NCBI RefSeq assembly: GCF_900240285.1
Contig: NZ_OESS01000002.1
Span: forward strand, 248,001 to 312,000
DNA from: Halobacillus sp. Marseille-P3879
Lineage (GTDB): Bacteria; Bacillota; Bacilli; Bacillales; Halobacillaceae
Length of the DNA stretch: 64,000 nt
Reading direction: 5' to 3'
Within the stretch, counting starts at the first letter, position 1; the number at the start of each line of letters is the position of its first letter. The translations under genes and the position numbers were made by a program. Shown here piece after piece: positions 1 through 64,000 of this stretch. The notes beneath the pieces were generated by a model, which saw nothing but the letters and a program-made list of their open reading frames with translations, was not told the origin of the DNA and did not search any database.

Positions 1-2
1 AG

Positions 3-164
3 TACGGAATTGTTTATACAATGTTGTTCACCTTTTTATACGGCTTTTTTGATGCTGTTTTAGCACTGGGATTCGGTAAGAGAAAATTAATTTACTTAAG
101 CTTGGTTCTGGCGCTAAAGCCCGTTTATTGTATTATATTTACTCGATATAATTCGAGACTATGA
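3..164 (+). CDS. C-terminal end of a hydrophobic protein (partial)
   Basis: An open frame runs in from the window edge and stops with TGA at 162-164. The 53 visible residues are strongly hydrophobic with a short basic stretch (GFGKRK), as in the last one or two helices of a membrane protein. An internal ATG lies at residue 7, but no ribosome binding site precedes it, so the frame probably continues upstream of the window. I do not recognise the family; it could also be a chance open frame. A perfect hairpin overlaps its stop codon, which fits the end of a transcript. Confidence 0.35.
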   Translation, partial: YGIVYTMLFTFLYGFFDAVLALGFGKRKLIYLSLVLALKPVYCIIFTRYNSRL

Positions 165-194
165 ATCTTTATATATAAGAAGATTCATAGTCTC
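155..194. terminator. 15-bp perfect hairpin, terminator-like
   Basis: Bases 155-169 pair perfectly with 180-194 around a 10-base AT loop. The stem is AT-rich and no good T tract follows on either strand, so it is an imperfect rho-independent terminator. It sits between the partial frame at 3-164 and the next gene. Confidence 0.5.
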
Positions 195-294
195 TTAACA
201 TGGATAAGGAATACTCTTAAACGAAAACGAGTACTATTGAAAAGTGACACGTTTCACATAATCATATTTAAGAATAAATGGGAGGGGACGTCCG

Positions 295-582
295 ATGTTT
301 GTTAAAGATGTGAAGAATCTTCAGTTTTATAGTCAGCTATCCTTAAAACAGGTTGAGGATCGAGTACTTATTACAGCGGATTTTCCTAAAGAATTTATGA
401 TTGAGCATGAGATGGAAGATCCTTTTTTATACGTTACTCTGTATGTTCGTGGAGGGGCAAGAGTTAAAATTATAGATGAAGGTAAAGTCAGAATATACAG
501 CCCGGCAAAGAAAGACTTTGACCCTGATACTTTCAAAGAGATTGTGCAGTTTGCTAAGCGTCATGCGGCTCAGTTTAAGTAA
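295..582 (+). CDS. Hypothetical protein, 95 aa
   Basis: A small soluble protein of 95 residues with mixed charge and no membrane segment or signal peptide. The ATG follows a strong GGGAGGGG ribosome binding site. A possible sigma-A promoter lies about 50 bases upstream (TTGAAA, 16 bases, TAATCA). The AraC-type regulator begins 23 bases after its stop, so the two are probably co-transcribed. I do not recognise the family. Codon use and the binding site make it a credible gene. Confidence 0.7.
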   Translation: MFVKDVKNLQFYSQLSLKQVEDRVLITADFPKEFMIEHEMEDPFLYVTLYVRGGARVKIIDEGKVRIYSPAKKDFDPDTFKEIVQFAKRHAAQFK

Positions 583-605
583 TCATGAGGATAGGGGATA
601 AAGAT

Positions 606-1412
606 ATGATTGTTTCAAATGAGAATGGGTTATTTCTTATGAGGCACACCCAGTTAGGAGAAAGAGACTGGCGAAATGATGAATGCTATAAGATTATATT
701 TTCCCCGTTTGGTGACGGGGTCTACCAGACATCTATTGGCGACATAGCCGTGAATCAAGGTTCTTTCTTTATATTTAATCCAAATGTTGCTCATAGACAG
801 TTGAAAGCTGGAAGTGAAAAGTTGCTGGTTGAGTTAAACCCTTCCTTATTGTCCCAAGCAGCTGATCAAATTGGGGCTCACCGAAGAGCCCCTGAGTTTT
901 CCTACATTCCCTACAAGCACCCGCAATTTCTACAGTGGATTCTTTTAGTGAGAGATTTTATCATTCATCAAAGCCCTGGCTCATCGGCTGCTCAACAGTT
1001 TTTTGATCATTCTCTTACCCAGCTGGCTATTTTAATGATGCAGTATGGACCGGGTTCAAACTTGCGGATGTTTCCTTCTACATCGAAAGAAGGTCCGGTA
1101 AAAGCAGTAATAGAAGCACTAAAGGAAAGCTTTACCTGTCAATGGTCACTTGATCAAATGGCACAGGTTGCAAAAGTTAACAAGTATCAGCTTTCTCACT
1201 TTTTTAAAGAAGAGACGGGACTATCTCCTTACTTATGGCTGCAGTTATACAGGCTTTTTCACAGTCAAAAATTCTTAGCGTATACAAATAAAACGATTGT
1301 TTCCATTGCCCTGGACCATGGTTTTTCAAGTGTAGCTGCGTATAATCATTTATTTAAAAAAGTGTATCGGAAAACGCCTACTGAGTTTAGAAAAATTCAC
1401 GGTTATACATAA
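606..1412 (+). CDS. AraC-family transcriptional regulator
   Basis: A DNA-binding regulator of 268 residues. The N-terminal half resembles an AraC cupin/arabinose-binding domain (GDIAVNQGSFFIFNPNVAHR). The C-terminal ~100 residues carry the paired helix-turn-helix of the family: first helix around WSLDQMAQVAKVNKYQLSHFFKEE, second in the stretch ending VYRKTPTEFRK. The ATG at 606 is preferred over 585 because AGGGG lies eight bases before it, while 585 has no binding site. It converges with the MFS gene on the other strand and overlaps its end by 63 bases. Its effector is unknown; the neighbouring exporter is a plausible target. Confidence 0.93.
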   Translation: MIVSNENGLFLMRHTQLGERDWRNDECYKIIFSPFGDGVYQTSIGDIAVNQGSFFIFNPNVAHRQLKAGSEKLLVELNPSLLSQAADQIGAHRRAPEFSYIPYKHPQFLQWILLVRDFIIHQSPGSSAAQQFFDHSLTQLAILMMQYGPGSNLRMFPSTSKEGPVKAVIEALKESFTCQWSLDQMAQVAKVNKYQLSHFFKEETGLSPYLWLQLYRLFHSQKFLAYTNKTIVSIALDHGFSSVAAYNHLFKKVYRKTPTEFRKIHGYT

Positions 1413-2588
1413 TAAACCACCAGTACTAATTGTTATAATTGTAAAACCACTAACAATCATTAACGTTTGGATAGGAATAATTAGAGCAAGGAATCCATAG
1501 ACTGCCAGAGAAATCGTGTTAGAAAGGTATAACAGGACTGCATTAAAACTAAAGGCTCGTCCCATTTTGTGCTCAGGGACAAGAGTCTGTATTAAATATA
1601 CGCGGGTCAGTCCAGCAATTGGAAGCCCTACACCTGTAATTGCGCAACCAATAATAAAGTGCCCGAGATCGTAAAAAATGCCATAGTAAGTGATTCCTGC
1701 TCCCCAAATAAGCCCTCCTGTAAGGTAGATATGTAAACTCATTTTCTTAAAAATGTATGGCAGCAGAAGATTTGTAACTATCACAACCCCTCCGAATACC
1801 CCTTGTAGCACACTGTACCATTCTTCTCCGCTTGAAGTGATTTCAGTTAAAGCTAGTAACAAACCGACTTCCCACACCCATGTATTGAAGAAAACAGTGA
1901 GAAATGTGAAAAAGAAAAGTTGTTTAATAGTTGATTGAGTACTTAACCATATCACAAATTCTTTTACCGAACGAAATGCAGCTTCTATGGAATGATCAGT
2001 GACAGTGTTAATTTCATTGATATTCACCTGGCGCAGACAAAGTGCACTGAGGATATATGTAAAAGCATCTAATGTAAAAAAATGAATCACACCATGGCTG
2101 TTCAATAACCATAAGGACAGAAGCGGACTAAGAACCGAAACCCCTCTAGTCAGTGTATCGTAAATACTGTTTACATATGGACGTTCCTTCGGGCTTGTAA
2201 TAGAGGGCAGTACTGACCGATGAGCCGGATTAAAGAAACACCCCACACTTTGGATGATAAAGCTGACTCCCAGTAAATAACCATAAGTAAGCCAGTCCAT
2301 ATAGTACAAACCTACGACGGATAGGATCAAGGGAACGCGTGCAGAATCTAAAAAAATCAGCAGTTTTTTTCTCGGTAACCAATCGGCTGTAACCCCTCCG
2401 ACCAGCCCGAATAAGAGGTACGGAAGCGTTTCTGCAACAGCCATTCCTGTCGTAAGGGAACTTGAACCGGTTAAATCATAAGCCAAAAACAAAAAAGCCA
2501 TTCCAGAGAGTCCATCCCCTAACCGGGACACACTTCCTGCTGCCAAATAATACCGGGTATTTTTATTTCTCCATATATGTATGTACAT
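1350..2588 (-). CDS. MFS transporter (12-TM exporter type)
   Basis: An integral membrane transporter of 412 residues with about 12 hydrophobic helices. The loop between helices 2 and 3 (GGVTADWLPRKKLL) is the major-facilitator signature region. It resembles the multidrug/siderophore-exporter branch of the family (residues such as SRLGDGLSGMAFLFLAYDLT near the start). The ATG at 2588 lies after AGAGGTG; an in-frame GTG at 2597 falls inside that binding site and is unlikely to be used. The last 21 codons overlap the 3' end of the convergent AraC gene. The substrate cannot be told from sequence. Confidence 0.92.
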   Translation of the reverse strand: MYIHIWRNKNTRYYLAAGSVSRLGDGLSGMAFLFLAYDLTGSSSLTTGMAVAETLPYLLFGLVGGVTADWLPRKKLLIFLDSARVPLILSVVGLYYMDWLTYGYLLGVSFIIQSVGCFFNPAHRSVLPSITSPKERPYVNSIYDTLTRGVSVLSPLLSLWLLNSHGVIHFFTLDAFTYILSALCLRQVNINEINTVTDHSIEAAFRSVKEFVIWLSTQSTIKQLFFFTFLTVFFNTWVWEVGLLLALTEITSSGEEWYSVLQGVFGGVVIVTNLLLPYIFKKMSLHIYLTGGLIWGAGITYYGIFYDLGHFIIGCAITGVGLPIAGLTRVYLIQTLVPEHKMGRAFSFNAVLLYLSNTISLAVYGFLALIIPIQTLMIVSGFTIITISTGGLLCITVNFSKLSRRFPIHFFK

Positions 2589-2804
2589 AGTAATCACCTC
2601 TTTTTTTTATCGTAGAAAAAAAGAGGTGGGTCGTCTTTCGAATTGTTGCTTAATTTTACAGCAATATGTTGAAGAAGTTGAATAAACCTTACAAGCTGAA
2701 GGGGGATAAAACCAGACCATGCTCGTTTAAAGACATTCATGATTCCCAAACTAGAGAAAGAATACATATGCTGAGGGTATGTGAGTCTAGGAGGGGATCG
2801 TAAA

Positions 2805-3158
2805 GTGTATTATGTATATCATTACCCTTGGTGTTACTATCCGTATTGCTGGCCTGTCCGCCTTTACGGAGAGGCAGACCCATCAATATTGACACAGTCC
2901 GCAAATGAATCCAGACAATTAATGAAAGATGCAAGCAAGGTACTTGATAAACTAGCGGAGTCAGAAGAATTTGATGCTCAGTTAATGGATGCAGCCCAGC
3001 AATCTAATGATGAAGAAGTAAAACGGCTGATTCACTCAATTGGTGTAAATTCCGAAGTCGAGGTGCATTATAACCCCGATGGTTTAAGAATTGAGTTTCG
3101 TACTTCGATTGAAGACGTGAACTGCTGTAAGCTTCATATTGCCCTCCGCTGGAGATAA
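2805..3158 (+). CDS. Spore-coat-like protein (YuzC-like)
   Basis: A 117-residue protein opening with a Tyr/Pro/Trp-rich segment (YYVYHYPWCYYPYCWPVR), then a helical acidic middle and a C-terminal segment with a CC pair ahead of a final Arg-Trp-Arg. This layout recalls the small inner spore-coat proteins of Bacillus such as YuzC, but that is recollection, not a search. The GTG at 2805 follows AGGAGGGG; the upstream in-frame GTG at 2781 would place the binding site inside the gene. A modest terminator follows. Confidence 0.6.
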   Translation: MYYVYHYPWCYYPYCWPVRLYGEADPSILTQSANESRQLMKDASKVLDKLAESEEFDAQLMDAAQQSNDEEVKRLIHSIGVNSEVEVHYNPDGLRIEFRTSIEDVNCCKLHIALRWR

Positions 3159-3168
3159 CAGGTAAAGT

Positions 3169-3200
3169 GTGCCGTTAGTAAAAGGAAGCGGCACTTTTTC
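3169..3200 (+). terminator. Rho-independent terminator (weak)
   Basis: GTGCCG (3169-3174) pairs with CGGCAC (3189-3194), followed directly by TTTTT. The stem is only six pairs. Confidence 0.55.
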
Positions 3201-3297
3201 TATGTTTACAGATATTCCGGCAGCCTATTTACATTAGAATGGAAGTCGATTACAGTAAAAGTATTAGAGTATTCTGAACAATAAGGAGTCGTGGGGT

Positions 3298-3879
3298 ATG
3301 CCTAAGAAAAAGCTGGGGACAGCCATCATAATTACCGTAATCGTAGTACCCTTAATTTTAATGTTTGTATTTAAACCAAGTTTTACAGCTAAGGGAGCGG
3401 TGGAAAAACATTTTGAATATGACGATACCCTTCACTATATAAATCAGATAGAAGCTGGAGCATTTGAAGCATGGGTGTATGAAGACAGGCAGGAGGAATT
3501 ATATAAAACATTTTTAGTAAAGAAGGAAGGATTTTTTTACGAAAGCAACCACTCCACCTACGTGGAGAAAAAGGATGACTCTGCCCTGGAAACCATCTCA
3601 GTAATTGATTTCACAGACGAAAAAGATGCAGTGACTTTATTAATCGTCCGTTCATCTGATGAAAGAATAAACAGTATCGAAGCCGGAAGAGAATCAAACC
3701 GTAAAGTAAAAGAGGTTGAAGAAGGAGACGTGGTTGTGTTCAGTTGGGATGAAAGTGTTCCTTTTGACGTGATGAACGCTGTAGCGTATGACGAACAAGA
3801 GGAAGCTTTATTTTATTATGGCTTTCCTGAAGATGAAGCAAATTTAGACGCCAGTGATGTAGGGTGGCATCAACAATAA
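3298..3879 (+). CDS. Membrane-anchored hypothetical protein, 193 aa
   Basis: One N-terminal transmembrane helix (residues about 7-26) follows a Lys-rich start (MPKKK), so the rest, an acidic domain of about 165 residues, should be extracytoplasmic. There is no lipobox or clear signal-peptidase site, so it probably stays anchored. The acidic exterior domain is typical of halophiles. The binding site is AAGGAGTCG about ten bases before ATG. No family recognised; it stands alone between small membrane-protein genes. Confidence 0.7.
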   Translation: MPKKKLGTAIIITVIVVPLILMFVFKPSFTAKGAVEKHFEYDDTLHYINQIEAGAFEAWVYEDRQEELYKTFLVKKEGFFYESNHSTYVEKKDDSALETISVIDFTDEKDAVTLLIVRSSDERINSIEAGRESNRKVKEVEEGDVVVFSWDESVPFDVMNAVAYDEQEEALFYYGFPEDEANLDASDVGWHQQ

Positions 3880-3978
3880 AAACAAGGCATAGTATGACTT
3901 CTATAGTTGCAAGAAAAATGAAACCTTTGAAGAACTGATTCGTATACATACTAACTAGTTTTTTTAGGGGTGGATCGA

Positions 3979-4152
3979 ATGATTGGTTTTTTCGTGCTCA
4001 TTGGAGTATGGGTTGCTGGAGGGGTAATAGTCACAGTAGGCACACTCTTTATGATCAGCCAATGCATCTCAAGTTCTGATAAGGAAGTTAAAAATCGTCT
4101 GAATCACCTGGAGCATACAGTAAAACTGTTAAGGGACAGTAATAGATTCTAA
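3979..4152 (+). CDS. Small single-TM protein with C-terminal coil
   Basis: A 57-residue protein: hydrophobic helix over residues 2-25, then a charged, probably coiled-coil tail (KNRLNHLEHTVKLLR). ATG at 3979 follows AGGGGTGG; an in-frame GTG at 3970 lies within that binding site and was rejected. Followed 37 bases later by another small membrane-protein gene, possibly in the same transcript. Function unknown. Confidence 0.6.
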   Translation: MIGFFVLIGVWVAGGVIVTVGTLFMISQCISSSDKEVKNRLNHLEHTVKLLRDSNRF

Positions 4153-4189
4153 GAGCCCATCCCCCCACTAAAAAAGGCGGTGAATAAGT

Positions 4190-4414
4190 ATGACAGCATT
4201 GTGGGTGCTGCTAGCAATTATCGGAGTATGTGTATTACCGATGGGGATTGAGATTATCCTTAAACACTTAGGTTTAAAAAGTAAAGCAATAAATGCAAAA
4301 GAATTAGAGAAATCTAAATTTGATTCACGTGCTCAGCAGGACGCCAGAATTTCCATTGCTGCCGAAAAAATGAAAAATGACAGTTACCACAGCGGTGGAG
4401 GTCCGTTTGGATAA
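4190..4414 (+). CDS. Small single-TM protein, 74 aa
   Basis: An N-terminal hydrophobic helix (residues 3-25) is followed by a charged soluble tail ending in GGGPFG. The ATG follows GGCGGTG. It resembles short membrane-tethered proteins of Bacillaceae with no known role. It lies downstream of the similar small gene at 3979. Confidence 0.6.
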   Translation: MTALWVLLAIIGVCVLPMGIEIILKHLGLKSKAINAKELEKSKFDSRAQQDARISIAAEKMKNDSYHSGGGPFG

Positions 4415-4510
4415 AAGGATAATGGGAAGGGTGCAGTGAGCCTGTACTGAAAGATGCAGGGGCTTATTTACCAACAATAAAATCAAAGGCTTAAAAGTAA
4501 TGAAGACCAA

Positions 4511-4864
4511 ATGCCAAAGAGAAAAGAAAGGGGCTGTGACCCGTTTGCGCTATTGAGAAGTTTGGATTTTTTTACTGCTCACCGACCATTATATATATGT
4601 CAGAAAGATAAACGCTTTCTGCATGACATCTTGGCAAAAATGTTTATTTTAACTAAGGGGGCCAGAGAGAAATATATGCCTGGACATTTTATATTTACTG
4701 TATGTTTCGGAATATTCGCTGTTCTCATTATAATCAGCGGGGGTGACCATTTAAATTGGAGCCTGCTCTTTCTGGCTTTAATCTCTGGAACGTTAATAGA
4801 TGGTTTAAGGTTTTTAATCATCCATAAGGGTGATAGGAAACATTCCAATCATTCTAGCTCATGA
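4511..4864 (+). CDS. Hypothetical membrane protein (start uncertain)
   Basis: The frame encodes 117 residues. The C-terminal half has two hydrophobic helices (HFIFTVCFGIFAVLIIISGG and LNWSLLFLALISG) and a His/Ser tail. No good ribosome binding site precedes ATG 4511; an internal ATG at 4676 gives a 62-residue two-helix protein preceded by a weak GAGAG. The gene is plausible, mainly from its helices and the terminator at 4899, but the true start is open. Confidence 0.4.
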   Translation: MPKRKERGCDPFALLRSLDFFTAHRPLYICQKDKRFLHDILAKMFILTKGAREKYMPGHFIFTVCFGIFAVLIIISGGDHLNWSLLFLALISGTLIDGLRFLIIHKGDRKHSNHSSS

Positions 4865-4898
4865 TTCCATTTGAATACCAGTCATTCTACCAGCAAAA

Positions 4899-4930
4899 AA
4901 CCTGACTGGAAGTTCGCTCCCGGTCAGGTT
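4899..4930. terminator. Bidirectional terminator
   Basis: AACCTGAC (4899-4906) pairs with GTCAGGTT (4923-4930). An A-run precedes it, giving a T tract for the minus strand, so it mainly serves the convergent ends of the genes at 4511 and 4936. Confidence 0.7.
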
Positions 4931-4935
4931 CGTTA

Positions 4936-6312
4936 TTATTCAAGTTCGTCTAATATATCACTTAATTCCTCTTTTTGCTTATTTAACTGATCAACGGCGT
5001 GATTTACATTTCTTTTAAAAATACTTATAATACTTTGACCATACGTCGTCCCCGGAACCGCCCATTTACCGTTAAGCTGTGTCCAGGTAACAGCACTGCC
5101 CCGTGTAACAAGATCAAACCGAGGATCAATTTTGTTGAATTGTTCAGGGATATTATCTGTAAAAGCATAAGCAAACAAGTGTTGGATGTGAGCGTGGACG
5201 CCGTCCTTTGGTGTATCAAAGCTGTGACCGGAATTATCTGGACCTGTTGCGCCGATGCCGGCATAGTTGTTTTGTTCTTTGTCGACTACGCCTGTAAATC
5301 GGAAATAATCGGTTTCATGAATGGCTTGCGCATAAGCAACGTCAGCGCGAATACCATAAGCGTTTCCAAACTTTACATAATGGGCACCTAGTCTGGGTGC
5401 CTGCGGGTTTACTGTTTTTACAAAGTTATCCAGCTGATGAGCAAGTAAATGTGTGTCTCCTTCAATCGAAAATTGTTCCTCCGGAGTCGGAGGCGGCGGA
5501 GCGGGATCTTCACTTTCCCCGTCTGTAATGATGAAAGCATCTTGAATTCCAACGTTATTCAACCGCTTCACTTGTTCTTCGGCTCTAGATTTTTCAGAAA
5601 AGGCTCCGGCTTGAACGCGGTAAAATGTTTCACCTGAAATTGACGCGGTCCGTATGAATGCATCGATATTTCGTCTAGCGAGATCCTGTACCCTTTGTTC
5701 TGCATTGTCTCTATTTTTAAACGAACCGGCAATTACCCGATAGAGTACATCAGGTGTCGATTTGACTGGTAATTTTAAGGCATCGGCGACGCCCTGAGCG
5801 ATGGCTACTGATACTTCTTCGATAAATGCCGGATTTCTAAGCTTTGCTAAATCGTTTGGGTGGTCCACAAACAATACTTCAAGTAATAATGCCGGCATTC
5901 TTGTTTCCCTTAATACATGGAAATTGGCTCTTTTTTTACCTCGATCACGAATATTATATTTCGTTCGGACCGCACTCATAATTTTATCGTGGATAACTGT
6001 TTGATAAGTTCTTGTAGGAGTTGAAACTGTGCCATTATAAATATAGCTTTCAAATCCCTGTCCTCCGGCTGCATTGTTATGAATCGATAAGAAAAAGTCT
6101 GCATCTTCATTGTTGGCCAGCTGGGTTCGAGCATTTAAGGATAAGTTTATATCCCTTGAACGTGTCATCACAATATCTGCCTCATAATTTTCTTCCAGGT
6201 GACTTTGCACTTTTAATGCAATGGTTAAATTAAAGTTCTTCTCATAATAGCCTTGATACGAAGCACCTGAGTCAGAACCACCATGACCTGGGTCTATGAC
6301 GATTTTTTTCAT
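4936..6312 (-). CDS. CwlC-like amidase with SPOR repeats and glucosaminidase domain
   Basis: A 458-residue peptidoglycan hydrolase with three parts. Residues 1-182 are an Amidase_3 (N-acetylmuramoyl-L-alanine amidase) domain with the zinc ligands and catalytic Glu visible: H10 in DPGHGG, E24, H78 in SIHNNA, E145 in LLLEVLFVD. Residues 189-263 are two SPOR repeats. After a Pro-rich linker, residues about 295-440 resemble a GH73 glucosaminidase, with likely catalytic E333 (AIHETDY). There is no signal peptide, as in B. subtilis CwlC, a mother-cell lysin made late in sporulation; CwlC itself has no glucosaminidase part. Binding site AAGGAGG. A role in mother-cell lysis is inferred. Confidence 0.93.
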   Translation of the reverse strand: MKKIVIDPGHGGSDSGASYQGYYEKNFNLTIALKVQSHLEENYEADIVMTRSRDINLSLNARTQLANNEDADFFLSIHNNAAGGQGFESYIYNGTVSTPTRTYQTVIHDKIMSAVRTKYNIRDRGKKRANFHVLRETRMPALLLEVLFVDHPNDLAKLRNPAFIEEVSVAIAQGVADALKLPVKSTPDVLYRVIAGSFKNRDNAEQRVQDLARRNIDAFIRTASISGETFYRVQAGAFSEKSRAEEQVKRLNNVGIQDAFIITDGESEDPAPPPPTPEEQFSIEGDTHLLAHQLDNFVKTVNPQAPRLGAHYVKFGNAYGIRADVAYAQAIHETDYFRFTGVVDKEQNNYAGIGATGPDNSGHSFDTPKDGVHAHIQHLFAYAFTDNIPEQFNKIDPRFDLVTRGSAVTWTQLNGKWAVPGTTYGQSIISIFKRNVNHAVDQLNKQKEELSDILDELE

Positions 6313-6501
6313 ATAATTAGCCTCCTTATAAGACTACCTCATTATATGTGAGTTTAAGAGATTATGTATGGACAACAACAGTAGGTCTCTGCGGGTTTTA
6401 TTATTTTTATCATTTTATGGGGGACAATGGAGGAGAATGATCTGAATGAATGAATTAAACGCGCAGTTTCTTTGTACTATGTTTTAGGGGGGAGGCTTTT
6501 T

Positions 6502-7248
6502 ATGGTCACATTTAAAAACATTTATAGAATAGGGCACTTGATCGATGATAACATGCTGTACAAGCACATTCATTATCCAGAAATGCTCACGCGTTATGAT
6601 AGCAATTATCTTGAGTTTAAAAAAATGCCATCAGTAACAGAATTTAGGGAAGCCCATCATTTTTTGCGATCGTTCCATTTAAAGAATGGCCAAAAGCATG
6701 TAAAGTTTTATCTGCCCAAAAATCAGGAGCCTGATCACCAGCTTATCGCTTATTTTAAGGAACACCATCTGGAGACAGGTTTTCAGGAATTATACCAGAT
6801 TTCACCGGAAGAATTCCCGAAAATTGGACCTTTAAGCAGTATTAAAATTGAATGGGTGAACGAACAAAATTTTCATTTATTTTTACAACTGCACTACGCA
6901 GGAGATTTGGAGTTTGGACAAGAGTTTGCTGGCCAAAAAATTGATTTTAACCGAAGATTATTTAATGCTCGGGAGATAGAAATGCTTCTTGCATATTATA
7001 AAGGAGAACCTGCCGGAACAGTGACAATAATTCATTCAGGCCCTCTGCTTGAAATTGACCATTTAGTAGTTGAGGAGCGGTTCCAGCGTAAAGGAATCGG
7101 GGCTCGTCTCCAGCAGCAGATAATGGATCGATACCCGGAGAAAAGGGTAGTCCTTGTCGCTGACGGGGAGGATACACCACGCCATATGTATCGCAAACAG
7201 AACTACCAATTTAGCGGATTTCAATATGAGGTTCAGAAGATTGATTAA
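6502..7248 (+). CDS. GNAT-family N-acetyltransferase
   Basis: A 248-residue protein whose C-terminal third has the acetyl-CoA binding motif of GNAT enzymes (VVEERFQRKGIGARL, R/Q-x-x-G-x-G/A type). The N-terminal half is less typical and may be a degenerate GNAT-like half. ATG 6502 follows AGGGGGGAGG; a TTG at 6472 is in frame but lacks a binding site. A clean terminator follows directly, so it is a single-gene unit. The acceptor is unknown. Confidence 0.9.
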   Translation: MVTFKNIYRIGHLIDDNMLYKHIHYPEMLTRYDSNYLEFKKMPSVTEFREAHHFLRSFHLKNGQKHVKFYLPKNQEPDHQLIAYFKEHHLETGFQELYQISPEEFPKIGPLSSIKIEWVNEQNFHLFLQLHYAGDLEFGQEFAGQKIDFNRRLFNAREIEMLLAYYKGEPAGTVTIIHSGPLLEIDHLVVEERFQRKGIGARLQQQIMDRYPEKRVVLVADGEDTPRHMYRKQNYQFSGFQYEVQKID

Positions 7249-7277
7249 AAGCCAGGCGACCCAGCCTGGCTTTTTTT
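7249..7277 (+). terminator. Rho-independent terminator
   Basis: AAGCCAGGC (7249-7257) pairs perfectly with GCCTGGCTT (7264-7272) around a six-base loop and is followed by a run of T. Confidence 0.92.
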
Positions 7278-7324
7278 GGTGAGATAATGTTCTGAAGGAA
7301 TGGATGTGGGTGGTTCATTCTTCT

Positions 7325-7474
7325 TTACTTAACATATGACGTACCTACAATAATCAACAGAATGAACAGCACTACAATCAACGCAAAACCTTTACCTTTA
7401 TATCCATAGCCTCCATAACCACCGAATGGACCGCCGAAGCCTCCTGCTCCGTAATATCCTCCGTAATAACTCAT
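7325..7474 (-). CDS. YjcZ-family sporulation peptide, 49 aa
   Basis: Reading the minus strand gives a 49-residue peptide: a Gly/Tyr-rich start (MSYYGGYYGAGGFGGPFGG), then a hydrophobic helix (FALIVVLFILLIIVGTSYV). This is the typical form of the YjcZ/SscA small sporulation proteins of Bacillaceae, one member of which takes part in spore coat assembly. GGAGGTG lies seven bases before the ATG. It supports a spore-forming host. Confidence 0.87.
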   Translation of the reverse strand: MSYYGGYYGAGGFGGPFGGYGGYGYKGKGFALIVVLFILLIIVGTSYVK

Positions 7475-7780
7475 CAGATCACCTCCTATTTATCTAATAC
7501 TCTACTTTATGTGCAATAGATTTATTGTGGAAAGGCTTTCGACTTATTCTCGAAAAAGATTCAGGCGTTTCTATATTAATTTCGTATGCTGCTTATATTA
7601 AAACTGCACAGTTCTTCTTTAGCTATTGGAGCAACGGTGTTTTTAACCACAATAAAAGCATGTAATTTTAACACGTAAAAGCAATATCACTTTAAATAAC
7701 ATTCTTGATAGAAAATTTAGACAATTCTAAACTGAAATTGGTATTGTTTTTTTAAAACAAATAGTAAAGGAGGATCAATC
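7475..7780 (+). promoter_or_regulatory. Control region of the aminotransferase operon
   Basis: This 306-base gap holds no gene. A sigma-A-like promoter is visible: TTGATA at 7705-7710, 17 bases, TAAACT at 7728-7733. An inverted repeat TTTAGA-CAAT-TCTAAA (7715-7730) overlaps the -10 and could be an operator. I saw no T-box or sigma-54 consensus, although the related aco and bkd operons of B. subtilis depend on sigma-L. Confidence 0.5.
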
Positions 7781-8899
7781 GTGATTAAACCTCGACCACA
7801 ACTGAAAGGAATTACGATGTATTCCCCCGGGAAACCAATTGAGGAAGTTAAGCTGCAAATGGGGCTTACTAAAATCTATAAAATGGCATCCAATGAAAAT
7901 CCGTTTGGATGTTCACCAATGGCTGAGGAAGCAATACGCCAGGAAATAGAGGAAATCACCAGGTATCCTGAAACCACTTCTCCAGCTTTAACTGTTAAGT
8001 TAGCGGCACGGCTGGGTATTTCATCAGATCAAATAATATTTGGAAATGGTTCGGATGAGATTATTCGGTTATTGACCAGATGTTACATAAACGAGGGAGA
8101 TCATGCAGTTATGGCTGGGGTGACGTTCCCTCGTTATAAAACGAACGTACTCATTGATGGGGGAGAAGTTATAGAAGTAGAAATGACGGAGGGCAAACAT
8201 GATCTTAATGCCATGCTTGCTGCTATAACCAGTAAAACAAAAATGATATTTGTGTGTAATCCGAATAACCCGACTGGGACTATTGTCGGTCGTCGTGAAT
8301 TACTCTCATTTATCGAACAAGTGCCGGAAGATGTGCTTCTTATCATGGATGAAGCCTACTATGAGTATGCCGAGAGTGAAGAGTACCTGGATACTCTGCC
8401 TCTGCTGCCTGATCATCCAAACATGGTAATACTGCGAACGTTTTCAAAAGTGTATGGACTAGCGGCTCTCCGCATTGGTTATGGAATGATGAATCCTGAA
8501 ATTGTGCAGCAATTACAAAAAGTAAAAGACCCGTTTAATGTGAATCGGCTGGCTGCTGTTGCAGCCTCGGCTTCTTTGGACGATGATTCATTTTTAATCG
8601 ATACTATCGTTAAGAACAGGGAAGGCCGCCAATACTTAATTCAATATTTTGACGAAATGAACCTAAGGTACTTTATAACTCAAACGAATTTTATCATGGT
8701 TGATACAGGGTGTCCTTCAAAGGAGGTTTATCAGAAGTTATTGAATAAAGGAGTGATCATTAGACCCGGCCATTTAATGGGATACCCGACCATGATACGT
8801 GTGACCATCGGGCAGGAAGAAGAGAATGAAGTATTGGTACGGGAATTGAGGAAGATTCTTGATTCAACACCATTGACATGGAAAGGGGTAGAAAAATGA
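7781..8899 (+). CDS. HisC-like PLP aminotransferase (probably aromatic)
   Basis: A 372-residue fold-type I aminotransferase with histidinol-phosphate aminotransferase features: SNENPFGCSP near residue 38, the NPNNPTG substrate/cofactor motif, DEAYYEY, and the PLP-lysine segment RTFSKVYGLAALRIGY. HisC-family enzymes often also use tyrosine and phenylalanine. No histidine genes are near; instead it heads an operon with 2-oxoacid dehydrogenase genes and lies beside the hpa pathway, so I infer tyrosine/arylpyruvate transamination. Start GTG 7781 after AAGGAGG. Its TGA overlaps the next ATG. Confidence 0.92.
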   Translation: MIKPRPQLKGITMYSPGKPIEEVKLQMGLTKIYKMASNENPFGCSPMAEEAIRQEIEEITRYPETTSPALTVKLAARLGISSDQIIFGNGSDEIIRLLTRCYINEGDHAVMAGVTFPRYKTNVLIDGGEVIEVEMTEGKHDLNAMLAAITSKTKMIFVCNPNNPTGTIVGRRELLSFIEQVPEDVLLIMDEAYYEYAESEEYLDTLPLLPDHPNMVILRTFSKVYGLAALRIGYGMMNPEIVQQLQKVKDPFNVNRLAAVAASASLDDDSFLIDTIVKNREGRQYLIQYFDEMNLRYFITQTNFIMVDTGCPSKEVYQKLLNKGVIIRPGHLMGYPTMIRVTIGQEEENEVLVRELRKILDSTPLTWKGVEK

Positions 8900-9966
8900 G
8901 GATGGAAGATCGGTTTCCTGTCATTCAATATGTCAGGGAAGATGGGAATGTGACCACCAACACGATCAAAATTGAAAAAAAGCAAATGTATCATTTTTAC
9001 AAAGCCATGCTTCGGGCCCGCATGATGGATAAGAAGTGTCTAAATTTACAACGTCAGGGACGCATTGGAACATATGTCCAATATGAGGGCCAGGAAGCTG
9101 CACAAGTGGGAAGTGCCCTTGCTGTGGAAGACGGGGACTGGATGTTTCCCACTTATCGCGATCATGCGGCTACTATGACGTTTGGACACTCGCTTTGCAG
9201 CTTATTTCTATATTGGAAGGGTAGGATAGAAGGGAGTGTTCCCCCAGAGGGAAAGAATATATTCCCGCCGGCAGTACCGATAGCTTCCCAACTTTTGCAT
9301 GCGACGGGTACAGCCTGGGCGGAAAAAAAGAAAAACAGTGATCGAGTGTCGATTGTCTATTTCGGTGATGGAGCAACATCGGAAGGGGATTTTCATGAGG
9401 GGTTAAACTTTGCCAGCGTTTTTAATGTTCCTGTTGTCTTCTTTAATCAAAATAATGGGTATGCCATCAGTGTTCCAGTAGAAAAACAGATGAAATCTAA
9501 AACGATTGCTCAAAAAGGCCTTGCTTATGACGTTCCAAGTTTAAGAGTGGACGGAAATGATATACTGGCTGTTTACTTTGAGACAAAGAAGGCAGTAACA
9601 CGGGCCCGGAATGGAGAAGGCCCGACCCTTATCGAAGCTGTCACGTGGAGATATGGAGCCCATACAACTGCCGATGACCCCTCCAAATATCGTGACCAGG
9701 AGGTTAGCGCTAGACGTCGTCACACAACTGATCCCCTTTTGCGCGTGGAACGGCTGTTAAAGAATCAGGATTGGTGGGATGAAGCAGAGAAAGTCGTAAT
9801 GGAGGAAGAGATTACGAAAGAAATTAATGAATCTCTCGAAAAGGCGGAAAATCTAAAAGAGGCAGACATTGATCAGCTGTTTGATCATGTATTTAAAAAA
9901 CCAACGTGGATCATGGAGAAGCAAAGAACCCGCCATCATCAAATAAACAAGGAGGTAAGCCAATGA
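8896..9966 (+). CDS. 2-oxoacid dehydrogenase E1 alpha subunit
   Basis: A 356-residue thiamine-diphosphate E1 alpha chain. The TPP/Mg motif is clear: GDGATSEGDFHEGLN through FFNQNN. The loop with RYGAHTTADDPSKYR matches the phosphorylation-loop region of PDH/BCKDH alpha chains. It pairs with the beta chain to decarboxylate a 2-oxoacid and pass the acyl group to E2 lipoate. ATG 8896 overlaps the preceding TGA (ATGA) and follows AAGGGG. Substrate could be pyruvate, a branched-chain oxoacid or, given the context, an arylpyruvate. Confidence 0.94.
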   Translation: MRMEDRFPVIQYVREDGNVTTNTIKIEKKQMYHFYKAMLRARMMDKKCLNLQRQGRIGTYVQYEGQEAAQVGSALAVEDGDWMFPTYRDHAATMTFGHSLCSLFLYWKGRIEGSVPPEGKNIFPPAVPIASQLLHATGTAWAEKKKNSDRVSIVYFGDGATSEGDFHEGLNFASVFNVPVVFFNQNNGYAISVPVEKQMKSKTIAQKGLAYDVPSLRVDGNDILAVYFETKKAVTRARNGEGPTLIEAVTWRYGAHTTADDPSKYRDQEVSARRRHTTDPLLRVERLLKNQDWWDEAEKVVMEEEITKEINESLEKAENLKEADIDQLFDHVFKKPTWIMEKQRTRHHQINKEVSQ

Positions 9967-10964
9967 CGATAGTGGCAGCTGATTTGAAGAAAATGACGAT
10001 GGTGCAGGCAATTACTGATGCAATGAAAACGATGATGAGAGAAGATGATTCTGTACTAGTATTGGGGGAGGACGTCGGAGTAAACGGAGGTGTTTTTCGA
10101 GCGACTGATGGGTTGTTTGAGGAATTTGGGGAAGATAGAGTAATTGACACGCCATTAGCAGAATCGGGAATAATTGGAACATCCGTAGGACTCGCGGTTA
10201 ATGGCTACAAACCAATTTGCGAGATGCAGTTCTTTGGTTTTATTTATCCAGCGTTTAACCAGATTATGACCCATGCGACAAGAATGAGACAGCGTTCGCT
10301 GGGACGATATACCGTTCCTATGGTTATACGGGCACCTTATGGGGCAGGAGTAAAAGCACCCGAAATTCATTCAGATAGTGTAGAAGCCCTCTTCACCCAT
10401 GTTCCCGGTTTAAAAGTTGTAACCCCTTCCAATGCTTATGACGCTAAAGGACTGCTTATTGCGAGTATTGAAGACCCGGATCCCGTATTGTTCATTGAAC
10501 CGATGCGATGCTACCGAACAGGTAGACTCGAAGTACCTGAAGAGAAGTATTCTATAGAAATAGGCAGGGCAGCAAAGGTAAAAGAAGGAAGTGATGTAAC
10601 GATCTTCACCTGGGGTGCTATGGTTCAGGATACTATGAAGGCCGTGAAGAAGTGGGAAACCGAAAACAGTTCATCTTGTGAAATTATAGATTTACGCACC
10701 CTTTATCCATTAGATAAAAAAGCGATACAGCAGTCAGTTGAGAAAACAGGCAGAGTGGTAGTTGTGCATGAAGCACCCGAAACGGGAGGGGTAAGTGGTG
10801 AAATAATTTCATTAATAAATGACGTGGCGTTTTTCTATTTAAAAGCTCCTGTTCAAAAAGTGACAGGGTTTGATACGCCGGTCCCTGTATACTCTCTGGA
10901 GAAGGATTATCTGCCAAGCCAAGCTAAAATAGCTGAAGCAATCGGAAGAGCATTACAGTATTAG
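9963..10964 (+). CDS. 2-oxoacid dehydrogenase E1 beta subunit
   Basis: A 333-residue E1 beta chain with the family opening (MTMVQAITDAMKTMM, VLGEDVG.NGGVFRATDGL) and the C-terminal transketolase domain (DLRTLYPLDKKAI, HEAPETGG). It completes the E1 heterotetramer with the preceding alpha chain. ATG 9963 overlaps the alpha stop codon and has GGAGG six bases upstream; an in-frame ATG at 9906 lies inside the alpha gene and was rejected. Confidence 0.94.
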   Translation: MTIVAADLKKMTMVQAITDAMKTMMREDDSVLVLGEDVGVNGGVFRATDGLFEEFGEDRVIDTPLAESGIIGTSVGLAVNGYKPICEMQFFGFIYPAFNQIMTHATRMRQRSLGRYTVPMVIRAPYGAGVKAPEIHSDSVEALFTHVPGLKVVTPSNAYDAKGLLIASIEDPDPVLFIEPMRCYRTGRLEVPEEKYSIEIGRAAKVKEGSDVTIFTWGAMVQDTMKAVKKWETENSSSCEIIDLRTLYPLDKKAIQQSVEKTGRVVVVHEAPETGGVSGEIISLINDVAFFYLKAPVQKVTGFDTPVPVYSLEKDYLPSQAKIAEAIGRALQY

Positions 10965-10980
10965 GGAAGGAGAAAATCAG

Positions 10981-12183
10981 ATGGAAGTTAAGTTACATGA
11001 TATTGGAGAAGGAATGCACGAAGCTGAAATCCTTAATTTCTATGTAAGTACCGGGCAGCACGTAAAGAATGATGAACCTCTTGTAGAAGTTCAAACCGAT
11101 AAAATGACAGCAGAACTTACTTCCCCTGCTGAAGGAATAGTCCAGGAGATACGATTTGAAATTGGAGATATTATTAAGGTAGGAACAACTATTCTTTCCT
11201 TAGATACCAGTAGTTTCGTTTCTGAGCGGCAGGAGCAAAAGGAGCATTCTTTCCTTGCTGCGGGGAGCTCATCAGTCAGCACGAAGCCTTACAAGACCGA
11301 GAATCCAACCCGAAGAGTTCAAGCATCTCCGCATACAAGAAGGATTGCCAGAGAACATGATGTGAATATAGAAGAAGTAACGGGAACAGGACCATCCGGA
11401 AGAATAACAGAAGTAGATATATACCGATTTATGAAAGCGCATACAAAAACAAAAAATCAAGAGGAAGTGACGGACTCTGATCTAAAGGAGACTCAAAAGG
11501 AATTTATTCCATTTCAGGGCCGCAGGAAACAAATTGCGCAGAAGATGGCACATTCATTATATACCGCACCTCATGTAACTCATTTTGATGAAGTAATAAT
11601 GAGCGATTTAATTAAACTGAAAGATCAATTGAAGTTTGAGGGGACTTCAATATCTCTAGCTGCATTTTTTATTAAAGCTCTTCAACTGGCCCTTAAAGAA
11701 CACGCAATTTTTAATTCAAAGCTTAATGAGGAAGAAGGAAGAATAGAGCTTGAACAAGAATATAATATTGGGATTGCCACAGACACAGGCGAAGGATTAA
11801 TCGTGCCGGTTATAAAAAATGTGGAACAGAAGACCGTAGAATCCATTCACAAGGAAATGAAAGAGCTGACGGCAAAAGCGAAGGACAATCAGCTAAAAGC
11901 TGTGGACTTGACAGATGGAACGTTTACCATTAGTAATGTGGGACCGCTTGGAAGTACAGGGGCAACCCCGATTTTAAATTATCCTGAAACCGGGTTAATG
12001 GCTTTTCATAAAACAAAGCGGGCCCCTGTAGTGGTTAATGAGGAAATTGTTATTCGTGATGTAATGAATATATCGTTTACTTTCGATCATCGTGTGGCTG
12101 ATGGAGCCCAATCTGCTGCCTTTGTGAATCTTTTCATCGATTATATCCAGCATCCGGAAAAGATGTTAATTAAACTCGTGTAA
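10981..12183 (+). CDS. 2-oxoacid dehydrogenase E2 (dihydrolipoyl acyltransferase)
   Basis: A 400-residue E2 core protein with three domains: lipoyl domain (residues 1-75; lipoylated K41 in EVQTDKMTAEL), peripheral subunit-binding domain (about 112-150, ASPHTRRIAREHDVNIEEV then GPSGRITEVDI), and the acyltransferase domain with the active-site DHRVADG at about 369-375. No E3 gene follows, so the complex must borrow dihydrolipoamide dehydrogenase from elsewhere. The start follows GGAAGGAG, 16 bases after the E1 beta stop. Confidence 0.95.
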   Translation: MEVKLHDIGEGMHEAEILNFYVSTGQHVKNDEPLVEVQTDKMTAELTSPAEGIVQEIRFEIGDIIKVGTTILSLDTSSFVSERQEQKEHSFLAAGSSSVSTKPYKTENPTRRVQASPHTRRIAREHDVNIEEVTGTGPSGRITEVDIYRFMKAHTKTKNQEEVTDSDLKETQKEFIPFQGRRKQIAQKMAHSLYTAPHVTHFDEVIMSDLIKLKDQLKFEGTSISLAAFFIKALQLALKEHAIFNSKLNEEEGRIELEQEYNIGIATDTGEGLIVPVIKNVEQKTVESIHKEMKELTAKAKDNQLKAVDLTDGTFTISNVGPLGSTGATPILNYPETGLMAFHKTKRAPVVVNEEIVIRDVMNISFTFDHRVADGAQSAAFVNLFIDYIQHPEKMLIKLV

Positions 12184-12216
12184 TTTATAGCTCTTAATAA
12201 CGTGAGGAGGCGTATC

Positions 12217-13635
12217 GTGGAAAAAAGAACCCCTTCGTTCGGAATGTCGGTCGTCATTTTCTTATCGATAGTGGCTTTACTAGGAGTCAGTATCCTTGTC
12301 TTTGGAGCAGCGCCGCATATTCCAATCATACTCGCTGCCATTATTGTCACGGTCTATGGATTCAGGCTTGGCTATACGTGGAAAGAACTTGAGAAAGCCG
12401 TAACGAAAGGGGTATCTCATGGGGTCCCCGCTATTCTCATTTTAAGTTTAATTGGAATTCTTGTCGGGGTCTGGGTGCTAAACGGCACCGTGCAGACAAT
12501 AACTTTTTATGGACTGCACGTTTTGTCACCATCCATATTTCTAGTATCTGCTGTTATTATTACGGCTGTGGTAGCAACAATGACGGGGAGTTCCTGGAGT
12601 GCTATCAGTACAATAGGTATAGCATTAATGGGGGTTTCCTACGGAATGGGAATCCCATCCTCCATCGCGGCTGGAGCAGTAGTCTGCGGGGCAATTTTTG
12701 GTGACAAAATGTCTCCCCTCTCCGATACAACCAACTTAACAGCAGCAACAGCGAAGGTTGACATCTTTCAACATATTAAGCATATGCTCTGGACGACTAT
12801 TCCGAGTTTAATAATTACGCTTATTATTTTCAGTGTGATCAGTTTTACGACGAACCCGAATACAGTAAGCACGGAAAATGTAGAGGCTATGATGGCAACG
12901 CTGGAAACGGAGTATAATTTATCTCCTATTGCACTTCTATCGCCATTATTAATCATTGTACTTGCTTTTTGGCGTGTCAGTTCGATCCCTGCCCTCGTGA
13001 TTGGATTGCTGGCAGCTGTTATGACCACTTTCTTCACCGTCCCAGGGGTTACTTTTGGCGAAATCATGAGCACGGCTCACTTCGGGTATACCGCTGAAAC
13101 AGGCGACGAAGCAATTGACAGTCTTCTTTCGTTAGGCGGTCTTGACAGTATGCTTTTTGGAGTCTCTCTTATATTAATCGCGTTATCATTTGGGGGGATT
13201 ATTAAAGAAATTGGCATTGCTTATGCAATCATTGATGGAATGCGGAACTTCTTGATAAGCCGTGGAAATGTTGTGTTAGCTACGGTATTGTCCTGTCTTG
13301 GAATTAATATCACTGTAGGGGAACAATATCTATCCATTATATTGCCGGGACAAATGCTTGAAGACAGCTATAGGAATGCTGGTCTGCATCCAAAAAACTT
13401 ATCCCGGACTTTAGAGGATGCAGGGACGATTATTCATCCACTCATTCCATGGGGAGTTACAGGGGTTTTCATCATGTCCACCTTGAATATCGGGGTGGGG
13501 TATATTCCATTTGCCTTTATTTGTTTTATTACTCCTTTAATCGCTATTCTCTATGGTTACACGGGATTTGCCCTTCCTGCCCTTCGCGAAGACAAACTAC
13601 AAGCAGAAGATCACATGTTAGAAAAAGACGCATAA
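12217..13635 (+). CDS. NhaC-family antiporter
   Basis: A 472-residue, about 12-helix protein of the NhaC Na+/H+ antiporter family, with typical segments TGSSWSAISTIGIALMGV, GDKMSPLSDTTNLT and LEDAGTIIHPLIPWGVTG. Relatives include MleN-type malate/lactate antiporters, and some NhaC members have been predicted to carry tyrosine in Gram-positives. Its place inside a putative aromatic amino-acid operon makes amino-acid or organic-acid transport as likely as plain Na+ export. GTG 12217 follows GAGGAGG; the GTG at 12202 precedes that site and was rejected. Confidence 0.9.
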   Translation: MEKRTPSFGMSVVIFLSIVALLGVSILVFGAAPHIPIILAAIIVTVYGFRLGYTWKELEKAVTKGVSHGVPAILILSLIGILVGVWVLNGTVQTITFYGLHVLSPSIFLVSAVIITAVVATMTGSSWSAISTIGIALMGVSYGMGIPSSIAAGAVVCGAIFGDKMSPLSDTTNLTAATAKVDIFQHIKHMLWTTIPSLIITLIIFSVISFTTNPNTVSTENVEAMMATLETEYNLSPIALLSPLLIIVLAFWRVSSIPALVIGLLAAVMTTFFTVPGVTFGEIMSTAHFGYTAETGDEAIDSLLSLGGLDSMLFGVSLILIALSFGGIIKEIGIAYAIIDGMRNFLISRGNVVLATVLSCLGINITVGEQYLSIILPGQMLEDSYRNAGLHPKNLSRTLEDAGTIIHPLIPWGVTGVFIMSTLNIGVGYIPFAFICFITPLIAILYGYTGFALPALREDKLQAEDHMLEKDA

Positions 13636-13650
13636 ATGGAGAGGTTTAGT

Positions 13651-14505
13651 ATGGACGCACAAGTACAAGTTGTCAAGGATACCCTCCCATCAATGGATGG
13701 GGAGCGAACATTTTACTACACGCTTCCGAATAAAATAGAAGGCCGGATTCCTTTAGTGTTTTGTTTTCACGGAGCGGGGAGCAGTGCTAAACATCATATG
13801 AGGATGACAGGTTTACTTGAGTTGTCAGAAATACAAGCGGCGTGCTTTGTTTTTCCGGAAGCAATGAACATGGAATCAGGTAATCCAATGACCAAACAAT
13901 TTAATGAAGGAAGGTCGAAAAATCCTTCGTGCCAAAAGGAAGTGGACGATGCCGGTTTTGTGATCGATATGATTGATTATTTTCGATCTATAACGGCTAT
14001 TGATGAAAAACGGATATATGTTACAGGATTCTCGAATGGTTCTGCTTTCGCTATGAAGATGGCGATCGACCACCCTGATTTGTTTGCAGGGGTTGGAGGA
14101 GTGGGAGGCCCGGTTGTTGACTATATAGGCAATAATGTGAAATGGAAGCACGCTATGCCCCTCATATTCTTTATGGGTAAAGCAGATCCGGTTGTACCGT
14201 TTGATGGTCACTACCAGTCAAACTATATGATTGATCAATTATTATCGGCAAGACAGACAGCATTAACTTTTGTACGCTCCCTATCTTTTCCGGTGGAAGA
14301 AGAGGTGTTCAAAAAGGATGGCTATACCCGATTCCGCTATTTTTCACGGAATGATACAGCTGAAGTTGTTTTTTACGAGATCAACGAATCTGGACATACG
14401 TGGCCTGGAGGCCCCTTTCAGTCAAACCAGCCATTCGGAAAAGTGTGTACTGCGTTACATGCAACGGAACTTATGTGGGAGTTCTTAAAGAAACATCGTA
14501 GATAA
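13651..14505 (+). CDS. PHB-depolymerase-like serine esterase
   Basis: A 284-residue alpha/beta hydrolase of the LpqC/Esterase_phd type. The oxyanion segment FCFHGAGSS comes early, the nucleophile is S128 in GFSNG, an Asp lies in MGKADPVVPFDG, and the His in ESGHTWPGG. There is no signal peptide, so it should be cytoplasmic. ATG 13651 follows GGAGAGG; the operon is closed by the terminator at 14517. In this setting it might hydrolyse an aryl ester or thioester such as a product of the dehydrogenase; that is inference. Confidence 0.88.
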   Translation: MDAQVQVVKDTLPSMDGERTFYYTLPNKIEGRIPLVFCFHGAGSSAKHHMRMTGLLELSEIQAACFVFPEAMNMESGNPMTKQFNEGRSKNPSCQKEVDDAGFVIDMIDYFRSITAIDEKRIYVTGFSNGSAFAMKMAIDHPDLFAGVGGVGGPVVDYIGNNVKWKHAMPLIFFMGKADPVVPFDGHYQSNYMIDQLLSARQTALTFVRSLSFPVEEEVFKKDGYTRFRYFSRNDTAEVVFYEINESGHTWPGGPFQSNQPFGKVCTALHATELMWEFLKKHRR

Positions 14506-14516
14506 ACTTTTTTAAA

Positions 14517-14540
14517 TAAACCCGAATTAAATCGGGTTTT
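14517..14540 (+). terminator. Rho-independent terminator
   Basis: AACCCGA (14519-14525) pairs with TCGGGTT (14532-14538), followed by TT and an AT-rich stretch. It separates the aminotransferase-E1-E2 operon from the hpaG operon. Confidence 0.75.
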
Positions 14541-14576
14541 ACATATTGCTCTCATATGAAATAACTATGTTATGAA

Positions 14577-14589
14577 TATTTTATATATA
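14577..14589 (+). promoter_or_regulatory. 13-bp motif shared with the hpaE control region
   Basis: TATTTTATATATA occurs here, 55 bases before hpaG1, and identically at 17673-17685 between lysR and hpaE. It may be part of a LysR-regulator site used by both hpa operons. The motif is AT-only, so chance is not excluded. Confidence 0.3.
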
Positions 14590-14644
14590 GGACGGCGGGT
14601 GGTATTTTATATTTATCAAATAAAGTACTGAAGGAGGAAGCAGG

Positions 14645-15406
14645 ATGAATATTAAAGTACGGGCTCGTGTTAATGGAAATTATTACGATCAGTTTCTCCC
14701 TGCTGCTTTAAAGGAAGGGGTGATAGATGCAGAGGAATCAATGATTCATTCCTGGGCATCACCAGTTTGCGGCACTGTTTATGGAACGCTGTTAAATGAT
14801 CTTCAGTCATTAAAGGCGATGGGCGACCTTCTCAATAAGCCTCCATATGAACAGCCGCCAAAAGCTCCCGTTCTCTATATAAAACCAATCAATACAATAA
14901 CTGGACACCATACAGAAGTAATCATTCCTGGAGAAGCTGCGCAATTGAAAGTAGGAGCAAGTGTCGGAATTGTGATTGGAAAAAGAACAGCTAAGGTCAA
15001 AGCTGAAGATGCTTATGAATTTATAGAAGGCTATACACTCGTTAATGATTTAAGTCTCCCCCATGCCAGTATTTTCCGCCCAGCTATTAAGGAGAAGGTG
15101 AGAGATGGGTTCTGCCCGATCGGACCCTGGGTTGTTCCACAAAAATATATTCCGAATCCGGAAAAAATAAAGATTTCTGTTTATATAAATGGTGAAAAAA
15201 AGCATCATTATTCATTGGAGAAACTAGTCCGTCCTATTCCCCAGCTCCTACAGGACGTTTCGGAATTTATGACCCTTGATCAAGGTGATTTATTAATGGC
15301 GGGGTGCGGCGCCAACCTGCCGACTGCTGAATCAGGAGACATCGTAAGGATAGAGGCTGCAGAAATTGGTGCTCTTGAAAATAAGCTCAGGAGGTGGTGG
15401 ACTTGA
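14645..15406 (+). CDS. hpaG1: HpaG N-type FAH-family decarboxylase/isomerase
   Basis: A 253-residue fumarylacetoacetate-hydrolase-fold protein resembling the N-terminal half of enterobacterial HpaG/HpcE (5-oxopent-3-ene-1,2,5-tricarboxylate decarboxylase / hydroxyheptadiene-dioate isomerase). Visible features: VLYIKPINT, VGASVGIVIGKR, GYTLVNDLSLPHAS and DLLMAGCGANLP. In place of the usual E-x-E metal ligands it reads V-G-I near the glycine-rich strand, as in the less active half of the bifunctional enzyme. Binding site AAGGAGGAAG. First of three overlapping or close hpa genes. Confidence 0.88.
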   Translation: MNIKVRARVNGNYYDQFLPAALKEGVIDAEESMIHSWASPVCGTVYGTLLNDLQSLKAMGDLLNKPPYEQPPKAPVLYIKPINTITGHHTEVIIPGEAAQLKVGASVGIVIGKRTAKVKAEDAYEFIEGYTLVNDLSLPHASIFRPAIKEKVRDGFCPIGPWVVPQKYIPNPEKIKISVYINGEKKHHYSLEKLVRPIPQLLQDVSEFMTLDQGDLLMAGCGANLPTAESGDIVRIEAAEIGALENKLRRWWT

Positions 15407-16137
15407 AAACTGCACGGGTAGCCTTTGAAGGGGATATTTTTTACGCGGTCCCATTGGAGGGCAAATTGAAACTTGCCAATGGCAGGATAGTTGAAGAAGA
15501 ACAGGTCGCCTGGCTTCCTCCTGTAAAGCCTGGCACTTGCTTCGCACTCGGGTTAAATTATATGGATCATGCAACAGAGCTTAAGTTCAAAGCGCCGGAA
15601 GAACCACTCGTGTTTCTAAAAGGACCAAATACATTTGTGGGTCACCGCGGCCGAACGAAACGTCCAGAGGATGTAACAAACATGCACTATGAATGTGAGC
15701 TTGCTGTTATTATCGGCAGGCAGGCAAGAGCGGTAAGCAAGGCGGAAGCTTACGATTATGTGGCTGGCTACACTATAGCGAATGATTATGCTTTTCGTGA
15801 TTATTTAGAAAACTATTATCGTCCGAACTTACGTGTTAAAAATCGTGATCACAGTACGCCGCTTGGTCCCTGGTTTGTGGATGCTGCGGATATTAAAGAC
15901 CCAATGAATCTCTCGCTGCGTACGTTTATCAATGGGGAAAAGGTCCAGGAAGGCACAACGAACGACATGATATTCAAGGTAGATGATCTAATTGAGTATT
16001 TAAGCGGGTTTATGACATTAAATCCGGGAGATTTATTATTAACAGGAACGCCTAAAGGTACTATAGATACAAAGGTAGGAGATGAGGTAGTCACTGAGAT
16101 TGAAGGATTAGGAAAGTTAATAAACACGATTGTATAA
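15403..16137 (+). CDS. hpaG2: HpaG C-type FAH-family isomerase/decarboxylase
   Basis: A 244-residue FAH-family enzyme matching the C-terminal half of HpaG. Metal-site motif HYECELAVIIGR (E-x-E), then GYTIANDYAFRDY, and the closing DLLLTGTPKG. With HpaG1 it should decarboxylate and isomerise the ring-cleavage product to 2-oxohept-3-ene-1,7-dioate. TTG 15403 follows AGGAGG by eight bases and overlaps the hpaG1 stop (TTGA); two GTG codons at 15394/15397 fall on the binding site. Split rather than fused, as reported for other Gram-positives. Confidence 0.92.
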   Translation: MKTARVAFEGDIFYAVPLEGKLKLANGRIVEEEQVAWLPPVKPGTCFALGLNYMDHATELKFKAPEEPLVFLKGPNTFVGHRGRTKRPEDVTNMHYECELAVIIGRQARAVSKAEAYDYVAGYTIANDYAFRDYLENYYRPNLRVKNRDHSTPLGPWFVDAADIKDPMNLSLRTFINGEKVQEGTTNDMIFKVDDLIEYLSGFMTLNPGDLLLTGTPKGTIDTKVGDEVVTEIEGLGKLINTIV

Positions 16138-16149
16138 GGGGGAGGAAAC

Positions 16150-16530
16150 ATGCCTCATATTATAGTGGAGTATACAGCTAATTTGTCGAATCATATAGAC
16201 ATTGAAAATCTCCTGAAAAAAATCAATGAAGCTGTGATCGCCCATAAAGAAATCTTTCCTATCGGCGGAATCCGCAGCCGGGCTTATAAAGTAAACCATT
16301 ATCAAGTAGCGGACGGAAAAGAAAATGACGCTTTTGTTCATACAACTTTAAAAATAGGGAAAGGACGGACTGAGAAGGAGAAAAGCGATTTCTGCGAAAG
16401 TATCTTTGAAGTCATAAAAGATCACTTTAATGCTTATGCAGCTCATAGCTATCTTGCGTTGTCACTTGAACTTTTTGAATTTCACCATAAGACGTATAAA
16501 TCGAATAATATTCACCACCGATTTTCCTAA
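16150..16530 (+). CDS. hpaF: 5-carboxymethyl-2-hydroxymuconate delta-isomerase
   Basis: A 126-residue CHMI-family protein of the tautomerase superfamily. The catalytic Pro directly follows Met (MPHIIVEYTANL), and the family segment GGIRSRAYKVNHYQVADG is present. It isomerises 5-carboxymethyl-2-hydroxymuconate in the homoprotocatechuate pathway. Binding site GGGGGAGGAAAC. Last gene of the hpaG1-G2-F unit; no clear terminator was seen in the 220 bases before the convergent lysR end. Confidence 0.93.
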   Translation: MPHIIVEYTANLSNHIDIENLLKKINEAVIAHKEIFPIGGIRSRAYKVNHYQVADGKENDAFVHTTLKIGKGRTEKEKSDFCESIFEVIKDHFNAYAAHSYLALSLELFEFHHKTYKSNNIHHRFS

Positions 16531-16750
16531 GTAAGCGTTTAATGCGCATGCTTTTTCAATTTAATTTCATAGCGGGGAATTCCTGCGGGATCTACGACTT
16601 GTACTGCTCCCACAGGAGTATTAAGTATTTAGACTAAGCTAATGGGCTGCATTATTATGCGATGCAAATGGTGGATCCGAAGTTATAGTAGAGTGCAGTT
16701 TATGCAGATTTGCGGGGTGTACTTCTACGGGAAATGTCTGTCTAATAGTG

Positions 16751-17647
16751 TTACACAAAACAAAATTGATCTTCAAACGTCTGAATCAGACGCTGGGAGG
16801 CTTTTGTTAAATAGCGATCTTTTTGCCAGATGACTGCAGATTCAGCTTTGACAGATGCCTTATCAAGTTGATAACTCTTTATATTCTTAAAGGCAAATGC
16901 TTTTAGAGTAGACTCTGGTACGATGGTGGCACCTACACCGCTCGCTACGAGAGATAAAAGCATCGTTGCATCAGGGCATTCACATGTAATATTTGGTTCG
17001 ATCCCGTGATCTCGGCATTCCTCAATAATCAATTCAAATTGGCCGCGGCCGCTGATGCGGTGCAGGAGCATTAAAGGCATATCGTGCAATTCTTCAAACT
17101 TAACGGTATTCCCTTTACTGCTTACTACATTCCATGATTCAGGAGCAACAAGCACATATGGTTCTGAAGGTAATTTTAAAATATTGAATTCCTCAGACTG
17201 CATCGGCATACGTACAATGGCCAATTCAATTTCACGGTTTTTAATACATTCTTCCAAAAAATATGTATCTCCTTCCCGAAGTTGATACCTCATGTTTGGA
17301 TGTTGAGTTTTAAATATATTCATCGCCGTACTTAAATACGAAAAACAGGACTTTGTGGATCCAATGTGCATTTTTCCACGCATTCCTTCACTTGTTTCAC
17401 GTACTTCCACCAGAGTTTCTTCAAATTCGGTCAGCAGACGGCCGCCTTTCTCATACAGTATTTCTCCAGCTTTTGTTAATTCCAGTTTTCTTCCTTGCCG
17501 GTCGAATAATTTTAAATTTAATTCTTCTTCCATCAGTTTGATTTGCTGACTGAGAGGGGGCTGAGCCATGTGTAAACGTTTAGCTGCTTTTGTAACTTGT
17601 TGTTCCTCAGCTACCATTCGAAAATAGCGCAATTGTTTTAAATCCAT
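16751..17647 (-). CDS. LysR-family regulator, probable hpa regulator
   Basis: A 298-residue LysR-type protein. The N-terminal winged helix is standard (MDLKQLRYFRMVAEEQQVTKAAKRLHMAQPPLSQQIKLMEEEL), followed by a substrate-binding domain of CatR/BenM-like layout (MHIGSTKSCFSYL; ELAIVRMP; GVGATIVPES). Divergent from hpaE with a 196-base shared control region and convergent with hpaF, so it most likely controls both hpa operons in response to an aromatic acid. Binding site AAAGGAG. Confidence 0.92.
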   Translation of the reverse strand: MDLKQLRYFRMVAEEQQVTKAAKRLHMAQPPLSQQIKLMEEELNLKLFDRQGRKLELTKAGEILYEKGGRLLTEFEETLVEVRETSEGMRGKMHIGSTKSCFSYLSTAMNIFKTQHPNMRYQLREGDTYFLEECIKNREIELAIVRMPMQSEEFNILKLPSEPYVLVAPESWNVVSSKGNTVKFEELHDMPLMLLHRISGRGQFELIIEECRDHGIEPNITCECPDATMLLSLVASGVGATIVPESTLKAFAFKNIKSYQLDKASVKAESAVIWQKDRYLTKASQRLIQTFEDQFCFV

Positions 17648-17843
17648 GATCTTTCTCCTTTCAAATTCCTTATATTTTATATATATGCAAAGTAAATAAT
17701 ATAGATATTTCTCATATATTTATTGTTGTGGTAACTTGAATATACAAAGTTTATTGAATATTTGCAAATTTCCGTTGGAGAGGTTTCCCTTTTTGAAAAA
17801 TAAAATGTAAGCGATTTCAAAAAATGGTAAGGAGGAGTGTAAA
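17648..17843. promoter_or_regulatory. Divergent lysR-hpaE control region
   Basis: AT-rich spacer with several possible LysR half-sites. It contains TATTTTATATATA (17673-17685, also upstream of hpaG1), and two copies of a TTGAATAT-type element about 20 bases apart near 17735-17770. TTGAAT and a weak TATTTG 17 bases later could be the hpaE promoter. Individual sites cannot be assigned by eye. Confidence 0.5.
17805..17820 (+). promoter_or_regulatory. cre site (CcpA operator) before hpaE
   Basis: ATGTAAGCGATTTCAA matches the B. subtilis cre consensus WTGNAARCGNWWWCAW at every position. It lies 24 bases before the hpaE start, downstream of the likely promoter, where CcpA acts as a roadblock repressor. 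It predicts carbon catabolite repression of hpaE-B-D-C. Confidence 0.75.
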
Positions 17844-19361
17844 TTGAGTGAAATGGAGACAGCTGCTGACATGAAGCAAAAAGCTTTGGCTAATGTATAC
17901 GATGTGCAGCTCTACATCGACGGCCAATTTGTAGATGCAGAATCCAATCAACAATTCGATAACATAAGCCCGTTTACGAATGAAAAAATAAATAGTGTGG
18001 CAGCAGGAAGCAAGGAAGATATTGATAAGGCAGCCAAAGCTGCTAAAACAGCTTTCAAAGGTGCATGGGGAAAGATGAAGCAAAGTGAACGAATTTACTA
18101 TATAAATAGAATTGCAGATTTGATCGATGAACATATAGAAGAACTAGCACCGCTCGAATCATATGATACCGGGCTGCCAATCAGTATTACAACGAAAATG
18201 GTAAGCCGTGCATCACAAAACTTTCGTTTTTACGCTGAGATGGTAGCGAGTCGGATGGTGGGGGAGGCCTATCAGGTAGATGATGAGTTTCTAAACTATA
18301 CCATTCACAAGCCCGTGGGAGTTGCAGGGTTAATCACGCCATGGAATGCACCCTTTATGCTGGAGACTTGGAAAATCGCACCAGCGCTTGCGACAGGTAA
18401 TACGGTCATATTAAAACCGGCAGAATGGTCGCCTCTTACTGCTAATAAACTAGCTGAGATTATTGATAAGGCTGGTCTTCCAAAAGGGGTATTTAATGTG
18501 GTTCATGGATATGGCGAAACAGCCGGTGCCTCACTCGTACAGCATGAAGAGGTTCAGCTTATCTCCTTTACCGGTGAAACGACAACAGGTTCAGAAATTA
18601 TGAAAAATGGAGCCGACGCCTTGAAGCGTTTTTCAATGGAACTTGGTGGGAAATCACCGATCATTATATTTGAGGACGCGGATATGGAGCGTGCGTTAGA
18701 TGCCTGTACCTGGGGGATTTTCTCCTTTAATGGTGAAAGGTGTACAGCGAATTCACGTCTTTATATCCATGAGGATGCAGCAGAAAAATTTATAGCTGCC
18801 TTGAAAGAACGTGTGGATAACATACAGGTGGGTGATCCGCTGGATAAATCTACTCAAGTCGGTCCGTTAATCCATATCGATCATTATAAGACAGTAAAAA
18901 GTTACCTGAATCTTGCTGTGAAAGAAGGCTGCGAAGTTTACCAGGGCAGCATTCCTGAACAGTTTATGCGCGGCAACTACATTCCACCGACGATCTTACT
19001 GAATGCCGATCATTCCATGCAGGTTGTTCAAGAGGAAATCTTTGGCCCTGTTTTAGCTGTTATGACATTTCGCGATGAAGAAGAAGTGATTGAACTAGCG
19101 AATGATACACGCTACGGGTTAGCTGGTTATGTTTGGACAAAAGACATTCAAAGAGGTCATCGTGTGTCGCAGGCAATTGATTCAGGGATGCTTTGGATTA
19201 ACTCACAAAATGTTCGTGACTTAAGAACTCCATTTGGGGGGGCTAGGCACAGTGGTATCGGAAGAGAAGGCGGATATTACGCATTTGATTTTTATACAGA
19301 GATGCAAGTCATCCACGTTGCACTTGGTGATCACCGAATTCCGCAGTTTGGAAAAAAATAA
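17844..19361 (+). CDS. hpaE: 5-carboxymethyl-2-hydroxymuconate semialdehyde dehydrogenase
   Basis: A 505-residue NAD-dependent aldehyde dehydrogenase. It has the cofactor segment TPWNAPFMLETWKIAPAL, the catalytic Glu in MELGGKSP, and the catalytic Cys in NGERCTANSRL; GERC in this place is typical of HpaE rather than betaine aldehyde dehydrogenases (GQVC). It oxidises the semialdehyde made by HpaD. TTG 17844 is eight bases after AAGGAGGA. First gene of hpaE-B-D-C-aldolase. Confidence 0.92.
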   Translation: MSEMETAADMKQKALANVYDVQLYIDGQFVDAESNQQFDNISPFTNEKINSVAAGSKEDIDKAAKAAKTAFKGAWGKMKQSERIYYINRIADLIDEHIEELAPLESYDTGLPISITTKMVSRASQNFRFYAEMVASRMVGEAYQVDDEFLNYTIHKPVGVAGLITPWNAPFMLETWKIAPALATGNTVILKPAEWSPLTANKLAEIIDKAGLPKGVFNVVHGYGETAGASLVQHEEVQLISFTGETTTGSEIMKNGADALKRFSMELGGKSPIIIFEDADMERALDACTWGIFSFNGERCTANSRLYIHEDAAEKFIAALKERVDNIQVGDPLDKSTQVGPLIHIDHYKTVKSYLNLAVKEGCEVYQGSIPEQFMRGNYIPPTILLNADHSMQVVQEEIFGPVLAVMTFRDEEEVIELANDTRYGLAGYVWTKDIQRGHRVSQAIDSGMLWINSQNVRDLRTPFGGARHSGIGREGGYYAFDFYTEMQVIHVALGDHRIPQFGKK

Positions 19362-19375
19362 AGGAGGGTTTCAAA

Positions 19376-20845
19376 ATGCCTGCAAAAACAGGGGCTCAAT
19401 ATATTGATCGATTAAAGCAAGCGAAAAATAACGTTTATATTGGAGGAAAGAAAGTAGAAGATCCAACAACTCACCCTGCTTTTAGAAATGTTATTCAGTC
19501 GATGGCAAAGCTTTATGATACACAATATAAAAAGCCTGACAAAATGCTTTATTCCTCACCTCAAACCGGGGATCCAGTCGGGATGACCTTTTACCGTCCG
19601 GAAACCATTGAGGATTTAATCAAAAGAAGAGAGGCTATTCAAGAATGGGCCCGCCTTTCCGGAGGGATGATGGGAAGGTCTCCTGATTATTTGAATGCGG
19701 AAGTAATGGCCATGGGGGTGGCGAATGATCTGTTTGCAGAAGACGATCAAATGTTTGCTGAAAATGCGAAAAACTACTATGACTATGCTCGCGAAAATGA
19801 TATTAGTTTAACGCATACGCTTATTCATCCACAAGTCAACAGGGAGAAAGCTCAGCACGAGCAGAAAGATGCAAATGCAGCCTTACATTTAGTGAAGAAG
19901 AAAAGTGATGGAATTATTGTAGATGGAGCACGGTTGCTTGCAACGCAGGGCGGTATCACAGATGAAATTCTTGTATTTCCTTCTACAGTAAAGATGGCCG
20001 GGGAGCTTGACGATCCTTATTCACTGGCTTTTGTGGTGCCAAACAATACACCTGGGTTGAAATTTTTGAGTCGTGAATCATTTGATTATGGCAGGGAGGA
20101 ATGGGATCATCCGCTGGGCAGCCGCTTTGAAGAGGGGGATGCAATCGTATATTTTGATCACGTATTTGTTCCCTGGGATAAAGTTTTTGTGTGCGGCAAT
20201 TCGTCGATTTGCAACCGGACTTTCCTTGAAACAAATGCAGTAGTGCATATGTCTCACCAGGTAGTAGCTAAAAATATTATTAAAACTGAGTTTGTACTTG
20301 GCATTATTTTAAGTGTAATGGATGCAATCGGTATTGATAAATTTCAGCACGTAATGGATAAAGGTACGGAAGTGATGCTGATTCTTGAAAATATGAAATC
20401 CCATCTCTTCAAGGCGGAGTACAATGCAAAGCTCGATAAATGGGGAACAATGACACCGGATTTTGAAGCATTAAACGCAGCACGCAACTGGTACCCGAGA
20501 GTGTACCCGCGAATAACAGAGATTTTAAGAATTCTTGGGGCCTCTGGTTTAATGGGGATCCCATCTGAAGCAGATTTTCATCATAAGGAAGTTGGTCCGT
20601 TACTGGATCGCGCCCTACAGTCAAAGAATCTACAAGGCTATGACCGCGTGAAACTATTTCGATTAGCCTGGGACGTAACAATGAGCGCATTCGGAAGCAG
20701 ACAGACGCATTATGAGTATTATTTCTTTGGCGACCCAGTCAAAATGGGGATGACTTATTTTGAACAGTTTGATAAGGAATCACTTAAAAGTTATGTGCAG
20801 GACTTTTTAAATAATGTTCAGTCATCAAAACCAACAAAAGTGTGA
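19376..20845 (+). CDS. hpaB: 4-hydroxyphenylacetate 3-monooxygenase, oxygenase component
   Basis: A 489-residue FADH2-dependent hydroxylase of the HpaB/TcmB group. Recognisable stretches: GAQYIDRLKQAKNNVYIGGKKV-like opening, LSGGMMGRSPDYLNA, LTHTLIHPQVNR and VFVPWDKVFV. It hydroxylates 4-hydroxyphenylacetate to 3,4-dihydroxyphenylacetate using reduced flavin from HpaC two genes later. AAGGAGGG precedes the ATG. Its TGA overlaps the start region of hpaD. Confidence 0.95.
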   Translation: MPAKTGAQYIDRLKQAKNNVYIGGKKVEDPTTHPAFRNVIQSMAKLYDTQYKKPDKMLYSSPQTGDPVGMTFYRPETIEDLIKRREAIQEWARLSGGMMGRSPDYLNAEVMAMGVANDLFAEDDQMFAENAKNYYDYARENDISLTHTLIHPQVNREKAQHEQKDANAALHLVKKKSDGIIVDGARLLATQGGITDEILVFPSTVKMAGELDDPYSLAFVVPNNTPGLKFLSRESFDYGREEWDHPLGSRFEEGDAIVYFDHVFVPWDKVFVCGNSSICNRTFLETNAVVHMSHQVVAKNIIKTEFVLGIILSVMDAIGIDKFQHVMDKGTEVMLILENMKSHLFKAEYNAKLDKWGTMTPDFEALNAARNWYPRVYPRITEILRILGASGLMGIPSEADFHHKEVGPLLDRALQSKNLQGYDRVKLFRLAWDVTMSAFGSRQTHYEYYFFGDPVKMGMTYFEQFDKESLKSYVQDFLNNVQSSKPTKV

Positions 20846-20856
20846 GGGGTGGGACC

Positions 20857-21831
20857 ATGAGCTTTGATATTATCCGTGCCGGCCGTGCAGTACTACATGT
20901 AACAGATTTAGAAAAATCCCGGCAATTTTACGATGCGCTCGGTTTCATAGAAACCGAATCGGATGAGAATCAAATTTTTCTTAGAGGTTTGGAAGAGCAC
21001 AATCATCATAGTCTGTTATTGAAAAAAAAGGGTGAACCAGCACTTGAAGTAATCAGTTACAAAGTTCGTTCCGATTCAGACTTAGATATGATCGCTGCAA
21101 AGCTTGAAGGTGAAGGATCCGCCGTTAAATGGCTGGATGAGCAGAAAGCTCTTGGACGCACATTACGCTATCAGGATATTTCAGGACTTCCAATTGAATT
21201 CTATGCTCACATGGAGCCCGTTGAACGTAAGCTTCAACAATATCAATTGTATAAAGGGGCTAAGGTGCAGCGCATAGATCACTTTAATTGTATGGTAACC
21301 GACGTAGAATCCGCGCAGCATTATTATATGAAAGAACTTGGATTTGGCTGCTCTGAATATACGGCGGTAGAAGAAGAAAAAGTATGGGCTGCCTGGCTTC
21401 ATCGGAAGCCAAGTGTACATGACGTCGCTTTTATGAACGGGGAAGGTCCGCGCCTTCACCATGTGGGTTTCTGGCTGAAGGATCCTATGAGTATAATCGA
21501 TGGCTGTGACGTCCTTGCTTCGCTCGGTTATGGACCAAACATTGAAAGAGGCCCTGGCCGGCATGGATTGTCGAATGCTTTCTTCCTTTACCTGCGCGAC
21601 CCTGATGGACACCGGGTTGAGCTCTATAACGGTGATTACTTAACGAGCGATCCTGATTTTAAACCCATTCGCTGGGATTTAAATGATCCAATGCGTCAAA
21701 CATTCTGGGGGCATGCAGCGCCTGATTGCTGGTTTGAAGAAGCAACTGAAGTTTTAAATGTGCATAGCAGTGAGAAAGTGACTATACGCACAGCGAAGCT
21801 TAAGAAAAGCAAACCCACCTTTGTGATCTAA
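20857..21831 (+). CDS. hpaD: 3,4-dihydroxyphenylacetate 2,3-dioxygenase
   Basis: A 324-residue type I extradiol dioxygenase of the vicinal-oxygen-chelate fold, closest in form to the Fe/Mn homoprotocatechuate dioxygenases of Brevibacterium and Arthrobacter. Likely metal ligands: H142 (RIDHFN), H201 or H202 (LHHVGFW), E255 (GHRVELYNGD); second-sphere H188 and Y245 are also present. It cleaves the ring meta to give the semialdehyde for HpaE. ATG 20857 follows GAGGGGTGGG; the GTG at 20842 overlaps the hpaB stop but lacks a binding site. Confidence 0.94.
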   Translation: MSFDIIRAGRAVLHVTDLEKSRQFYDALGFIETESDENQIFLRGLEEHNHHSLLLKKKGEPALEVISYKVRSDSDLDMIAAKLEGEGSAVKWLDEQKALGRTLRYQDISGLPIEFYAHMEPVERKLQQYQLYKGAKVQRIDHFNCMVTDVESAQHYYMKELGFGCSEYTAVEEEKVWAAWLHRKPSVHDVAFMNGEGPRLHHVGFWLKDPMSIIDGCDVLASLGYGPNIERGPGRHGLSNAFFLYLRDPDGHRVELYNGDYLTSDPDFKPIRWDLNDPMRQTFWGHAAPDCWFEEATEVLNVHSSEKVTIRTAKLKKSKPTFVI

Positions 21832-21853
21832 AAAAGTGAAAGAGGTGTTCCAT

Positions 21854-22312
21854 ATGGATGATCGGATGTTTCGTACAGCTATGGGGAAGTTTACGACAGG
21901 GGTTACGGTTATTGCTTCTGAGCACAATGGGGAGGTGCACGGAATGACTGCGAATGCCTTTATGTCGGTATCTCTTGATCCTAAGCTTATCCTCATATCT
22001 GTCGGTGAAAATGCAAAAATGAATGAAATCCTCCAGGAAGCCCAAAAATTTACCGTGAATATTTTAACGGAAAACCAGCAAGAACTGTCGATGATCTTTG
22101 CAGGTCAGATTAAAGATCGTAAAGTTATTTTTAATACATTTGAAGGAATGCCGGTTTTAGAAGACGCTCTCGTCAGCCTTGCATGCAGAGTATACGATTC
22201 ATATGCAGCAGGGGACCATATCTTATATATCGGTGAGGTGATCAATCTAAGCGTGCAGGATGGTGAACCACTCACCTTCTATGAAGGAAAATATAATCAG
22301 GTCACCTCTTAA
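21854..22312 (+). CDS. hpaC: Flavin reductase, HpaC type
   Basis: A 152-residue flavin reductase-like protein (MFRTAMGKFTTGVTVIAS opening, HGMTANAFMSVSLDP flavin-binding segment, DHILYIGEV). It should supply reduced flavin to HpaB. The ATG at 21854 follows AGAGGTG by six bases; the upstream GTG 21836 precedes that site. Translationally close to hpaD (22-base gap). Confidence 0.92.
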   Translation: MDDRMFRTAMGKFTTGVTVIASEHNGEVHGMTANAFMSVSLDPKLILISVGENAKMNEILQEAQKFTVNILTENQQELSMIFAGQIKDRKVIFNTFEGMPVLEDALVSLACRVYDSYAAGDHILYIGEVINLSVQDGEPLTFYEGKYNQVTS

Positions 22313-22374
22313 CAGGGGGATTTTCAGGTATTGGGAGTATTAAGCCTATAACGCTGGTAAGGAGGAAATGGATA

Positions 22375-23295
22375 ATGAAGAGGGACTATAGTGAAATAAA
22401 ATCTAGACTAAGAGGATCGATTACCCCTGTAGTTACTCCGTTTAAAGCTGATGGTTCAATTGATTTTGAAACTATGACTAAGTTGATAGAATTTCAGCTT
22501 AGGAATGGGACTCATGGGATTTCTGTCACCGGAACATCCGGAGAGCCGAGCTCTTTAACTTTAGAAGAGAGAGAGCAAGTGATGGAAAACTCGTATAAAA
22601 CAATTAACAGGCGCGTTCCATTTGTGCCAGGAACTGGATCCACAAATCATGCAGAAACCATGAGATTAACAAAAAAAGCAGAGCAAATAGGTGCGGATGC
22701 TGCAATGGTTATCGTACCATACTATAACAAACCAAATCAGCATGCGCTTTACAAGCATTTTAAAACAGTTGCAGATTCGGTGGAAATACCTATCATCATT
22801 TACAATATCCCCGGACGCACTGCTCAGAATTTACACGTCGATACACTTGCAAGGCTCAGTAAGGACTGTTCAAATATTATTGGTGTGAAAGAATCAAATA
22901 AAGACTTCGAGCATGTAAATCGAGTGCTTCAGCGCTGCGGACGCGATTTCCTTTTATTCTCGGGAATTGAACTTCTCTGTTACCCCATGCTTGCGATTGG
23001 GGGAGCGGGGTCTGTCAGTGCCACGGCGAATGTATTACCGGGAAAAGTAGCAGAAATGCATGATGCCTGGTTTAATGGGGAGGGGCAGAGAGCTCAGCAA
23101 ATTCATTATGAATTAATGGAATTAAATGACGTATTGTTTAAAGATACGAACCCCGCTCCAGTAAAAGCCGCATTAGGAATGATGGGCATGATAGACCCTC
23201 ATCTTCGTCTGCCGATGGATCTTCCATCCAAAGAATTACAGCAGGAAATTCGTACCACGCTAAACAAATATAATATTACTCTTCCATACGCTTAA
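22375..23295 (+). CDS. DapA-family aldolase in the hpaI position
   Basis: A 306-residue class I (Schiff-base) aldolase of the dihydrodipicolinate synthase family. The Schiff-base Lys is in GVKESNKD, the conserved Tyr in IIIYNIPGR, and the GTTGE motif reads GTSGE. It lies in the hpa operon, which has no class II HpaI gene. A DapA subfamily proposed to act as 2,4-dihydroxyhept-2-ene-1,7-dioate aldolase (an HpaI substitute) is known from Oceanobacillus and Thermus, and this fits. Binding site AAGGAGG. A true lysine-pathway DapA is the alternative. Confidence 0.85.
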   Translation: MKRDYSEIKSRLRGSITPVVTPFKADGSIDFETMTKLIEFQLRNGTHGISVTGTSGEPSSLTLEEREQVMENSYKTINRRVPFVPGTGSTNHAETMRLTKKAEQIGADAAMVIVPYYNKPNQHALYKHFKTVADSVEIPIIIYNIPGRTAQNLHVDTLARLSKDCSNIIGVKESNKDFEHVNRVLQRCGRDFLLFSGIELLCYPMLAIGGAGSVSATANVLPGKVAEMHDAWFNGEGQRAQQIHYELMELNDVLFKDTNPAPVKAALGMMGMIDPHLRLPMDLPSKELQQEIRTTLNKYNITLPYA

Positions 23296-23296
23296 G

Positions 23297-23347
23297 AAAA
23301 ATGAAGCTTAGATTCGAAGCTGATTCAGCCGTCTAAGCTTCATTTTT
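23297..23347 (+). terminator. Strong rho-independent terminator ending the hpa operon
   Basis: A 16-base perfect stem: 23297-23312 pairs with 23332-23347, ending in TTTTT. The A-run before the stem makes it work in both directions. Confidence 0.93.
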
Positions 23348-23384
23348 GTTATACTGAACAAAAATGGTGGAGAGGAATGATTTC

Positions 23385-24176
23385 ATGGACCTACATCTAC
23401 AAGGAAAATCGGTGATTGTGACAGCTGCGAGCAAAGGACTGGGAAAAGCAGTGGCGCTGGAGTTCGCGAAGGAAGGAGCTTGTGTGCTAATCTCGAGCCG
23501 GAGTGAAGCGGAGCTTAAAAAAACAAAACAAGATATTGTGGCTCAATCAGGGAACAATCAAGTTGATTATACTGTATGTGATATGACTAAACCTGAACAA
23601 ATAGAAAGCTTAATAAAGAGAGCGGCGGATTGGAATGGTGCTGTAGATGTGCTGATTAATAATGCGGGGGGTCCTCCTGCTGGTACATTTGAAGACTTTT
23701 CCGATGAGGATTGGCAGCAGGCGTTTGAGTTGAATCTGCTTAGTTTTACTCGGACGATTAGAGAAGTGCTGCCTTCCATGAAAAAGCAGAAAAGCGGTCA
23801 TATCATTAATATTGCTTCATCTTCCATTAAGCAGACCCTGGATAACTTGATTCTTTCGAATACATTTCGGGCTGGCATTGTTGGGTTGGCTAAAAGCTTA
23901 TCCCAGGAATTAGCCCCTCATAATATCTTAATTAACACGGTTGGTCCGGGGAGAATTGCAACAGATCGAGTGGAGAGCCTTGATCAAAAGAAAGCGGATG
24001 AACTTGGTATTACTATAGAAGAAGTTAAAGACAAAGCTGCCCAGGCAATACCGATGCAGCGGTATGGTGAGCCGGAAGAATTTGCCCGGGCTGTAGTATT
24101 CCTGGCTTCAGGAGGCAACACTTATGTAACAGGACAAGCGGTCGTCGTTGACGGCGGGTTGGTTAAAGCCCTTTAA
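23385..24176 (+). CDS. SDR-family protein lacking the catalytic Tyr/Lys
   Basis: A 263-residue Rossmann-fold short-chain dehydrogenase. The cofactor motif reads TAASKGLG (first Gly replaced by Ala), NNAGG is present near 92-96, and the C-terminal part is typical (VVFLASGGNTYVTGQAVVVDGG). The usual Y-x-x-x-K is replaced: at 158-162 the residues are S-N-T-F-R. It may still bind NAD(P) but standard SDR catalysis is doubtful. ATG 23385 follows GGAGAGG. It is separated from hpa by a strong terminator, so it is a single-gene unit. Confidence 0.88.
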   Translation: MDLHLQGKSVIVTAASKGLGKAVALEFAKEGACVLISSRSEAELKKTKQDIVAQSGNNQVDYTVCDMTKPEQIESLIKRAADWNGAVDVLINNAGGPPAGTFEDFSDEDWQQAFELNLLSFTRTIREVLPSMKKQKSGHIINIASSSIKQTLDNLILSNTFRAGIVGLAKSLSQELAPHNILINTVGPGRIATDRVESLDQKKADELGITIEEVKDKAAQAIPMQRYGEPEEFARAVVFLASGGNTYVTGQAVVVDGGLVKAL

Positions 24177-24185
24177 AACATGCAA

Positions 24186-24226
24186 AACGGCATCCCTTCC
24201 ATTAATGGATGGGATGCCGTTATTTT
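24186..24226. terminator. Bidirectional terminator
   Basis: AACGGCATCCC (24186-24196) pairs perfectly with GGGATGCCGTT (24211-24221), followed by ATTTTAA. It closes the SDR gene and the convergent small gene at 24225. Confidence 0.88.
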
Positions 24227-24419
24227 AATGGTTTTTCTTTCCTTCGCTGATAAGACCGATCGCTTTCTTTAAATAAAAGAAACTGAGATACCCGAATCCA
24301 AGGATAAGCAATATACTTAATGCAATCCAAAAGTAGCTTAACAGGTCAGGTAAAAACAGAGTAACCAAAGTAAATATAACTGCACCGATCATAAAAAACG
24401 TGACTAAACGTATCGCCAT
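24225..24419 (-). CDS. Small two-helix membrane protein, 64 aa
   Basis: Two hydrophobic helices (residues about 4-24 and 28-50) and a Lys-rich cytoplasmic tail (EGKKNH). AGGAGG lies before the ATG. No family recognised. Single gene, convergent with the SDR gene. Confidence 0.72.
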   Translation of the reverse strand: MAIRLVTFFMIGAVIFTLVTLFLPDLLSYFWIALSILLILGFGYLSFFYLKKAIGLISEGKKNH

Positions 24420-24698
24420 CTTTATAAACCTCCTGATGCTCTTAGTATAAAATAAGAAAGAATCCGTTTACAACCTTAATTTCCTCTAAACACTTTGTTA
24501 TTTACGTATCGTTAAAATTGTATGAATGTGAGTTTATGTATTGTCTTTTGAGAAAGAAATATAGTATATTATTGACTCATATAGTGAAATCTTGAATGCC
24601 GAGAATTCTCTACTAACAAAATAAAAATCGACCCATATATGATATGTAGTTGACTCTTAGCGTCAGTGATGGTCTGTATAGATTGTGAGGGTTTAACG

Positions 24699-26762
24699 AT
24701 GAACATCCCTTTACAGGAACCAGTTATTATTTTTGGTTTAGCTGTATTGATTTTTCTCTTTTTTCCTTTATTAATGGGAAAACTAAGAATTCCTGCTATC
24801 ATCGGGCCGATTATAGCCGGTATTATTATAGGACCAAATGGATTGAATTGGTTAGCTCGTGACTCAACAATTGAGCTGCTTGGAACTGTCGGTCTGCTTT
24901 TTATTATTTTTATAGCCGGGCTAGAGCTCGATATAGACGGATTTAAGAAATATCGTAATCGAAGTATTGTCTTCGGGCTGCTATCATTCTCCATTCCTCT
25001 GACATTAGGTACTGCAATAGGGATTTATTTAGGATTTAGTGTGCCGGCTTCCATTTTGCTAGGGTCCATCGTGGGATCTCATACGCTTTTGGGCTACCCT
25101 ATCGTCAGCCGTCTCGGTGTAACGAAAAATAAAGCTGTCACGACTGCTATCGGGGGGACTTTGTTAACTGATACTCTAGCTATGCTGGTTCTGGCTGTGA
25201 TTACAGGGGCCGCCGAAGGAGAGTTATCAGTTGGATTCTGGGCCCAGCTTATTATCGCCACTGCTTTATTTGCAGGGGGGATTTTTATAGTGACTCCGTA
25301 TATTTCCCGATGGTTTTTCCGAAATTCCAACAATGATGGAGCAACTGAATTTAACTTTGTCATGGTGATCTTGTTCGTAGCAGGCAGCGTGGCTTTATTC
25401 GCAGGGCTTCAGCCTATTATTGGAGCTTTCCTGGCCGGGTTGGCTTTGAACCGTTATATTTATGATCATGGTCCATTAATGAACCGAATTCGTTTTACTG
25501 CGAACGCGCTTTTTATTCCGTTTTTCTTATTGTCAGTAGGAATGTTAATGGACTTAAGTGTATTAGTATCGAATCCCGAAGCGTGGGTTGTGACAGGGTT
25601 AATTCTGTTTTCGGTCGTATTTGGCAAAGCAGCAGCTGGTTTTTTAACGGCCAGGATCTACAATTATTCAATAAATGAACGTAAAGTTATTTTCGGATTA
25701 TCGATATCACAAGCAGCCGCAACCCTTGCTTCAACGTTGGTCGGCTATGAAATTGGCTTGCTCAATCAGCAGACAGTTAATGCGGTAATCGTTATGATTT
25801 TAATGACTTGTATTCTGGGCCCGTACTTTTCAGAGAAATATGCTCGGCAACTTTCAACATCACAAGCACGGTCACCGCAAATGGAAAGTATGCCTGAAAG
25901 AATTCTTATTCCTTTGGCAAACCCCGGAACGATGGAATCATTAATGGACTTAGGGTTTATTATAAAGAAAGCCAAAAGAACGGAAGAGCCCCTGTATCCT
26001 TTAAGTGTAGTGCAGAAAGATTTGAAAAAAGCAAGCACAGAGGTTGCTCAAGCAGAAAGAATGCTTGGTCACTCTGTTATCTACGCCTCGGGAGCTGATG
26101 TACCAGTGAAGCTGTTAACGCGAGTGGACCGCAACATCGGACGAGGAATCGAAAGAGCGGTGGCTGAAGAACGAATCACCACTATCATAGCCGGCTGGAA
26201 TGGACAGCGGGTGGGGAGTCAGAAGATCTTTGGCGGAATTATTGATAACTTTTTAGAACACACTTACCAGCGTTCATTAATTACGCGAATCCGTCATCCT
26301 TTAAATACCACTGAACGAATCATTATGATTGTTCCGAATAACGTGGCCTTTAAGCCGGGGTTTGATGATTCGGTTTCCATTATTAAAGACATTGCTGCTC
26401 AATTAAATGCTTCGTTAAGAAGTTATGTAGTCCGCGATAATCTTGATACGTATGAAGCGGTATCAAAACGTGTAAGGCCAGGCATTCCTATCGATTTTTA
26501 TTCTTCAGAAAGCTGGGAATCGCTTTATGAACAAGATCTTAAAGGAATTAAGTCCAATGACCTTATTATATTAATCAGTGCACGTCGAGGGACGGTTGCA
26601 TGGCATCCTGAACTTGAAGTACTCCCTAAAAAGCTTGCTGAGATGAATAAAGGAAGTCTTATTGTGTTTTATCCTACAGAAATGAAGGAAGCGGACTTAC
26701 GTGGAACGAGAGGAACAGAAGTGCCGAAAGAGTTATTGTTTAGAAGTGATTTTCATAACTAA
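24699..26762 (+). CDS. CPA2-type cation/proton antiporter with USP-like tail
   Basis: A 687-residue protein. Residues 1-390 form a 12-13 helix Kef/NhaS3-type exchanger (IPAIIGPIIAGIIIGPNGL; LFIIFIAGLELD; IIGAFLAGLALNR). Residues about 405-680 form a soluble part that looks like two universal-stress-protein folds (RILIPLANPGTMESLMDLG; TTIIAGWNGQ; IIMIVPNN). It probably exchanges Na+ or K+ for H+, with the tail as regulator. ATG 24699 follows TGAGGG. A possible promoter is TTGTCT (24541) with TATATT 18 bases on. A terminator at 26784 follows. Confidence 0.9.
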   Translation: MNIPLQEPVIIFGLAVLIFLFFPLLMGKLRIPAIIGPIIAGIIIGPNGLNWLARDSTIELLGTVGLLFIIFIAGLELDIDGFKKYRNRSIVFGLLSFSIPLTLGTAIGIYLGFSVPASILLGSIVGSHTLLGYPIVSRLGVTKNKAVTTAIGGTLLTDTLAMLVLAVITGAAEGELSVGFWAQLIIATALFAGGIFIVTPYISRWFFRNSNNDGATEFNFVMVILFVAGSVALFAGLQPIIGAFLAGLALNRYIYDHGPLMNRIRFTANALFIPFFLLSVGMLMDLSVLVSNPEAWVVTGLILFSVVFGKAAAGFLTARIYNYSINERKVIFGLSISQAAATLASTLVGYEIGLLNQQTVNAVIVMILMTCILGPYFSEKYARQLSTSQARSPQMESMPERILIPLANPGTMESLMDLGFIIKKAKRTEEPLYPLSVVQKDLKKASTEVAQAERMLGHSVIYASGADVPVKLLTRVDRNIGRGIERAVAEERITTIIAGWNGQRVGSQKIFGGIIDNFLEHTYQRSLITRIRHPLNTTERIIMIVPNNVAFKPGFDDSVSIIKDIAAQLNASLRSYVVRDNLDTYEAVSKRVRPGIPIDFYSSESWESLYEQDLKGIKSNDLIILISARRGTVAWHPELEVLPKKLAEMNKGSLIVFYPTEMKEADLRGTRGTEVPKELLFRSDFHN

Positions 26763-26783
26763 AGCAGAAGGTCAAATTAACTT

Positions 26784-26810
26784 GCTGTCGAGTGTCTCGA
26801 CAGCATTTTT
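26784..26810 (+). terminator. Rho-independent terminator
   Basis: GCTGTCGAG (26784-26792) pairs perfectly with CTCGACAGC (26796-26804) around a three-base loop, then ATTTTTGT. Confidence 0.92.
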
Positions 26811-26847
26811 GTCTATTATAGTTAACTTAGAGGAAGAGGTCTGCTTT

Positions 26848-26922
26848 ATGCAGCCTGCCATTAAGAAGAATAAAATAGGCTTTGTGCTGGACAACTTGAA
26901 GTCTACCCGAAGACAGCCATAG
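26848..26922 (+). CDS. Possible 24-aa peptide
   Basis: An ATG at 26848 preceded by GAGGAAGAGG opens a 24-codon basic frame ending at TAG 26922, between the terminator and the next antiporter gene. The binding site is good, but the frame is short and unrecognised; it could be a small protein or an unused frame in the leader of the gene at 27052. Confidence 0.25.
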   Translation: MQPAIKKNKIGFVLDNLKSTRRQP

Positions 26923-27051
26923 GCGTGGTGAAACACTTTGAGTTCCACTTGTGATAAAATTTTAACTATACTTACTTCTTTTAACACTCCTCGTTAAAGT
27001 TTATGCTCATTATTTCACTTCGATTGAATTCATAAGGAGACTCAAAATTAT

Positions 27052-28554
27052 ATGTTATTTGAATCATTTGGCACAGATTCATTTCTTCTAATTACAGCAT
27101 TATTATTTTTCAGCGGAATTATAGTTGCACGTTTTTCCAGTCGCCTGGGAATCCCTTCACTCGTATTGTTTATTCTTGTAGGAATGCTTGTTGGTAGTGA
27201 CGGCTTAGGGCTGATTTACTTTGATAATGCTCGAGTAGCTCAAATTATTGGGGTATTTGCTCTTGTTATTATACTTTTTGAAGGGGGTCTTCATACGAAG
27301 TGGGCGACTGTTCGCTCAGTTGCTGGAGCTTCTTTATCTCTTGCCACTCTAGGAGTATTAATAACCTCAGGTATTGTTGGAATGGCTGCTTACTTCATAT
27401 TAGATATTACGATGCTTGAGGGACTGCTGTTTGGCGCAATTGTTGGTTCCACAGATGCTGCGGCCGTATTTGCAGCTCTTAAAGAACGTAATATTAAAGC
27501 AAAAATGGGTGCAACCCTTGAAGCAGAGTCGGGCACGAACGATCCGATGGCCGTGTTCTTAACCTTGTCATTAATTGAGCTCATTGTTATAGAAGACAGC
27601 ACTATTTTTATGATGATCCCCACTTTTTTTCTGCAAATGGGATTAGGGTTACTGCTGGGATTTGTGTTTGGGAAAGCTGCATCCTTCTCCATCAACCATA
27701 TAAAACTTGACTCTAGCGCCTTGTATCCTATTTTCTCGGTAGCCTTCGCATTAATTACATATAGTGCGACTTCTATTATCGGAGGAAGCGGATTTCTGGC
27801 AGTATATGTTGCAGCTTTAGTAATTGGTAACTCAGAGCTGACCTATCGTTATTCCATCTTTCAATTTAATGAGGGATTTGCCTGGATGGCTCAAATCCTT
27901 ATGTTTATCATTCTTGGTCTGCTTGTTTTTCCAAAACAGCTTTTCACCATGAATATTATTATTTACGGTTTGCTGCTTTCTGCTATCTTAATGCTGGCTG
28001 CACGTCCAATAGCAGTATTTGTATCTACTATTAGAATGAATTATTCAATCAAAGAAAAGGTGTTCATTTCCTGGGCTGGTCTTCGCGGTGCCGTACCTAT
28101 TGTCTTGGCAACCTTTCCGATTGTGGAGGGGCTGACAAATAGTCAAACCTTGTTTAATATCGTATTTTTCGTCGTACTCACTTCTACTCTTGTCCAAGGG
28201 TCGACGATTTCGTACGCTGCGAAAAAGTTAAATCTCGTGGGTCCAAAGAAAGATATTCCTCACCATTCAATTGAGTTAATTTCAATGGGGAAAGCATCAG
28301 CCGAGATGATCCAATACCAAACAAATGCAGAATCGGCAATCGTTGGGAAGAAACTGCATGAGGTAGCGTTCCCGAACAGAGCAAATATTAGCGCGATTAT
28401 AAGGGATAATCAAGTAATTACCCCTTATGGAGAAACAGTTATAAAAGAAGGTGATTTTCTTTATATACTGGTGGAGAGCAGGCATAAAGAGGAGCTCCGT
28501 AAAGTGCTTGAAAAAAAATCAAAGAATAAGCAGGCTGCTCAAAGTGGTGAATGA
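27052..28554 (+). CDS. CPA1/NhaP2-type K+ (Na+)/H+ antiporter with TrkA-C domain
   Basis: A 500-residue exchanger with 12-13 helices in residues 1-395 (VLFILVGMLVGSDGLG; FEGGLHTKW; VGSTDAAAVFAAL; SGTNDPMAVFL, which carries the ion-binding N-D pair). Residues about 403-488 match a TrkA-C (RCK-C) regulatory domain (GKKLHEVAFPNRANISAI; GDFLYILVE). Proteins of this layout (CvrA/NhaP2, KhtU-like) mostly move K+ against H+ and sense a nucleotide through the TrkA-C part. Binding site AAGGAGAC. It follows another antiporter on the same strand but with its own leader. Confidence 0.92.
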   Translation: MLFESFGTDSFLLITALLFFSGIIVARFSSRLGIPSLVLFILVGMLVGSDGLGLIYFDNARVAQIIGVFALVIILFEGGLHTKWATVRSVAGASLSLATLGVLITSGIVGMAAYFILDITMLEGLLFGAIVGSTDAAAVFAALKERNIKAKMGATLEAESGTNDPMAVFLTLSLIELIVIEDSTIFMMIPTFFLQMGLGLLLGFVFGKAASFSINHIKLDSSALYPIFSVAFALITYSATSIIGGSGFLAVYVAALVIGNSELTYRYSIFQFNEGFAWMAQILMFIILGLLVFPKQLFTMNIIIYGLLLSAILMLAARPIAVFVSTIRMNYSIKEKVFISWAGLRGAVPIVLATFPIVEGLTNSQTLFNIVFFVVLTSTLVQGSTISYAAKKLNLVGPKKDIPHHSIELISMGKASAEMIQYQTNAESAIVGKKLHEVAFPNRANISAIIRDNQVITPYGETVIKEGDFLYILVESRHKEELRKVLEKKSKNKQAAQSGE

Positions 28555-28634
28555 AGTCTTACTCAAATCGTTAAATGAATAAAATCACCTTTCTTCTCAA
28601 AAGATAAACAGAGCAAATGTTGAAAGGATGACTG

Positions 28635-28790
28635 ATGAAATTGCCAAAAAAGGATAAAAAGGTCAATAATCAATTCAAAGAAAATAAAAATCACGGGGAA
28701 CACCGAAATGGGAGATTAAGCCAGTTTAAAAATCACAACAGTCAAGGAGGAGAAGAACCTAACGAGTACGTCACTAAAAGGGAAGAATAA
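28635..28790 (+). CDS. Small very hydrophilic protein, 51 aa
   Basis: ATG 28635 after AAAGGATG opens 51 codons rich in Lys, Asn, Gln, Glu and Gly, with no hydrophobic run (MKLPKKDKKVNNQFKENKN start, VTKREE end). It resembles small acid-soluble or other minor spore proteins in composition only. Unrecognised; the gene is supported by its binding site and its place between genes. Confidence 0.5.
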   Translation: MKLPKKDKKVNNQFKENKNHGEHRNGRLSQFKNHNSQGGEEPNEYVTKREE

Positions 28791-28887
28791 AGCTTTGCAC
28801 TTATTTATTCTGAAAATTAACGTATAATTCTTTAACGTGCCGCCTATACTGTCTAAATATAGACTGACGGAAAAGGAGAGAGATTCA

Positions 28888-29085
28888 TTGGATCGAGAAT
28901 GGCTCCATCAGCAGGTGGTCAGCGTAAAAGGGCAGATTTGTTCAGGTAAATTACGATTTAAGTGCAAAGATGATTATTTTCTTCAACAGCTTGATAAAGT
29001 CAAAGAATGCGAAGACGGATTAGTTGATATGAACACAGTTTCACCTACATTAATGACTTTAATACATGCCATAAATAAGTCATAA
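28888..29085 (+). CDS. Hypothetical protein, 65 aa
   Basis: A short soluble protein (MDREWLHQQVVSVKGQICSG start). TTG 28888 is preceded by AAAAGGAGAG; the frame is open further upstream to GTG 28837 but that has no binding site. Two Cys in the middle (C19, and C in KVKECEDG) may be incidental. A terminator overlaps its end. No family recognised. Confidence 0.6.
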   Translation: MDREWLHQQVVSVKGQICSGKLRFKCKDDYFLQQLDKVKECEDGLVDMNTVSPTLMTLIHAINKS

Positions 29086-29113
29086 GACATCCTATACCAA
29101 GGGTGTCTTTTTT
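29084..29113 (+). terminator. Rho-independent terminator
   Basis: AAGACATCC (29084-29092) pairs with GGGTGTCTT (29101-29109) with one T-G wobble, followed by TTTTTTG. Confidence 0.85.
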
Positions 29114-29360
29114 GTTATGGAAAAGGTTAATCCCGATAATTTCAGCTCGTGCTTTAACTTTTTTAATGTGGTTTATGGCCTGTAACGCTACAGAGATACT
29201 TTTTTCTTTTAAGAAAGGACATTTACACTGATTTTTTTACAAAAACATTTTTTAAAAGAAAAATTTTCTTGTAAAGGGAGGAAAATGTATAATTTTGTCG
29301 AAATAGTCCGATATAATAGGTATAGGTATAGGGAGAGGCAGGCCGAAGGAGGGAAGCCGT

Positions 29361-29549
29361 TTGACAGAAGCTTTACAACATGATTTTCACTCGTACATTT
29401 TTGCGATTACGGATCGTTATATTTGTAGATGCAGCGGAGGTCATTCAATGGAACCGAGGCACATTTCCTTTATAGATAAAGATATGGCAGATGTGTTAAT
29501 CCAGTGCAGCAGATGTGCTGCGACTGAATATATAAAAATCGTAAAGTAA
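29361..29549 (+). CDS. Small Cys-rich, zinc-ribbon-like protein, 62 aa
   Basis: A 62-residue protein with CRC and CSRC pairs 27 residues apart (YICRCSGGHSMEP and LIQCSRCAATEY), a spacing that suggests a zinc ribbon. TTG 29361 follows GAAGGAGGGAAG. The 250 bases upstream are AT-rich with several TATAAT-like boxes and no gene. Role unknown. Confidence 0.65.
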   Translation: MTEALQHDFHSYIFAITDRYICRCSGGHSMEPRHISFIDKDMADVLIQCSRCAATEYIKIVK

Positions 29550-29590
29550 GTTGATTCCTATGGTTAAGGTAAGATAATGGAGGTGTCATT

Positions 29591-29788
29591 TTGTTTGGAG
29601 AGGTAGGTAATGGTTCTATAAATTATGTAATGTTCCATCTATTCTCTTTAGGCACTTGTATGGTTGTGGCTGGTATGATAAGCGTAGCGCTGCTTAGAGA
29701 GCTAAAGATCCCATCCAGACTTACAGGGTCGGTTGCGTCCATGCTGTCGATTGCCGTCGCTTATGTTTATTACCAGACATTCTTTTAG
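29591..29788 (+). CDS. Small two-helix membrane protein, 65 aa
   Basis: Two hydrophobic segments (VMFHLFSLGTCMVVAGMISVA and SVASMLSIAVAYVYY) joined by a basic loop. TTG 29591 follows GGAGGTG. 41 bases after the Cys-rich gene, so probably co-transcribed. Unrecognised. Confidence 0.6.
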   Translation: MFGEVGNGSINYVMFHLFSLGTCMVVAGMISVALLRELKIPSRLTGSVASMLSIAVAYVYYQTFF

Positions 29789-29835
29789 CAGCAATAATGG
29801 CTGACGGAAAATGATTACGAAAGGAAAGAGTAGCC

Positions 29836-30090
29836 ATCGAACCGATTAAAGAGTTATACTTTGGAAAAAAGAAATTAAAAATAAGCGGAAGATTCAGCGT
29901 AAGAATTGACGAGACCATCGTCATTGAACCAAGTAAGGCACCAGAGGCTAAAATTAACCAGTACATAGGGGAGAATAAAAAAGCAGATAAAGTGTTCGTA
30001 AAATCATACTATGGGGTGCCTCCTCGTGAATTAAAAGGCCCCTATTTTATGAAACAAATGCACGGACTCCTTGTACTTGGAAAAGAGTAA
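29836..30090 (+). CDS. Frame without a standard start codon, preceded by in-frame TGA
   Basis: An 84-codon frame with convincing protein character (IEPIKELYFGKKKLKISGRF start; FVKSYYGVPPRELKGPYFMK) ends at TAA 30088. No ATG, GTG or TTG lies between the in-frame TGA at 29812-29814 and the first Met, near the C-terminus. An AAAGGAAAG site stands about ten bases before the ATC at 29836, giving a possible non-standard start. Alternatively the frame once began at ATG 29797 (M-A-D-G-K, then TGA) and is now a pseudogene, or the TGA is a sequence error. Family not recognised. Confidence 0.45.
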   Translation: MEPIKELYFGKKKLKISGRFSVRIDETIVIEPSKAPEAKINQYIGENKKADKVFVKSYYGVPPRELKGPYFMKQMHGLLVLGKE

Positions 30091-30125
30091 TATTGCCCAA
30101 GTAACGGGCTTGAAGTGCTCTTTAA

Positions 30126-30143
30126 TATACAAAGACCTGTATA
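30126..30143 (+). promoter_or_regulatory. Palindrome upstream of the subtilisin gene
   Basis: TATACA-N6-TGTATA is a perfect dyad 83 bases before the protease start. It could be an operator; no factor can be named. Confidence 0.3.
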
Positions 30144-30164
30144 GCTTTCCCAAGTCGAAACGGC

Positions 30165-30223
30165 AGGAATTCCTCCATATTTTGGTGAATATTTCTATAT
30201 ACCAAAATAAAGGAGGAATTTTT
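30165..30223 (+). promoter_or_regulatory. Leader hairpin enclosing the subtilisin ribosome binding site
   Basis: Bases 30068-type pairing is absent; the stem is local: 30168-30176 (AATTCCTCC) pairs with 30212-30220 (GGAGGAATT), and 30178-30186 (TATTTTGGT) with 30201-30209 (ACCAAAATA), separated by a 1x2 internal loop and closed by a 14-base loop. Bases 30165-30167 can add three wobble/AU pairs. The whole GGAGG ribosome binding site is paired. A run of T follows the stem and touches the ATG, so the element could gate translation or terminate transcription. Confidence 0.8.
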
Positions 30224-30225
30224 TT

Positions 30226-31425
30226 ATGAAGTGGAAAGGTTTAGCAACTTTATCACTTGCCGTCGCGCTAGCTTTAATGCCAAATGCCGGAGAAGCTTCG
30301 GCAGATAAAGAAGATGAACTTCCGAAGGTGGAACCAAAAACTGAGGCGGGGAATGGGGATTATGTTAAAGGGGAGGTTGTTGTTAAGTTTAAAGAAGCAA
30401 AAGGAAAGGCCGCATCACGTTCGGTTGTCAAAGATATAAATGCGAGTGAAGTAGAAGATAAGGATCCCGTAGAATCAGATTTTAAAGTTCTTAAAGTAGG
30501 AAACGTAGAACAGGCTGTAAAAGCACTGAACAAAAACCCTAATGTGGAATACGCAGAGCCGAACTACGAATTTGATACGACATGGACGCCTAATGATACT
30601 TACTATAATAGTGCACAATATGGACCGCAACATACAAATACTGAAGCGGCCTGGGACATAACAAGAGGGAACAGCAGCCAGCAGATTGCGATCGTTGATT
30701 CAGGGGTGGACTATAACCATCCTGACTTAGACGGTAAAACTATACGTGGTTATGACTTCATAGATTACGATGATAATCCAATGGATGAAAACGGACATGG
30801 TACCCACGTGGCTGGAACAGCAGCCGCGGAAACAAATAATTCTCAAGGGGTAGCGGGGATGGCGCCTGACACGGACATTCTGGCAGTACGTGCACTGGAT
30901 GCTAATGGAAGTGGGTCACTCGCAGCCATTGCTGATGCCATTCGCTACTCAGCTGATCAAGGCGCAGAAGTGATCAATCTGTCGTTGGGATGTGATTGTG
31001 ATACTCAAACGCTGGAAAATGCTGTGAATTATGCCTGGAATCAAGGGTCAGTTGTGATTGCGGCAGCAGGAAACGATGGGGTATCTACTACATTCGAACC
31101 TGCTTCCTATAATAATGTAATTGCGGTGGGAGCTGTTGATCAATATGATAATAAAGCTTCCTTCTCTAATTACGGCACTTGGGTCGATGTAGCTGCGCCA
31201 GGAGTGGATATCGCATCAACAGTTCCAAATGGCGGCTATGCTTATATGTCTGGAACTTCAATGGCATCCCCGCATGTAGCAGGGTTAGCCGGATTATTAG
31301 CCAGTCAAGGACGTACTAACGCTGAGATTCGCTCAGCCATCGAGAACACTGCTGATCCTATTTATGGTACAGGGTATTACTATAATGACGGACGAATTAA
31401 CTCATATGCGGCATTAAACTACTAA
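30226..31425 (+). CDS. Secreted subtilisin-like serine protease (S8)
   Basis: A 399-residue preproprotein. Signal peptide 1-26 (cleavage about GEASA), an Inhibitor_I9 propeptide at about 45-117, and a mature subtilase domain from about 118. Catalytic triad D158 (IVDSGVDYNHPDLDG), H191 (NGHGTHVAG) and S345 (GTSMASPH); oxyanion N283 (AAAGND). The acidic character fits secretion into salty medium. It has two Cys at 256 and 258 (CDC), unusual for Bacillus subtilisins. ATG follows AAAGGAGG, buried in the leader hairpin. A strong terminator follows. Confidence 0.96.
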   Translation: MKWKGLATLSLAVALALMPNAGEASADKEDELPKVEPKTEAGNGDYVKGEVVVKFKEAKGKAASRSVVKDINASEVEDKDPVESDFKVLKVGNVEQAVKALNKNPNVEYAEPNYEFDTTWTPNDTYYNSAQYGPQHTNTEAAWDITRGNSSQQIAIVDSGVDYNHPDLDGKTIRGYDFIDYDDNPMDENGHGTHVAGTAAAETNNSQGVAGMAPDTDILAVRALDANGSGSLAAIADAIRYSADQGAEVINLSLGCDCDTQTLENAVNYAWNQGSVVIAAAGNDGVSTTFEPASYNNVIAVGAVDQYDNKASFSNYGTWVDVAAPGVDIASTVPNGGYAYMSGTSMASPHVAGLAGLLASQGRTNAEIRSAIENTADPIYGTGYYYNDGRINSYAALNY

Positions 31426-31435
31426 TCTATTAATT

Positions 31436-31486
31436 AAAAAAAGCTGACTCTTAAAAGGTGGGGGCCTTTAGAAGAGTCAGCTTTTT
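31436..31486. terminator. Strong bidirectional terminator
   Basis: AAAAGCTGACTCTT (ending 31452) pairs perfectly with AAGAGTCAGCTTTT (from 31472), flanked by A and T runs. It ends the protease gene and the convergent gene at 31497. Confidence 0.93.
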
Positions 31487-31496
31487 AACTTTGAAA

Positions 31497-31667
31497 TTAT
31501 TCCTCTTTCTCAGCTGTTTTTTTATCGAGCTTAAGTTTTTCGATTTCAAGCCTCTGATATTCAAGCTCCACTTCTTTTACTTTTAATTCATAACTTTTCT
31601 TTTTGTCATAACCGTAATAAATAAGAGATAAAGCCACAATAATTGTTATATAAAAAAACAAATCCAT
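31497..31667 (-). CDS. Small membrane-anchored coiled-coil protein, 56 aa
   Basis: Minus-strand reading gives 56 residues: one N-terminal helix (DLFFYITIIVALSLIYYGY) and a charged coiled-coil tail (ELKVKEVELEYQRLEIEKLK). GGAGGG lies ten bases before the ATG. It has the form of many tiny Bacillaceae membrane proteins; no function known. Confidence 0.7.
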   Translation of the reverse strand: MDLFFYITIIVALSLIYYGYDKKKSYELKVKEVELEYQRLEIEKLKLDKKTAEKEE

Positions 31668-32058
31668 ACGCTTCAACCCTCCAATAAACTAAACTTAGCG
31701 TATCCTATGCGGGATTGGAAAAGAGTAGAAGTTTGACTTGTGATAATTATATTAAAATAGTAGATCAGTATAATGAAATAACACAGTTGAGGTACGGTAA
31801 CTACTATCACTCAACACGAATGTGAAGTGATGAGAAGCGCTTTATAGAAATGAGGAGAAAATAGAGCCTTATATCTCCTTTTATCTTCTTCTATCTAATT
31901 TTATCGAAATTTATTTAAATTTTCGTAAAATAGTAGTTTAAGCATAAACACAGTGGGAAGAAGTAGCGTACGAGGGGAAGTTTTTGGCTTTGGAACAGCA
32001 TAGAAAAGGGATTCAATTTAGGAAAAAATCTTTATCAAATAGTAAGGAGTGTTTAGAA
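31668..32058 (+). promoter_or_regulatory. ectD upstream region with sigma-B-like promoter
   Basis: This 391-base gap shows no gene with a good binding site. GTTTAA (31936-31941), 13 bases, GGGAAG (31955-31960) resembles a general-stress (sigma-B) promoter, consensus GTTTAA-N12-14-GGGTAT, with two mismatches in the -10. Further up, TGATAATTATATTAA (31741-31755) resembles a Fur/PerR 7-1-7 box with three mismatches and is doubtful. TTG 31984 is in frame with ectD but has no binding site suited to it. Confidence 0.4.
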
Positions 32059-32958
32059 ATGAAAGACCTTTATCCTTCGAGACAAAATAACAAACCCGAA
32101 ATTTTGGAAAGACAGGATCCTGTCATTCATACAGACCGCTCAAAAGATAATGAAGCACCGATTTCTAAGGATCAGCTTGATTTTTATGAATCAAATGGTT
32201 TCCTTCAAATTGAAAATTTCTTCTCTGAAGAAGAGGTTTCACAAATGCAAAAAGGGATCTTTGAGCTGCAGGACGACAGTCGGGATACTTTTTCTGATAA
32301 AGTAATCCGTGAACCACAAAGTGATGAAATTCGTTCCATTTTCCATGTGCATGAGGATGATAATTACTTCAAAGACGTAGCTAACGATCAGCGTATATTA
32401 GACATAGTAAATCATTTACTTGGAAGTGACGTTTATATCCATCAATCCCGTATTAATTACAAACCAGGCTTTACAGGAAAAGAATTCGACTGGCATTCAG
32501 ATTTCGAAACGTGGCACGTAGAAGACGGCATGCCGCGTATGAGAGCAGTAAGCTTGTCCATCGCCCTATCTGATAACTACACATTTAACGGGCCTTTGAT
32601 GCTCATACCGGGGTCCCACAACTATTATGTTAGTTGCATAGGTGAAACTCCAGATGATAACTATAAAGAATCCTTGAAGAAACAAAAGCTTGGTGTACCT
32701 GATAATGACAGCTTGCGTTGGCTCGCAGAAAAAGGCGGCGGTATCTCAGTTCCGACCGGAAAAGCGGGTTCTATTACTTTATTTGAAAGTAATACTATGC
32801 ATGGATCTAACGGGAATATAACCCCATACAGCCGAAACAATCTGTTCATGGTTTACAATAGCGTTGAAAACCAGCTTGTAAAACCATTCTCAGGTGGAAA
32901 AGAGCGTCCGGAATTTATCGCTGTTCGTGAAGGAGCTAAATCTTTCAGTCATAGTTAA
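32059..32958 (+). CDS. ectD: Ectoine hydroxylase
   Basis: A 299-residue Fe(II)/2-oxoglutarate dioxygenase that converts ectoine to 5-hydroxyectoine. The EctD signature [18 protein letters not shown] is intact, and the iron ligands fall at H146, D148 and H248, the numbers known for Virgibacillus EctD. ATG 32059 follows AAGGAGTG, and the length fits the family (about 300); the longer frame from TTG 31984 does not. The ectABC genes are not in the window, so ectoine must be made from elsewhere in the genome or imported. A terminator follows. Confidence 0.97.
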
Positions 32959-32984
32959 GCTTAATAAAACTTCCCCGCTTTCTA

Positions 32985-33023
32985 AAAAAGCTCGAGATCT
33001 CTTGAAGAGTTCTCGAGCTTTTT
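32985..33023 (+). terminator. Rho-independent terminator
   Basis: AAAAAGCTCGAGA pairs perfectly with TCTCGAGCTTTTT (ending 33023) around a 13-base loop. Confidence 0.93.
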
Positions 33024-33132
33024 ATATCCACTTAAGGTGGCGAATACTATGCCAACCACTAATATTTTTTGAAACTCAGTCGGAGAGGTGGTCGTATAAC
33101 AAGTAAGAAATGAATAACTGGAGTTGATATCT

Positions 33133-33534
33133 TTGGGTCCTTACGGAATACAGGAAGGATTTTGGAATGAATTCTTTCCCTTTATTGTGGCGGCAGCATT
33201 CCTATTAATTGGCATTCCGGCCATTTTACGTTATAGAATGGGGGCGGATAAAAAGAAGTGGTTTTTGAACGAACATATTAATGAATTTCATAAAAAAGGT
33301 GATTGGATAATAAGAGCCAATTTTTTCTTCTTTCTTATTACTGCCTCTATTATTTTTTATCCCCATTCTTCTGTAACCCTCATTGTGTCTATGTTATTTG
33401 CAATCATTCAAATAGGTTTTACCACTTATGTAGAGTGGAAATTTGCTGCCAATCGGCAAAATTTTAAAGTATCGTTTGCTGAAATGATATTATTTTTTGT
33501 GACGTTCATTGGAGTTATGATATGGCTTGAATAA
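33133..33534 (+). CDS. Four-helix membrane protein, DUF4181-like
   Basis: A 133-residue protein with four hydrophobic helices and the segment WFLNEHINEFHKKGDWIIR between helices 1 and 2, which recalls the Bacillus DUF4181 family. TTG 33133 is preferred (TGGAG about ten bases before); TTG 33124 is also possible. Role unknown. Confidence 0.6.
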   Translation: MGPYGIQEGFWNEFFPFIVAAAFLLIGIPAILRYRMGADKKKWFLNEHINEFHKKGDWIIRANFFFFLITASIIFYPHSSVTLIVSMLFAIIQIGFTTYVEWKFAANRQNFKVSFAEMILFFVTFIGVMIWLE

Positions 33535-33618
33535 AATTAAAGGTGTACGGTGATTAAAAAAAATTACGTGATGTCGCTGTTATAACACTAATAATATGAA
33601 TAAAAGGAGAATACTGAT

Positions 33619-34026
33619 TTGAAACCGCCCAAGCATATAGTATCAGCCGCTACAGTAGTTATGGACGAAACCAATACTATGTTATTAATCAAAGGGCCGA
33701 AAAGAGGATGGGAAATGCCGGGAGGACAAGTTGAAGAAGGAGAACCTTTAAAAGAAGCGGCCATACGGGAAACAAAGGAAGAGTGCGGTTTGGACATTGA
33801 GATTACTCGCTATTGCGGGGTCTTTCAAAATGTGAATCATTCCATTTGTAATCATTTATTTGTAGGCAGACCTTCGGGAGGACAACTTAAGACTACGTCA
33901 GAAGCTCTTGAAGTCGGTTTTTTTCCGATTGAAGAAGCTTTGAAGATGATTACATGGGGAAACTTTCGTCAGCGTGTGGAGTACTGTCTCGATGAAAAAA
34001 TTCAACCTTTTTGCGTAAGTTTTTAA
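33619..34026 (+). CDS. Nudix hydrolase
   Basis: A 135-residue Nudix-fold protein. The Nudix box is complete: G-G-Q-V-E-E-G-E then AAIRETKEECGLDI (G-x5-E-x7-R-E-x2-E-E-x-G). It should hydrolyse a nucleoside diphosphate derivative in the cytoplasm; the substrate is not predictable. TTG 33619 follows AAAAGGAG. Ends before the palindromic terminator at 34039. Confidence 0.92.
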   Translation: MKPPKHIVSAATVVMDETNTMLLIKGPKRGWEMPGGQVEEGEPLKEAAIRETKEECGLDIEITRYCGVFQNVNHSICNHLFVGRPSGGQLKTTSEALEVGFFPIEEALKMITWGNFRQRVEYCLDEKIQPFCVSF

Positions 34027-34038
34027 ATCTCTCTAAAG

Positions 34039-34070
34039 ATGGTACCAGGTGCATAGTGTCCTGGTACCAT
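34039..34070. terminator. GGTACC-type palindrome, bidirectional terminator
   Basis: ATGGTACCAGG (34039-34049) pairs perfectly with CCTGGTACCAT (34060-34070). It lies between convergent genes. The same outer sequence (TGGTACCAGGT) makes the larger palindrome at 38443, so it is also a member of a dispersed repeat. Confidence 0.75.
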
Positions 34071-34075
34071 TAAAA

Positions 34076-34798
34076 TTAAAACGGGTTTGTGGCCCACTGG
34101 AGAGATGTTTTTATAAAAATTCTTTGATGCAGCTTCAACTGAGAAACCATGTATTCTGCTAAATCTTCAGGCTGCATAAATTTTTCTTTATCCTGCTCGT
34201 CAAGCTTATCACCAAATGCAAGCTCAGTAGCTACTAAACTAGGGTTCATCGTAAAAACTCTAATATTATTATGACGTACCTCCTGCATGAGTGCTTCGGT
34301 CATACCTTGAATAGCGAACTTAGAACCACTGTAGGCCGTAGACCCTGCAGTTCCTTTTAGACCGTTACTTGAAGAAATGTTGATAATATCGCCTTTATCT
34401 TTCTCAATCAGGTCAGGCAGTACGGCACGTGTTACGTGGTAGGTGCCAAATACGTTGACTTCAAATGTTTTCTTCCAATCTTCAGGTTCTATCTCCAAAA
34501 AAGCTCCCCGGGAACTGATAGCAGCGTTGTTGATTAAAATATCTGCAGCACCCAGGTCACTTTTTAGATCAGCGACTGCTTTAGTTACTTCATCCATTAC
34601 CGATATGTCAGCTATTGCGTAGCTTACATTCACGCCGAGACTCTTTGCTTCTGCAGCTACTTCTTTCAATCGACTTTCTGTCCGGGCAATCAGTCCAACG
34701 TGCACTCCTTCTCGAGCCAGCTCTAGAGCTGCTGCACGACCAATTCCTCTGCCGGCCCCGGTAATATATGCGGTCTTACCTTTCACTTCTTGTCCCAT
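34076..34798 (-). CDS. SDR-family oxidoreductase (FabG-like)
   Basis: A 240-residue short-chain dehydrogenase with intact motifs: TGAGRGIG cofactor loop, NNAAIS, catalytic Ser in NISSSNG and YSGSK (Tyr/Lys). The C-terminus lacks the usual VDGG segment, as in the 3-ketoacyl reductase-like YqjQ/DltE group. Likely NADPH-dependent with unknown substrate. Binding site AAGGAAGGG. Divergent from the DHA2 exporter at 34991. Confidence 0.92.
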   Translation of the reverse strand: MGQEVKGKTAYITGAGRGIGRAAALELAREGVHVGLIARTESRLKEVAAEAKSLGVNVSYAIADISVMDEVTKAVADLKSDLGAADILINNAAISSRGAFLEIEPEDWKKTFEVNVFGTYHVTRAVLPDLIEKDKGDIINISSSNGLKGTAGSTAYSGSKFAIQGMTEALMQEVRHNNIRVFTMNPSLVATELAFGDKLDEQDKEKFMQPEDLAEYMVSQLKLHQRIFIKTSLQWATNPF

Positions 34799-34990
34799 TT
34801 TGGACCCTTCCTTTCTCTTTAAGTAACTAATTTCAGTGTACGTTTAACTTGCCTCTTAATCAAAAAATTAGATTGTACAAATAATTTACTTAGGAACCTA
34901 AACAAAATTCTTTCGGATTACGAAATAATATGGTATGATTTCTTGTTGTGATAAAGAATTTGAAACTACACCTTGGAAAGAAGGATTAAA
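34799..34990. promoter_or_regulatory. Divergent SDR / MFS control region
   Basis: Contains two small perfect dyads, TTAGGAACCTAA (34890-34901) and TTTCG-N5-CGAAA (34911-34925), the second just upstream of TATGAT (34934-34939), a likely -10 for the exporter gene. They could be operators of a drug-responsive repressor. Confidence 0.4.
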
Positions 34991-36433
34991 ATGGGTGAAC
35001 AACAGAAACCAACCAATTCAGAAGAAGAAATTAACCGTGGACCTTTAATGCTTGTCCTAATTTCCGGGGCCTTTGCCGCTATTTTAAATCAGACGTTGCT
35101 GGCGACTGCTTTACCTCATATTATGAGGGACCTAAGTTTAGAAGCCAGCACAGCACAATGGCTCACCTCCATATTTATGCTGGTAAACGGAATTATGATT
35201 CCTATTACAGCGTTTTTGATTGAACGATTTACTACGAGGTCGTTATTTCTGACTGCGATGGGTCTGTTTGCGGCAGGGACAGTTATTTGCGCAATAGCTC
35301 CCAATTTCTCCATTTTAATGGTAGGACGAATTACGCAAGCTTCAGGGGCAGGTATTATTATGCCGCTTATGCAGACGATTCTTATGATGGTCTATCCAAT
35401 TGAAAAGAGAGGGTCAGCCATGGGAATGTTTGGGTTAGTGATCTCTTTCGCACCAGCTATCGGACCAACCCTTTCCGGATGGCTCGTGGAACAGTTTCCG
35501 TGGCGGAGTCTGTTTTATGTCATATTGCCTGTTGTGATTATTGACTTCATTGTGGCTTACTTTATTCTTAAAAATGTTACGAAACAAACTTTTCCTAAAG
35601 TAGATATATTATCTATTATTCTATCCTCCCTGGGATTTGGCGGATTACTGTATGGTTTTAGTACTGCTGGAAATAAAGGCTGGGGAGACGAGCAGGTCAT
35701 GATCTCTATGTTTGTTGGAGCCGTGGCTCTTACCTGGTTTATTTTACGGCAATTCAAGCTTAAACAACCCATATTGGAATTCAGGGTATTTAAAATTAAG
35801 GTATTTACACTGACCACAGTGCTTGGTATGGTCATGTTCATTGCTCTTATTGGCGGTGCGACTGTCCTTCCGCTTCTGATGCAAAACATGCTTGGCTTTA
35901 CAGCGCTCGAATCAGGCTTAATGTTGCTTCCCGGAGCATTGGTTATGGGCTTCATGAACCCGATTACAGGACGTCTGTTTGATAAGTTTGGGGCCCGGTG
36001 GCTTGCTATCAGCGGACTCATTGTTGTAACGATTACTACGTTTATGTTCACGAACCTTACCTCAGATACAACGTTCACTTATTTGGCCGTTGTTAATGCG
36101 GTAAGAATGTTTGGAGTGGCAATGGTTATGATGCCGGTGACTACAGCAGGGTTAAATCAACTGCCAACACACCTGATTCCTCACGGTACGGCTATGAACA
36201 ATACGATGCGTCAAGTATCAGGAGCCGTCGGTACAGCATTACTTGTTACGGTTATGGCTAATGGGGCTATCCCTGACGAAGGAGTGGAAGGGATGATTCA
36301 TGGAGTCAATGTATCCTTTATTGTTGCTGGGATTACAGCATTAATTGGTCTTGGGTTATCCTTTTTTATAAAAAAGAACCCGGCTCAGTCTAATAATATT
36401 CAAGTCCAGAGAACGGCTGCGGGGACTAAATAA
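34991..36433 (+). CDS. MFS drug exporter, DHA2/EmrB type
   Basis: A 480-residue, 14-helix transporter of the DHA2 family. Motif features: LNQTLLATALPHIMRDL (helix 1), WLTSIFMLVNGIMIPITAFL, GRITQASGAGIIMPLMQT and FGLVISFAPAIGPTLSGWLVE (motif C, antiporter type). It should export a lipophilic cation or drug using the proton gradient. ATG 34991 follows AGAAGGA; the TTG at 34973 has no binding site. A terminator follows at 36507. Confidence 0.94.
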   Translation: MGEQQKPTNSEEEINRGPLMLVLISGAFAAILNQTLLATALPHIMRDLSLEASTAQWLTSIFMLVNGIMIPITAFLIERFTTRSLFLTAMGLFAAGTVICAIAPNFSILMVGRITQASGAGIIMPLMQTILMMVYPIEKRGSAMGMFGLVISFAPAIGPTLSGWLVEQFPWRSLFYVILPVVIIDFIVAYFILKNVTKQTFPKVDILSIILSSLGFGGLLYGFSTAGNKGWGDEQVMISMFVGAVALTWFILRQFKLKQPILEFRVFKIKVFTLTTVLGMVMFIALIGGATVLPLLMQNMLGFTALESGLMLLPGALVMGFMNPITGRLFDKFGARWLAISGLIVVTITTFMFTNLTSDTTFTYLAVVNAVRMFGVAMVMMPVTTAGLNQLPTHLIPHGTAMNNTMRQVSGAVGTALLVTVMANGAIPDEGVEGMIHGVNVSFIVAGITALIGLGLSFFIKKNPAQSNNIQVQRTAAGTK

Positions 36434-36506
36434 TGAAATAAAGAAAGCCGTAACAAACTTATAATCTCCAGTGTTAAAGTCGAACCATAATTGTGACTAT
36501 ACTAAT

Positions 36507-36562
36507 AACCCGGACTATCTTGAATTTTCTGAGGAAAATTTGAATGATAGTTCGGGTTTGTT
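36507..36562 (+). terminator. Rho-independent terminator with long loop
   Basis: AACCCGGACTATC (36507-36519) pairs with GATAGTTCGGGTT (36546-36558) with one G-T wobble around a 26-base loop that can itself fold; TTG follows. Confidence 0.7.
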
Positions 36563-36619
36563 GTGAACTGAAACATTTTTCCGCTATTATCCTGTGCTAA
36601 ACTAAGAGACCTTAAATAA

Positions 36620-36775
36620 TGGAGAAATTATCTTCGTAATGCGGAAGGTAAACAATATTATTGCCTGGGAAATGGTGGGGATAGAGTTGGTCAAAAAGTA
36701 AAAGAATGCTGGAATATATTGAAACCTCTGAAGCTACAGAAACGTTTTGAAAGAAGGAATCTAAATCTTGAATAA
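36620..36775 (+). pseudogene. Possible gene remnant
   Basis: Within the 394-base gap 36434-36827, a 51-codon frame with protein-like content (LRNAEGKQYYCLGNGGDRVG and WNILKPLKLQKRFERR) runs from a TAA to a TAA without any standard start codon or binding site. It may be the tail of a decayed gene. Apart from the terminator at 36507, nothing else is visible in the gap. Confidence 0.25.
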
Positions 36776-36827
36776 CGCAGCCTTAGAATTAACCGAAAGT
36801 ATAGGAAGGATGGGGAGGAATTGATTT

Positions 36828-37460
36828 ATGAAATTCACAACACAGCTGCCTGTTTTTAATGAGCAGTTGCATAAAAGTCTAGTCAATGAAGGATGGACTC
36901 CGTTTAAAGAACCAAAAAAGTTAACAACAGCTATTTTGTTATCCGTCCCCTTCATGATTTTAAATGTTGCGATTGCTATCGGAGTAATGTATTTAGCAAC
37001 CCGGGTAACCCCAGGGCAGTTGCCGGAGCAGACTTTTACCATTACGATCAATTTAATGAGTCTGATTTACCTTGTTCTTCTGCTTATTGTACATGAATTA
37101 ATTCATCTTATATTTGTGCCGAATTTTTTAAAATCCAGGGAAACCTTTATCGGAGTACACTGGCTTGCGGGATTCGTTTATACGAGGCAGCTGATATCGA
37201 AAGGAAGGTTTCTATTAATATCATTTGCACCTTTCTTTATTTTATCTATCGCTGCGCCGTTTGTTTTAGGGATGTTCAACCTTTTAACCACGGGCGTGGC
37301 AATATTGGTAATCATCAACGCGGCTGCTTCTTCTGTAGATCTATTAAACTCAGCTATTATTATTTTTCAAGCACCGAGCCGGTCGAAAATTGCCAGTAAC
37401 GGGGTGCTGTCCTATTGGAAAAAAGACGAAAGTTCTTCGGGGGAAGCTTTTGTAAAATAA
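36828..37460 (+). CDS. DUF3267 membrane metalloprotease-like protein
   Basis: A 210-residue protein with about five hydrophobic helices and a zinc-protease motif HELIH (H89, E90, H93) at the start of a helix, as in DUF3267 putative zincins, a site-2-protease-like group. The later segment FIGVHWLAGFVYTRQ fits the family. It may cleave a membrane substrate, unproven. Binding site GGGGAGG. Followed by two small membrane-protein genes in the same direction. Confidence 0.85.
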   Translation: MKFTTQLPVFNEQLHKSLVNEGWTPFKEPKKLTTAILLSVPFMILNVAIAIGVMYLATRVTPGQLPEQTFTITINLMSLIYLVLLLIVHELIHLIFVPNFLKSRETFIGVHWLAGFVYTRQLISKGRFLLISFAPFFILSIAAPFVLGMFNLLTTGVAILVIINAAASSVDLLNSAIIIFQAPSRSKIASNGVLSYWKKDESSSGEAFVK

Positions 37461-37484
37461 CCTGTGTGACAAGGAGGCGGAAGC

Positions 37485-37721
37485 ATGAAAACAGGATTTA
37501 TTCTTGGATTTATTGCAGTCATAGGAACTCTTTTTGTAACTGTATGGACAGCCGGTCAAGCGTTTAATAAAAAGAAGACAACAGGATATGCTGCTTCCTT
37601 ACTTATACCATTTATTATTGGCTTAATGTTTCAAAGCACTCTAGTTATGTGGCTGAGCCTGGTTGCTGTATTCAGTTTAACAATTTACCATTTTTCTTAT
37701 CGGAGAGTTATGGAAGGTTGA
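37485..37721 (+). CDS. Small membrane protein, 78 aa
   Basis: Three hydrophobic segments separated by Lys-rich and Arg-rich turns. AAGGAGGCGG precedes ATG. 24 bases after the DUF3267 gene and 22 before the next small gene, so probably one transcript. Unrecognised. Confidence 0.65.
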   Translation: MKTGFILGFIAVIGTLFVTVWTAGQAFNKKKTTGYAASLLIPFIIGLMFQSTLVMWLSLVAVFSLTIYHFSYRRVMEG

Positions 37722-37743
37722 AATTTTAGAGGAGTGAAATAGG

Positions 37744-37911
37744 ATGTGGTTTTTTCCTGTTATAGTTATAGCGGGCTTTCTTGGAATCTATTTATGGGCG
37801 AAGGATGACATAAAGGGGTCTTCAATTACAAAACGAGGTTTTATAAAAATGCTGGTCGGCTTCGTGGTCATATTTATATTAGCATTTTTAACGGTGGCTT
37901 TTACGAATTAG
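37744..37911 (+). CDS. Small two-helix membrane protein, 55 aa
   Basis: ATG 37744 after AGAGGAGTG opens 55 codons: helix (WFFPVIVIAGFLGIYLW), charged loop (DDIKGSSITKRG), helix (MLVGFVVIFILAFLTVAF). Stop at 37909, 11 bases before the acetyltransferase ATG. Same operon as 36828-38438 by spacing. Unrecognised. Confidence 0.65.
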   Translation: MWFFPVIVIAGFLGIYLWAKDDIKGSSITKRGFIKMLVGFVVIFILAFLTVAFTN

Positions 37912-37922
37912 GAGGGTAATAA

Positions 37923-38438
37923 ATGATTACTGTTCAATTGGCAGCTTCATCACACGTAAAGGGAATTAAAAGAGTATGCATTGACGCTAACAGAACTACA
38001 TATAAAGATTTATGTAAAGAAGGTTACATTGAAAAGGTGATACGTGAGTTTTATAACGAAGAAAGAATACATAAAGAAGTGTTGACCTCGACGAAAGATT
38101 GGGGAGGGTACTTTGTGGCTTTAGATAGTGACCGTGTAGTTGGAGCGGCAGGAGGGGGAATGATCAGTGATAATGAAGCTGAACTGTATGTGCTTTATTT
38201 GGACCCGGATCGAAGAAATGAAGGAATCGGGTCAAAGTTACTGGAGGCCGTGACTAAACAGCAGAAATCGTTTGGAGCAATAGAGCAATGGGTTTCCGTA
38301 CTGAAAGGAAACCAAAAAGGAATTCCTTTTTATGAAGCAAGAGGCTTTCACCTCCAATACGAAAAGCCATCCTTTGGCAACAGTGAAGAAGATAATTATT
38401 GCTCACTTCGATATAAACGCAACATTGAGGGAATATGA
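37923..38438 (+). CDS. GNAT-family N-acetyltransferase
   Basis: A 171-residue GNAT enzyme. Acetyl-CoA motif LYLDPDRRNEGIGSKLLEAV, then the C-terminal strand-helix (GIPFYEARGFHL). AGGAGGG precedes the ATG. Acceptor unknown. Its end lies next to the long GGTACC palindrome. Confidence 0.92.
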   Translation: MITVQLAASSHVKGIKRVCIDANRTTYKDLCKEGYIEKVIREFYNEERIHKEVLTSTKDWGGYFVALDSDRVVGAAGGGMISDNEAELYVLYLDPDRRNEGIGSKLLEAVTKQQKSFGAIEQWVSVLKGNQKGIPFYEARGFHLQYEKPSFGNSEEDNYCSLRYKRNIEGI

Positions 38439-38442
38439 GTTA

Positions 38443-38489
38443 TTTGGTACCAGGTACACCAAAGTTCCTTTGGTGTACCTGGTACCAAA
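38443..38489. repeat. 47-bp near-perfect palindrome of the GGTACC family
   Basis: 38443-38464 pairs perfectly over 22 bases with 38468-38489, loop TTC. The outer arm TGGTACCAGGT matches the terminator-like palindrome at 34039. It is followed by A, not T, on the plus strand, so it is not a normal terminator for the preceding gene. It looks like a mobile or dispersed intergenic repeat. Confidence 0.8.
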
Positions 38490-38744
38490 AAAGAGTTGAA
38501 AATTCAATTTTTAATATGTGTGTGAGTCAGTTCAATATTTTTCTTTTTTGCGGATCCTCGTAAAGGTGTAGTATGCTTCTATTGTTTGAGCTGTGTGGTC
38601 GTGCCTTAATCAAACAATAAATTCCCCTTTTCATGTGGAGTAATAAACGTTACAATGATTGTAGGAAAAAGGAAGAACACTTTTTCCCTAAATAAGAAGT
38701 AATAATAAATCAAATGAATTCTAAATTAAATATTATTTGGTAAG
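38490..38744. other. Non-coding gap with two further hairpins
   Basis: No gene is visible. TATTGTTTGA (38580-38589) pairs perfectly with TCAAACAATA (38610-38619), and GGAAAAAG near 38665 can pair with CTTTTTCC near 38682. With the flanking palindrome and the element at 38745 this stretch is unusually rich in secondary structure and could hold a small RNA. Confidence 0.35.
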
Positions 38745-38815
38745 AATGAGCTGGACAATAGAGCCGGACATAAGCCAAAAAAGGACAAGAGATTGCTCCT
38801 TTTTTGGCTTTTTTT
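38745..38815 (+). repeat. Conserved element ending in a terminator, copy 1
   Basis: The sequence GAGCTGGACAATAGAGCCGG, continuing ACATAAGCC, matches copy 2 at 39928 with only two changes in 29 bases. It runs into a hairpin (AAGCCAAAAAAGGA, 38772-38785, with TCCTTTTTTGGCTT, 38797-38810) followed by TTTTTT. The conserved block plus terminator looks like an attenuator, a small-RNA end, or a dispersed terminator cassette. Confidence 0.7.
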
Positions 38816-38859
38816 ATTGTAAAAATTTTGAAGATAGTTGTGTGCAGGAGGAAAACTGG

Positions 38860-39141
38860 ATGAAAGAGATTAATAAATCAACATTTGACAAGTCTTTATT
38901 TGGGTTAACTGGCATTCATTATGCTAAAAAGAGTATGGAAGCCTATCATCATGCTAAGAATATGGTTGAACAGGAATCACCAATCGTTTTGGAAATTTGT
39001 GAGGCTTGTGCTCGGATATGCCATGATTGTGTACGGGAATTGCAGGACATGGAAGAAGATAATGATCTCGATGAAATCATCGAGATTTGCTTAGCTAACG
39101 CTTTACTGTGTGAAGAATTAATTAAAGATTTGAAGCAATAA
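38860..39141 (+). CDS. Small Cys-containing four-helix-type protein, 93 aa
   Basis: A helical, acidic protein with CEACARICHDC near residues 47-57 and a later Cys pair (CLANALLCEEL). Cys lining helices recalls the four-helix-bundle copper-storage (Csp/DUF326) proteins, but it is shorter and has fewer Cys, so that is only a hint. ATG 38860 follows AGGAGG; the frame open further upstream runs through the terminator of the conserved element and is not coding. Confidence 0.65.
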   Translation: MKEINKSTFDKSLFGLTGIHYAKKSMEAYHHAKNMVEQESPIVLEICEACARICHDCVRELQDMEEDNDLDEIIEICLANALLCEELIKDLKQ

Positions 39142-39220
39142 AGTTTAGCATCTATAGATTAGTGGAAAAATTCATGAACTACCCGGCGGCCTCAGGAACC
39201 GGTATAAAGGATGAATATCT

Positions 39221-39919
39221 ATGGAAAAAAATTCAGTACAAGCAGAAGTAGCCAGTTATACAGGGAAACTGTTCCGGGATAATTTCGGGAAAGGACCCTC
39301 GTCAGTTTATGTGTCGATTGAACATCCCTTTATTACGATCTATTTAAGTGATTTTCTAGCGCCCATGGAAAAAGTCTTAGTTGGTCAAAAAAACATTATG
39401 AAAGTTGAAGAGACAAGGGATCTTTTAATGAAGGAATTAATCCCGGAGATTAAAGCGACACTTCGCGTAACCGCAGATATTAATGTTGAAAATATTTATT
39501 ACGACTGGTCGTTGAATAACCGCTCCGGGATCCTTGTCGGGGTGGTTAAGGAAGATAGGAAAGAGGAAGATTTTCTATCCTTAGCTGACTATCCAAAAAA
39601 AGATAAAGTTCACGATGAGATTATTAAGGTAAGTGAACAAGCTGAGAAGGTTCCAGAACGTGTGGATTCCCTGCTTTTAAATTCACGCACATTGGTTGTG
39701 GATCGTAAAGGAATTCTCGTGAGAATTGAAAAAGAATTAATTAATTCGGGGTTTAGCGAACAGTTACGATTAAGTAAAAGGCAGTTGGAGAAAAGGTTAT
39801 TAGATCCGTCTGTGTTCGAAGCCATTCTTGAAACAAAAATTCAGGACATTTTCGTGGATTGGGATTTTGCTTTAGACAAGAGTTACATTATATTAATTTT
39901 AAAACCGAATAAGAAGTAA
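39221..39919 (+). CDS. Tandem DUF2294 (YbcI-like) protein
   Basis: A 232-residue soluble protein made of two repeats of the DUF2294 fold. The first (about 1-112) has the family features LFRDNFGKGPSSVYVSIE, LAPMEKVLV and IYYDWSLNNRSGILV; the second (about 130-230) keeps RTLVVDRKGI, EKRLLDP and IFVDWDFALDKSYIIL but has lost GKGP. B. subtilis YbcI-type proteins have a single copy. Function of the family is unknown. Binding site AAAGGA. Copy 2 of the conserved terminator element follows nine bases later. Confidence 0.8.
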   Translation: MEKNSVQAEVASYTGKLFRDNFGKGPSSVYVSIEHPFITIYLSDFLAPMEKVLVGQKNIMKVEETRDLLMKELIPEIKATLRVTADINVENIYYDWSLNNRSGILVGVVKEDRKEEDFLSLADYPKKDKVHDEIIKVSEQAEKVPERVDSLLLNSRTLVVDRKGILVRIEKELINSGFSEQLRLSKRQLEKRLLDPSVFEAILETKIQDIFVDWDFALDKSYIILILKPNKK

Positions 39920-39924
39920 CGGTG

Positions 39925-39993
39925 GAAATGAACTGGACAATAGAGCTGGACATAAGCCGAAGAGGAGATATCAGGATCCTTTTCGGCTTTTTT
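39925..39993 (+). repeat. Conserved element ending in a terminator, copy 2
   Basis: Same block as at 38745 (GAACTGGACAATAGAGCTGG then ACATAAGCC), then a hairpin AAGCCGAAGAGGA / TCCTTTTCGGCTT (39954-39966 / 39978-39990) and a T run. The stem sequence differs from copy 1 but still pairs, so pairing is conserved rather than sequence. Confidence 0.7.
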
Positions 39994-40098
39994 AATGGAA
40001 AAAAGTTCATAAACTCTAGTCTGGAAGGATGGCCGATATATAAGGCAAGTCCGAATCCAAAATTGGAATATGAAATTATTTAGTAAAAGGGAGATAAT

Positions 40099-40272
40099 AT
40101 GACTTATAAACTTATTGCAAAGGATGCGAATGAGACGATTATTGAATTTGCTAAAAATAATGAGGAGCTTACTTTCAGCAGGTTCGAGGAGGCAGAGGCG
40201 TTTGCCATTCGTGTGAAAAATGAAAACAGATGGGCGGCTGATTATGAATTCTCAATTATTGAAAATAATTAA
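40099..40272 (+). CDS. Small acidic protein, 57 aa
   Basis: ATG 40099 after AAAAGGGAG; 57 residues (MTYKLIAKDANETIIEFAKN start, ending YEFSIIENN), soluble, mixed alpha/beta character. A good terminator follows, supporting a real single-gene unit. Unrecognised. Confidence 0.6.
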   Translation: MTYKLIAKDANETIIEFAKNNEELTFSRFEEAEAFAIRVKNENRWAADYEFSIIENN

Positions 40273-40277
40273 TCATT

Positions 40278-40314
40278 AAAACTGGTTTAACAAAATGTTT
40301 AGACCAGTTTTTTT
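40278..40314 (+). terminator. Rho-independent terminator
   Basis: AAACTGGT (40278-40285) pairs with ACCAGTTT (40303-40310), followed by TTTT. Confidence 0.88.
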
Positions 40315-40502
40315 ATTTGTAAATGGGCAAATAAACTATGATGCTTGTGATACGATAGAATAAATAAAGAGAGCAAGGTGCTGCACTAATCCAGGAATAG
40401 AATTCAGGTTAACGACAGGCATTAACGGCATGCTTTTACCAAATCTAATATAGAAAACACAGAGTGATCAGGGAAACAGTCCCTATTGAAAGGATGAGGA
40501 AG

Positions 40503-41045
40503 ATGTTTAAAGGTGAGCGGATAAAACTAAGAAAGTTAACTTCAGCAGATACTGAAACTTATCATAGATGGAGAAATAATGATGAGGTTATGAGGTTTAC
40601 GAACCCTTCACTTGATAAGTATACATATAAAGAAACTGAAGAATATATTGAGAACCTCCTTGAGTCCCCTTCTTCAAAAAGCTACCTGATAGAACTTATT
40701 CAATCCAAGAAGCCTCTTGGTGTGACTTCATTAATTAATATTGATTATAAGAACCGCAACGCAGAATGCATCATTGATATTGGTGAGCATGAGTACTGGG
40801 GAAGTGGATATGGTACTGAAGCGTTACAGCTGCTGATCAATTACAGCTTTATGGAACTGAATCTCCATAAAGTGTATTTAAGAGTTTTTTCATTTAATGA
40901 ACGAGCGATTTCTTTATATGAGAAAATGGGTTTTAGAATCGAAGGGGAACAATTAGATCAAATCTATAGAGAAGGAAGCTGGCATAATATTGTTATGATG
41001 GCGGTTTTTCAAAAGAATTTTTTGGATAAGGGAAATGATGATTAA
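40503..41045 (+). CDS. RimJ/RimL-type GNAT acetyltransferase
   Basis: A 180-residue GNAT enzyme of the ribosomal-protein/Nalpha type (GERIKLRKLTSADTETYHRW opening; YWGSGYGTEALQLLINYSF acetyl-CoA loop; HKVYLRVFSFNERAISLYEKMGF). ATG 40503 is preferred as it begins the usual family start; ATG 40494 is close to the AAAGG site and also possible. Acceptor unknown. Confidence 0.9.
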   Translation: MFKGERIKLRKLTSADTETYHRWRNNDEVMRFTNPSLDKYTYKETEEYIENLLESPSSKSYLIELIQSKKPLGVTSLINIDYKNRNAECIIDIGEHEYWGSGYGTEALQLLINYSFMELNLHKVYLRVFSFNERAISLYEKMGFRIEGEQLDQIYREGSWHNIVMMAVFQKNFLDKGNDD

Positions 41046-41188
41046 CGTTCGCTAAAAGGAAAATGTGGAAGAATTTGAGCAGGGGTTACGGTATCAAGAA
41101 CTTTTTTATGGTTATGTAAATGGCCAACAAAGGTCACGAAGGTTTAATAAATCTTCTCGCTTTAAATTTTATAATGCAGGAGAGTTTT

Positions 41189-42535
41189 ATGTATAACATA
41201 ACGATCATTGGAGCAGGTGTGAGCAGTATTTTTCTCGCTTATTCATTAATGAAAAGTGACGAGGAGATTTCTATTCATATCATTGATAAGGGAAAGAAAC
41301 TCGAAGAAAGAGTTTGCGGACTTGATGAAGGCAGAAATTGTACTTGTGAAGAAGGCTGTAGTAAATATTTAGGGTTTGCTGGTCTTGGAAAGTCCGAAGG
41401 CAAGTTCAATTACACGAATGACTTTGGAGGAGAGCTGGGACGGAAAATTGGCCATGAAGGAACATTGAGGTACATGGAAGAAGTAGATGATATTCTCTGT
41501 CGGTTCGGCGGCGGTAAGGCAGAGCCTTATAATACTGAAAATAAATCGCTTGTTGAAAAAGCAGCCCGGCATTCGCTGCAAGTTCTTTCCACCCGGGTTC
41601 GTCATTTAGGTACAGAGTTGGCACAGGAAGTCTTTCAAAATATGTATGAAGCAATGAAAAGCACTATCACGTTTACGTTCGAAGCCGATGTGAACTCTAT
41701 TCAAAATCGCTCAGGGTTTACCATTTATACGAATAAGGGAACCTTCACCAGTGAAAAAATTGTATTTGCGACGGGTACAAGCGGAAGCCAATGGTTAAAA
41801 CGTCAAAGCCATTCAATAGGTTTATACCCAGGTAAAACACGGCTTGACCTGGGTCTACGCGTAGAAATGAGAGGAAACCAGCTTGATTCAATTCTACGTG
41901 ATACATTTGAAACGAAACTTATGCTAAAGGGCAGCGATTATACTGCTACTACTTATTGCATGAATCCCAAAGGGCGGATTATCCGCAAGTTTCAAAATGG
42001 ACTTGTGATGCCTGACGGCCAGAATAAAGGGGAGAAGGATATCCCGGGTCAAAATTTAAATTTTACTTTATTTGTGCCTCAATATTTCGATAGCCATAGT
42101 GCTGCAATGAAAGAAGCTGAAACCATAATAGGGAGAATAAATCGTGCCAGAAATCGAATTGTGGTCCAGAGATTAGCTGATTTAACAAGGAAGAAGTTCT
42201 CCATTCGTCCGGTTGCCAGTCCAATCTCCCCTTCCCTTCACGCGGAATTTGGCAGCTTACATGAGGAAGTCCCGGAATTGTACACGAGAGCCTTACTTGA
42301 TTTTTTTGAAGCATTAGAAGGGTTGCTGGAAGAGGAGATTGATCCGGACACTTTACTTTATGGAATCGACGCTAAGTTTTATGAACCAAAATTATATACT
42401 AATGAGCAGTTTGAGACGCAAGTTCCAGGTCTTTATCTTGTTGGTGATTGCTCTGGAGAAACTCATTCCTTGTCTCAGGCTGCAGCAAGTGGCCTATATT
42501 TAGGGAGCAGCCTGACAAAATCTCAGGATGAATAA
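41189..42535 (+). CDS. FAD-dependent dehydrogenase, COG2509-like
   Basis: A 448-residue flavoprotein. The N-terminal FAD motif is IIGAGVSSIFLAYSL; a Cys-rich insert follows (CGLDEGRNCTCEEGCSKYLGF through GKSEGKFNYTNDFGG), typical of the COG2509 uncharacterised FAD-dependent dehydrogenases. The C-terminal GLYLVGDCSGETHSLSQAAASG closes the FAD site. ATG 41189 follows GCAGGAGAG; the frame from 41120 has no binding site. Substrate unknown. Confidence 0.87.
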   Translation: MYNITIIGAGVSSIFLAYSLMKSDEEISIHIIDKGKKLEERVCGLDEGRNCTCEEGCSKYLGFAGLGKSEGKFNYTNDFGGELGRKIGHEGTLRYMEEVDDILCRFGGGKAEPYNTENKSLVEKAARHSLQVLSTRVRHLGTELAQEVFQNMYEAMKSTITFTFEADVNSIQNRSGFTIYTNKGTFTSEKIVFATGTSGSQWLKRQSHSIGLYPGKTRLDLGLRVEMRGNQLDSILRDTFETKLMLKGSDYTATTYCMNPKGRIIRKFQNGLVMPDGQNKGEKDIPGQNLNFTLFVPQYFDSHSAAMKEAETIIGRINRARNRIVVQRLADLTRKKFSIRPVASPISPSLHAEFGSLHEEVPELYTRALLDFFEALEGLLEEEIDPDTLLYGIDAKFYEPKLYTNEQFETQVPGLYLVGDCSGETHSLSQAAASGLYLGSSLTKSQDE

Positions 42536-42538
42536 ATT

Positions 42539-42611
42539 CAAGGACTCTACAGGATAATAACAAAAAGTCGAGATTCGTTCAGAGACTTATCCTGAGAGGG
42601 GTCCTTGTTTT
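42539..42611 (+). promoter_or_regulatory. Leader hairpin before the BCCT gene
   Basis: CAAGGAC (42539-42545) pairs with GTCCTTG (42601-42607), and AGGATAA (42551-42557) with TTATCCT (42587-42593). The GAGAGGGG ribosome binding site (42594-42601) lies in the internal loop and partly in the outer stem. TTTTATG follows directly. It could be a translation gate, a terminator, or both, and resembles the arrangement before the subtilisin gene. Confidence 0.65.
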
Positions 42612-44126
42612 ATGTTTAACAAATTCACTTCTGTGTTTAAAGTATCAGCAAGCATTATGCTTGTCCTCGTTGTTATTGGAGTATCCTGGCCAGATGGATT
42701 AGAGAGCGCCACGACGACTATCCAGGGTTTCATTTCAGATAAAATGGGCTGGTATTATTTAATCGTTGTCACTTTATTTGTTTTAGTCTGCCTTGTTTTC
42801 TTAATTACACCGTTAGGAAAAATAAAGCTTGGGAAGCAGGGGGAAAAACCCGAATTCTCCAGACCTACCTGGATTGCTATGTTATTTAGTGCGGGCATGG
42901 GTATCGGTCTTGTATTCTGGGGAACTGCTGAACCAATCAGTCATTATGCCGTTAGTTCTCCAACGGGGGAAACAGGTACTGATCAAGCTGTCAAAGATGC
43001 TTTGCGTTACACATTTTTTCACTGGGGTATTCATGCCTGGGCGATATATGGAATTGTTGCCCTTGTTCTGGCCTACTTTAACTTCAGACATGGCAGACCC
43101 GGTCTGATTAGTGCCACCTTATCTCCTATCATAGGTAAGAGTGCTGAAGGTTTAACAGGAAAGGTTATAGACGTGCTCGCTGTCATTGCTACTGTGATAG
43201 GCGTGGCCACTACTCTTGGATTTGGGGCTGTGCAGATTAATGGAGGACTGGCCTACTTATTTAATATACCCAATAATTTTCTTATGCAATTGACTATCGT
43301 TGTCATCGTTACTGTTCTATTTATGATTTCTGCATGGACTGGACTCGGTAGGGGAATTAAGATTTTAAGCAATGCTAATATGGTGTTGGCTGTTCTATTA
43401 TTTGGCTTAATATTTGTGGTCGGGCCCACGATGTTTATATTAAATATGTATACAAATTCAATAGGCAGTTATTTACAAAATCTGCCTGCGATGAGTTTTC
43501 GGATTGCTCCTTTGGATGACAAAATAAGAGATTGGATAAATGAGTGGACTATCTTTTACTGGGCGTGGTGGATTGCATGGTCTCCGTTTGTCGGTGTATT
43601 TATAGCCAGAGTCTCCAGAGGACGAAGTATTAGAGAATTTGTCTTCACTGTATTAGTCGTGCCTTCCATTATAGGCTTCTTGTGGTTTGCCACTTTTGGA
43701 GGAACGGCAATCTCCCTGGAACATAACGGGATAGAGGATATTTCTTCTTTAGCAACCGAAGAGTCATTATTTGGAGTTTTTTCCAATTTTCCTTTGAGTA
43801 TGGTTTCATCCATTGTCGCTATAACTCTGATATGTACGTTCTTTATCACTTCTGCTGACTCAGGCACATTTGTATTAGGAATGATGACTACTGGAGGTTC
43901 AGAAACGCCAGGCACCACTATTAAGTTAACCTGGGGAGTTTTACTTTCAGCAACAGCATTAGCCCTTTTATACACGGGCGGGCTTCAAGCTCTGCAGAAT
44001 ACTATGATTATTGCTGCTTTACCTTTTTCTATTATCATGCTGTTGATGACGATCAGTTTTATAAAATCTATCTATAAAGAAGGAAAAGAATTAGGTATTA
44101 GTAAAATTGAGAAAAATAATAAGTAA
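42612..44126 (+). CDS. BCCT-family betaine/choline/carnitine transporter
   Basis: A 504-residue, 12-helix Na+-coupled transporter of the OpuD/BetP type. Family stretches: GMGIGLVFWGTAEPISHYA, FHWGIHAWAIYGIVALVLAY, and the signature WTIFYWAWWIAWSPFVGVFIARVSRGRS with the Trp/Tyr box that binds trimethylammonium groups. GMGIG rather than GMGMG around the Na2 region. It probably imports glycine betaine or a related osmolyte. Only a short charged C-terminal tail is present. Confidence 0.95.
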   Translation: MFNKFTSVFKVSASIMLVLVVIGVSWPDGLESATTTIQGFISDKMGWYYLIVVTLFVLVCLVFLITPLGKIKLGKQGEKPEFSRPTWIAMLFSAGMGIGLVFWGTAEPISHYAVSSPTGETGTDQAVKDALRYTFFHWGIHAWAIYGIVALVLAYFNFRHGRPGLISATLSPIIGKSAEGLTGKVIDVLAVIATVIGVATTLGFGAVQINGGLAYLFNIPNNFLMQLTIVVIVTVLFMISAWTGLGRGIKILSNANMVLAVLLFGLIFVVGPTMFILNMYTNSIGSYLQNLPAMSFRIAPLDDKIRDWINEWTIFYWAWWIAWSPFVGVFIARVSRGRSIREFVFTVLVVPSIIGFLWFATFGGTAISLEHNGIEDISSLATEESLFGVFSNFPLSMVSSIVAITLICTFFITSADSGTFVLGMMTTGGSETPGTTIKLTWGVLLSATALALLYTGGLQALQNTMIIAALPFSIIMLLMTISFIKSIYKEGKELGISKIEKNNK

Positions 44127-44266
44127 CATAACAGTTGAATAACAAAACCTTTTCATTCTGAATCGGAAAAAACCTGAAAAGGAAAGGCATACGATCCTCA
44201 AGATCTAAAGCAAAGGTTCCGCCAACACTGAGAATTATTCTTAGGTTCCAGCTAAATATTTTTATG

Positions 44267-44307
44267 AATGCATCCAAATTCCCCAATATTTGGATGCATT
44301 TCTATTT
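44267..44307 (+). terminator. Hairpin terminator
   Basis: AATGCATCCAAAT (44267-44279) pairs perfectly with ATTTGGATGCATT (44288-44300), followed by TCTATTT. It lies 140 bases after the BCCT stop; a weaker hairpin (CCTTTTCA/TGAAAAGG) lies at 44148-44182. Confidence 0.75.
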
Positions 44308-44367
44308 ACTTGAATTACGTCCTTTCTACCTATAACATAGTACTTAGAGGCTTTAAGGAGGTAAAGT

Positions 44368-44922
44368 ATGTATAAAAGGATTTTTGGAATATTAGCCGGG
44401 TTAATTTCAGTACTTATCATAGGTTTTGGAGTTATTATTTTTCTTGATATTATGAAGGACGATACCCCTGCTAATTCTGCCGAAGAGGAAACGAAGAGTA
44501 ACGAAGAAGAGGAAGTTGAAACTCAGGAAGTGAGTGAGCTTTCAGATGAAAAGTTCGAGAATGGAGAGGGGGAAGATTTAAATCCGTTCGGAGATACTAC
44601 GGAAGCTGCGGATCTTCGAGATGCCGAATTTCAGGAATACATCCATAAAATGTCGCATCAAAAGGTAGAAGCCGATGATAAATGGGGGTTTTACCGGATT
44701 ACTGACGAACGAGTTAATTGGTTAATTGCAGCTCTAGATGAAGCAAGCCCATCTCATAAAGATACGTACGAGCGGATCCTGTTGAAATGGCAGAAATCCG
44801 ATTTTTCAACCGTAGATGAAGATCATAACGAAATGTGGAATCTGCAGGGAGGAAATGTAGGGAAAGCTACAGGAATACTGACGGAATCCGAAGAAAAGCA
44901 GTATATGGAAAGTGCAGAGTAA
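44368..44922 (+). CDS. Membrane-anchored acidic protein, DUF6241-like
   Basis: A 184-residue protein: N-terminal helix (residues 5-29), a very acidic linker (about 35-75, Glu-rich), and a C-terminal domain with HKMSHQKVEADDKWGFYRIT, LLKWQKSDFSTVDEDHNEMW and GKATGILTESEE, which I recall as the DUF6241 family of Bacillaceae. It should face outside. Binding site AAGGAGG; terminator follows. Function unknown. Confidence 0.75.
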   Translation: MYKRIFGILAGLISVLIIGFGVIIFLDIMKDDTPANSAEEETKSNEEEEVETQEVSELSDEKFENGEGEDLNPFGDTTEAADLRDAEFQEYIHKMSHQKVEADDKWGFYRITDERVNWLIAALDEASPSHKDTYERILLKWQKSDFSTVDEDHNEMWNLQGGNVGKATGILTESEEKQYMESAE

Positions 44923-44932
44923 CTATTTACTT

Positions 44933-44963
44933 AAAAAGGTCCCCTTTTATGGCGGACCTTTTT
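44933..44963. terminator. Bidirectional terminator
   Basis: AAAAAGGTCC (44933-44942) pairs perfectly with GGACCTTTTT (44954-44963). Serves the genes at 44368 (+) and 45004 (-). Confidence 0.9.
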
Positions 44964-45003
44964 AATTTCCGGAAACTTATAACAAGGAATATCCTGTATG
45001 TTA

Positions 45004-45864
45004 TTAGATCGCAGGAGGGCCAAATTTTCCATTGTGAAAATCACGGTAAGCCTGTTTGATTTCTTCCATTGTATTCATAACAAAAGGTCCGTACGGTACA
45101 ATTTTCTCTCGAATGGGTGCCCCGGAGTATACAAGAAGTTTAGTTTGACGTTTATTCGATCTAATTGCTAGTTCACTTTGTTCTATATCACTGCCTTCCT
45201 CGTTATAGGTGAGGGTGGCCGCACTATGTTTCTTTAAGTTAGTGTGACCCGCAATTTCAACGTCGCCGGCTAACACGTATAAGAACGCATTATGGTTTTC
45301 AGGTAATTCAAGTGTGTATTCCGCCCCTTTGGCTAATGTGAGTTCACATAACGTGATGGGTACGACTGATTGAAGGGGGCCTTGAACACCGGCAACGTCT
45401 CCAGAGAATATTTTTATCGATCCGCCCTCAAAGGATACTGCTGGAGCATCTTCAGAATATACATTCTGGTAGATAGTTTCTGTATCCCTTTTACTCTTTG
45501 GTAAATTCACCCACAATTGTAGAGTGTGCGCAATGTCGTCTCCCACTCCATCTTCCGCATGACGGGCAGCCCGGCCGGCATTCATATACTGAACGTCTCC
45601 AGGTTCTAAGATATCACGGCCCCCCGCGTTATCAATATGTTCAAGTCTGCCATCCACCACATACGTCACCGTTTGAAAGCCACGGTGAGGGTGATCCGGG
45701 AAGGTCCCCTTTTTGAACCAGTCTTCTGCCATAAGTATGAAAGGGTCGAACTCGTCCCAGCGCTCAGCAGGCAGTACCCAGCCTTTCTGAATGGCCGGGA
45801 AGCTCATCTCTTCATACTGGACTTCCCATTGGTCTTTGATCTCACGCTGAAACTTACTCGTCAT
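45004..45864 (-). CDS. Pirin-family protein
   Basis: A 286-residue bicupin of the pirin/YhhW quercetinase-like family. The metal motif is HPHRGFQTVTYV with a later H-x-E-type ligand region (LEHIDNAGG); the second cupin begins near PITLCELTLAKGAEY. Likely an Fe-dependent dioxygenase or redox sensor. ATG 45864 is preferred (AAGGAAAGG upstream), 45873 is also possible; it overlaps the marR end by 11 bases, so it is translated with the MarR regulator that probably controls it. Confidence 0.9.
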   Translation of the reverse strand: MTSKFQREIKDQWEVQYEEMSFPAIQKGWVLPAERWDEFDPFILMAEDWFKKGTFPDHPHRGFQTVTYVVDGRLEHIDNAGGRDILEPGDVQYMNAGRAARHAEDGVGDDIAHTLQLWVNLPKSKRDTETIYQNVYSEDAPAVSFEGGSIKIFSGDVAGVQGPLQSVVPITLCELTLAKGAEYTLELPENHNAFLYVLAGDVEIAGHTNLKKHSAATLTYNEEGSDIEQSELAIRSNKRQTKLLVYSGAPIREKIVPYGPFVMNTMEEIKQAYRDFHNGKFGPPAI

Positions 45865-46315
45865 CGTTCTCATCCTTTCCTTCATATTGATTTTCAAGGT
45901 TATTAGTCATTTTCGTAAGAAGGGTATCCAGCTGTTTAAGCTCTTCTAATGATATCCCCTCACACACAATTTCATTAAATTTTTCAGCTACCGGCAGCAC
46001 TTCTTCTTTTAACTTCTTTCCGGAATCAGTTAGATAAAGCTTAAGTGACCGTCGGTCGGTTGCAGAAGAGCTGCGTATTATAAAACCTTTTTTTTCTAGA
46101 TTGGAAGCCATTCGAGCTATGTTGGTTTTATCTTTATTTAAGCGGGCGGCAAGCTGATTTTGTGATAACCCGTTTTCTTCCCATAGAAGCATCATGATTA
46201 AGTTCTGTTCGGGTGCCAGATTATATGGCTTCAGCTGGGATTTAATATATCCAGTAAGCTTTAAATCGGTTTTATGTATCTTGATGCTTATATAGTCCTG
46301 AAAGGCCAAATTCAT
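45854..46315 (-). CDS. MarR-family transcriptional regulator
   Basis: A 153-residue winged-helix regulator (LAPEQNLIMMLLWEENGLSQNQLA; recognition helix KDKTNIARMASNLEKKGFI; wing RSSSATDRRSLKLYLT). It is followed by a pirin gene, an arrangement common for quinone- or electrophile-responsive MarR proteins. ATG 46315 lies six bases after AGAGGG; ATG 46321 abuts the site. It likely represses its own operon through the dyad at 46355. Confidence 0.93.
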   Translation of the reverse strand: MNLAFQDYISIKIHKTDLKLTGYIKSQLKPYNLAPEQNLIMMLLWEENGLSQNQLAARLNKDKTNIARMASNLEKKGFIIRSSSATDRRSLKLYLTDSGKKLKEEVLPVAEKFNEIVCEGISLEELKQLDTLLTKMTNNLENQYEGKDENDDE

Positions 46316-46354
46316 ATACATCCCTCTTTTAAAAAATAGTTGCTACACATACTA

Positions 46355-46397
46355 TTTAACTGTGTTAAAGTATAGGCATTCCCTGCTGAATTGTCAA
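46355..46397 (-). promoter_or_regulatory. marR-pirin promoter with overlapping operator
   Basis: On the minus strand TTGACA (46392-46397), exactly 17 bases, TATACT (46369-46374): an almost ideal sigma-A promoter. The dyad TTTAACACAGTTAAA (46355-46369) starts at the last -10 base and covers the start site, where a repressor would block transcription. Confidence 0.85.
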
Positions 46398-46526
46398 TTA
46401 TTTTGGAAGTCAACTACGTCTGTAATACGATAAAAATAAACCACATACAAAGGGATTTCATGAGAAAAGGCGAAGTTATCTTATATAGAGATAAGTGACC
46501 ACTGACGTTAAAGGATGGGTATTCAT

Positions 46527-46613
46527 ATGCATAACAATTTGCGTATGTTGATCCCCGCAGTAGAAACACAAGAATCGATAACAACAGAAAAAGGAGGAAG
46601 GCAAAGTGATTGA
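46527..46613 (+). CDS. Possible 28-aa leader peptide
   Basis: ATG 46527 about nine bases after AAAGGATGG opens 28 codons; its stop overlaps the GTG start of the next gene by eight bases, and its last codons contain that gene's AAAGGAGGAAGG site. The overlap suggests translational coupling. Unrecognised and short. Confidence 0.3.
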   Translation: MHNNLRMLIPAVETQESITTEKGGRQSD

Positions 46614-47070
46614 GTGGCAGGAGGAAAGAGTAATAGAAACGAATATCGAGAATGTATGGGAACTTTTTTTAGATGAAAATATAAAACGGATTATGCCAAA
46701 GGTGGAGGAGCATACTCTGATTGAAAAAAACGAGGAGCAACCTGGGGCAAAACACCGACAAACGTATCGGGAAGGAAAAAGACTTGAAACCTATATTGTT
46801 GATACACTGGCATATGAGAATAAGGATGATGAGAAGTATAAAAAAGTAAGCTTTATTATAGGAAAAGCTTTTGAGATCACAGTTTCTTATCATTTAACAA
46901 AGCTTGATGAAAGTCGAACAAAATTTATATATGAAGGAACGAATAAAGGGGTAAACTTCATAGGCAGAGCCATGTTGAAGTTTGCGAACAAAAAAGGCAG
47001 TCGTGACGTTGTTGAACAATTCATGGATCGGGTAGAACAGGAGGCAGTACAGCAGGGGATCAAGACATAG
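46606..47070 (+). CDS. SRPBCC-family protein
   Basis: A 154-residue START/Bet v 1-like protein (IETNIENVWELFLDENIKRIMPKV opening; C-terminal long helix ANKKGSRDVVEQFMDRVEQE). Such folds bind hydrophobic ligands; the ligand is unknown. GTG 46606 follows AAAGGAGGAAGG. Confidence 0.8.
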   Translation: MIEWQEERVIETNIENVWELFLDENIKRIMPKVEEHTLIEKNEEQPGAKHRQTYREGKRLETYIVDTLAYENKDDEKYKKVSFIIGKAFEITVSYHLTKLDESRTKFIYEGTNKGVNFIGRAMLKFANKKGSRDVVEQFMDRVEQEAVQQGIKT

Positions 47071-47125
47071 TTTTAGTCAATACAGGGAAGAATTGTAGTA
47101 CTATCGATAATGGAGGCAGACTTAA

Positions 47126-47782
47126 ATGCACGTTAGAATTGAACTGGTCTATAAGACACCAAAACGTACAGAAACCAACTTTGTTTCAGATTTAATGCCT
47201 GCAGCACAGGCAATCCTATTAGCTGAAGACCTGGAGAAGACAGGAAGGGCAAAGTCAATCACTTTTACAGATGAAACAAACCGCAGCTGGAGATTAAAGG
47301 AATTAAGGCAGTACATGAAAGGGATTGAAACAGAGCCTCACAATATAAAAATATACTTTGATGGCGGATTTGATCATGATACGAAGCATTCCGGCTTAGG
47401 GTGTGCTGTTTATTATGACCAAAACGGCAAATCATTCCGCTTACGAAAAAATGCACTGATAGATGAACTGCATTCCAATAACGAAGCTGAATATGCTGCT
47501 CTTCACTTTGCATTAAAGGAGCTTGTTCTGCTCGGTGTTCATCATCTGCCTGTTATAATTATTGGCGATTCACAGGTAGTCATTAATCAGCTTAACGGAG
47601 AATGGCCCTGTTTAGAGGAAGAATTATCAAATTGGGCAGACCGGATTGAAGATAAGTTAAAAGAGATGGGGATACAGCCAGAATATACGCTTGTGTCGCG
47701 TAAATTGAATCGTGAAGCCGATAGACTTGCTACTCAGGCTCTCCAGGAAATAGAAATTACGAGTAACAGTGAAATTACTTAA
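47126..47782 (+). CDS. RNase HI-like protein (YpeP-like)
   Basis: A 218-residue protein with a 70-residue N-terminal extension and an RNase H fold. The D-E-D-D metal residues are present: D79 (IYFDGGFD), E120 (HSNNEAEYAA), D148 (IGDSQVV) and D199 (NREADRLA). It matches the YpeP/reverse-transcriptase-like RNase H group of Bacilli; activity on RNA-DNA hybrids is likely by family. Binding site ATGGAGG. Confidence 0.88.
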   Translation: MHVRIELVYKTPKRTETNFVSDLMPAAQAILLAEDLEKTGRAKSITFTDETNRSWRLKELRQYMKGIETEPHNIKIYFDGGFDHDTKHSGLGCAVYYDQNGKSFRLRKNALIDELHSNNEAEYAALHFALKELVLLGVHHLPVIIIGDSQVVINQLNGEWPCLEEELSNWADRIEDKLKEMGIQPEYTLVSRKLNREADRLATQALQEIEITSNSEIT

Positions 47783-47944
47783 AAAGGAAACTAGCCCGGG
47801 TTGAGAAAACCTTAATCTGTCCCAGGTTACGATATTTCCAAAAAATGATCCACCTTTAAACAAGGATACGGTGGCACTTAGTTTATAGGATAAGAGAGTA
47901 CGAGAGAGCGGTTAAACCAGCCCCCCTCGTCTAAATGGCTGTAA

Positions 47945-48406
47945 TTAATGGTATAGTTTCTCCGTATGAATCTTGCCCAATTTGTTACCTAACTGTACTT
48001 TAGACAAATTATCTGCTTTTGATCGTTGGATTTTCGTGACGATAGTTTTAGGAGAGGCATCCATAGTACAGTCCCCTTCATGCTCTTTGGTTTGATAATG
48101 GATCTTTTTTTCCTCAGTACGAAACTCTTCATTAATAATAGCATGGGGGCAGCTGCTTGATTCGTAAGCAGCTATAAACAATAATGAAGATTCTTTCCAT
48201 TTTATAGGGGGGAGAGCTTCTGATAAGTTATAGTGTTCCCACAATTCTTCAAGTTCGTTTTGATTGAACGCTTTATGAGCAACTAAATCCTCTGTCAATA
48301 ATTCATTAGGAGCGGTTTTTTCTTCATGAATTACCGCCTCGCTTAGTTTTTCACTGCTGCAGCCGACTAGTAACACAATAATGCTGATCCATAGTGCAGG
48401 TTTAAT
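47945..48406 (-). CDS. Lipoprotein, probable ATT start
   Basis: The frame encodes a lipoprotein: signal helix KPALWISIIVLLVGC with lipobox LVGC, then an acidic exported domain with two Cys (SSCPHA; GDCTMDA). No ATG, GTG or TTG exists upstream of the signal helix; the only canonical option, GTG 48376, would leave a four-residue hydrophobic stretch. An ATT at 48404-48406 lies eight bases after AAGGGAGAG and gives a normal lipoprotein signal peptide (I/M-K-P-A-L). In-frame TAA stands two codons upstream. Family not recognised. Confidence 0.65.
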   Translation of the reverse strand: MKPALWISIIVLLVGCSSEKLSEAVIHEEKTAPNELLTEDLVAHKAFNQNELEELWEHYNLSEALPPIKWKESSLLFIAAYESSSCPHAIINEEFRTEEKKIHYQTKEHEGDCTMDASPKTIVTKIQRSKADNLSKVQLGNKLGKIHTEKLYH

Positions 48407-48503
48407 CGCTTAATCTCTCCCTTCATTAAAATTCCTTAATTATATTTTAACCTGAAGATCGTAAGAGAATACTTCTATAATTAATAGAGAAGGAGGGATC
48501 TCT

Positions 48504-48713
48504 TTGAAAGGTCTGGACGTAAAGTTAGCAGAATATTTATTAACGTTTTTCTTCTTTGTATTTTACTGGAGAATTTGTCAATTTATCTTTAATCGCTTTG
48601 TTCCTCTTTCTCCCGGTACACAAATATTTTCTTTAACTCTTACTTTTCTTCTAATCCCGGTTTCAATGATTTCCACAGCTGTTCTGGCACGAATATTGAG
48701 GAAATCTGCATAA
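48504..48713 (+). CDS. Small two-helix membrane protein, 69 aa
   Basis: TTG 48504 follows GAAGGAGGG. Two hydrophobic helices (YLLTFFFFVFYWRICQFIF and IFSLTLTFLLIPVSMISTAVL) and a basic end (RILRKSA). Unrecognised. Confidence 0.6.
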   Translation: MKGLDVKLAEYLLTFFFFVFYWRICQFIFNRFVPLSPGTQIFSLTLTFLLIPVSMISTAVLARILRKSA

Positions 48714-48809
48714 AATTATATGACATTCGCAGGAGTACGGATATATAATTAAGATATTCGTATAGTAGATTTCTGCTTTTTAATATACGAAATAGAGGAG
48801 GGAAGAGGT

Positions 48810-50024
48810 ATGGATCCATTAGATATCGTTAGTCATTTACATAAAATAAAACCTGTTTATCAGCCTGTAATAAGCGCAATTAAACATGATGTTATCGGCT
48901 ATGAAGTACTGGGACGCTTTAAGCATATGGAAGAGTGGAAAAGTCTTGGAGAATTTTTTCATGATGGCGATGTCCCGGAGGAATTTAAAGTTGAAGTGGA
49001 TCAGCATCTGCTGCAGCTGGCTATTTCAGATATGCTTGCTGACAATAAAGAAGGCTACCTCTTTATCAATCGTAACGCCAAACAACTTATGATTAATGAT
49101 GGCGAGGATTTACTTGAGACTTTGCTGCTCTATAAACAAAAAGGGTTTGAAATGGACCGAATTGTGATAGAAGTGACGGAACATGATTTTGATGAGGAGT
49201 TTGAAGAGCTTAATCATTTGCTTCTTTACTATAAGACGTTCGGCATTCAAGTGGCGATTGATCATGTGGGTGCTAAAAGTTCGAATATTGATCGTATTCG
49301 TCAGCTTGAGCCTCACATTTTAAAGATCGATACGAAATCTATACGCAGGCACAATTCAGAGGGGTTTCAAGATATTATGTATTCCTTGTCTATGCTGGCA
49401 CAGAGAATTGGTGCAGCATTGCTCTTTGAAAATATTGAAGATAATTTTCAACTCCATTTTGCCTGGAAACATGGAGGGCGGTACTATCAAGGGTTTTATT
49501 TAGCTAAGCCCGACTTCGATCTTCTATCAAAAACAGACCTTTCCATTAACCTTACGAACAAGGTAGCCAGTTATATTCAAAGGGAAAAGTCTTTAATTGA
49601 GCAGCGTCTTGAACTCGTTTCCGCCTGGGAAAATAAAGTGAAGGAGATTCTCTCGAAGTGGGAAGGCCCCAAAAAAGTAGATTTGTTTATAGATTGGGTA
49701 ACAAGCCAATTTGATAATGAAAGCTTTAGAATGTTTGTGTGCAATAGTGACGGCCAGCAAATCTCTTCCAACTTCAGGAAGCACGAGAAATTATGGGAGC
49801 TCGAGCCGCACAAAAAAGGGTCCAACTGGGCATTCCGACCTTATTTCTTAGAAAATGTGATGCAAATGAAAACGGCCGGGAGAGGCATATTGTCGGATAT
49901 TTATTCTGACATAGAGACAAAAGATATGATTCGGACTTTTAGTTTTCCCTTGACGGACCAACACTTTTTATTTATTGATCTTAAATATTCTTATATGTAC
50001 AACCATGAGTGTCTGCTCATTTAA
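48810..50024 (+). CDS. YkuI-like degenerate EAL protein
   Basis: A 404-residue cytoplasmic protein: EAL domain (about 10-245) and a PAS-like YkuI_C domain (about 255-400). The EAL motif reads E32-V-L; N88, E121, D151 and K172 are in place, but the second Asp of the D-D-F-G metal motif is His (D151-H152-V-G). Loss of this residue argues against phosphodiesterase activity and for c-di-GMP sensing; B. subtilis YkuI binds c-di-GMP. Binding site GAGGAGGG. Single gene. Confidence 0.9.
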   Translation: MDPLDIVSHLHKIKPVYQPVISAIKHDVIGYEVLGRFKHMEEWKSLGEFFHDGDVPEEFKVEVDQHLLQLAISDMLADNKEGYLFINRNAKQLMINDGEDLLETLLLYKQKGFEMDRIVIEVTEHDFDEEFEELNHLLLYYKTFGIQVAIDHVGAKSSNIDRIRQLEPHILKIDTKSIRRHNSEGFQDIMYSLSMLAQRIGAALLFENIEDNFQLHFAWKHGGRYYQGFYLAKPDFDLLSKTDLSINLTNKVASYIQREKSLIEQRLELVSAWENKVKEILSKWEGPKKVDLFIDWVTSQFDNESFRMFVCNSDGQQISSNFRKHEKLWELEPHKKGSNWAFRPYFLENVMQMKTAGRGILSDIYSDIETKDMIRTFSFPLTDQHFLFIDLKYSYMYNHECLLI

Positions 50025-50106
50025 AAACATTAATGATAAGCAGGCTGTTTTCACTTGCATTAATTTGAAAGGCAGATAGTGGAAGCATAAGTCTGTTCAG
50101 GTAAAC

Positions 50107-50141
50107 CAAAGGTTCAGCCGGAATTGCGGGCTGAACCTTTG
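50107..50141. terminator. Strong bidirectional terminator
   Basis: CAAAGGTTCAGCC (50107-50119) pairs perfectly with GGCTGAACCTTTG (50129-50141). It ends the YkuI-like gene region and the gbsA operon. Confidence 0.88.
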
Positions 50142-50146
50142 TCTAT

Positions 50147-51616
50147 TTAGAACCAGTGAAGCGGAGACGGGTTTGTGTTTTCATAGATATGTTTTACTTC
50201 CGTATATTCTTCCAGTCCTTGTTTCCCAAGTTCTCTCCCAATTCCAGAAGATTTATATCCTCCCCAGGGAGCCTGGGCGAAGTAAGGATGGAAGTCATTT
50301 ATCCAAACAGTACCCATGCGTAGTTCGCCTGCTACTCGTTCAGCTTTTCTTATATTTGTTGTCCATACTGCCCCGGCAAGGCCGTAGATTGTATCATTGG
50401 CTAATGTAACGGCTTGTTCTTCTGTATCGAACCTTTCAATCGTCAATATAGGACCAAATGTTTCTTCCTGAACGATGCGCATAGAAGAATCACATTCGGT
50501 AAAAATGGTAGGTTCAAAGAAAAAACCTGCTTGTAATTCCTCAGCCTCAGGACGCTTCCCTCCTGTCATAAGACTGGCTCCTTCTTTAATTCCGATAGCT
50601 ACATAGTTTTCTACTTTTTTAAGGTGGTCGTTTGAAATGAGCGGACCTGATTGAGTCGTGTCGTCGAAACCGCTGCCGAGCTTGATTTGCTTCGTTCGTT
50701 TCACGAGTTCTTCAACAAACCGGTCATGAATAGCATCGTGGACGAGCAGCCGTGCTCCAGCTGAACAGACTTGCCCGGCATGGAAGAACACAGCATTAAG
50801 TGCCTGGTCTAAGGCTGTATCAAAATCTGCATCTTCAAATACGATGTTTGGATTTTTGCCGCCAAGCTCCAGGGCAACCTTTTTAAAATTGCTTGAAGCA
50901 GCGGTCATTATTTTGCGGCCGGTTTCAATTCCACCGGTAAATGATATTAAGTCCACCTCATGGCTTTCAGCAAGGAGCTGTCCTGTTTTTGCCCCCGATC
51001 CTAACACTAAGTTAACTACACCCTTAGGTACACCAGCTTCTTCGATAAGCTCGGTCACTTTTATAGTTGTGAGCGGCGTAATTTCGCTCGGCTTGATGAT
51101 CATTGTGTTCCCTGCAGCTAAAGCAGGTGCTATTTTCCAGGAAGCTTGTAACAGAGGATAATTCCATGGTGTAATCTGCCCGCAGACTCCCACAGGTTCT
51201 CTAACCACCTTGCTCCTGGAATCAGGGATGGGGGAAGCAATAACTTCTCCACCATCTTTGTCAGCGAGTCCTCCATAATAACGAAAAACTTCTGCAATAT
51301 CGTTCATATCATCAATACTTTCAGTAAGGGTTTTACCTGAATCCAGTGTTTCCAGTTCAGCCAGTTCTTGCACATCGCGTTCGATAAGCTCGGCAATTTT
51401 TAATACAAGCTTTCCACGTGTAGAAGCCGGGATGTTACGCCATTCTCCCTCATCAAAGGCTTCTCTTGCTGCCTGTATGGCAGAGACTGTATCCGTTTCG
51501 TCCCCTTCAGGAACTTGCGCGATAGTCTCCTGATTAAATGGATTAATGATTGTGCGGGTATTTCCAGAAGCTGCTTCAACCCACTCACCATTAATATACA
51601 TCTTTTCAATTCTCAT
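50147..51616 (-). CDS. gbsA: Betaine aldehyde dehydrogenase
   Basis: A 489-residue NAD-dependent aldehyde dehydrogenase nearly the length of B. subtilis GbsA (490) and matching it as I recall over long stretches: IINPFNQETIA, GLADKDGGEVIASPIPDS, PWNYPLLQASWKIAPALAAG, catalytic Glu in LELGGKNP, catalytic Cys in HAGQVCSAGARL, and WINDFHPYFAQAPWGGYK. It oxidises betaine aldehyde to the osmoprotectant glycine betaine. The usual partners gbsB (choline dehydrogenase) and gbsR are absent; instead it is the last gene of a six-gene operon with a Rieske protein. Confidence 0.95.
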   Translation of the reverse strand: MRIEKMYINGEWVEAASGNTRTIINPFNQETIAQVPEGDETDTVSAIQAAREAFDEGEWRNIPASTRGKLVLKIAELIERDVQELAELETLDSGKTLTESIDDMNDIAEVFRYYGGLADKDGGEVIASPIPDSRSKVVREPVGVCGQITPWNYPLLQASWKIAPALAAGNTMIIKPSEITPLTTIKVTELIEEAGVPKGVVNLVLGSGAKTGQLLAESHEVDLISFTGGIETGRKIMTAASSNFKKVALELGGKNPNIVFEDADFDTALDQALNAVFFHAGQVCSAGARLLVHDAIHDRFVEELVKRTKQIKLGSGFDDTTQSGPLISNDHLKKVENYVAIGIKEGASLMTGGKRPEAEELQAGFFFEPTIFTECDSSMRIVQEETFGPILTIERFDTEEQAVTLANDTIYGLAGAVWTTNIRKAERVAGELRMGTVWINDFHPYFAQAPWGGYKSSGIGRELGKQGLEEYTEVKHIYENTNPSPLHWF

Positions 51617-51628
51617 TACGCTTACCTC

Positions 51629-52162
51629 CTAAAAATGATAGATGAGTATGCCTGCTATTCCCGATAAGGTGACTACCCAAACAGGCGATACTTTCTTATA
51701 AAGCAGGATGAATGCAGCCGCCATAATGATCAGCTGGGAATACTCAACTGAAAGCGAGAATAGTCCGTTCTGCCTCCCCATTCGGATTCCAGCGAATAAA
51801 ATTAAAGCAGTGATCACAGGATGGATGCCATACATTCCAGAACTTAGTAGACTCGTATTCTGATACCGGGCTATTACTTTAATGAGCAGGAATACAATTA
51901 TGAGGGAGGGTAGTAAAGTACTGACTCCTGCTATGACGGCCCCTCCAATACCAGAGGTTTGGTAACCTATAAATAAAGCTGAATTCGTTGCGATTGGTCC
52001 TGGAGCCGAGCCTGCGACTGCAACGATATCAGCAAACTGCTCAGGAGTAAGCCACTCATGTTTTTCGACGGCACGATCCATAAGCGGTATCATCGCATAG
52101 CCGCCCCCGAAACCAAATAATCCTATTTTAAAAAACTCGATGAAAAGTAGAATGGACTGCAT
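51629..52162 (-). CDS. Half-size CHR (chromate-type) transporter, second subunit
   Basis: A 177-residue, about five-helix membrane protein with the CHR-domain motif FGFGGGYAMIPLMDRAVE and the P-G-P segment SAPGPIATNSALFIGY. Short CHR proteins work as pairs; the partner gene ends five bases upstream. The family is known for chromate export but most members have unknown anionic substrates. AAGGAG precedes ATG 52162. Confidence 0.88.
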   Translation of the reverse strand: MQSILLFIEFFKIGLFGFGGGYAMIPLMDRAVEKHEWLTPEQFADIVAVAGSAPGPIATNSALFIGYQTSGIGGAVIAGVSTLLPSLIIVFLLIKVIARYQNTSLLSSGMYGIHPVITALILFAGIRMGRQNGLFSLSVEYSQLIIMAAAFILLYKKVSPVWVVTLSGIAGILIYHF

Positions 52163-52167
52163 ATAAA

Positions 52168-52749
52168 CTATCTCCTTTTACAACGATAAGTATAGGAGAT
52201 CCATCCGATTAAGATGCCCCCGGCAATTAAAAATAGTGGGGAGGTGTCTAGGACGGCGAGTAAACCAATTGCAGATATAAACACCAACACGGTCAATCGA
52301 TCTTGAAGAGCAATTCTTCCTATTTTAAAAGCAGCGAAGAAAATCAGCCCTACAATAGCGGGTCTAATTCCTTTAAATGCCTCCTGAATAATCGCCAGGT
52401 CATGGTAAGTTAGAAACAAGTATGTTAACAAGGTTACGATTAAGGCAGAAGGAAAGAGTAAACCCAGCATTGAAGCTACCGCACCGCTTAACCCTCTTAA
52501 ACTAAAACCGATATATATCGCGGCATTGATTGCAATTGATCCCGGGGTGGATTGAGCAATTGTAACAATGCGGGGGATATCGTCTTTGACAAACCAGTTT
52601 TTCTTTTCCACCATAACTGACTCAATATGAGGAATTATGGCCAAGCCGCCGCCAAATGTAAGCGGACTGATTTTTATAAACGTAACAAAAAGTTCAAATA
52701 GAAAACTAAATGAATAATAATATTCTTTTTCCTGTGGATAAACGTTCAA
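52168..52749 (-). CDS. Half-size CHR (chromate-type) transporter, first subunit
   Basis: A 193-residue CHR-domain protein: ISPLTFGGGLAIIPHIESVMVEKKNW and QSTPGSIAINAAIYIGF (P-G-S in place of P-G-P). It pairs with the next gene. TTG 52749 follows GGTGGAG, which overlaps the end of the reductase gene. Position inside a catabolic-looking operon suggests transport of a pathway anion rather than chromate; that is inference. Confidence 0.87.
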   Translation of the reverse strand: MNVYPQEKEYYYSFSFLFELFVTFIKISPLTFGGGLAIIPHIESVMVEKKNWFVKDDIPRIVTIAQSTPGSIAINAAIYIGFSLRGLSGAVASMLGLLFPSALIVTLLTYLFLTYHDLAIIQEAFKGIRPAIVGLIFFAAFKIGRIALQDRLTVLVFISAIGLLAVLDTSPLFLIAGGILIGWISYTYRCKRR

Positions 52750-52752
52750 AAG

Positions 52753-53754
52753 TTATTCTCCACCCAGTACTCTTGTACTGTGGGGCGGCTGCACCCTCGT
52801 TTCAGGATCAATGTAATGCTTAGCCTGACTGATTGCAGTTGGCGCTTCACCAAAACCGGTAGCTATTAGTTTGACTTTACCTGGATAAGTGGTAATATCA
52901 CCAGCTGCATAAATCCCTGAAATGTTGGTTTCCATCTGCTGGTTTACGACAATGGAATTCTTCTCGAGCTCTAATCCCCATTCCTTAATGGCTCCAAGAC
53001 TTGATAGAAACCCGTGGTTAACAATCAGTGAATCGACTTCGATGTTTTCTGAAACCTCTCCCTTCGGCTCTTTTAACACGACCGAATGAAGCGAGTCTTC
53101 CGTACCGATCAGATCTTCAATCGCCATAGGGGTTTTAATTTGCACGTTTGTTTCTTTTAATTGGTTTATACTGTGCTCATGGGCGCGGAATTGATTTCTC
53201 CGATGTACAAGAGTGGTTTCTGCTGCAATGTCAGATAGCATTAACGCCCAATCGACTGCAGAATCTCCTCCTCCTGAAATACACACTCTTTTTCCTTTAT
53301 GAGCCTGCAGGTCGGTTACCGAATAGAATAGGTTTTTACCTTCATATTTAGATGCCGTCTCATGCTTCAGGCGTCTCGGCTGAAAGGCTCCCGCACCACT
53401 TGTTATTAATATCGTCTTCGCATAATGGACGGTTTCGGTTGTGGTTACTTTAAATAGGTGGTCGTCCAGCTTTTCTACGTCTTGAACATTCTCCTCAAGG
53501 CAGATCTCCGGATTAAATTGGCGGGCCTGTTCTTCTAATTGCTGGACTAAGTCTTTTGCCCGCACTTTTGGCCATCCGGCTACGTCATAAATATATTTTT
53601 CAGGATACAAGGCCATCAACTGACCCCCGGTTTGCGGCAGACTGTCTATAACCTTCACAGACATTTCACGCATACCGCCATAAAAGGCAGCAAATAACCC
53701 GGTTGGTCCTCCGCCGATAATAATGACATCAGATACGTTTTCTGTATGATTCAT
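52753..53754 (-). CDS. Ferredoxin--NADP reductase (YumC type)
   Basis: A 333-residue thioredoxin-reductase-like FAD protein without the CxxC redox pair. FAD motif IIIGGGPTGLFAAFYGGMRE, NADPH motif ISGGGDSAVDWAL, C-terminal GIYAAGDITTYPGKVKLIATGFGEAP. This is the TrxR-like FNR of Bacilli (YumC). Here it directly follows a Rieske ferredoxin, so it should pass electrons from NAD(P)H to it. ATG 53754 follows GAAGGTG; 53772 has no binding site. Confidence 0.92.
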   Translation of the reverse strand: MNHTENVSDVIIIGGGPTGLFAAFYGGMREMSVKVIDSLPQTGGQLMALYPEKYIYDVAGWPKVRAKDLVQQLEEQARQFNPEICLEENVQDVEKLDDHLFKVTTTETVHYAKTILITSGAGAFQPRRLKHETASKYEGKNLFYSVTDLQAHKGKRVCISGGGDSAVDWALMLSDIAAETTLVHRRNQFRAHEHSINQLKETNVQIKTPMAIEDLIGTEDSLHSVVLKEPKGEVSENIEVDSLIVNHGFLSSLGAIKEWGLELEKNSIVVNQQMETNISGIYAAGDITTYPGKVKLIATGFGEAPTAISQAKHYIDPETRVQPPHSTRVLGGE

Positions 53755-53775
53755 CTTTTTCACCTTCTTCATCGA

Positions 53776-54135
53776 TTATTTATAAACAATAACGTTTTCT
53801 TCTTCAATTCTTACGTTAAAGCTCGGAATTTTTTTATTAGGATTGGCGAGCATTCTACCTTCATTTTTTATATCGAATTCTCTTCCGTGCCAGGGACACC
53901 GGATAATTTCTCCTTTATGACAGTAATCATAATCGCCTGGCTTACTTGAAGAGGTCGTTGCACCGCAGACCATGCCTTTATCAAGAGGGGCGCCCTGGTG
54001 TATGCATTGATTCATAAATGCATAGAATTCGCCGTCAGGAGTGCGGCATATTAATACATTTTGTTTTCCGAAATTTGATTTCATCATTCCACCTGGTTCT
54101 ATATCCGAAGTTTTGCATACGATTTGTTCTCTCAT
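53776..54135 (-). CDS. Rieske [2Fe-2S] ferredoxin
   Basis: A 119-residue single Rieske domain. Cluster ligands: C-x-H in QCIHQGAPLDKG and C-x-x-H in RCPWHGREFD, with 37 residues between them, longer than usual because of an insert (VCGATTSSSKPGDYDYCHKG). No transmembrane helix, so it is a soluble electron carrier as in Rieske oxygenase systems. Twelve bases after the amidohydrolase gene; followed by its likely reductase. No oxygenase large subunit is nearby. Confidence 0.92.
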   Translation of the reverse strand: MREQIVCKTSDIEPGGMMKSNFGKQNVLICRTPDGEFYAFMNQCIHQGAPLDKGMVCGATTSSSKPGDYDYCHKGEIIRCPWHGREFDIKNEGRMLANPNKKIPSFNVRIEEENVIVYK

Positions 54136-54147
54136 AGCTGCTCCTCC

Positions 54148-55209
54148 TTAATCATTTGGTAATTTAGGATAAAAATTCTTCGCGTTATCTGAAAAAATCT
54201 TTTGCTTTAATTCTGCTTCCATATTTGGTAAAGCTCTGTGTGGAGAGTCATAGTCCCAGTGCGGGTAATCTGTAGAAAAACAGAGCATTTCGTCTGTCCC
54301 CATTTGTTCGAGAAGCGACATGAATTCTTTTTTAGTCAGCTCTTCGGCTGGTTGAGTAGTAAATCGTACCTGTTCTCTCATAATCTGGCTTGGTTTTCTT
54401 TTCAGCCACGGTACTTCGTGACGCAAATCACGGTATTGCTGATCCATCTTCCACATGAGGTGGGGAATAAAGGTAAACCCGCCTTCGATCATCATAAGCC
54501 CAAGGTTTGGGAATTTCTCAAATACTCCATTAAACATCATATTAGTAATCTGTTTCATATGAGCAGTCGGTATTAAAGTGTGCCATTCAATAAAATAACT
54601 AGGCCATTTTCCGTAATAAACCGGTGGTTCATTGTGGTGCATGCCGATCATCAAATTATGTTTTTCAGCTGCTTCAAAAATCGGGTGGTAGTAAGGTTGA
54701 CCCCACATAATGTCATCAATGGGGAGGAGAACCTGCACCATTTTTGGATGAGGACCTACTCTTTCAATCTCTCTAACCGCTGCTTCAGGATCCTGAGCTG
54801 CAATGTGCACGGAACCATATAAGCGCTCATCCATCTCTAACCAATTTTCAATTTGCCAGTCGTTATAGGCTGTGGCTAAAGCACCTGCCATTTCATGCCA
54901 GCCGTGCATGGAAGAAGGGGAAGGATCAAGAGCACTGGTTAAAATCCCGTACTCATGACCTATCTCATCTAACAGCTGCTCCTGCATAAAAGAAAGATCT
55001 GAGCCTGCCGGGCGGCCATCTGGAAGTTTAGCATCTGCACGATCGACCCCTGCCACTGAGGGCTGAGTGTAGGGCATATGTTTTTCCTGGATCCAATGGC
55101 AGTTCTCAATGTAATGTCGAAACGGTTCTTCCAGTCTGTCCAGAATGTCTGTGTACTGTACGCGTTCATGAATGTCCGTATCGACAAGTGGGATTTTTTT
55201 GTTCGTCAT
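54148..55209 (-). CDS. Amidohydrolase_2-family protein
   Basis: A 353-residue TIM-barrel metal enzyme of the Amidohydrolase_2 (ACMSD-like) family. Metal motif D12-x-H14 (VDTDIHE), a His pair in MIGMHHNEPP, and the late Asp in FSTDYPHWDYDSPHRALP. Such proteins are decarboxylases or C-C/C-N hydrolases; several long-named homologues sit in aromatic or Rieske-oxygenase clusters. ATG 55209 follows GAGGAGGC; the longer frame to 55278 runs over the promoter. First gene of the operon ending at gbsA. Substrate unknown. Confidence 0.87.
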   Translation of the reverse strand: MTNKKIPLVDTDIHERVQYTDILDRLEEPFRHYIENCHWIQEKHMPYTQPSVAGVDRADAKLPDGRPAGSDLSFMQEQLLDEIGHEYGILTSALDPSPSSMHGWHEMAGALATAYNDWQIENWLEMDERLYGSVHIAAQDPEAAVREIERVGPHPKMVQVLLPIDDIMWGQPYYHPIFEAAEKHNLMIGMHHNEPPVYYGKWPSYFIEWHTLIPTAHMKQITNMMFNGVFEKFPNLGLMMIEGGFTFIPHLMWKMDQQYRDLRHEVPWLKRKPSQIMREQVRFTTQPAEELTKKEFMSLLEQMGTDEMLCFSTDYPHWDYDSPHRALPNMEAELKQKIFSDNAKNFYPKLPND

Positions 55210-55620
55210 AATTAATGCCTCCTCGAGTTGATGTCGCGAATAACTTAAATCATAGCAGGCTCTTTTTTTCTTCTCCAAATCTGCTGAGTACCACTCAGTG
55301 GCATTCAGATCGTTCAGTGAACGTCAGTGAAGCTCAGTGACGTTCAGTGATAACTTTTCATTTTGTATAAAAAGTTTTTTGTTTTATTGATTTTTTTGTC
55401 TAAATAGGGGTAAATATTGAAGAAACCTTGAAGAGAGGGGGCTTTTGGCATAGTGGAATAAAAGATAAACATGTCGAAAAATGCGGCATTTTCTCATATT
55501 TTAGACTAAGAGCGTTTGCAATAAGGCTGATTCGTATGTAATATATGAAACTGTTATTGCGTTCCATCCATTTAACATTGTTTTTTCTTGGAAATTTATT
55601 ATTACATAAGAGGTGAATCT
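55210..55620. promoter_or_regulatory. Divergent control region, amidohydrolase operon / BCCT
   Basis: The 411-base gap has no gene. The operon promoter on the minus strand is TTGGAG (55273-55278), 18 bases, TATGAT (55249-55254). Directly upstream lies the TCAGTGA repeat array (55296-55349). On the BCCT side, bases 55507-55520 read on the minus strand as TGCAAACGCTCTTA, a cre-like site with two mismatches but intact CG core. I found no clear BCCT promoter. Confidence 0.6.
55296..55349. repeat. Phased TCAGTGA direct-repeat array
   Basis: CAGTG or a one-off variant begins at 55296, 55306 (CAGAT), 55315, 55325, 55335 and 55345: six copies spaced 9-10 bases, one helical turn. The middle also forms an inverted repeat AACGTCA-N11-TGACGTT. 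The array ends 18 bases upstream of the -35 box of the minus-strand operon, the place of an activator site. Confidence 0.85.
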
Positions 55621-57129
55621 ATGAAGAAAGTAACGTACGTTTTTTGGTATGGTCTTGCTGTTTGTGTGTTGTTTGTATTGTGGGGAGTAGTAGCACCCGA
55701 GAATTTAAAAAATGTCACGGCGGAAGCAACTTCTTTCATTTCTACTAGATTTGGCTGGTATTATTTGTTGATTATCATGATCATGCTGGTATTCTGCATA
55801 TATTTAATTTTTTCGCGTTTTAACAAAATTAAACTTGGCAGGGAAAATGATACTCCCGAATTTAGTTTACCTGCGTGGTTTGCCATGCTGTTTAGTGCAG
55901 GCATGGGAATGGGTTTAGTTTTCTGGACAACTGCAGAACCTATTTCTCATGCTTTCTTAAGCAGTCCCCGTGCGGAAGCAGGAAGCGATCAAGCGATTAA
56001 AGAGTCGCTTCAGTTCTCGTTTTTCCACTGGGGAATTCATGCGTGGGCAGTATACGCACTTGTCGCATTAGTTCTCGCCTATTTTAAGTTTCACCGAGGA
56101 TATCCTGGATTGGTAAGTGCTACACTTGTGCCGATTTTTGGCAAGAAACGGATGGAAGGTTTTGCTGGAAAGCTCGTTGACACTTTAGCCGTTGTCGCCA
56201 CAGTAGTGGGGGTGGCAGCTACTTTAGGTTTTGGTACGGCACAAATAAATGAAGGGCTTGGTTTCCTGTTTAATACACCCAACAATTATTGGGTACAGCT
56301 GCTTATTTTAGTTATTGCCACAGGATTGTTTATATTCTCCGCATGGTCGGGAGTAAGCCGCGGTATTAAATATTTGAGTAATATTAATATGATTCTTGGA
56401 TTTCTTCTGATGATCCTTTTACTCATTGTCGGGCCGACTTTGTATATTCTGAATATGTTTACTGATTCACTTGGAGGTTATATTACAAACTTTTTTAATA
56501 TGAGTTTTCGTATCGCTCCATTAGATGAAGAAGGACGTACATGGATTGACAGTTGGACTATCTTTTATTGGGCATGGTGGATATCCTGGTCTCCATTTGT
56601 CGGTATTTTTATTGCACGTATTTCAAGAGGTCGTACAATCAAAGAATTCATGATGGGCGTCCTATTCGTGCCTTCTTTAGTATGTTTTATCTTTTTTGCT
56701 GTCTTCGGGGTTTCTGCTTTAGATCTCGAACAGCAGGGAGTTGCAACTATTTCAGACTTCCCGATGGAGACGGCCACATTCGCTATGCTTGAGCAATACC
56801 CGCTTGGGATGCTTATGTCATTCGTTACGATTGTCGTAATTGCGGTATTCTTTATTACATCTGCAGATTCGGCTACTTTCGTACTGGGTATGCTGTCAAC
56901 GTCTGGTTCACTCAATCCTTCAGGAATGGTGAAAATTGTCTGGGGCTTAAGTCTTTCAGCTATGGCAGCCATCATTGTTTACTTTGGAGGAACCCAGGGA
57001 TTGCAAAATGTTTTAATTATAGCTGCTTTCCCATTCTCTGTAGTTGTCTTATTAATGGGGTACTCATTCTTTAAATCAGCCAATCAGGAAATATCAGCGG
57101 AGAAAAAGAAACGAAGAAAGCAGGTTTAA
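55621..57129 (+). CDS. BCCT-family transporter
   Basis: A 502-residue transporter with 12 helices, similar to the one at 42612 but clearly distinct. It has GMGMGLVFWTTAEPISHAF, FHWGIHAWAVYALVALVLAY and WTIFYWAWWISWSPFVGIFIARISRGRT, with the aromatic box for quaternary ammonium substrates. ATG 55621 follows AAGAGGTG; TTG 55588 has no site. Divergent from the Rieske/GbsA operon, so it may import that operon's substrate. Terminator follows. Confidence 0.94.
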   Translation: MKKVTYVFWYGLAVCVLFVLWGVVAPENLKNVTAEATSFISTRFGWYYLLIIMIMLVFCIYLIFSRFNKIKLGRENDTPEFSLPAWFAMLFSAGMGMGLVFWTTAEPISHAFLSSPRAEAGSDQAIKESLQFSFFHWGIHAWAVYALVALVLAYFKFHRGYPGLVSATLVPIFGKKRMEGFAGKLVDTLAVVATVVGVAATLGFGTAQINEGLGFLFNTPNNYWVQLLILVIATGLFIFSAWSGVSRGIKYLSNINMILGFLLMILLLIVGPTLYILNMFTDSLGGYITNFFNMSFRIAPLDEEGRTWIDSWTIFYWAWWISWSPFVGIFIARISRGRTIKEFMMGVLFVPSLVCFIFFAVFGVSALDLEQQGVATISDFPMETATFAMLEQYPLGMLMSFVTIVVIAVFFITSADSATFVLGMLSTSGSLNPSGMVKIVWGLSLSAMAAIIVYFGGTQGLQNVLIIAAFPFSVVVLLMGYSFFKSANQEISAEKKKRRKQV

Positions 57130-57166
57130 AAAAATCAACCAGTCATTCGGCTGGTTGATTTTTTTG
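57128..57166 (+). terminator. Strong rho-independent terminator
   Basis: AAAAATCAACCAG (ending 57142) pairs perfectly with CTGGTTGATTTTT (from 57151), followed by more T. Confidence 0.93.
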
Positions 57167-57410
57167 GTGAAAAAGCAGATTGGGTTTTTATGTTAAAATG
57201 ATTACAGGACGTTCCTTCTTTATTGGGTCTCTCCCTGCTAATAAACCTTGAAATTATTGTACTGGGATAATAATTAGGGGAAGGGGTGACTGACCTTAAG
57301 AAGTTATTATATTATCAATAGCCAGGACTAACCGCGAAAAATTTAAAAAATTCCGTAACTATTGTAACCGTTGTCTTTTTTTATTTAAATCTAGAGAGAG
57401 GAGGGGGAGC

Positions 57411-57899
57411 GTGGTTATAGTTCAGGAAGTAAAACCCGAGGAAGAATTCATTTTACATAATCTAATGCAGTTTTACTCTTATGAGTTTAGTAAGTTTATA
57501 CCAGCGATTCAGCTGGAAGAAGACGGGACCTATAAATGGTTTAACCTGGATAAGTACTGGGAGAATGATCACTTTCACGCTTATTTTATTAAACTCTATG
57601 ATGAGCTGATCGGTTTTGCTTTAATTGAAGCTCAATCTGAAGAGCAGCCGAATACTATTGAAGAGTTCTTTATCGTGGCTAAGTACCATGGACAGGGCTT
57701 TGGCAAAACAGCAGCTGTTCAATTATTTAACAGATTTCCCGGGGTATGGACGGTCTATCAGATGGAGAAGAACAAACCATCACAGGCTTTCTGGAAGAAG
57801 CTGATTGACCGTCTGACTGATGGTTATTTCGTTCAAAGGATAGAACAAGGGAAGCATGTTCAGGAATTTCATACGAACTCCTTTAAAAAAGTTAAATAG
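57411..57899 (+). CDS. GNAT-family acetyltransferase
   Basis: A 162-residue GNAT protein (EEFFIVAKYHGQGFGKTAAVQLF; late segment KNKPSQAFWKKLIDRL). GTG 57411 follows GAGGAGGGGG. Acceptor unknown. The 280-base region before it holds only the BCCT terminator. Confidence 0.88.
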   Translation: MVIVQEVKPEEEFILHNLMQFYSYEFSKFIPAIQLEEDGTYKWFNLDKYWENDHFHAYFIKLYDELIGFALIEAQSEEQPNTIEEFFIVAKYHGQGFGKTAAVQLFNRFPGVWTVYQMEKNKPSQAFWKKLIDRLTDGYFVQRIEQGKHVQEFHTNSFKKVK

Positions 57900-58017
57900 A
57901 GGAAGGAGCTTGCACAAATTTTACAAAATGCAGAGTTGATTGAAAAAGGTAAAATAAAAACTCAAGAAGGCTGGAAAAACCAAATTGGTTTACCCTCTTA
58001 TGCAAGAGAGGTCAACG

Positions 58018-58665
58018 ATGAATAATTGTGGAACTATCTTCCTTTGTGGAGGAGGTAAAGCGGAACAAACTGAAGTGATCCATCAACACTTAGCAGCAAA
58101 CATAAAGAAAGAGAAACCAGTATTGTATATCCCGCTTGCTGGTAATCCTAAATCCCGGCCCTACGAGGAATGCTGGGAATATGCGTATCAACTTCTTAGA
58201 AGAGCCGGTATTGAAAAGACAACGATGTGGACGGACATAAGGAATAGAAGCTTACAAGACTTACAACAGTTTTCTGCTGTATATTTTAGCGGTGGTGATT
58301 CTTTAGATTTACTGAAAAAGGTGGAGGAAGCACGATTTGCAAAAGTGTTGAGGTCTTATTTTTATAACGGGGGTATACTTTATGGTCAAAGTGCTGGAGC
58401 GATCATATTCGGAAGCTGGATTAGCAGATTAGAAGATCACTATAGTGGTATTAATCTCATAAAGCATATGGAGATTCATTGCCACTATAGACAGGAAGAA
58501 GATCCGTTTCTATTTAGACGTGTAAATAGAAACGGTTTTCCTGTACTTGCGATTCCTGAAGGTACCGCTGTGACCTTGCATGGTAATAGATGGAGTGTGG
58601 TAGGAGAGCGAACAGCATATGTCTTTAACCTATGTGGAGAAAAAGAGCGGGTCACGAGGAAATGA
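58018..58665 (+). CDS. Peptidase E-like protein (S51 family)
   Basis: A 215-residue class I glutamine-amidotransferase-like protein of the S51 dipeptidase E group. The nucleophile is S125 in GQSAGA, preceded by FSGGDSLDLL; a later His lies in MEIHCHYRQ. It may cleave Asp-X dipeptides or cyanophycin-like peptides. ATG 58018 follows AGAGAGGTC; the longer frame has no binding site. Its stop overlaps the next start (ATGA). Confidence 0.88.
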   Translation: MNNCGTIFLCGGGKAEQTEVIHQHLAANIKKEKPVLYIPLAGNPKSRPYEECWEYAYQLLRRAGIEKTTMWTDIRNRSLQDLQQFSAVYFSGGDSLDLLKKVEEARFAKVLRSYFYNGGILYGQSAGAIIFGSWISRLEDHYSGINLIKHMEIHCHYRQEEDPFLFRRVNRNGFPVLAIPEGTAVTLHGNRWSVVGERTAYVFNLCGEKERVTRK

Positions 58666-59207
58666 GCAAATTTAAAATTCGAATAGCGGTAGTAAATGAT
58701 GCGGAAGGCATAGCCAAGGTAAGTACGAGCAGCTGGAAGACAACTTATAAGGAAATTCTGCCTCAATCCTTTCTTGATTCTCTAAATTCCGAAACAAAAA
58801 TTGAGAAATGGCGGAGCATTTTAGAAGAGGATAACGAAGTCAGCTTTATTTACGTAGCTGTTAACAAAGCTGAAGAAATTGTGGGGTTTTGTCATTTCGG
58901 GAAGGAACGAACCGGGAATTATCCTTATGAGGGAGAATTGTATGCTCTTTATCTTTATAAAGAGGTCCAGGGACAGGGAATAGGCAAAGGTTTAGTTGAA
59001 TTCTCAGCTGATAAACTAAATAAATCAGGGATCCGTAACTTAATGGTGTGGGTGCTCAAGGATAATCCTTCGTGGAAATTTTATCAACATCTTGGTGCCC
59101 GCTTAATAGATAAAAAGCAAATTGCCGTAGCAGGGGAATCCTTCATTGAAGCAGCCTATGCATGGGAAAGTACAGAATCTTTATTAATACGAGGTGAAGA
59201 TGGATGA
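58662..59207 (+). CDS. GNAT-family acetyltransferase
   Basis: A 181-residue GNAT enzyme (IRIAVVNDAEGIAKVSTSSW opening; ALYLYKEVQGQGIGKGLVEF acetyl-CoA loop; NPSWKFYQHLGARLI). ATG 58662 overlaps the S51 stop and its own end overlaps the next start, so three genes form a translationally coupled operon. Acceptor unknown. Confidence 0.92.
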   Translation: MSKFKIRIAVVNDAEGIAKVSTSSWKTTYKEILPQSFLDSLNSETKIEKWRSILEEDNEVSFIYVAVNKAEEIVGFCHFGKERTGNYPYEGELYALYLYKEVQGQGIGKGLVEFSADKLNKSGIRNLMVWVLKDNPSWKFYQHLGARLIDKKQIAVAGESFIEAAYAWESTESLLIRGEDG

Positions 59208-59905
59208 ATAATGAGAAAGTCAAGCTGGATTTGGAAAAAATTATTTTTATAGGCAGAACCTATGAAGAATATTTGAGCATGTTTGCTTTATCAGAAAACG
59301 CACTTAAGAATAAAAGAATTCTCGACTGTCCTGCTGGTGCATGTTCCTTTACTGCAGTGGGAAGACAGAGGGGGCTTGATATTTCAGCAGCTGATATTGC
59401 GTACTGCCATTCTGCAGATCAACTTAAAAATAAAGGAATGAAAGATTTTAATCATGCAATGGAGAATATAGACAAAGCCAGGGAGAATTATGTATGGACT
59501 TATTTTAGCGGGGTTGAGAATTTACGAGAACATAGGATGAGGGCACTGGAGGAGTCTGTTAAGGATATGAACCGGGCTAAAGAAAACTACATACCAGTTA
59601 CTCTGCCTGAACTGCCGTTTAAAGACCAAGAGTTTGATATTGTTTTATCTGCACACTTTCTATTTATGTATGCAGATCGGATGAGTGAAGATTTTCATTT
59701 GGCTGCGATTGAAGAGATGATCCGAGTCTCAAAAGAAGAAGTGCGTATTTTTCCCACGGTTGATTTAGAAGGAAAACGTTATGAAAATATGGATAGGTTA
59801 ATCGCATATTTAACAGAAGAAGGTTACATGACACGAGAAGAAGATGTCCCTTATGAATTTCAAAGCAGCGCCAATAGAATGTTAATCATTAAAAAAACTG
59901 TATAG
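59204..59905 (+). CDS. SAM-methyltransferase-like protein
   Basis: A 233-residue Rossmann-type protein. Motif I reads ILDCPAGACSFTA, then DISAADIAY, and motif IV-like FDIVLSAHFLFMYAD. The fold fits class I methyltransferases; an insert rich in Lys/Arg helices (about 85-130) separates the halves. Substrate unknown. GAGGTG lies seven bases before the overlapping ATG. Confidence 0.8.
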   Translation: MNNEKVKLDLEKIIFIGRTYEEYLSMFALSENALKNKRILDCPAGACSFTAVGRQRGLDISAADIAYCHSADQLKNKGMKDFNHAMENIDKARENYVWTYFSGVENLREHRMRALEESVKDMNRAKENYIPVTLPELPFKDQEFDIVLSAHFLFMYADRMSEDFHLAAIEEMIRVSKEEVRIFPTVDLEGKRYENMDRLIAYLTEEGYMTREEDVPYEFQSSANRMLIIKKTV

Positions 59906-60050
59906 GGTAATAATTTGTATGAATCCCCACGGAAGAAATTCCTTTAAATAGGTCTTCCTCTCTATCCCTGAAATGAAAACATTAGGGTATATTAAAAATA
60001 TCAAGGAATGACCACCTTATATATAACTATCTGGAATGGGCGGATAAGAA

Positions 60051-60359
60051 ATGAAGAGAAAGAACGTTTTACTTATTCTATTACTATTGTTCGCTTTGTT
60101 TCCTTTTTCCAGGCTTTCCATATGTAGAGCACTTGTACAATATAACACAAGGTTCACTTCGACTGTTAATGATTCTTTTGCGGCAGTTACAGTGTTTTCT
60201 CAATCTACGCCTCTATTATGTAAGCACAAAGACATTCTATTTCTCCCTATAAAAGTGAATCAACAGTTATTCTTTATAAAGAACTATTTTTCTTTTTCCA
60301 TTAAACCAAGTTCCTTCTATGCTGTTTATTACAAAAGTTCGCCTTGTGTGTTTCCATAA
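60051..60359 (+). CDS. Hypothetical exported peptide, 102 aa (doubtful)
   Basis: An N-terminal hydrophobic stretch after MKRKN looks like a signal peptide (VLLILLLLFALFPFSRLSICRA), followed by a Ser/Phe/Thr-rich region unlike the acidic exported proteins of this genome. Only a weak GGGCGG precedes the ATG. It may be a chance frame. Confidence 0.3.
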   Translation: MKRKNVLLILLLLFALFPFSRLSICRALVQYNTRFTSTVNDSFAAVTVFSQSTPLLCKHKDILFLPIKVNQQLFFIKNYFSFSIKPSSFYAVYYKSSPCVFP

Positions 60360-60396
60360 TTCCCGGTTTAGTTTCTCAAAAAATTGAAGGAGGATT

Positions 60397-60429
60397 ATGA
60401 AAAATAAGGAGAACGATTATGAAAAATAA
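60397..60429 (+). CDS. 10-codon leader frame overlapping the next gene
   Basis: GAAGGAGG precedes ATG 60397; ten codons end at TAA 60427, overlapping the ATG of the gene at 60419. The string ATGAAAAATAA occurs twice, 22 bases apart, so the start region looks duplicated. Either a coupled leader peptide or a by-product of the duplication. Confidence 0.35.
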   Translation: MKNKENDYEK

Positions 60430-60622
60430 ATGGAATAGGGCCAGCAAACAAGACATAGAATGGATGGGACTTGCTGCTCTCTTAATGAGTGTATTCTTCG
60501 GGACAATCCTGCTTACCGGCACCTTGTCTGGAGTGAAATGGATGGAAGTTCTCCCTGACTTCTCGCGGAGCTTTGTCAACGTTGAGGTGTTTCGGGATCT
60601 AATTAATTTCCGGGAAGGTTAA
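60419..60622 (+). CDS. Small single-TM protein upstream of uppP, 67 aa
   Basis: ATG 60419 follows AAGGAGAAC. One hydrophobic helix (MGLAALLMSVFFGTILLTG) within a 67-residue protein. Three bases separate its stop from the uppP ATG, so the two are co-translated, which hints at a role with UppP. Unrecognised. Confidence 0.6.
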   Translation: MKNKWNRASKQDIEWMGLAALLMSVFFGTILLTGTLSGVKWMEVLPDFSRSFVNVEVFRDLINFREG

Positions 60623-60625
60623 TTT

Positions 60626-61450
60626 ATGGAGATTATTGCTTTTTTAAAAGTGATCGTTTTAGGAATGGTTGAAGGGCTGACTGAGTTTGCGCCGATCTCC
60701 TCAACAGGACATATGATTCTGGTAGATGATTTATGGCTTCATTCCGGGGAATTCCTTACAGAATATGTAGCCAACACATTTAAAATCGTTGTGCAATTAG
60801 GTTCAATATGTGCCGTGGTTTTTGTATTTAAAAAAAGGTTTCAAGAATTACTTAGTACCTTTATGAATTCGCATTCTAAACAGGTTAAAGGCTTAAAGGT
60901 CAGTCACATTGCAATAGGATTGTTACCAGCAGTTATACTCGGTTTTAGTTTTGAGAATTTTATCGATACCTACTTGTTTTCTGTGTCTACGGTAGTGATC
61001 GGTCTTATTCTCGGATCATTATTAATGGTAGCTGCAGACAGATGGCGTTTAAAAGCACCTGTTACTTTAACGGTAGATGATATTACCTATCGTCAGGCCT
61101 TTACAGTAGGGTTAATTCAGTGTTTTTCCTTGTGGCCTGGTTTTTCAAGATCTGGGGCCACGATCTCAGGGGGGGTTTTACTGGGTATGAGCTATCGCTC
61201 TGCAGCCGACTTTACGTTTATAATGGCTGTTCCTATTATGCTAGGGGCCAGCGGACTTTCCTTAGTTAAGAACTGGTCATATTTTAGTATGGAAGCCCTT
61301 CCCTTTTTCATAGCAGGATTTATAACAGCTTTCCTATTTGCTTTATTCTCGATACGTTTCTTCCTTAAAGTGATAGAGAAAGTAAAGCTTATGCCTTTTG
61401 CGGTTTACCGGCTTGTATTAGCAGCGGCTGTTTATTTTATTTACTTTTAA
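60626..61450 (+). CDS. uppP: Undecaprenyl-diphosphatase
   Basis: A 274-residue, about 8-helix membrane phosphatase (BacA type) that recycles undecaprenyl pyrophosphate for cell-wall synthesis. Both signature blocks are present: VEGLTEFAPISSTGHMI (residues 15-31) and WPGFSRSGATISGG. It differs from the usual EFLPVSSTGH by A-P-I. Such enzymes also give bacitracin resistance. GGAAGG precedes the ATG. Confidence 0.95.
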   Translation: MEIIAFLKVIVLGMVEGLTEFAPISSTGHMILVDDLWLHSGEFLTEYVANTFKIVVQLGSICAVVFVFKKRFQELLSTFMNSHSKQVKGLKVSHIAIGLLPAVILGFSFENFIDTYLFSVSTVVIGLILGSLLMVAADRWRLKAPVTLTVDDITYRQAFTVGLIQCFSLWPGFSRSGATISGGVLLGMSYRSAADFTFIMAVPIMLGASGLSLVKNWSYFSMEALPFFIAGFITAFLFALFSIRFFLKVIEKVKLMPFAVYRLVLAAAVYFIYF

Positions 61451-61518
61451 TTAGTTAGAATTGGGTAGGGGAATGGAAACTACTCTAAATTAAGCTTTAC
61501 GTAAATTCCTCAGAAAAT

Positions 61519-61557
61519 AAAGAAGAAGCAGCCGGGATTTCAGGCTGCTTCTTCTTT
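61519..61557. terminator. Strong bidirectional terminator
   Basis: A 15-base perfect stem, 61519-61533 with 61543-61557 (AAGAAGCAGCC / GGCTGCTTCTT core), flanked by A and T runs, between convergent uppP and the phosphatase gene. Confidence 0.94.
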
Positions 61558-61558
61558 A

Positions 61559-63130
61559 TTAATTTAACTCTTCCTTTAATTGCTCAAGCATTGTAATGTT
61601 TTGAGGAGCTGTTCCTTTATAATTTTTTACGTTGTAGCTGGCTGCAACTTTACCTCTGAAAGAAAAACCTGCAGGGTATCCTTTAGATTTCAAATAATCT
61701 ACTACACTCCACTCATTCCAGCCATTCGCAGGTGTTGCGTAGTTTTTATTGTTTTTGTTTTTCCATGTCATTTGCTTGTCTTTGTTATCCTTTTCGTTGT
61801 TCTCTGAGTGGTTTCCCAATTCCACCCCCATAGCGGAAGCCATTTTTTTAGGAATGTCCGTATTGTTGACGAGTCCGCTAAAGTCATTTGAGGCAGGGCC
61901 GTACGCATAAATCGGTACGTCCACTCCAGTGTGCACAGAGCTCGTCCAGCCTACAAGTGCGTGGTCGCTGACTGCATTATTTATAGCTTCATTCGGTTTT
62001 TCTGAGGAACGGATTGTTTCTATTTCTTCTTCAGATAACTCAACACTTGTATATTCTTCTACTACTTGAGCAACGTTTGAACGATCTTTATTTAATTGTT
62101 CAGCCATGTGGTCCCCTGTAGCACTGACACCCTGGATTACATCCTGCTTGACGTCATATTCTCCATTTGATCCTACAGTCATTCCGCCTGTTTCATGATC
62201 CCCCGCAATAACGACCAGAGTTTCTTTATCCTCCTTTGCGTATTCTATGGCTTCTTCTACTGCTTTCTCAAAGGCTGCAGTATCATTCATAGCCCATGCT
62301 GCATCATGAGCGTGCCCCGCCCAATCAATCTGGCTTCCTTCTACCATTAGGAAAAAGCCGTCTTCATCCTGAGAAAGTGAGTCTATGGCTGTAGAGGTCA
62401 TATCTGATAAGCTTGGTTCTTCCGTTTCGCTGCGTTCTAATTCAGGACTAAGTGCTTCATCCGCAAAGAGCCCTAATATTCTATCTTTCTTCTTCAGATC
62501 CATAAGCTCATCTTTCGTTTCTGCAAAAGCATATCCATCTTCTTCCGCTTGTTGTATTAAGTTCTCAGCCTGCTGGCCACCTTCAGATTCAGGTAAAAAC
62601 ATTTCCTTGCCGCCGCCTAACAGGATGTCCACATCATTTTCAAGCAGCTGAGGAGCAATCCCTGCTTCGTTATCGCGATCCTCAACATGAGAAGCAAATA
62701 CAGCAGGTGTGGCATGGGTGATCGTTGAGGTGGCTACTAGACCTGATGATTTTCCGGCATTTTCTGAAGCATTAAGTATACTATCTAGTTTTTCTCCGTC
62801 GGGCGTTACACCCACCATACCGTTGTTTGTTTTACTTCCGGTTGCCATAGCAGTTCCGGCGGCCGCAGAGTCTGTTACTTCAGTATCTTCTGAGTATGTT
62901 TTCATCATCCCTTTCAAATAAGGGTCAAATGAAGAATCCTCCCCTTTAAACCATCGATAATTCGTGGCGTAACCTGCAGAGTAACCATCTGGAATCATGT
63001 AGATAACATTTTTTACGTTTTCATTTCCGGAATTCGATTCCTCTGCATAAACAGAGCCTTTATCTCCCAAACTGGCACCTGAAAATAAAATGGTTGAGCT
63101 TACTAGTAATGCTGCGGATTTTTTCAACAA
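61559..63130 (-). CDS. Secreted alkaline phosphatase with wall-binding tail
   Basis: A 523-residue exported enzyme. Signal peptide 1-29 (cleavage about SVYA). PhoA-type core: D48 (IPDG), nucleophile S88 (VTDSAAAGTAMATG), and metal ligands in SQIDWAGHAHD, AGDHETGG and later HTGVDVPIYAYGP. The last ~60 residues (from about 463) are an added module, WSVVDYLKSKG then NYKGTAPQNITMLEQL, resembling the Amidase02_C domain of PlyG-type endolysins. Acidic throughout. TTG 63130 is seven bases after GGGAGG. A Pho box lies upstream. Confidence 0.93.
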   Translation of the reverse strand: MLKKSAALLVSSTILFSGASLGDKGSVYAEESNSGNENVKNVIYMIPDGYSAGYATNYRWFKGEDSSFDPYLKGMMKTYSEDTEVTDSAAAGTAMATGSKTNNGMVGVTPDGEKLDSILNASENAGKSSGLVATSTITHATPAVFASHVEDRDNEAGIAPQLLENDVDILLGGGKEMFLPESEGGQQAENLIQQAEEDGYAFAETKDELMDLKKKDRILGLFADEALSPELERSETEEPSLSDMTSTAIDSLSQDEDGFFLMVEGSQIDWAGHAHDAAWAMNDTAAFEKAVEEAIEYAKEDKETLVVIAGDHETGGMTVGSNGEYDVKQDVIQGVSATGDHMAEQLNKDRSNVAQVVEEYTSVELSEEEIETIRSSEKPNEAINNAVSDHALVGWTSSVHTGVDVPIYAYGPASNDFSGLVNNTDIPKKMASAMGVELGNHSENNEKDNKDKQMTWKNKNNKNYATPANGWNEWSVVDYLKSKGYPAGFSFRGKVAASYNVKNYKGTAPQNITMLEQLKEELN

Positions 63131-63174
63131 ATTGATTCCTCCCTTTCTACTAAAAGCTTGTACATCCGCAATAT

Positions 63175-63213
63175 TAATGAACGATTATTAATAGAACTAA
63201 AATTTTATGTAAA
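63175..63213 (-). promoter_or_regulatory. Pho box (PhoP-binding repeats)
   Basis: On the minus strand four hexamers occur with exact five-base spacers: TTTACA (63208-63213), TTTTAG (63197-63202), TTAATA (63186-63191), TCATTA (63175-63180). PhoP boxes in B. subtilis are TT(A/C/T)A(C/T)A repeats spaced 11 bases. Two copies fit fully, two partly. The box lies 45 bases before the phosphatase start and predicts phosphate-starvation induction. Confidence 0.65.
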
Positions 63214-63448
63214 TCTATTGAAAATATAGAAAAACAAGTATTTATGCCTAGTTCATTAGAAGGGTATAAGATTACTTGTTTAGCTGGATAAGAGATAAAT
63301 AAAGAAGAATTGCAGAAACTTGAAGTAAGGCATAATACCGAGTTCTGATAACCTTTCGTGGAGGATGGATTTTAAGATGATTTTTTAACAAAAAACGAGC
63401 GCTTCATGATAAGCTAAGAAAGGAATTGTGCTTTTGAGGAGTGGTGTC

Positions 63449-63976
63449 ATGAAGGAAAATCAAAAAATCTCGGTCAGCGGCAAATTGACATCAGCAGATT
63501 ATAGAAGGCATAGCAATTATCATATGAAAAAGGTCAAGCTGTTCTATTTTGCAGCTGCATTCGCTTTATTCTTCTTTGTTAGCTTTCAGTCAATGGAAGC
63601 TCCGCTTTTGTTTTCTATTATTTTCACTGCTGTTGTTTCCTTTTTGTTAGCAGGGTTTATGGTGTTATTTCTCGTACTAATGATAAATTTAAGAGCTTCG
63701 AGAGAGTATAAAAAGAACTCAGCTCTTCAGCAGGAGGTCAATTATGTTTTCCGTCCGGGAATCATTCAGCAGAAAACAAGGAATTCAATGAACCGTTATG
63801 CCTGGACAGATATTATCTCTATTTATGAACAGCAGGATTTGTTTCAACTTTATCTTTCCAAGCAAAGTGCTATGATTCTGCCAAAATGGTTTTTCCAATC
63901 TAAGGAAGAAATCATTGCTTTTAAAAAAATGATTCAAAAATATGCCGACACTAAACAAATAAAATTAAAAGATTAA
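63449..63976 (+). CDS. YcxB-family membrane protein
   Basis: A 175-residue protein with two adjacent helices (LFYFAAAFALFFFVSFQ and FSIIFTAVVSFLLAGFMVLFL) and a C-terminal domain with the YcxB-like pattern (NRYAWTDIISIYEQQDLFQLYLSKQSAMILPKWFF). Function unknown. ATG 63449 follows GAGGAGTGG; the frame from 63428 lacks a site. Sequence just before the window end begins what may be a terminator (AAAAAAGGCGGG). Confidence 0.82.
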   Translation: MKENQKISVSGKLTSADYRRHSNYHMKKVKLFYFAAAFALFFFVSFQSMEAPLLFSIIFTAVVSFLLAGFMVLFLVLMINLRASREYKKNSALQQEVNYVFRPGIIQQKTRNSMNRYAWTDIISIYEQQDLFQLYLSKQSAMILPKWFFQSKEEIIAFKKMIQKYADTKQIKLKD

Positions 63977-64000
63977 CAAGTATGCAAAAAAGGCGGGTCT

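Follow-up and report, generated by a model that had tools for sequence, protein, structure and literature searches.

An amidohydrolase-related protein as the most likely terminal oxygenase of a GbsA-linked operon in Halobacillus sp. Marseille-P3879

The window, namely the entire 64,000-nucleotide stretch of DNA analyzed here, contains a six-gene operon in which the terminal oxygenase is most likely the protein annotated as an amidohydrolase. Judged from its sequence, this protein, encoded at 54148–55209 on the reverse strand, belongs to the amidohydrolase-related dinuclear oxygenases (AROs), of which AibH2 and SfbO are examples. We propose, with a probability of about 0.6, that the operon specifies a three-component monooxygenase that would convert an imported trimethylammonium compound to betaine aldehyde, which the betaine aldehyde dehydrogenase GbsA would then oxidize to glycine betaine. 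The family labels "amidohydrolase" and "chromate transporter" mask this proposed function.

All seven open reading frames described in the initial annotation were recovered by ORF calling and Pfam searches, and both the operon and the divergent BCCT transporter are real. The ARO gene (PF04909, E = 4e-34) is followed on the reverse strand by those for a Rieske [2Fe-2S] ferredoxin with a CxH...CxxH motif (53776–54135; PF00355, E = 5e-17), a flavin ferredoxin reductase that the initial annotation called, and we presume to be, YumC-type (52753–53772; Pyr_redox_2, E = 2e-35), CHR half-transporters A (52168–52749, TTG start) and B (51629–52162), both of PF02417 (Chromate_transp, E values of 4e-41 and 5e-46), and GbsA (50147–51616; Aldedh, E = 2e-182). 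The BCCT transporter, of the betaine type, is encoded on the forward strand at 55621–57129 (PF02028, E = 5e-188). The close packing of the six genes holds, with gaps of 12, 3, 3, 5, and 12 bases by the present starts rather than the 3–21 bases given originally, and all six are presumably read from one promoter.

The arrangement was followed across 58 orthologous loci, comprising the window, 43 loci with G handles, and 14 from a further orthologue search; 20 others, picked by hand, were left out as apparent repeats of genomes already counted. Where named, the carriers are mainly salt-loving bacilli. According to tblastn, the ARO and ferredoxin genes adjoin in all 58 loci. Because all 58 loci encode the ferredoxin, 46 of them the reductase, and 42 GbsA (split or frameshifted copies counted, those of GbsA being at L091, L187, L196, and L202), the arrangement is not a product of chance. 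GbsA was not detected by tblastn at the other 16 loci. Gene order is kept, and a scattering of the genes, the outcome that the initial annotation named as counting against its reading, did not turn up. Note that at L083 (G009) the reductase gene is broken yet was counted; CHR is absent there. A betaine-type importer (BCCT or OpuAC) accompanies 32 of the 58 loci, and an anion transporter (CHR, TauE, or SulP) 24.

Both a PDB search and Foldseek place the AROs as the nearest kin of this PF04909 TIM barrel. The best PDB matches are 8SM9 (1.8e-98), 8SM8, 8SM7, 8SM6, and AibH1H2, and with the AlphaFold model (pLDDT 87.3) Foldseek ranks 1–20 are ARO entries throughout. The ARO nearest by sequence search, 8SM9 (44% in Foldseek), has a source given as "C. 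fi", which we read as Cytobacillus firmus. The metal ligands are predicted to be Asp 12, His 14, His 191, Glu 242, Asp 314, and His 317. These are kept in 57–58 of the 58 orthologues, the sole missing cell at Asp 12 and His 14 being a gap, and they are identical to those of AibH2, namely Asp 25, His 27, His 211, Glu 265, Asp 337, and His 340 (available text of PMC7782822). Additionally, Asp 319 is present in all 58 orthologues. Its equivalent, Asp 342 of AibH2, is a second-sphere acidic residue that the mononuclear AibH1 does not have (PMC7782822, available text). The fold and its kin, the six ligands, the second-sphere acid, and an adjacent small Rieske protein, all features of ARO membership, were each found. 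By analogy, the site would hold a Mn/Fe or Fe2 dinuclear cofactor and is a putative center of O2-dependent hydroxylation. The resemblance to SfbO and to the AROs of Liu et al. 2024 (8SM6–8SM9; available text of PMC10811679) extends to the fold, with a TM-score of ∼0.9, and to the ligands; unlike 8SM6–8SM9, the present clade, whose members are at least 69% identical to the protein in the window, is GbsA-linked. The initial annotation had supposed that an oxygenase large subunit was missing and that the amidohydrolase handled a side product. On the basis of the ligands and the PDB and Foldseek matches, no oxygenase is missing. The side-product role is unlikely.

The Rieske ferredoxin and the YumC-type reductase are likely the electron chain of the ARO. 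Electrons from NAD(P)H would pass through the reductase to the ferredoxin and thence to the dinuclear site, the ferredoxin being cast as donor by its likeness to AibG. AibH1H2–AibG–AibF, the 2-aminoisobutyrate monooxygenase of Rhodococcus wratislaviensis (available text of PMC7782822 and PMC10401708), is a similar case, in which the PF04909 oxygenase is encoded in one cluster with its small Rieske ferredoxin and flavin reductase, as well as an aldehyde dehydrogenase and a permease. The present operon differs in that it encodes a single ARO rather than an H1/H2 pair, and its reductase is a Pyr_redox_2 protein, unlike AibF, an FMN protein of 322 residues with a [2Fe-2S] domain. Moreover, the presence of GbsA, the BCCT transporter, and CHR suggests a substrate of the quaternary ammonium type.

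Rieske ferredoxins typically serve Rieske oxygenases, and the initial annotation looked to such an enzyme elsewhere, of the choline or carnitine monooxygenase type with a PF00848 alpha subunit, as the recipient of this ferredoxin and reductase, with the amidohydrolase an ordinary hydrolase. A PF00848 protein does occur in 6 of 41 genomes searched, among them G007, which belongs to the same genus and carries the ARO cluster. The other 35, the present genome included, gave no PF00848 match, and none lies in the cluster. The search for the catalytic domain employed PF00848, and the list of PF00355 matches covers Rieske domains of other C-terminal families; the six such matches in this genome lie in open frames of 114, 123, 178, 183, 515, and 539 codons, unlike the 359–450 codons of the relatives' PF00848 matches. 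Given also a dinuclear ligand set whose nearest structures are oxygenases, the Rieske oxygenase explanation is largely refuted and is regarded as highly improbable.

GbsA is, by its sequence, a betaine aldehyde dehydrogenase and is predicted to oxidize betaine aldehyde. It scores 728.4 bits against TIGR01804 (NCBIfam betaine-aldehyde dehydrogenase; cut-off 668.6), and its best PDB matches are the betaine aldehyde dehydrogenases 4MPB and 4Q92. A GbsA above the cut-off is found in 42 of the 43 ARO genomes; G038 has the ARO and lacks GbsA. In the order sample, GbsA occurs in 29/30 genomes with an ARO orthologue versus 96/367 others (Fisher, 5e-15; n = 397, both order searches being taken as the same 397 genomes from their equal number and shared handles), and in only 2/10 genomes with remote AROs alone. 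The cluster GbsAs do not form one clade but are mixed among the canonical ones (three changes; AU p 1.8e-5), and 11 canonical GbsAs from this genus and its near kin are nested in a clade of cluster GbsAs. This interleaving is a likeness to the GbsAB and BetA–GbsA systems of choline oxidation. The operon differs from them in that an oxygenase would replace the dehydrogenase upstream, GbsR was found by tblastn at 0/58 loci, and the promoter element is another. Replacement of gbsB, as originally suggested, is ruled out for this genome by a separate gbsA–betA pair at G000:C7:212–215 kb, where GbsA accompanies the choline dehydrogenase-like GMC enzyme BetA. Many ARO carriers, this one included, already have GbsA–BetA or GbsA–GbsB, which leaves the purpose of a second route to be explained. 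Among 14 genomes examined, the sole GbsA of G087 and of G390 lies in the ARO cluster, with no BetA or GbsB matches; G174, whose GbsA lies outside the cluster, likewise gave nothing for BetA and no match at GbsB level.

Ahead of the ARO gene, on the reverse strand at 55281–55350, are seven 10-bp units in a phased array; four are exact copies of TCACTGANNN and three are degenerate. The array abuts the -35 element of a promoter-like sequence, TGGAGA-17-TATGAT with TG before the -10 element (55249–55277, reverse strand). Since a scan of 49900–57400 gave 20 promoter-like sites versus 17.3 (sd 4.6) in shuffles, the assignment of this promoter rests on position and conservation. The array precedes the ARO in 54 of the 58 loci, and in a consensus built from 50 orthologous loci it is followed by TTTGG. 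It is predicted to be a regulator site, through which the operon would be controlled. In the canonical gbsA loci examined, covered mostly to ∼1.5 kb on each side, no strict double unit was found. The array is also seen ahead of the non-adjacent BCCT gene of G087; in six loci with BCCT in tandem before the ARO none precedes BCCT, which means that shared control of the ARO and BCCT genes is not the rule.

That an imported quaternary ammonium compound is oxidized, as first suggested, is very likely. By tblastn, BCCT is found in 23/58 loci and OpuAC in 9/58, the latter Pfam-confirmed in three. The BCCT protein of the window, presumably the importer of the substrate, is recognized by TIGR00842 (bcct) and scores 632.8 bits against NF047988 (betaine_BCCT), just below the cut-off of 650. 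Choline carriers occur within both families. With regard to the anion transporters, tblastn detected CHR in 16/58 loci, TauE in 5/58, and SulP in 3/58. In 44 loci, CHR was found at 14 versus 0.79 expected and TauE at 4 versus 0.70. These counts are inflated by the relatedness of the genomes, and the genome background, which covers CHR and TauE, shows both to be common in all 43 genomes (2–8 and 2–7 matches, respectively). Two weak calls were counted, at L155, where the CHR lies 4 kb upstream and has 29% identity, and at L208, where TauE lies 5 kb off on the opposite strand. Of 34 loci without any anion transporter, 19 bear GbsA; a phylogenetic pair test of GbsA versus anion transporter was not significant (4–5 independent pairs, with 17/61 inner branches open in a quick tree). 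Some relatives without CHR have TauE or SulP after GbsA, which provides a clue to the substrate. Chromate resistance was rejected as the function of the CHR pair, given scores of 61–111 bits, far below the cut-off of 250 for ChrA/ChrB (NF053759/NF053760), although these proteins may still transport chromate. Half-transporters A and B are a probable oxyanion exporter.

According to the monooxygenase reading, the substrate would enter via BCCT, or perhaps an OpuAC-type ABC system in other genomes, and be hydroxylated by the ARO to free betaine aldehyde, from which GbsA would produce glycine betaine, a compatible solute. The CHR pair, or TauE or SulP in some relatives, would export an oxyanion freed by the ARO reaction. 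The recurrence of these transporters suggests, without proving, a sulfonated or sulfated substrate. With N,N,N-trimethyltaurine, hydroxylation beside the sulfur would yield betaine aldehyde and sulfite; with choline-O-sulfate, O-dealkylation would yield betaine aldehyde and sulfate. TauD hydroxylates taurine next to its sulfur with release of sulfite, for which TauE is an exporter. Unlike the ARO, TauD is a 2-oxoglutarate enzyme, and the substrate proposed here would bear a trimethylammonium group. This narrower scheme for halophilic bacilli, in which an O2-dependent desulfonation would split a sulfur-bearing quaternary ammonium osmolyte into betaine aldehyde and an oxyanion (sulfite or sulfate) that a separate exporter removes, with a dedicated regulator reading the array, is tentative. 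Of four SfbO sulfate contacts mapped, Trp 341 is kept (Trp 318), whereas Asn 67, Arg 232, and Arg 235 are Pro 50, His 210, and Ile 213 here, which counts against reading sulfonate binding straight from SfbO; a fifth in the available text of the paper, Tyr 280, was left out because the chain used has Asp at 280 under the fitting offset. Among the matches listed from the open-access literature, no report of bacterial trimethyltaurine use was found, and no title or abstract opening told of an ARO that takes part in the metabolism of choline, betaine, or sulfonated betaines.

The main rival substrate is choline itself. Plant choline monooxygenase, a Rieske oxygenase, converts choline to betaine aldehyde, and an ARO acting on choline would provide a second O2-dependent route by way of an unrelated fold and metal center, with CHR, TauE, and SulP in another role. 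The frequency of GbsA in the clusters, the three genomes without BetA or a GbsB-level match, and the choline carriers of the BCCT and OpuAC families all favor such an activity. It would be redundant, however, in this genome and in the many carriers with BetA or GbsB beside a GbsA outside the cluster, it leaves the recurring oxyanion transporters unexplained, and the BCCT protein scores closest to the glycine betaine model, though below its cut-off. We consider it doubtful. Alternatively, the ARO might act after GbsA, N-demethylating glycine betaine to dimethylglycine and formaldehyde, with GbsA feeding choline catabolism. The importers are glycine betaine importers by family, SfbO starts an N-dealkylation (available text of PMC10811679), and in G039 a remote ARO (37%) has as neighbors BCCT and an enzyme of the Oxidored_FMN/Pyr_redox_2 type resembling dimethylglycine dehydrogenase. 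Yet in G087 and G390, where searches for BetA and GbsB gave no match, GbsA would under this order lack an evident source of betaine aldehyde. Among the minority of flanking ORFs scanned, no enzyme acting on dimethylglycine or sarcosine was recognized in the clusters, and the anion transporters are again not accounted for. It is judged unlikely.

PtmU3 is an ARO with an assigned native substrate. Among the AROs treated in the available text of PMC7782822, PMC10401708, and PMC10811679, a native substrate is assigned for AibH1H2 only, and those of 8SM6–8SM9 are given as not known (PMC10811679). Powell et al. describe 555 AibH2-like proteins as uncharacterized, with few co-occurring proteins in their neighborhoods for inferring function (available text of PMC10401708). 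The neighborhood of the present clade is informative in that GbsA points to the product, BCCT and OpuAC to the substrate class, and CHR, TauE, and SulP to a possible leaving anion, and thus the substrate can be tested with few compounds. If the monooxygenase reading is true, halophiles would have an additional way of making glycine betaine, by means of a non-Rieske oxygenase, and sulfonated osmolytes might meet a new fate.

The six-gene operon and the divergent BCCT transporter described in the initial annotation were recovered by ORF calling and profile searches, with the protein families as named there. The genes, encoding an Amidohydro_2 protein, a Rieske ferredoxin, a YumC-type reductase, two CHR half-transporters, and GbsA, span 50147-55209 on the minus strand with intergenic gaps of 3-12 bases, and the BCCT gene lies at 55621-57129 on the plus strand. 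The window corresponds to G000:C8:248001-312000 of a 4.17 Mb genome assembly. A second BCCT gene (42612-44126, plus strand) is found 11 kb from the first, and its product scores 663.6 bits with the NCBIfam glycine betaine uptake model, above the 650 cut-off. Beside the operon, at 48810-50024 on the plus strand, is the gene for a 404-residue protein that appears by eye to be EAL-domain-like.

The Rieske oxygenase alpha subunit that had been thought missing was not located: PF00848 has no match in the organism's own genome and was matched in six of the 41 genomes searched. The same genome contains six PF00355 matches in open frames of 114, 123, 178, 183, 515, and 539 codons. The oxygenase is, rather, most likely the "amidohydrolase" itself, which we regard, at a probability of about 95%, as an amidohydrolase-related dinuclear oxygenase (ARO) by identity, its metal content and activity being predicted. 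This near certainty comes from the structural matches, the conserved ligands, and the small Rieske protein in the same unit. The top PDB matches are 8SM9 (1.8e-98), 8SM8, 8SM7, and 8SM6, followed by AibH1H2, with PtmU3 lower. Entries 8SM6-8SM9 are ARO structures from Liu et al. 2024 (PMC10811679), who use a co-transcribed small Rieske protein to recognize such enzymes; AROs were also treated by Powell et al. 2023 (PMC10401708). The AibH2 ligands Asp 25, His 27, His 211, Glu 265, Asp 337, and His 340, together with the second-sphere Asp 342 (PMC7782822), align with Asp 12, His 14, His 191, Glu 242, Asp 314, His 317, and Asp 319 of the window protein. These seven residues are retained in 57-58 of the 58 orthologues, one row being gapped at Asp 12 and His 14. 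In a Foldseek search with an AlphaFold model (pLDDT 87.3, 31-row alignment), ranks 1-20 were all ARO entries, with a best TM-score of about 0.9. A true alpha subunit (PF00848) does occur in a close relative that also carries the ARO cluster (L095 in genome G007, 4897-16054), near a reductase like that of the window (59%), a GbsA-like dehydrogenase (51%), and, by eye, ferredoxin-like and transporter-like ORFs.

Across 397 sampled genomes of the order, orthologues of the window ARO (P0006) share at least 69% identity and are separated from the next AROs, at 46% or less; a family search placed the P0006 family in 15 of 44 genomes. Of 34 named orthologous loci, 33 belong to Halobacillus, Thalassobacillus, Alkalibacillus, Gracilibacillus, Alteribacillus, Salibacterium, and other such genera, which are salt- or salt-and-alkali-loving, and one to Bacillus sp. 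FJAT-44742. Across the 58 loci compared, the ferredoxin is present in 58, the reductase in 46, GbsA in 42, BCCT in 23, the OpuAC glycine betaine binding protein in nine, CHR in 16, TauE in five, and SulP in three. Pfam confirmed TauE in L091, L092, and L151, SulP in L149 and L154, and OpuAC in L152, L153, and L155, the remaining neighbor assignments being BLAST-based. A betaine-type importer of some kind accompanies the ARO in 32 loci and an anion transporter in 24, 23 of which have GbsA. Against genome-wide densities computed for CHR and TauE over 44 loci, CHR occurs at 14 versus 0.79 expected and TauE at four versus 0.70, values inflated by kinship. A quickly built ARO tree, many of whose forks are weak, gave 11 changes for CHR, three each for TauE and SulP, five each for OpuAC and GbsA, and 12 for BCCT; on its independent pairs, the association of GbsA with anion transporters was not significant. 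Locus L083 of G009 (7899-8582), with a broken reductase gene and no CHR pair, is a decaying operon copy.

GbsA exceeds the curated cut-off in 42 of the 43 ARO genomes, all but G038. Within the order sample, 29 of 30 genomes with an ARO orthologue encode it versus 96 of 367 others, a comparison confounded by kinship, as do two of ten with remote AROs alone. The exception, G038, has BetA and no GbsA over the cut-off; its locus (L093, 6789-8155) contains the ARO and Rieske protein alone, without the promoter array. Most of the non-cluster GbsA genes examined adjoin GbsR, BetA, or a GbsB-like dehydrogenase, and a separate gbsA-betA pair is located at C7:212-215 kb in the organism's own genome. The cluster GbsAs do not group as a single clade: the tree requires three changes, and the AU test gives p 1.8e-5. 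Indeed, 11 GbsAs from GbsR/BetA-type loci of the same genus and near kin fall inside a cluster clade, as if cluster and canonical copies had been exchanged. This interleaving favors the cluster enzyme being a true betaine aldehyde dehydrogenase. The ARO might instead act only after GbsA. Among 14 genomes examined, however, G087 and G390 encode their sole GbsA inside the ARO cluster, and the BetA and GbsB searches matched nothing in them; GbsA is also present in G174, where BetA is likewise unmatched and no match reaches GbsB level. In these three the ARO would be the only source of betaine aldehyde revealed by the searches, which argues against that order of events.

The substrate is likely a trimethylammonium compound, since two unrelated families of betaine-type importers, BCCT and OpuAC, recur. 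Betaine aldehyde could arise from choline or from a compound (CH3)3N-CH2-CH2-X losing X as an anion. The occurrence of three unrelated families of anion transporters in one gene neighborhood favors the latter type, with X being sulfonate (trimethyltaurine) or O-sulfate. We nevertheless rate a sulfur-bearing substrate as less likely than not, and choline as only slightly less probable than that. Several observations count against sulfur: Trp 341 alone is kept of the sulfate contacts in SfbO, and 34 of the 58 loci are without an anion transporter. At the position of SfbO Arg 232 the window protein has His 210, and the aromatic residues Trp 104, Trp 202, and Phe 206 are particular to its clade. 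No sulfite or sulfate enzyme was recognized among the cluster ORFs examined, a minority of the flanking ORFs having been scanned. Trimethyltaurine has been treated as an osmolyte in physical chemistry (PMC5762795), and no report of its use by bacteria was found in titles and abstract openings of the open-access literature.

Upstream of the ARO gene, just before the -35 region, seven 10-bp units form an array (55350-55281, minus strand); four match TCACTGANNN exactly and the other three are degenerate copies. The array ends at a promoter-like TGGAGA-17-TATGAT; a scan gave 20 promoter-like sites versus 17.3 in shuffles, and is thus no proof of a promoter by itself. In 54 of 58 loci the roughly 350 bases before the ARO start contain two TCACTG motifs or more, counting both strands, versus 13 of 459 control upstream regions drawn from the same loci. 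In 50 of 58, TYACTGA occurs at least twice at a spacing of 10, 20, or 30 bases. The fetched DNA, 2.08 Mb from 236 loci with some places represented more than once, contains 229 strict double units, of which 228 lie no more than 450 bases upstream of an ARO. The remaining one (L149 at 14392, minus strand) is 211 bases upstream of the G087 BCCT gene, which is about 7 kb from the ARO start with other genes between. The ARO and BCCT genes of G087 thus seem, from this shared motif, to answer to one regulator. Six tandem BCCT-ARO loci (L143, L147, L182, L185, L187, and L210) have no array before BCCT, which speaks against a general rule. GbsR is present in none of the 58 loci, and the strict double unit is absent from all ten remote-ARO loci checked.

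A locus with a remote ARO, L094 of G039 (1158-14850), combines an ARO of 37% identity with a Rieske protein, a BCCT-like transporter, an aldehyde dehydrogenase, an EutQ-like cupin, FeS and CCG proteins, and an Oxidored_FMN enzyme, and is possibly an ARO-based betaine demethylation pathway. Haloarchaeal AROs of 37-38% identity on plasmids of Haladaptatus pallidirubidus (L102, 6461-10563) and Natrinema (L105, 5390-9540) occur with a Rieske protein, and genes for a carbon-nitrogen hydrolase and a glycine betaine ABC transporter lie nearby.

The ARO family is already known, and no work connecting it with GbsA, importers, oxyanion transporters, or the promoter array was found in the open-access literature (titles and abstract openings). 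By its predicted function, the operon is an ARO-type three-component monooxygenase of betaine metabolism in halophilic bacilli.
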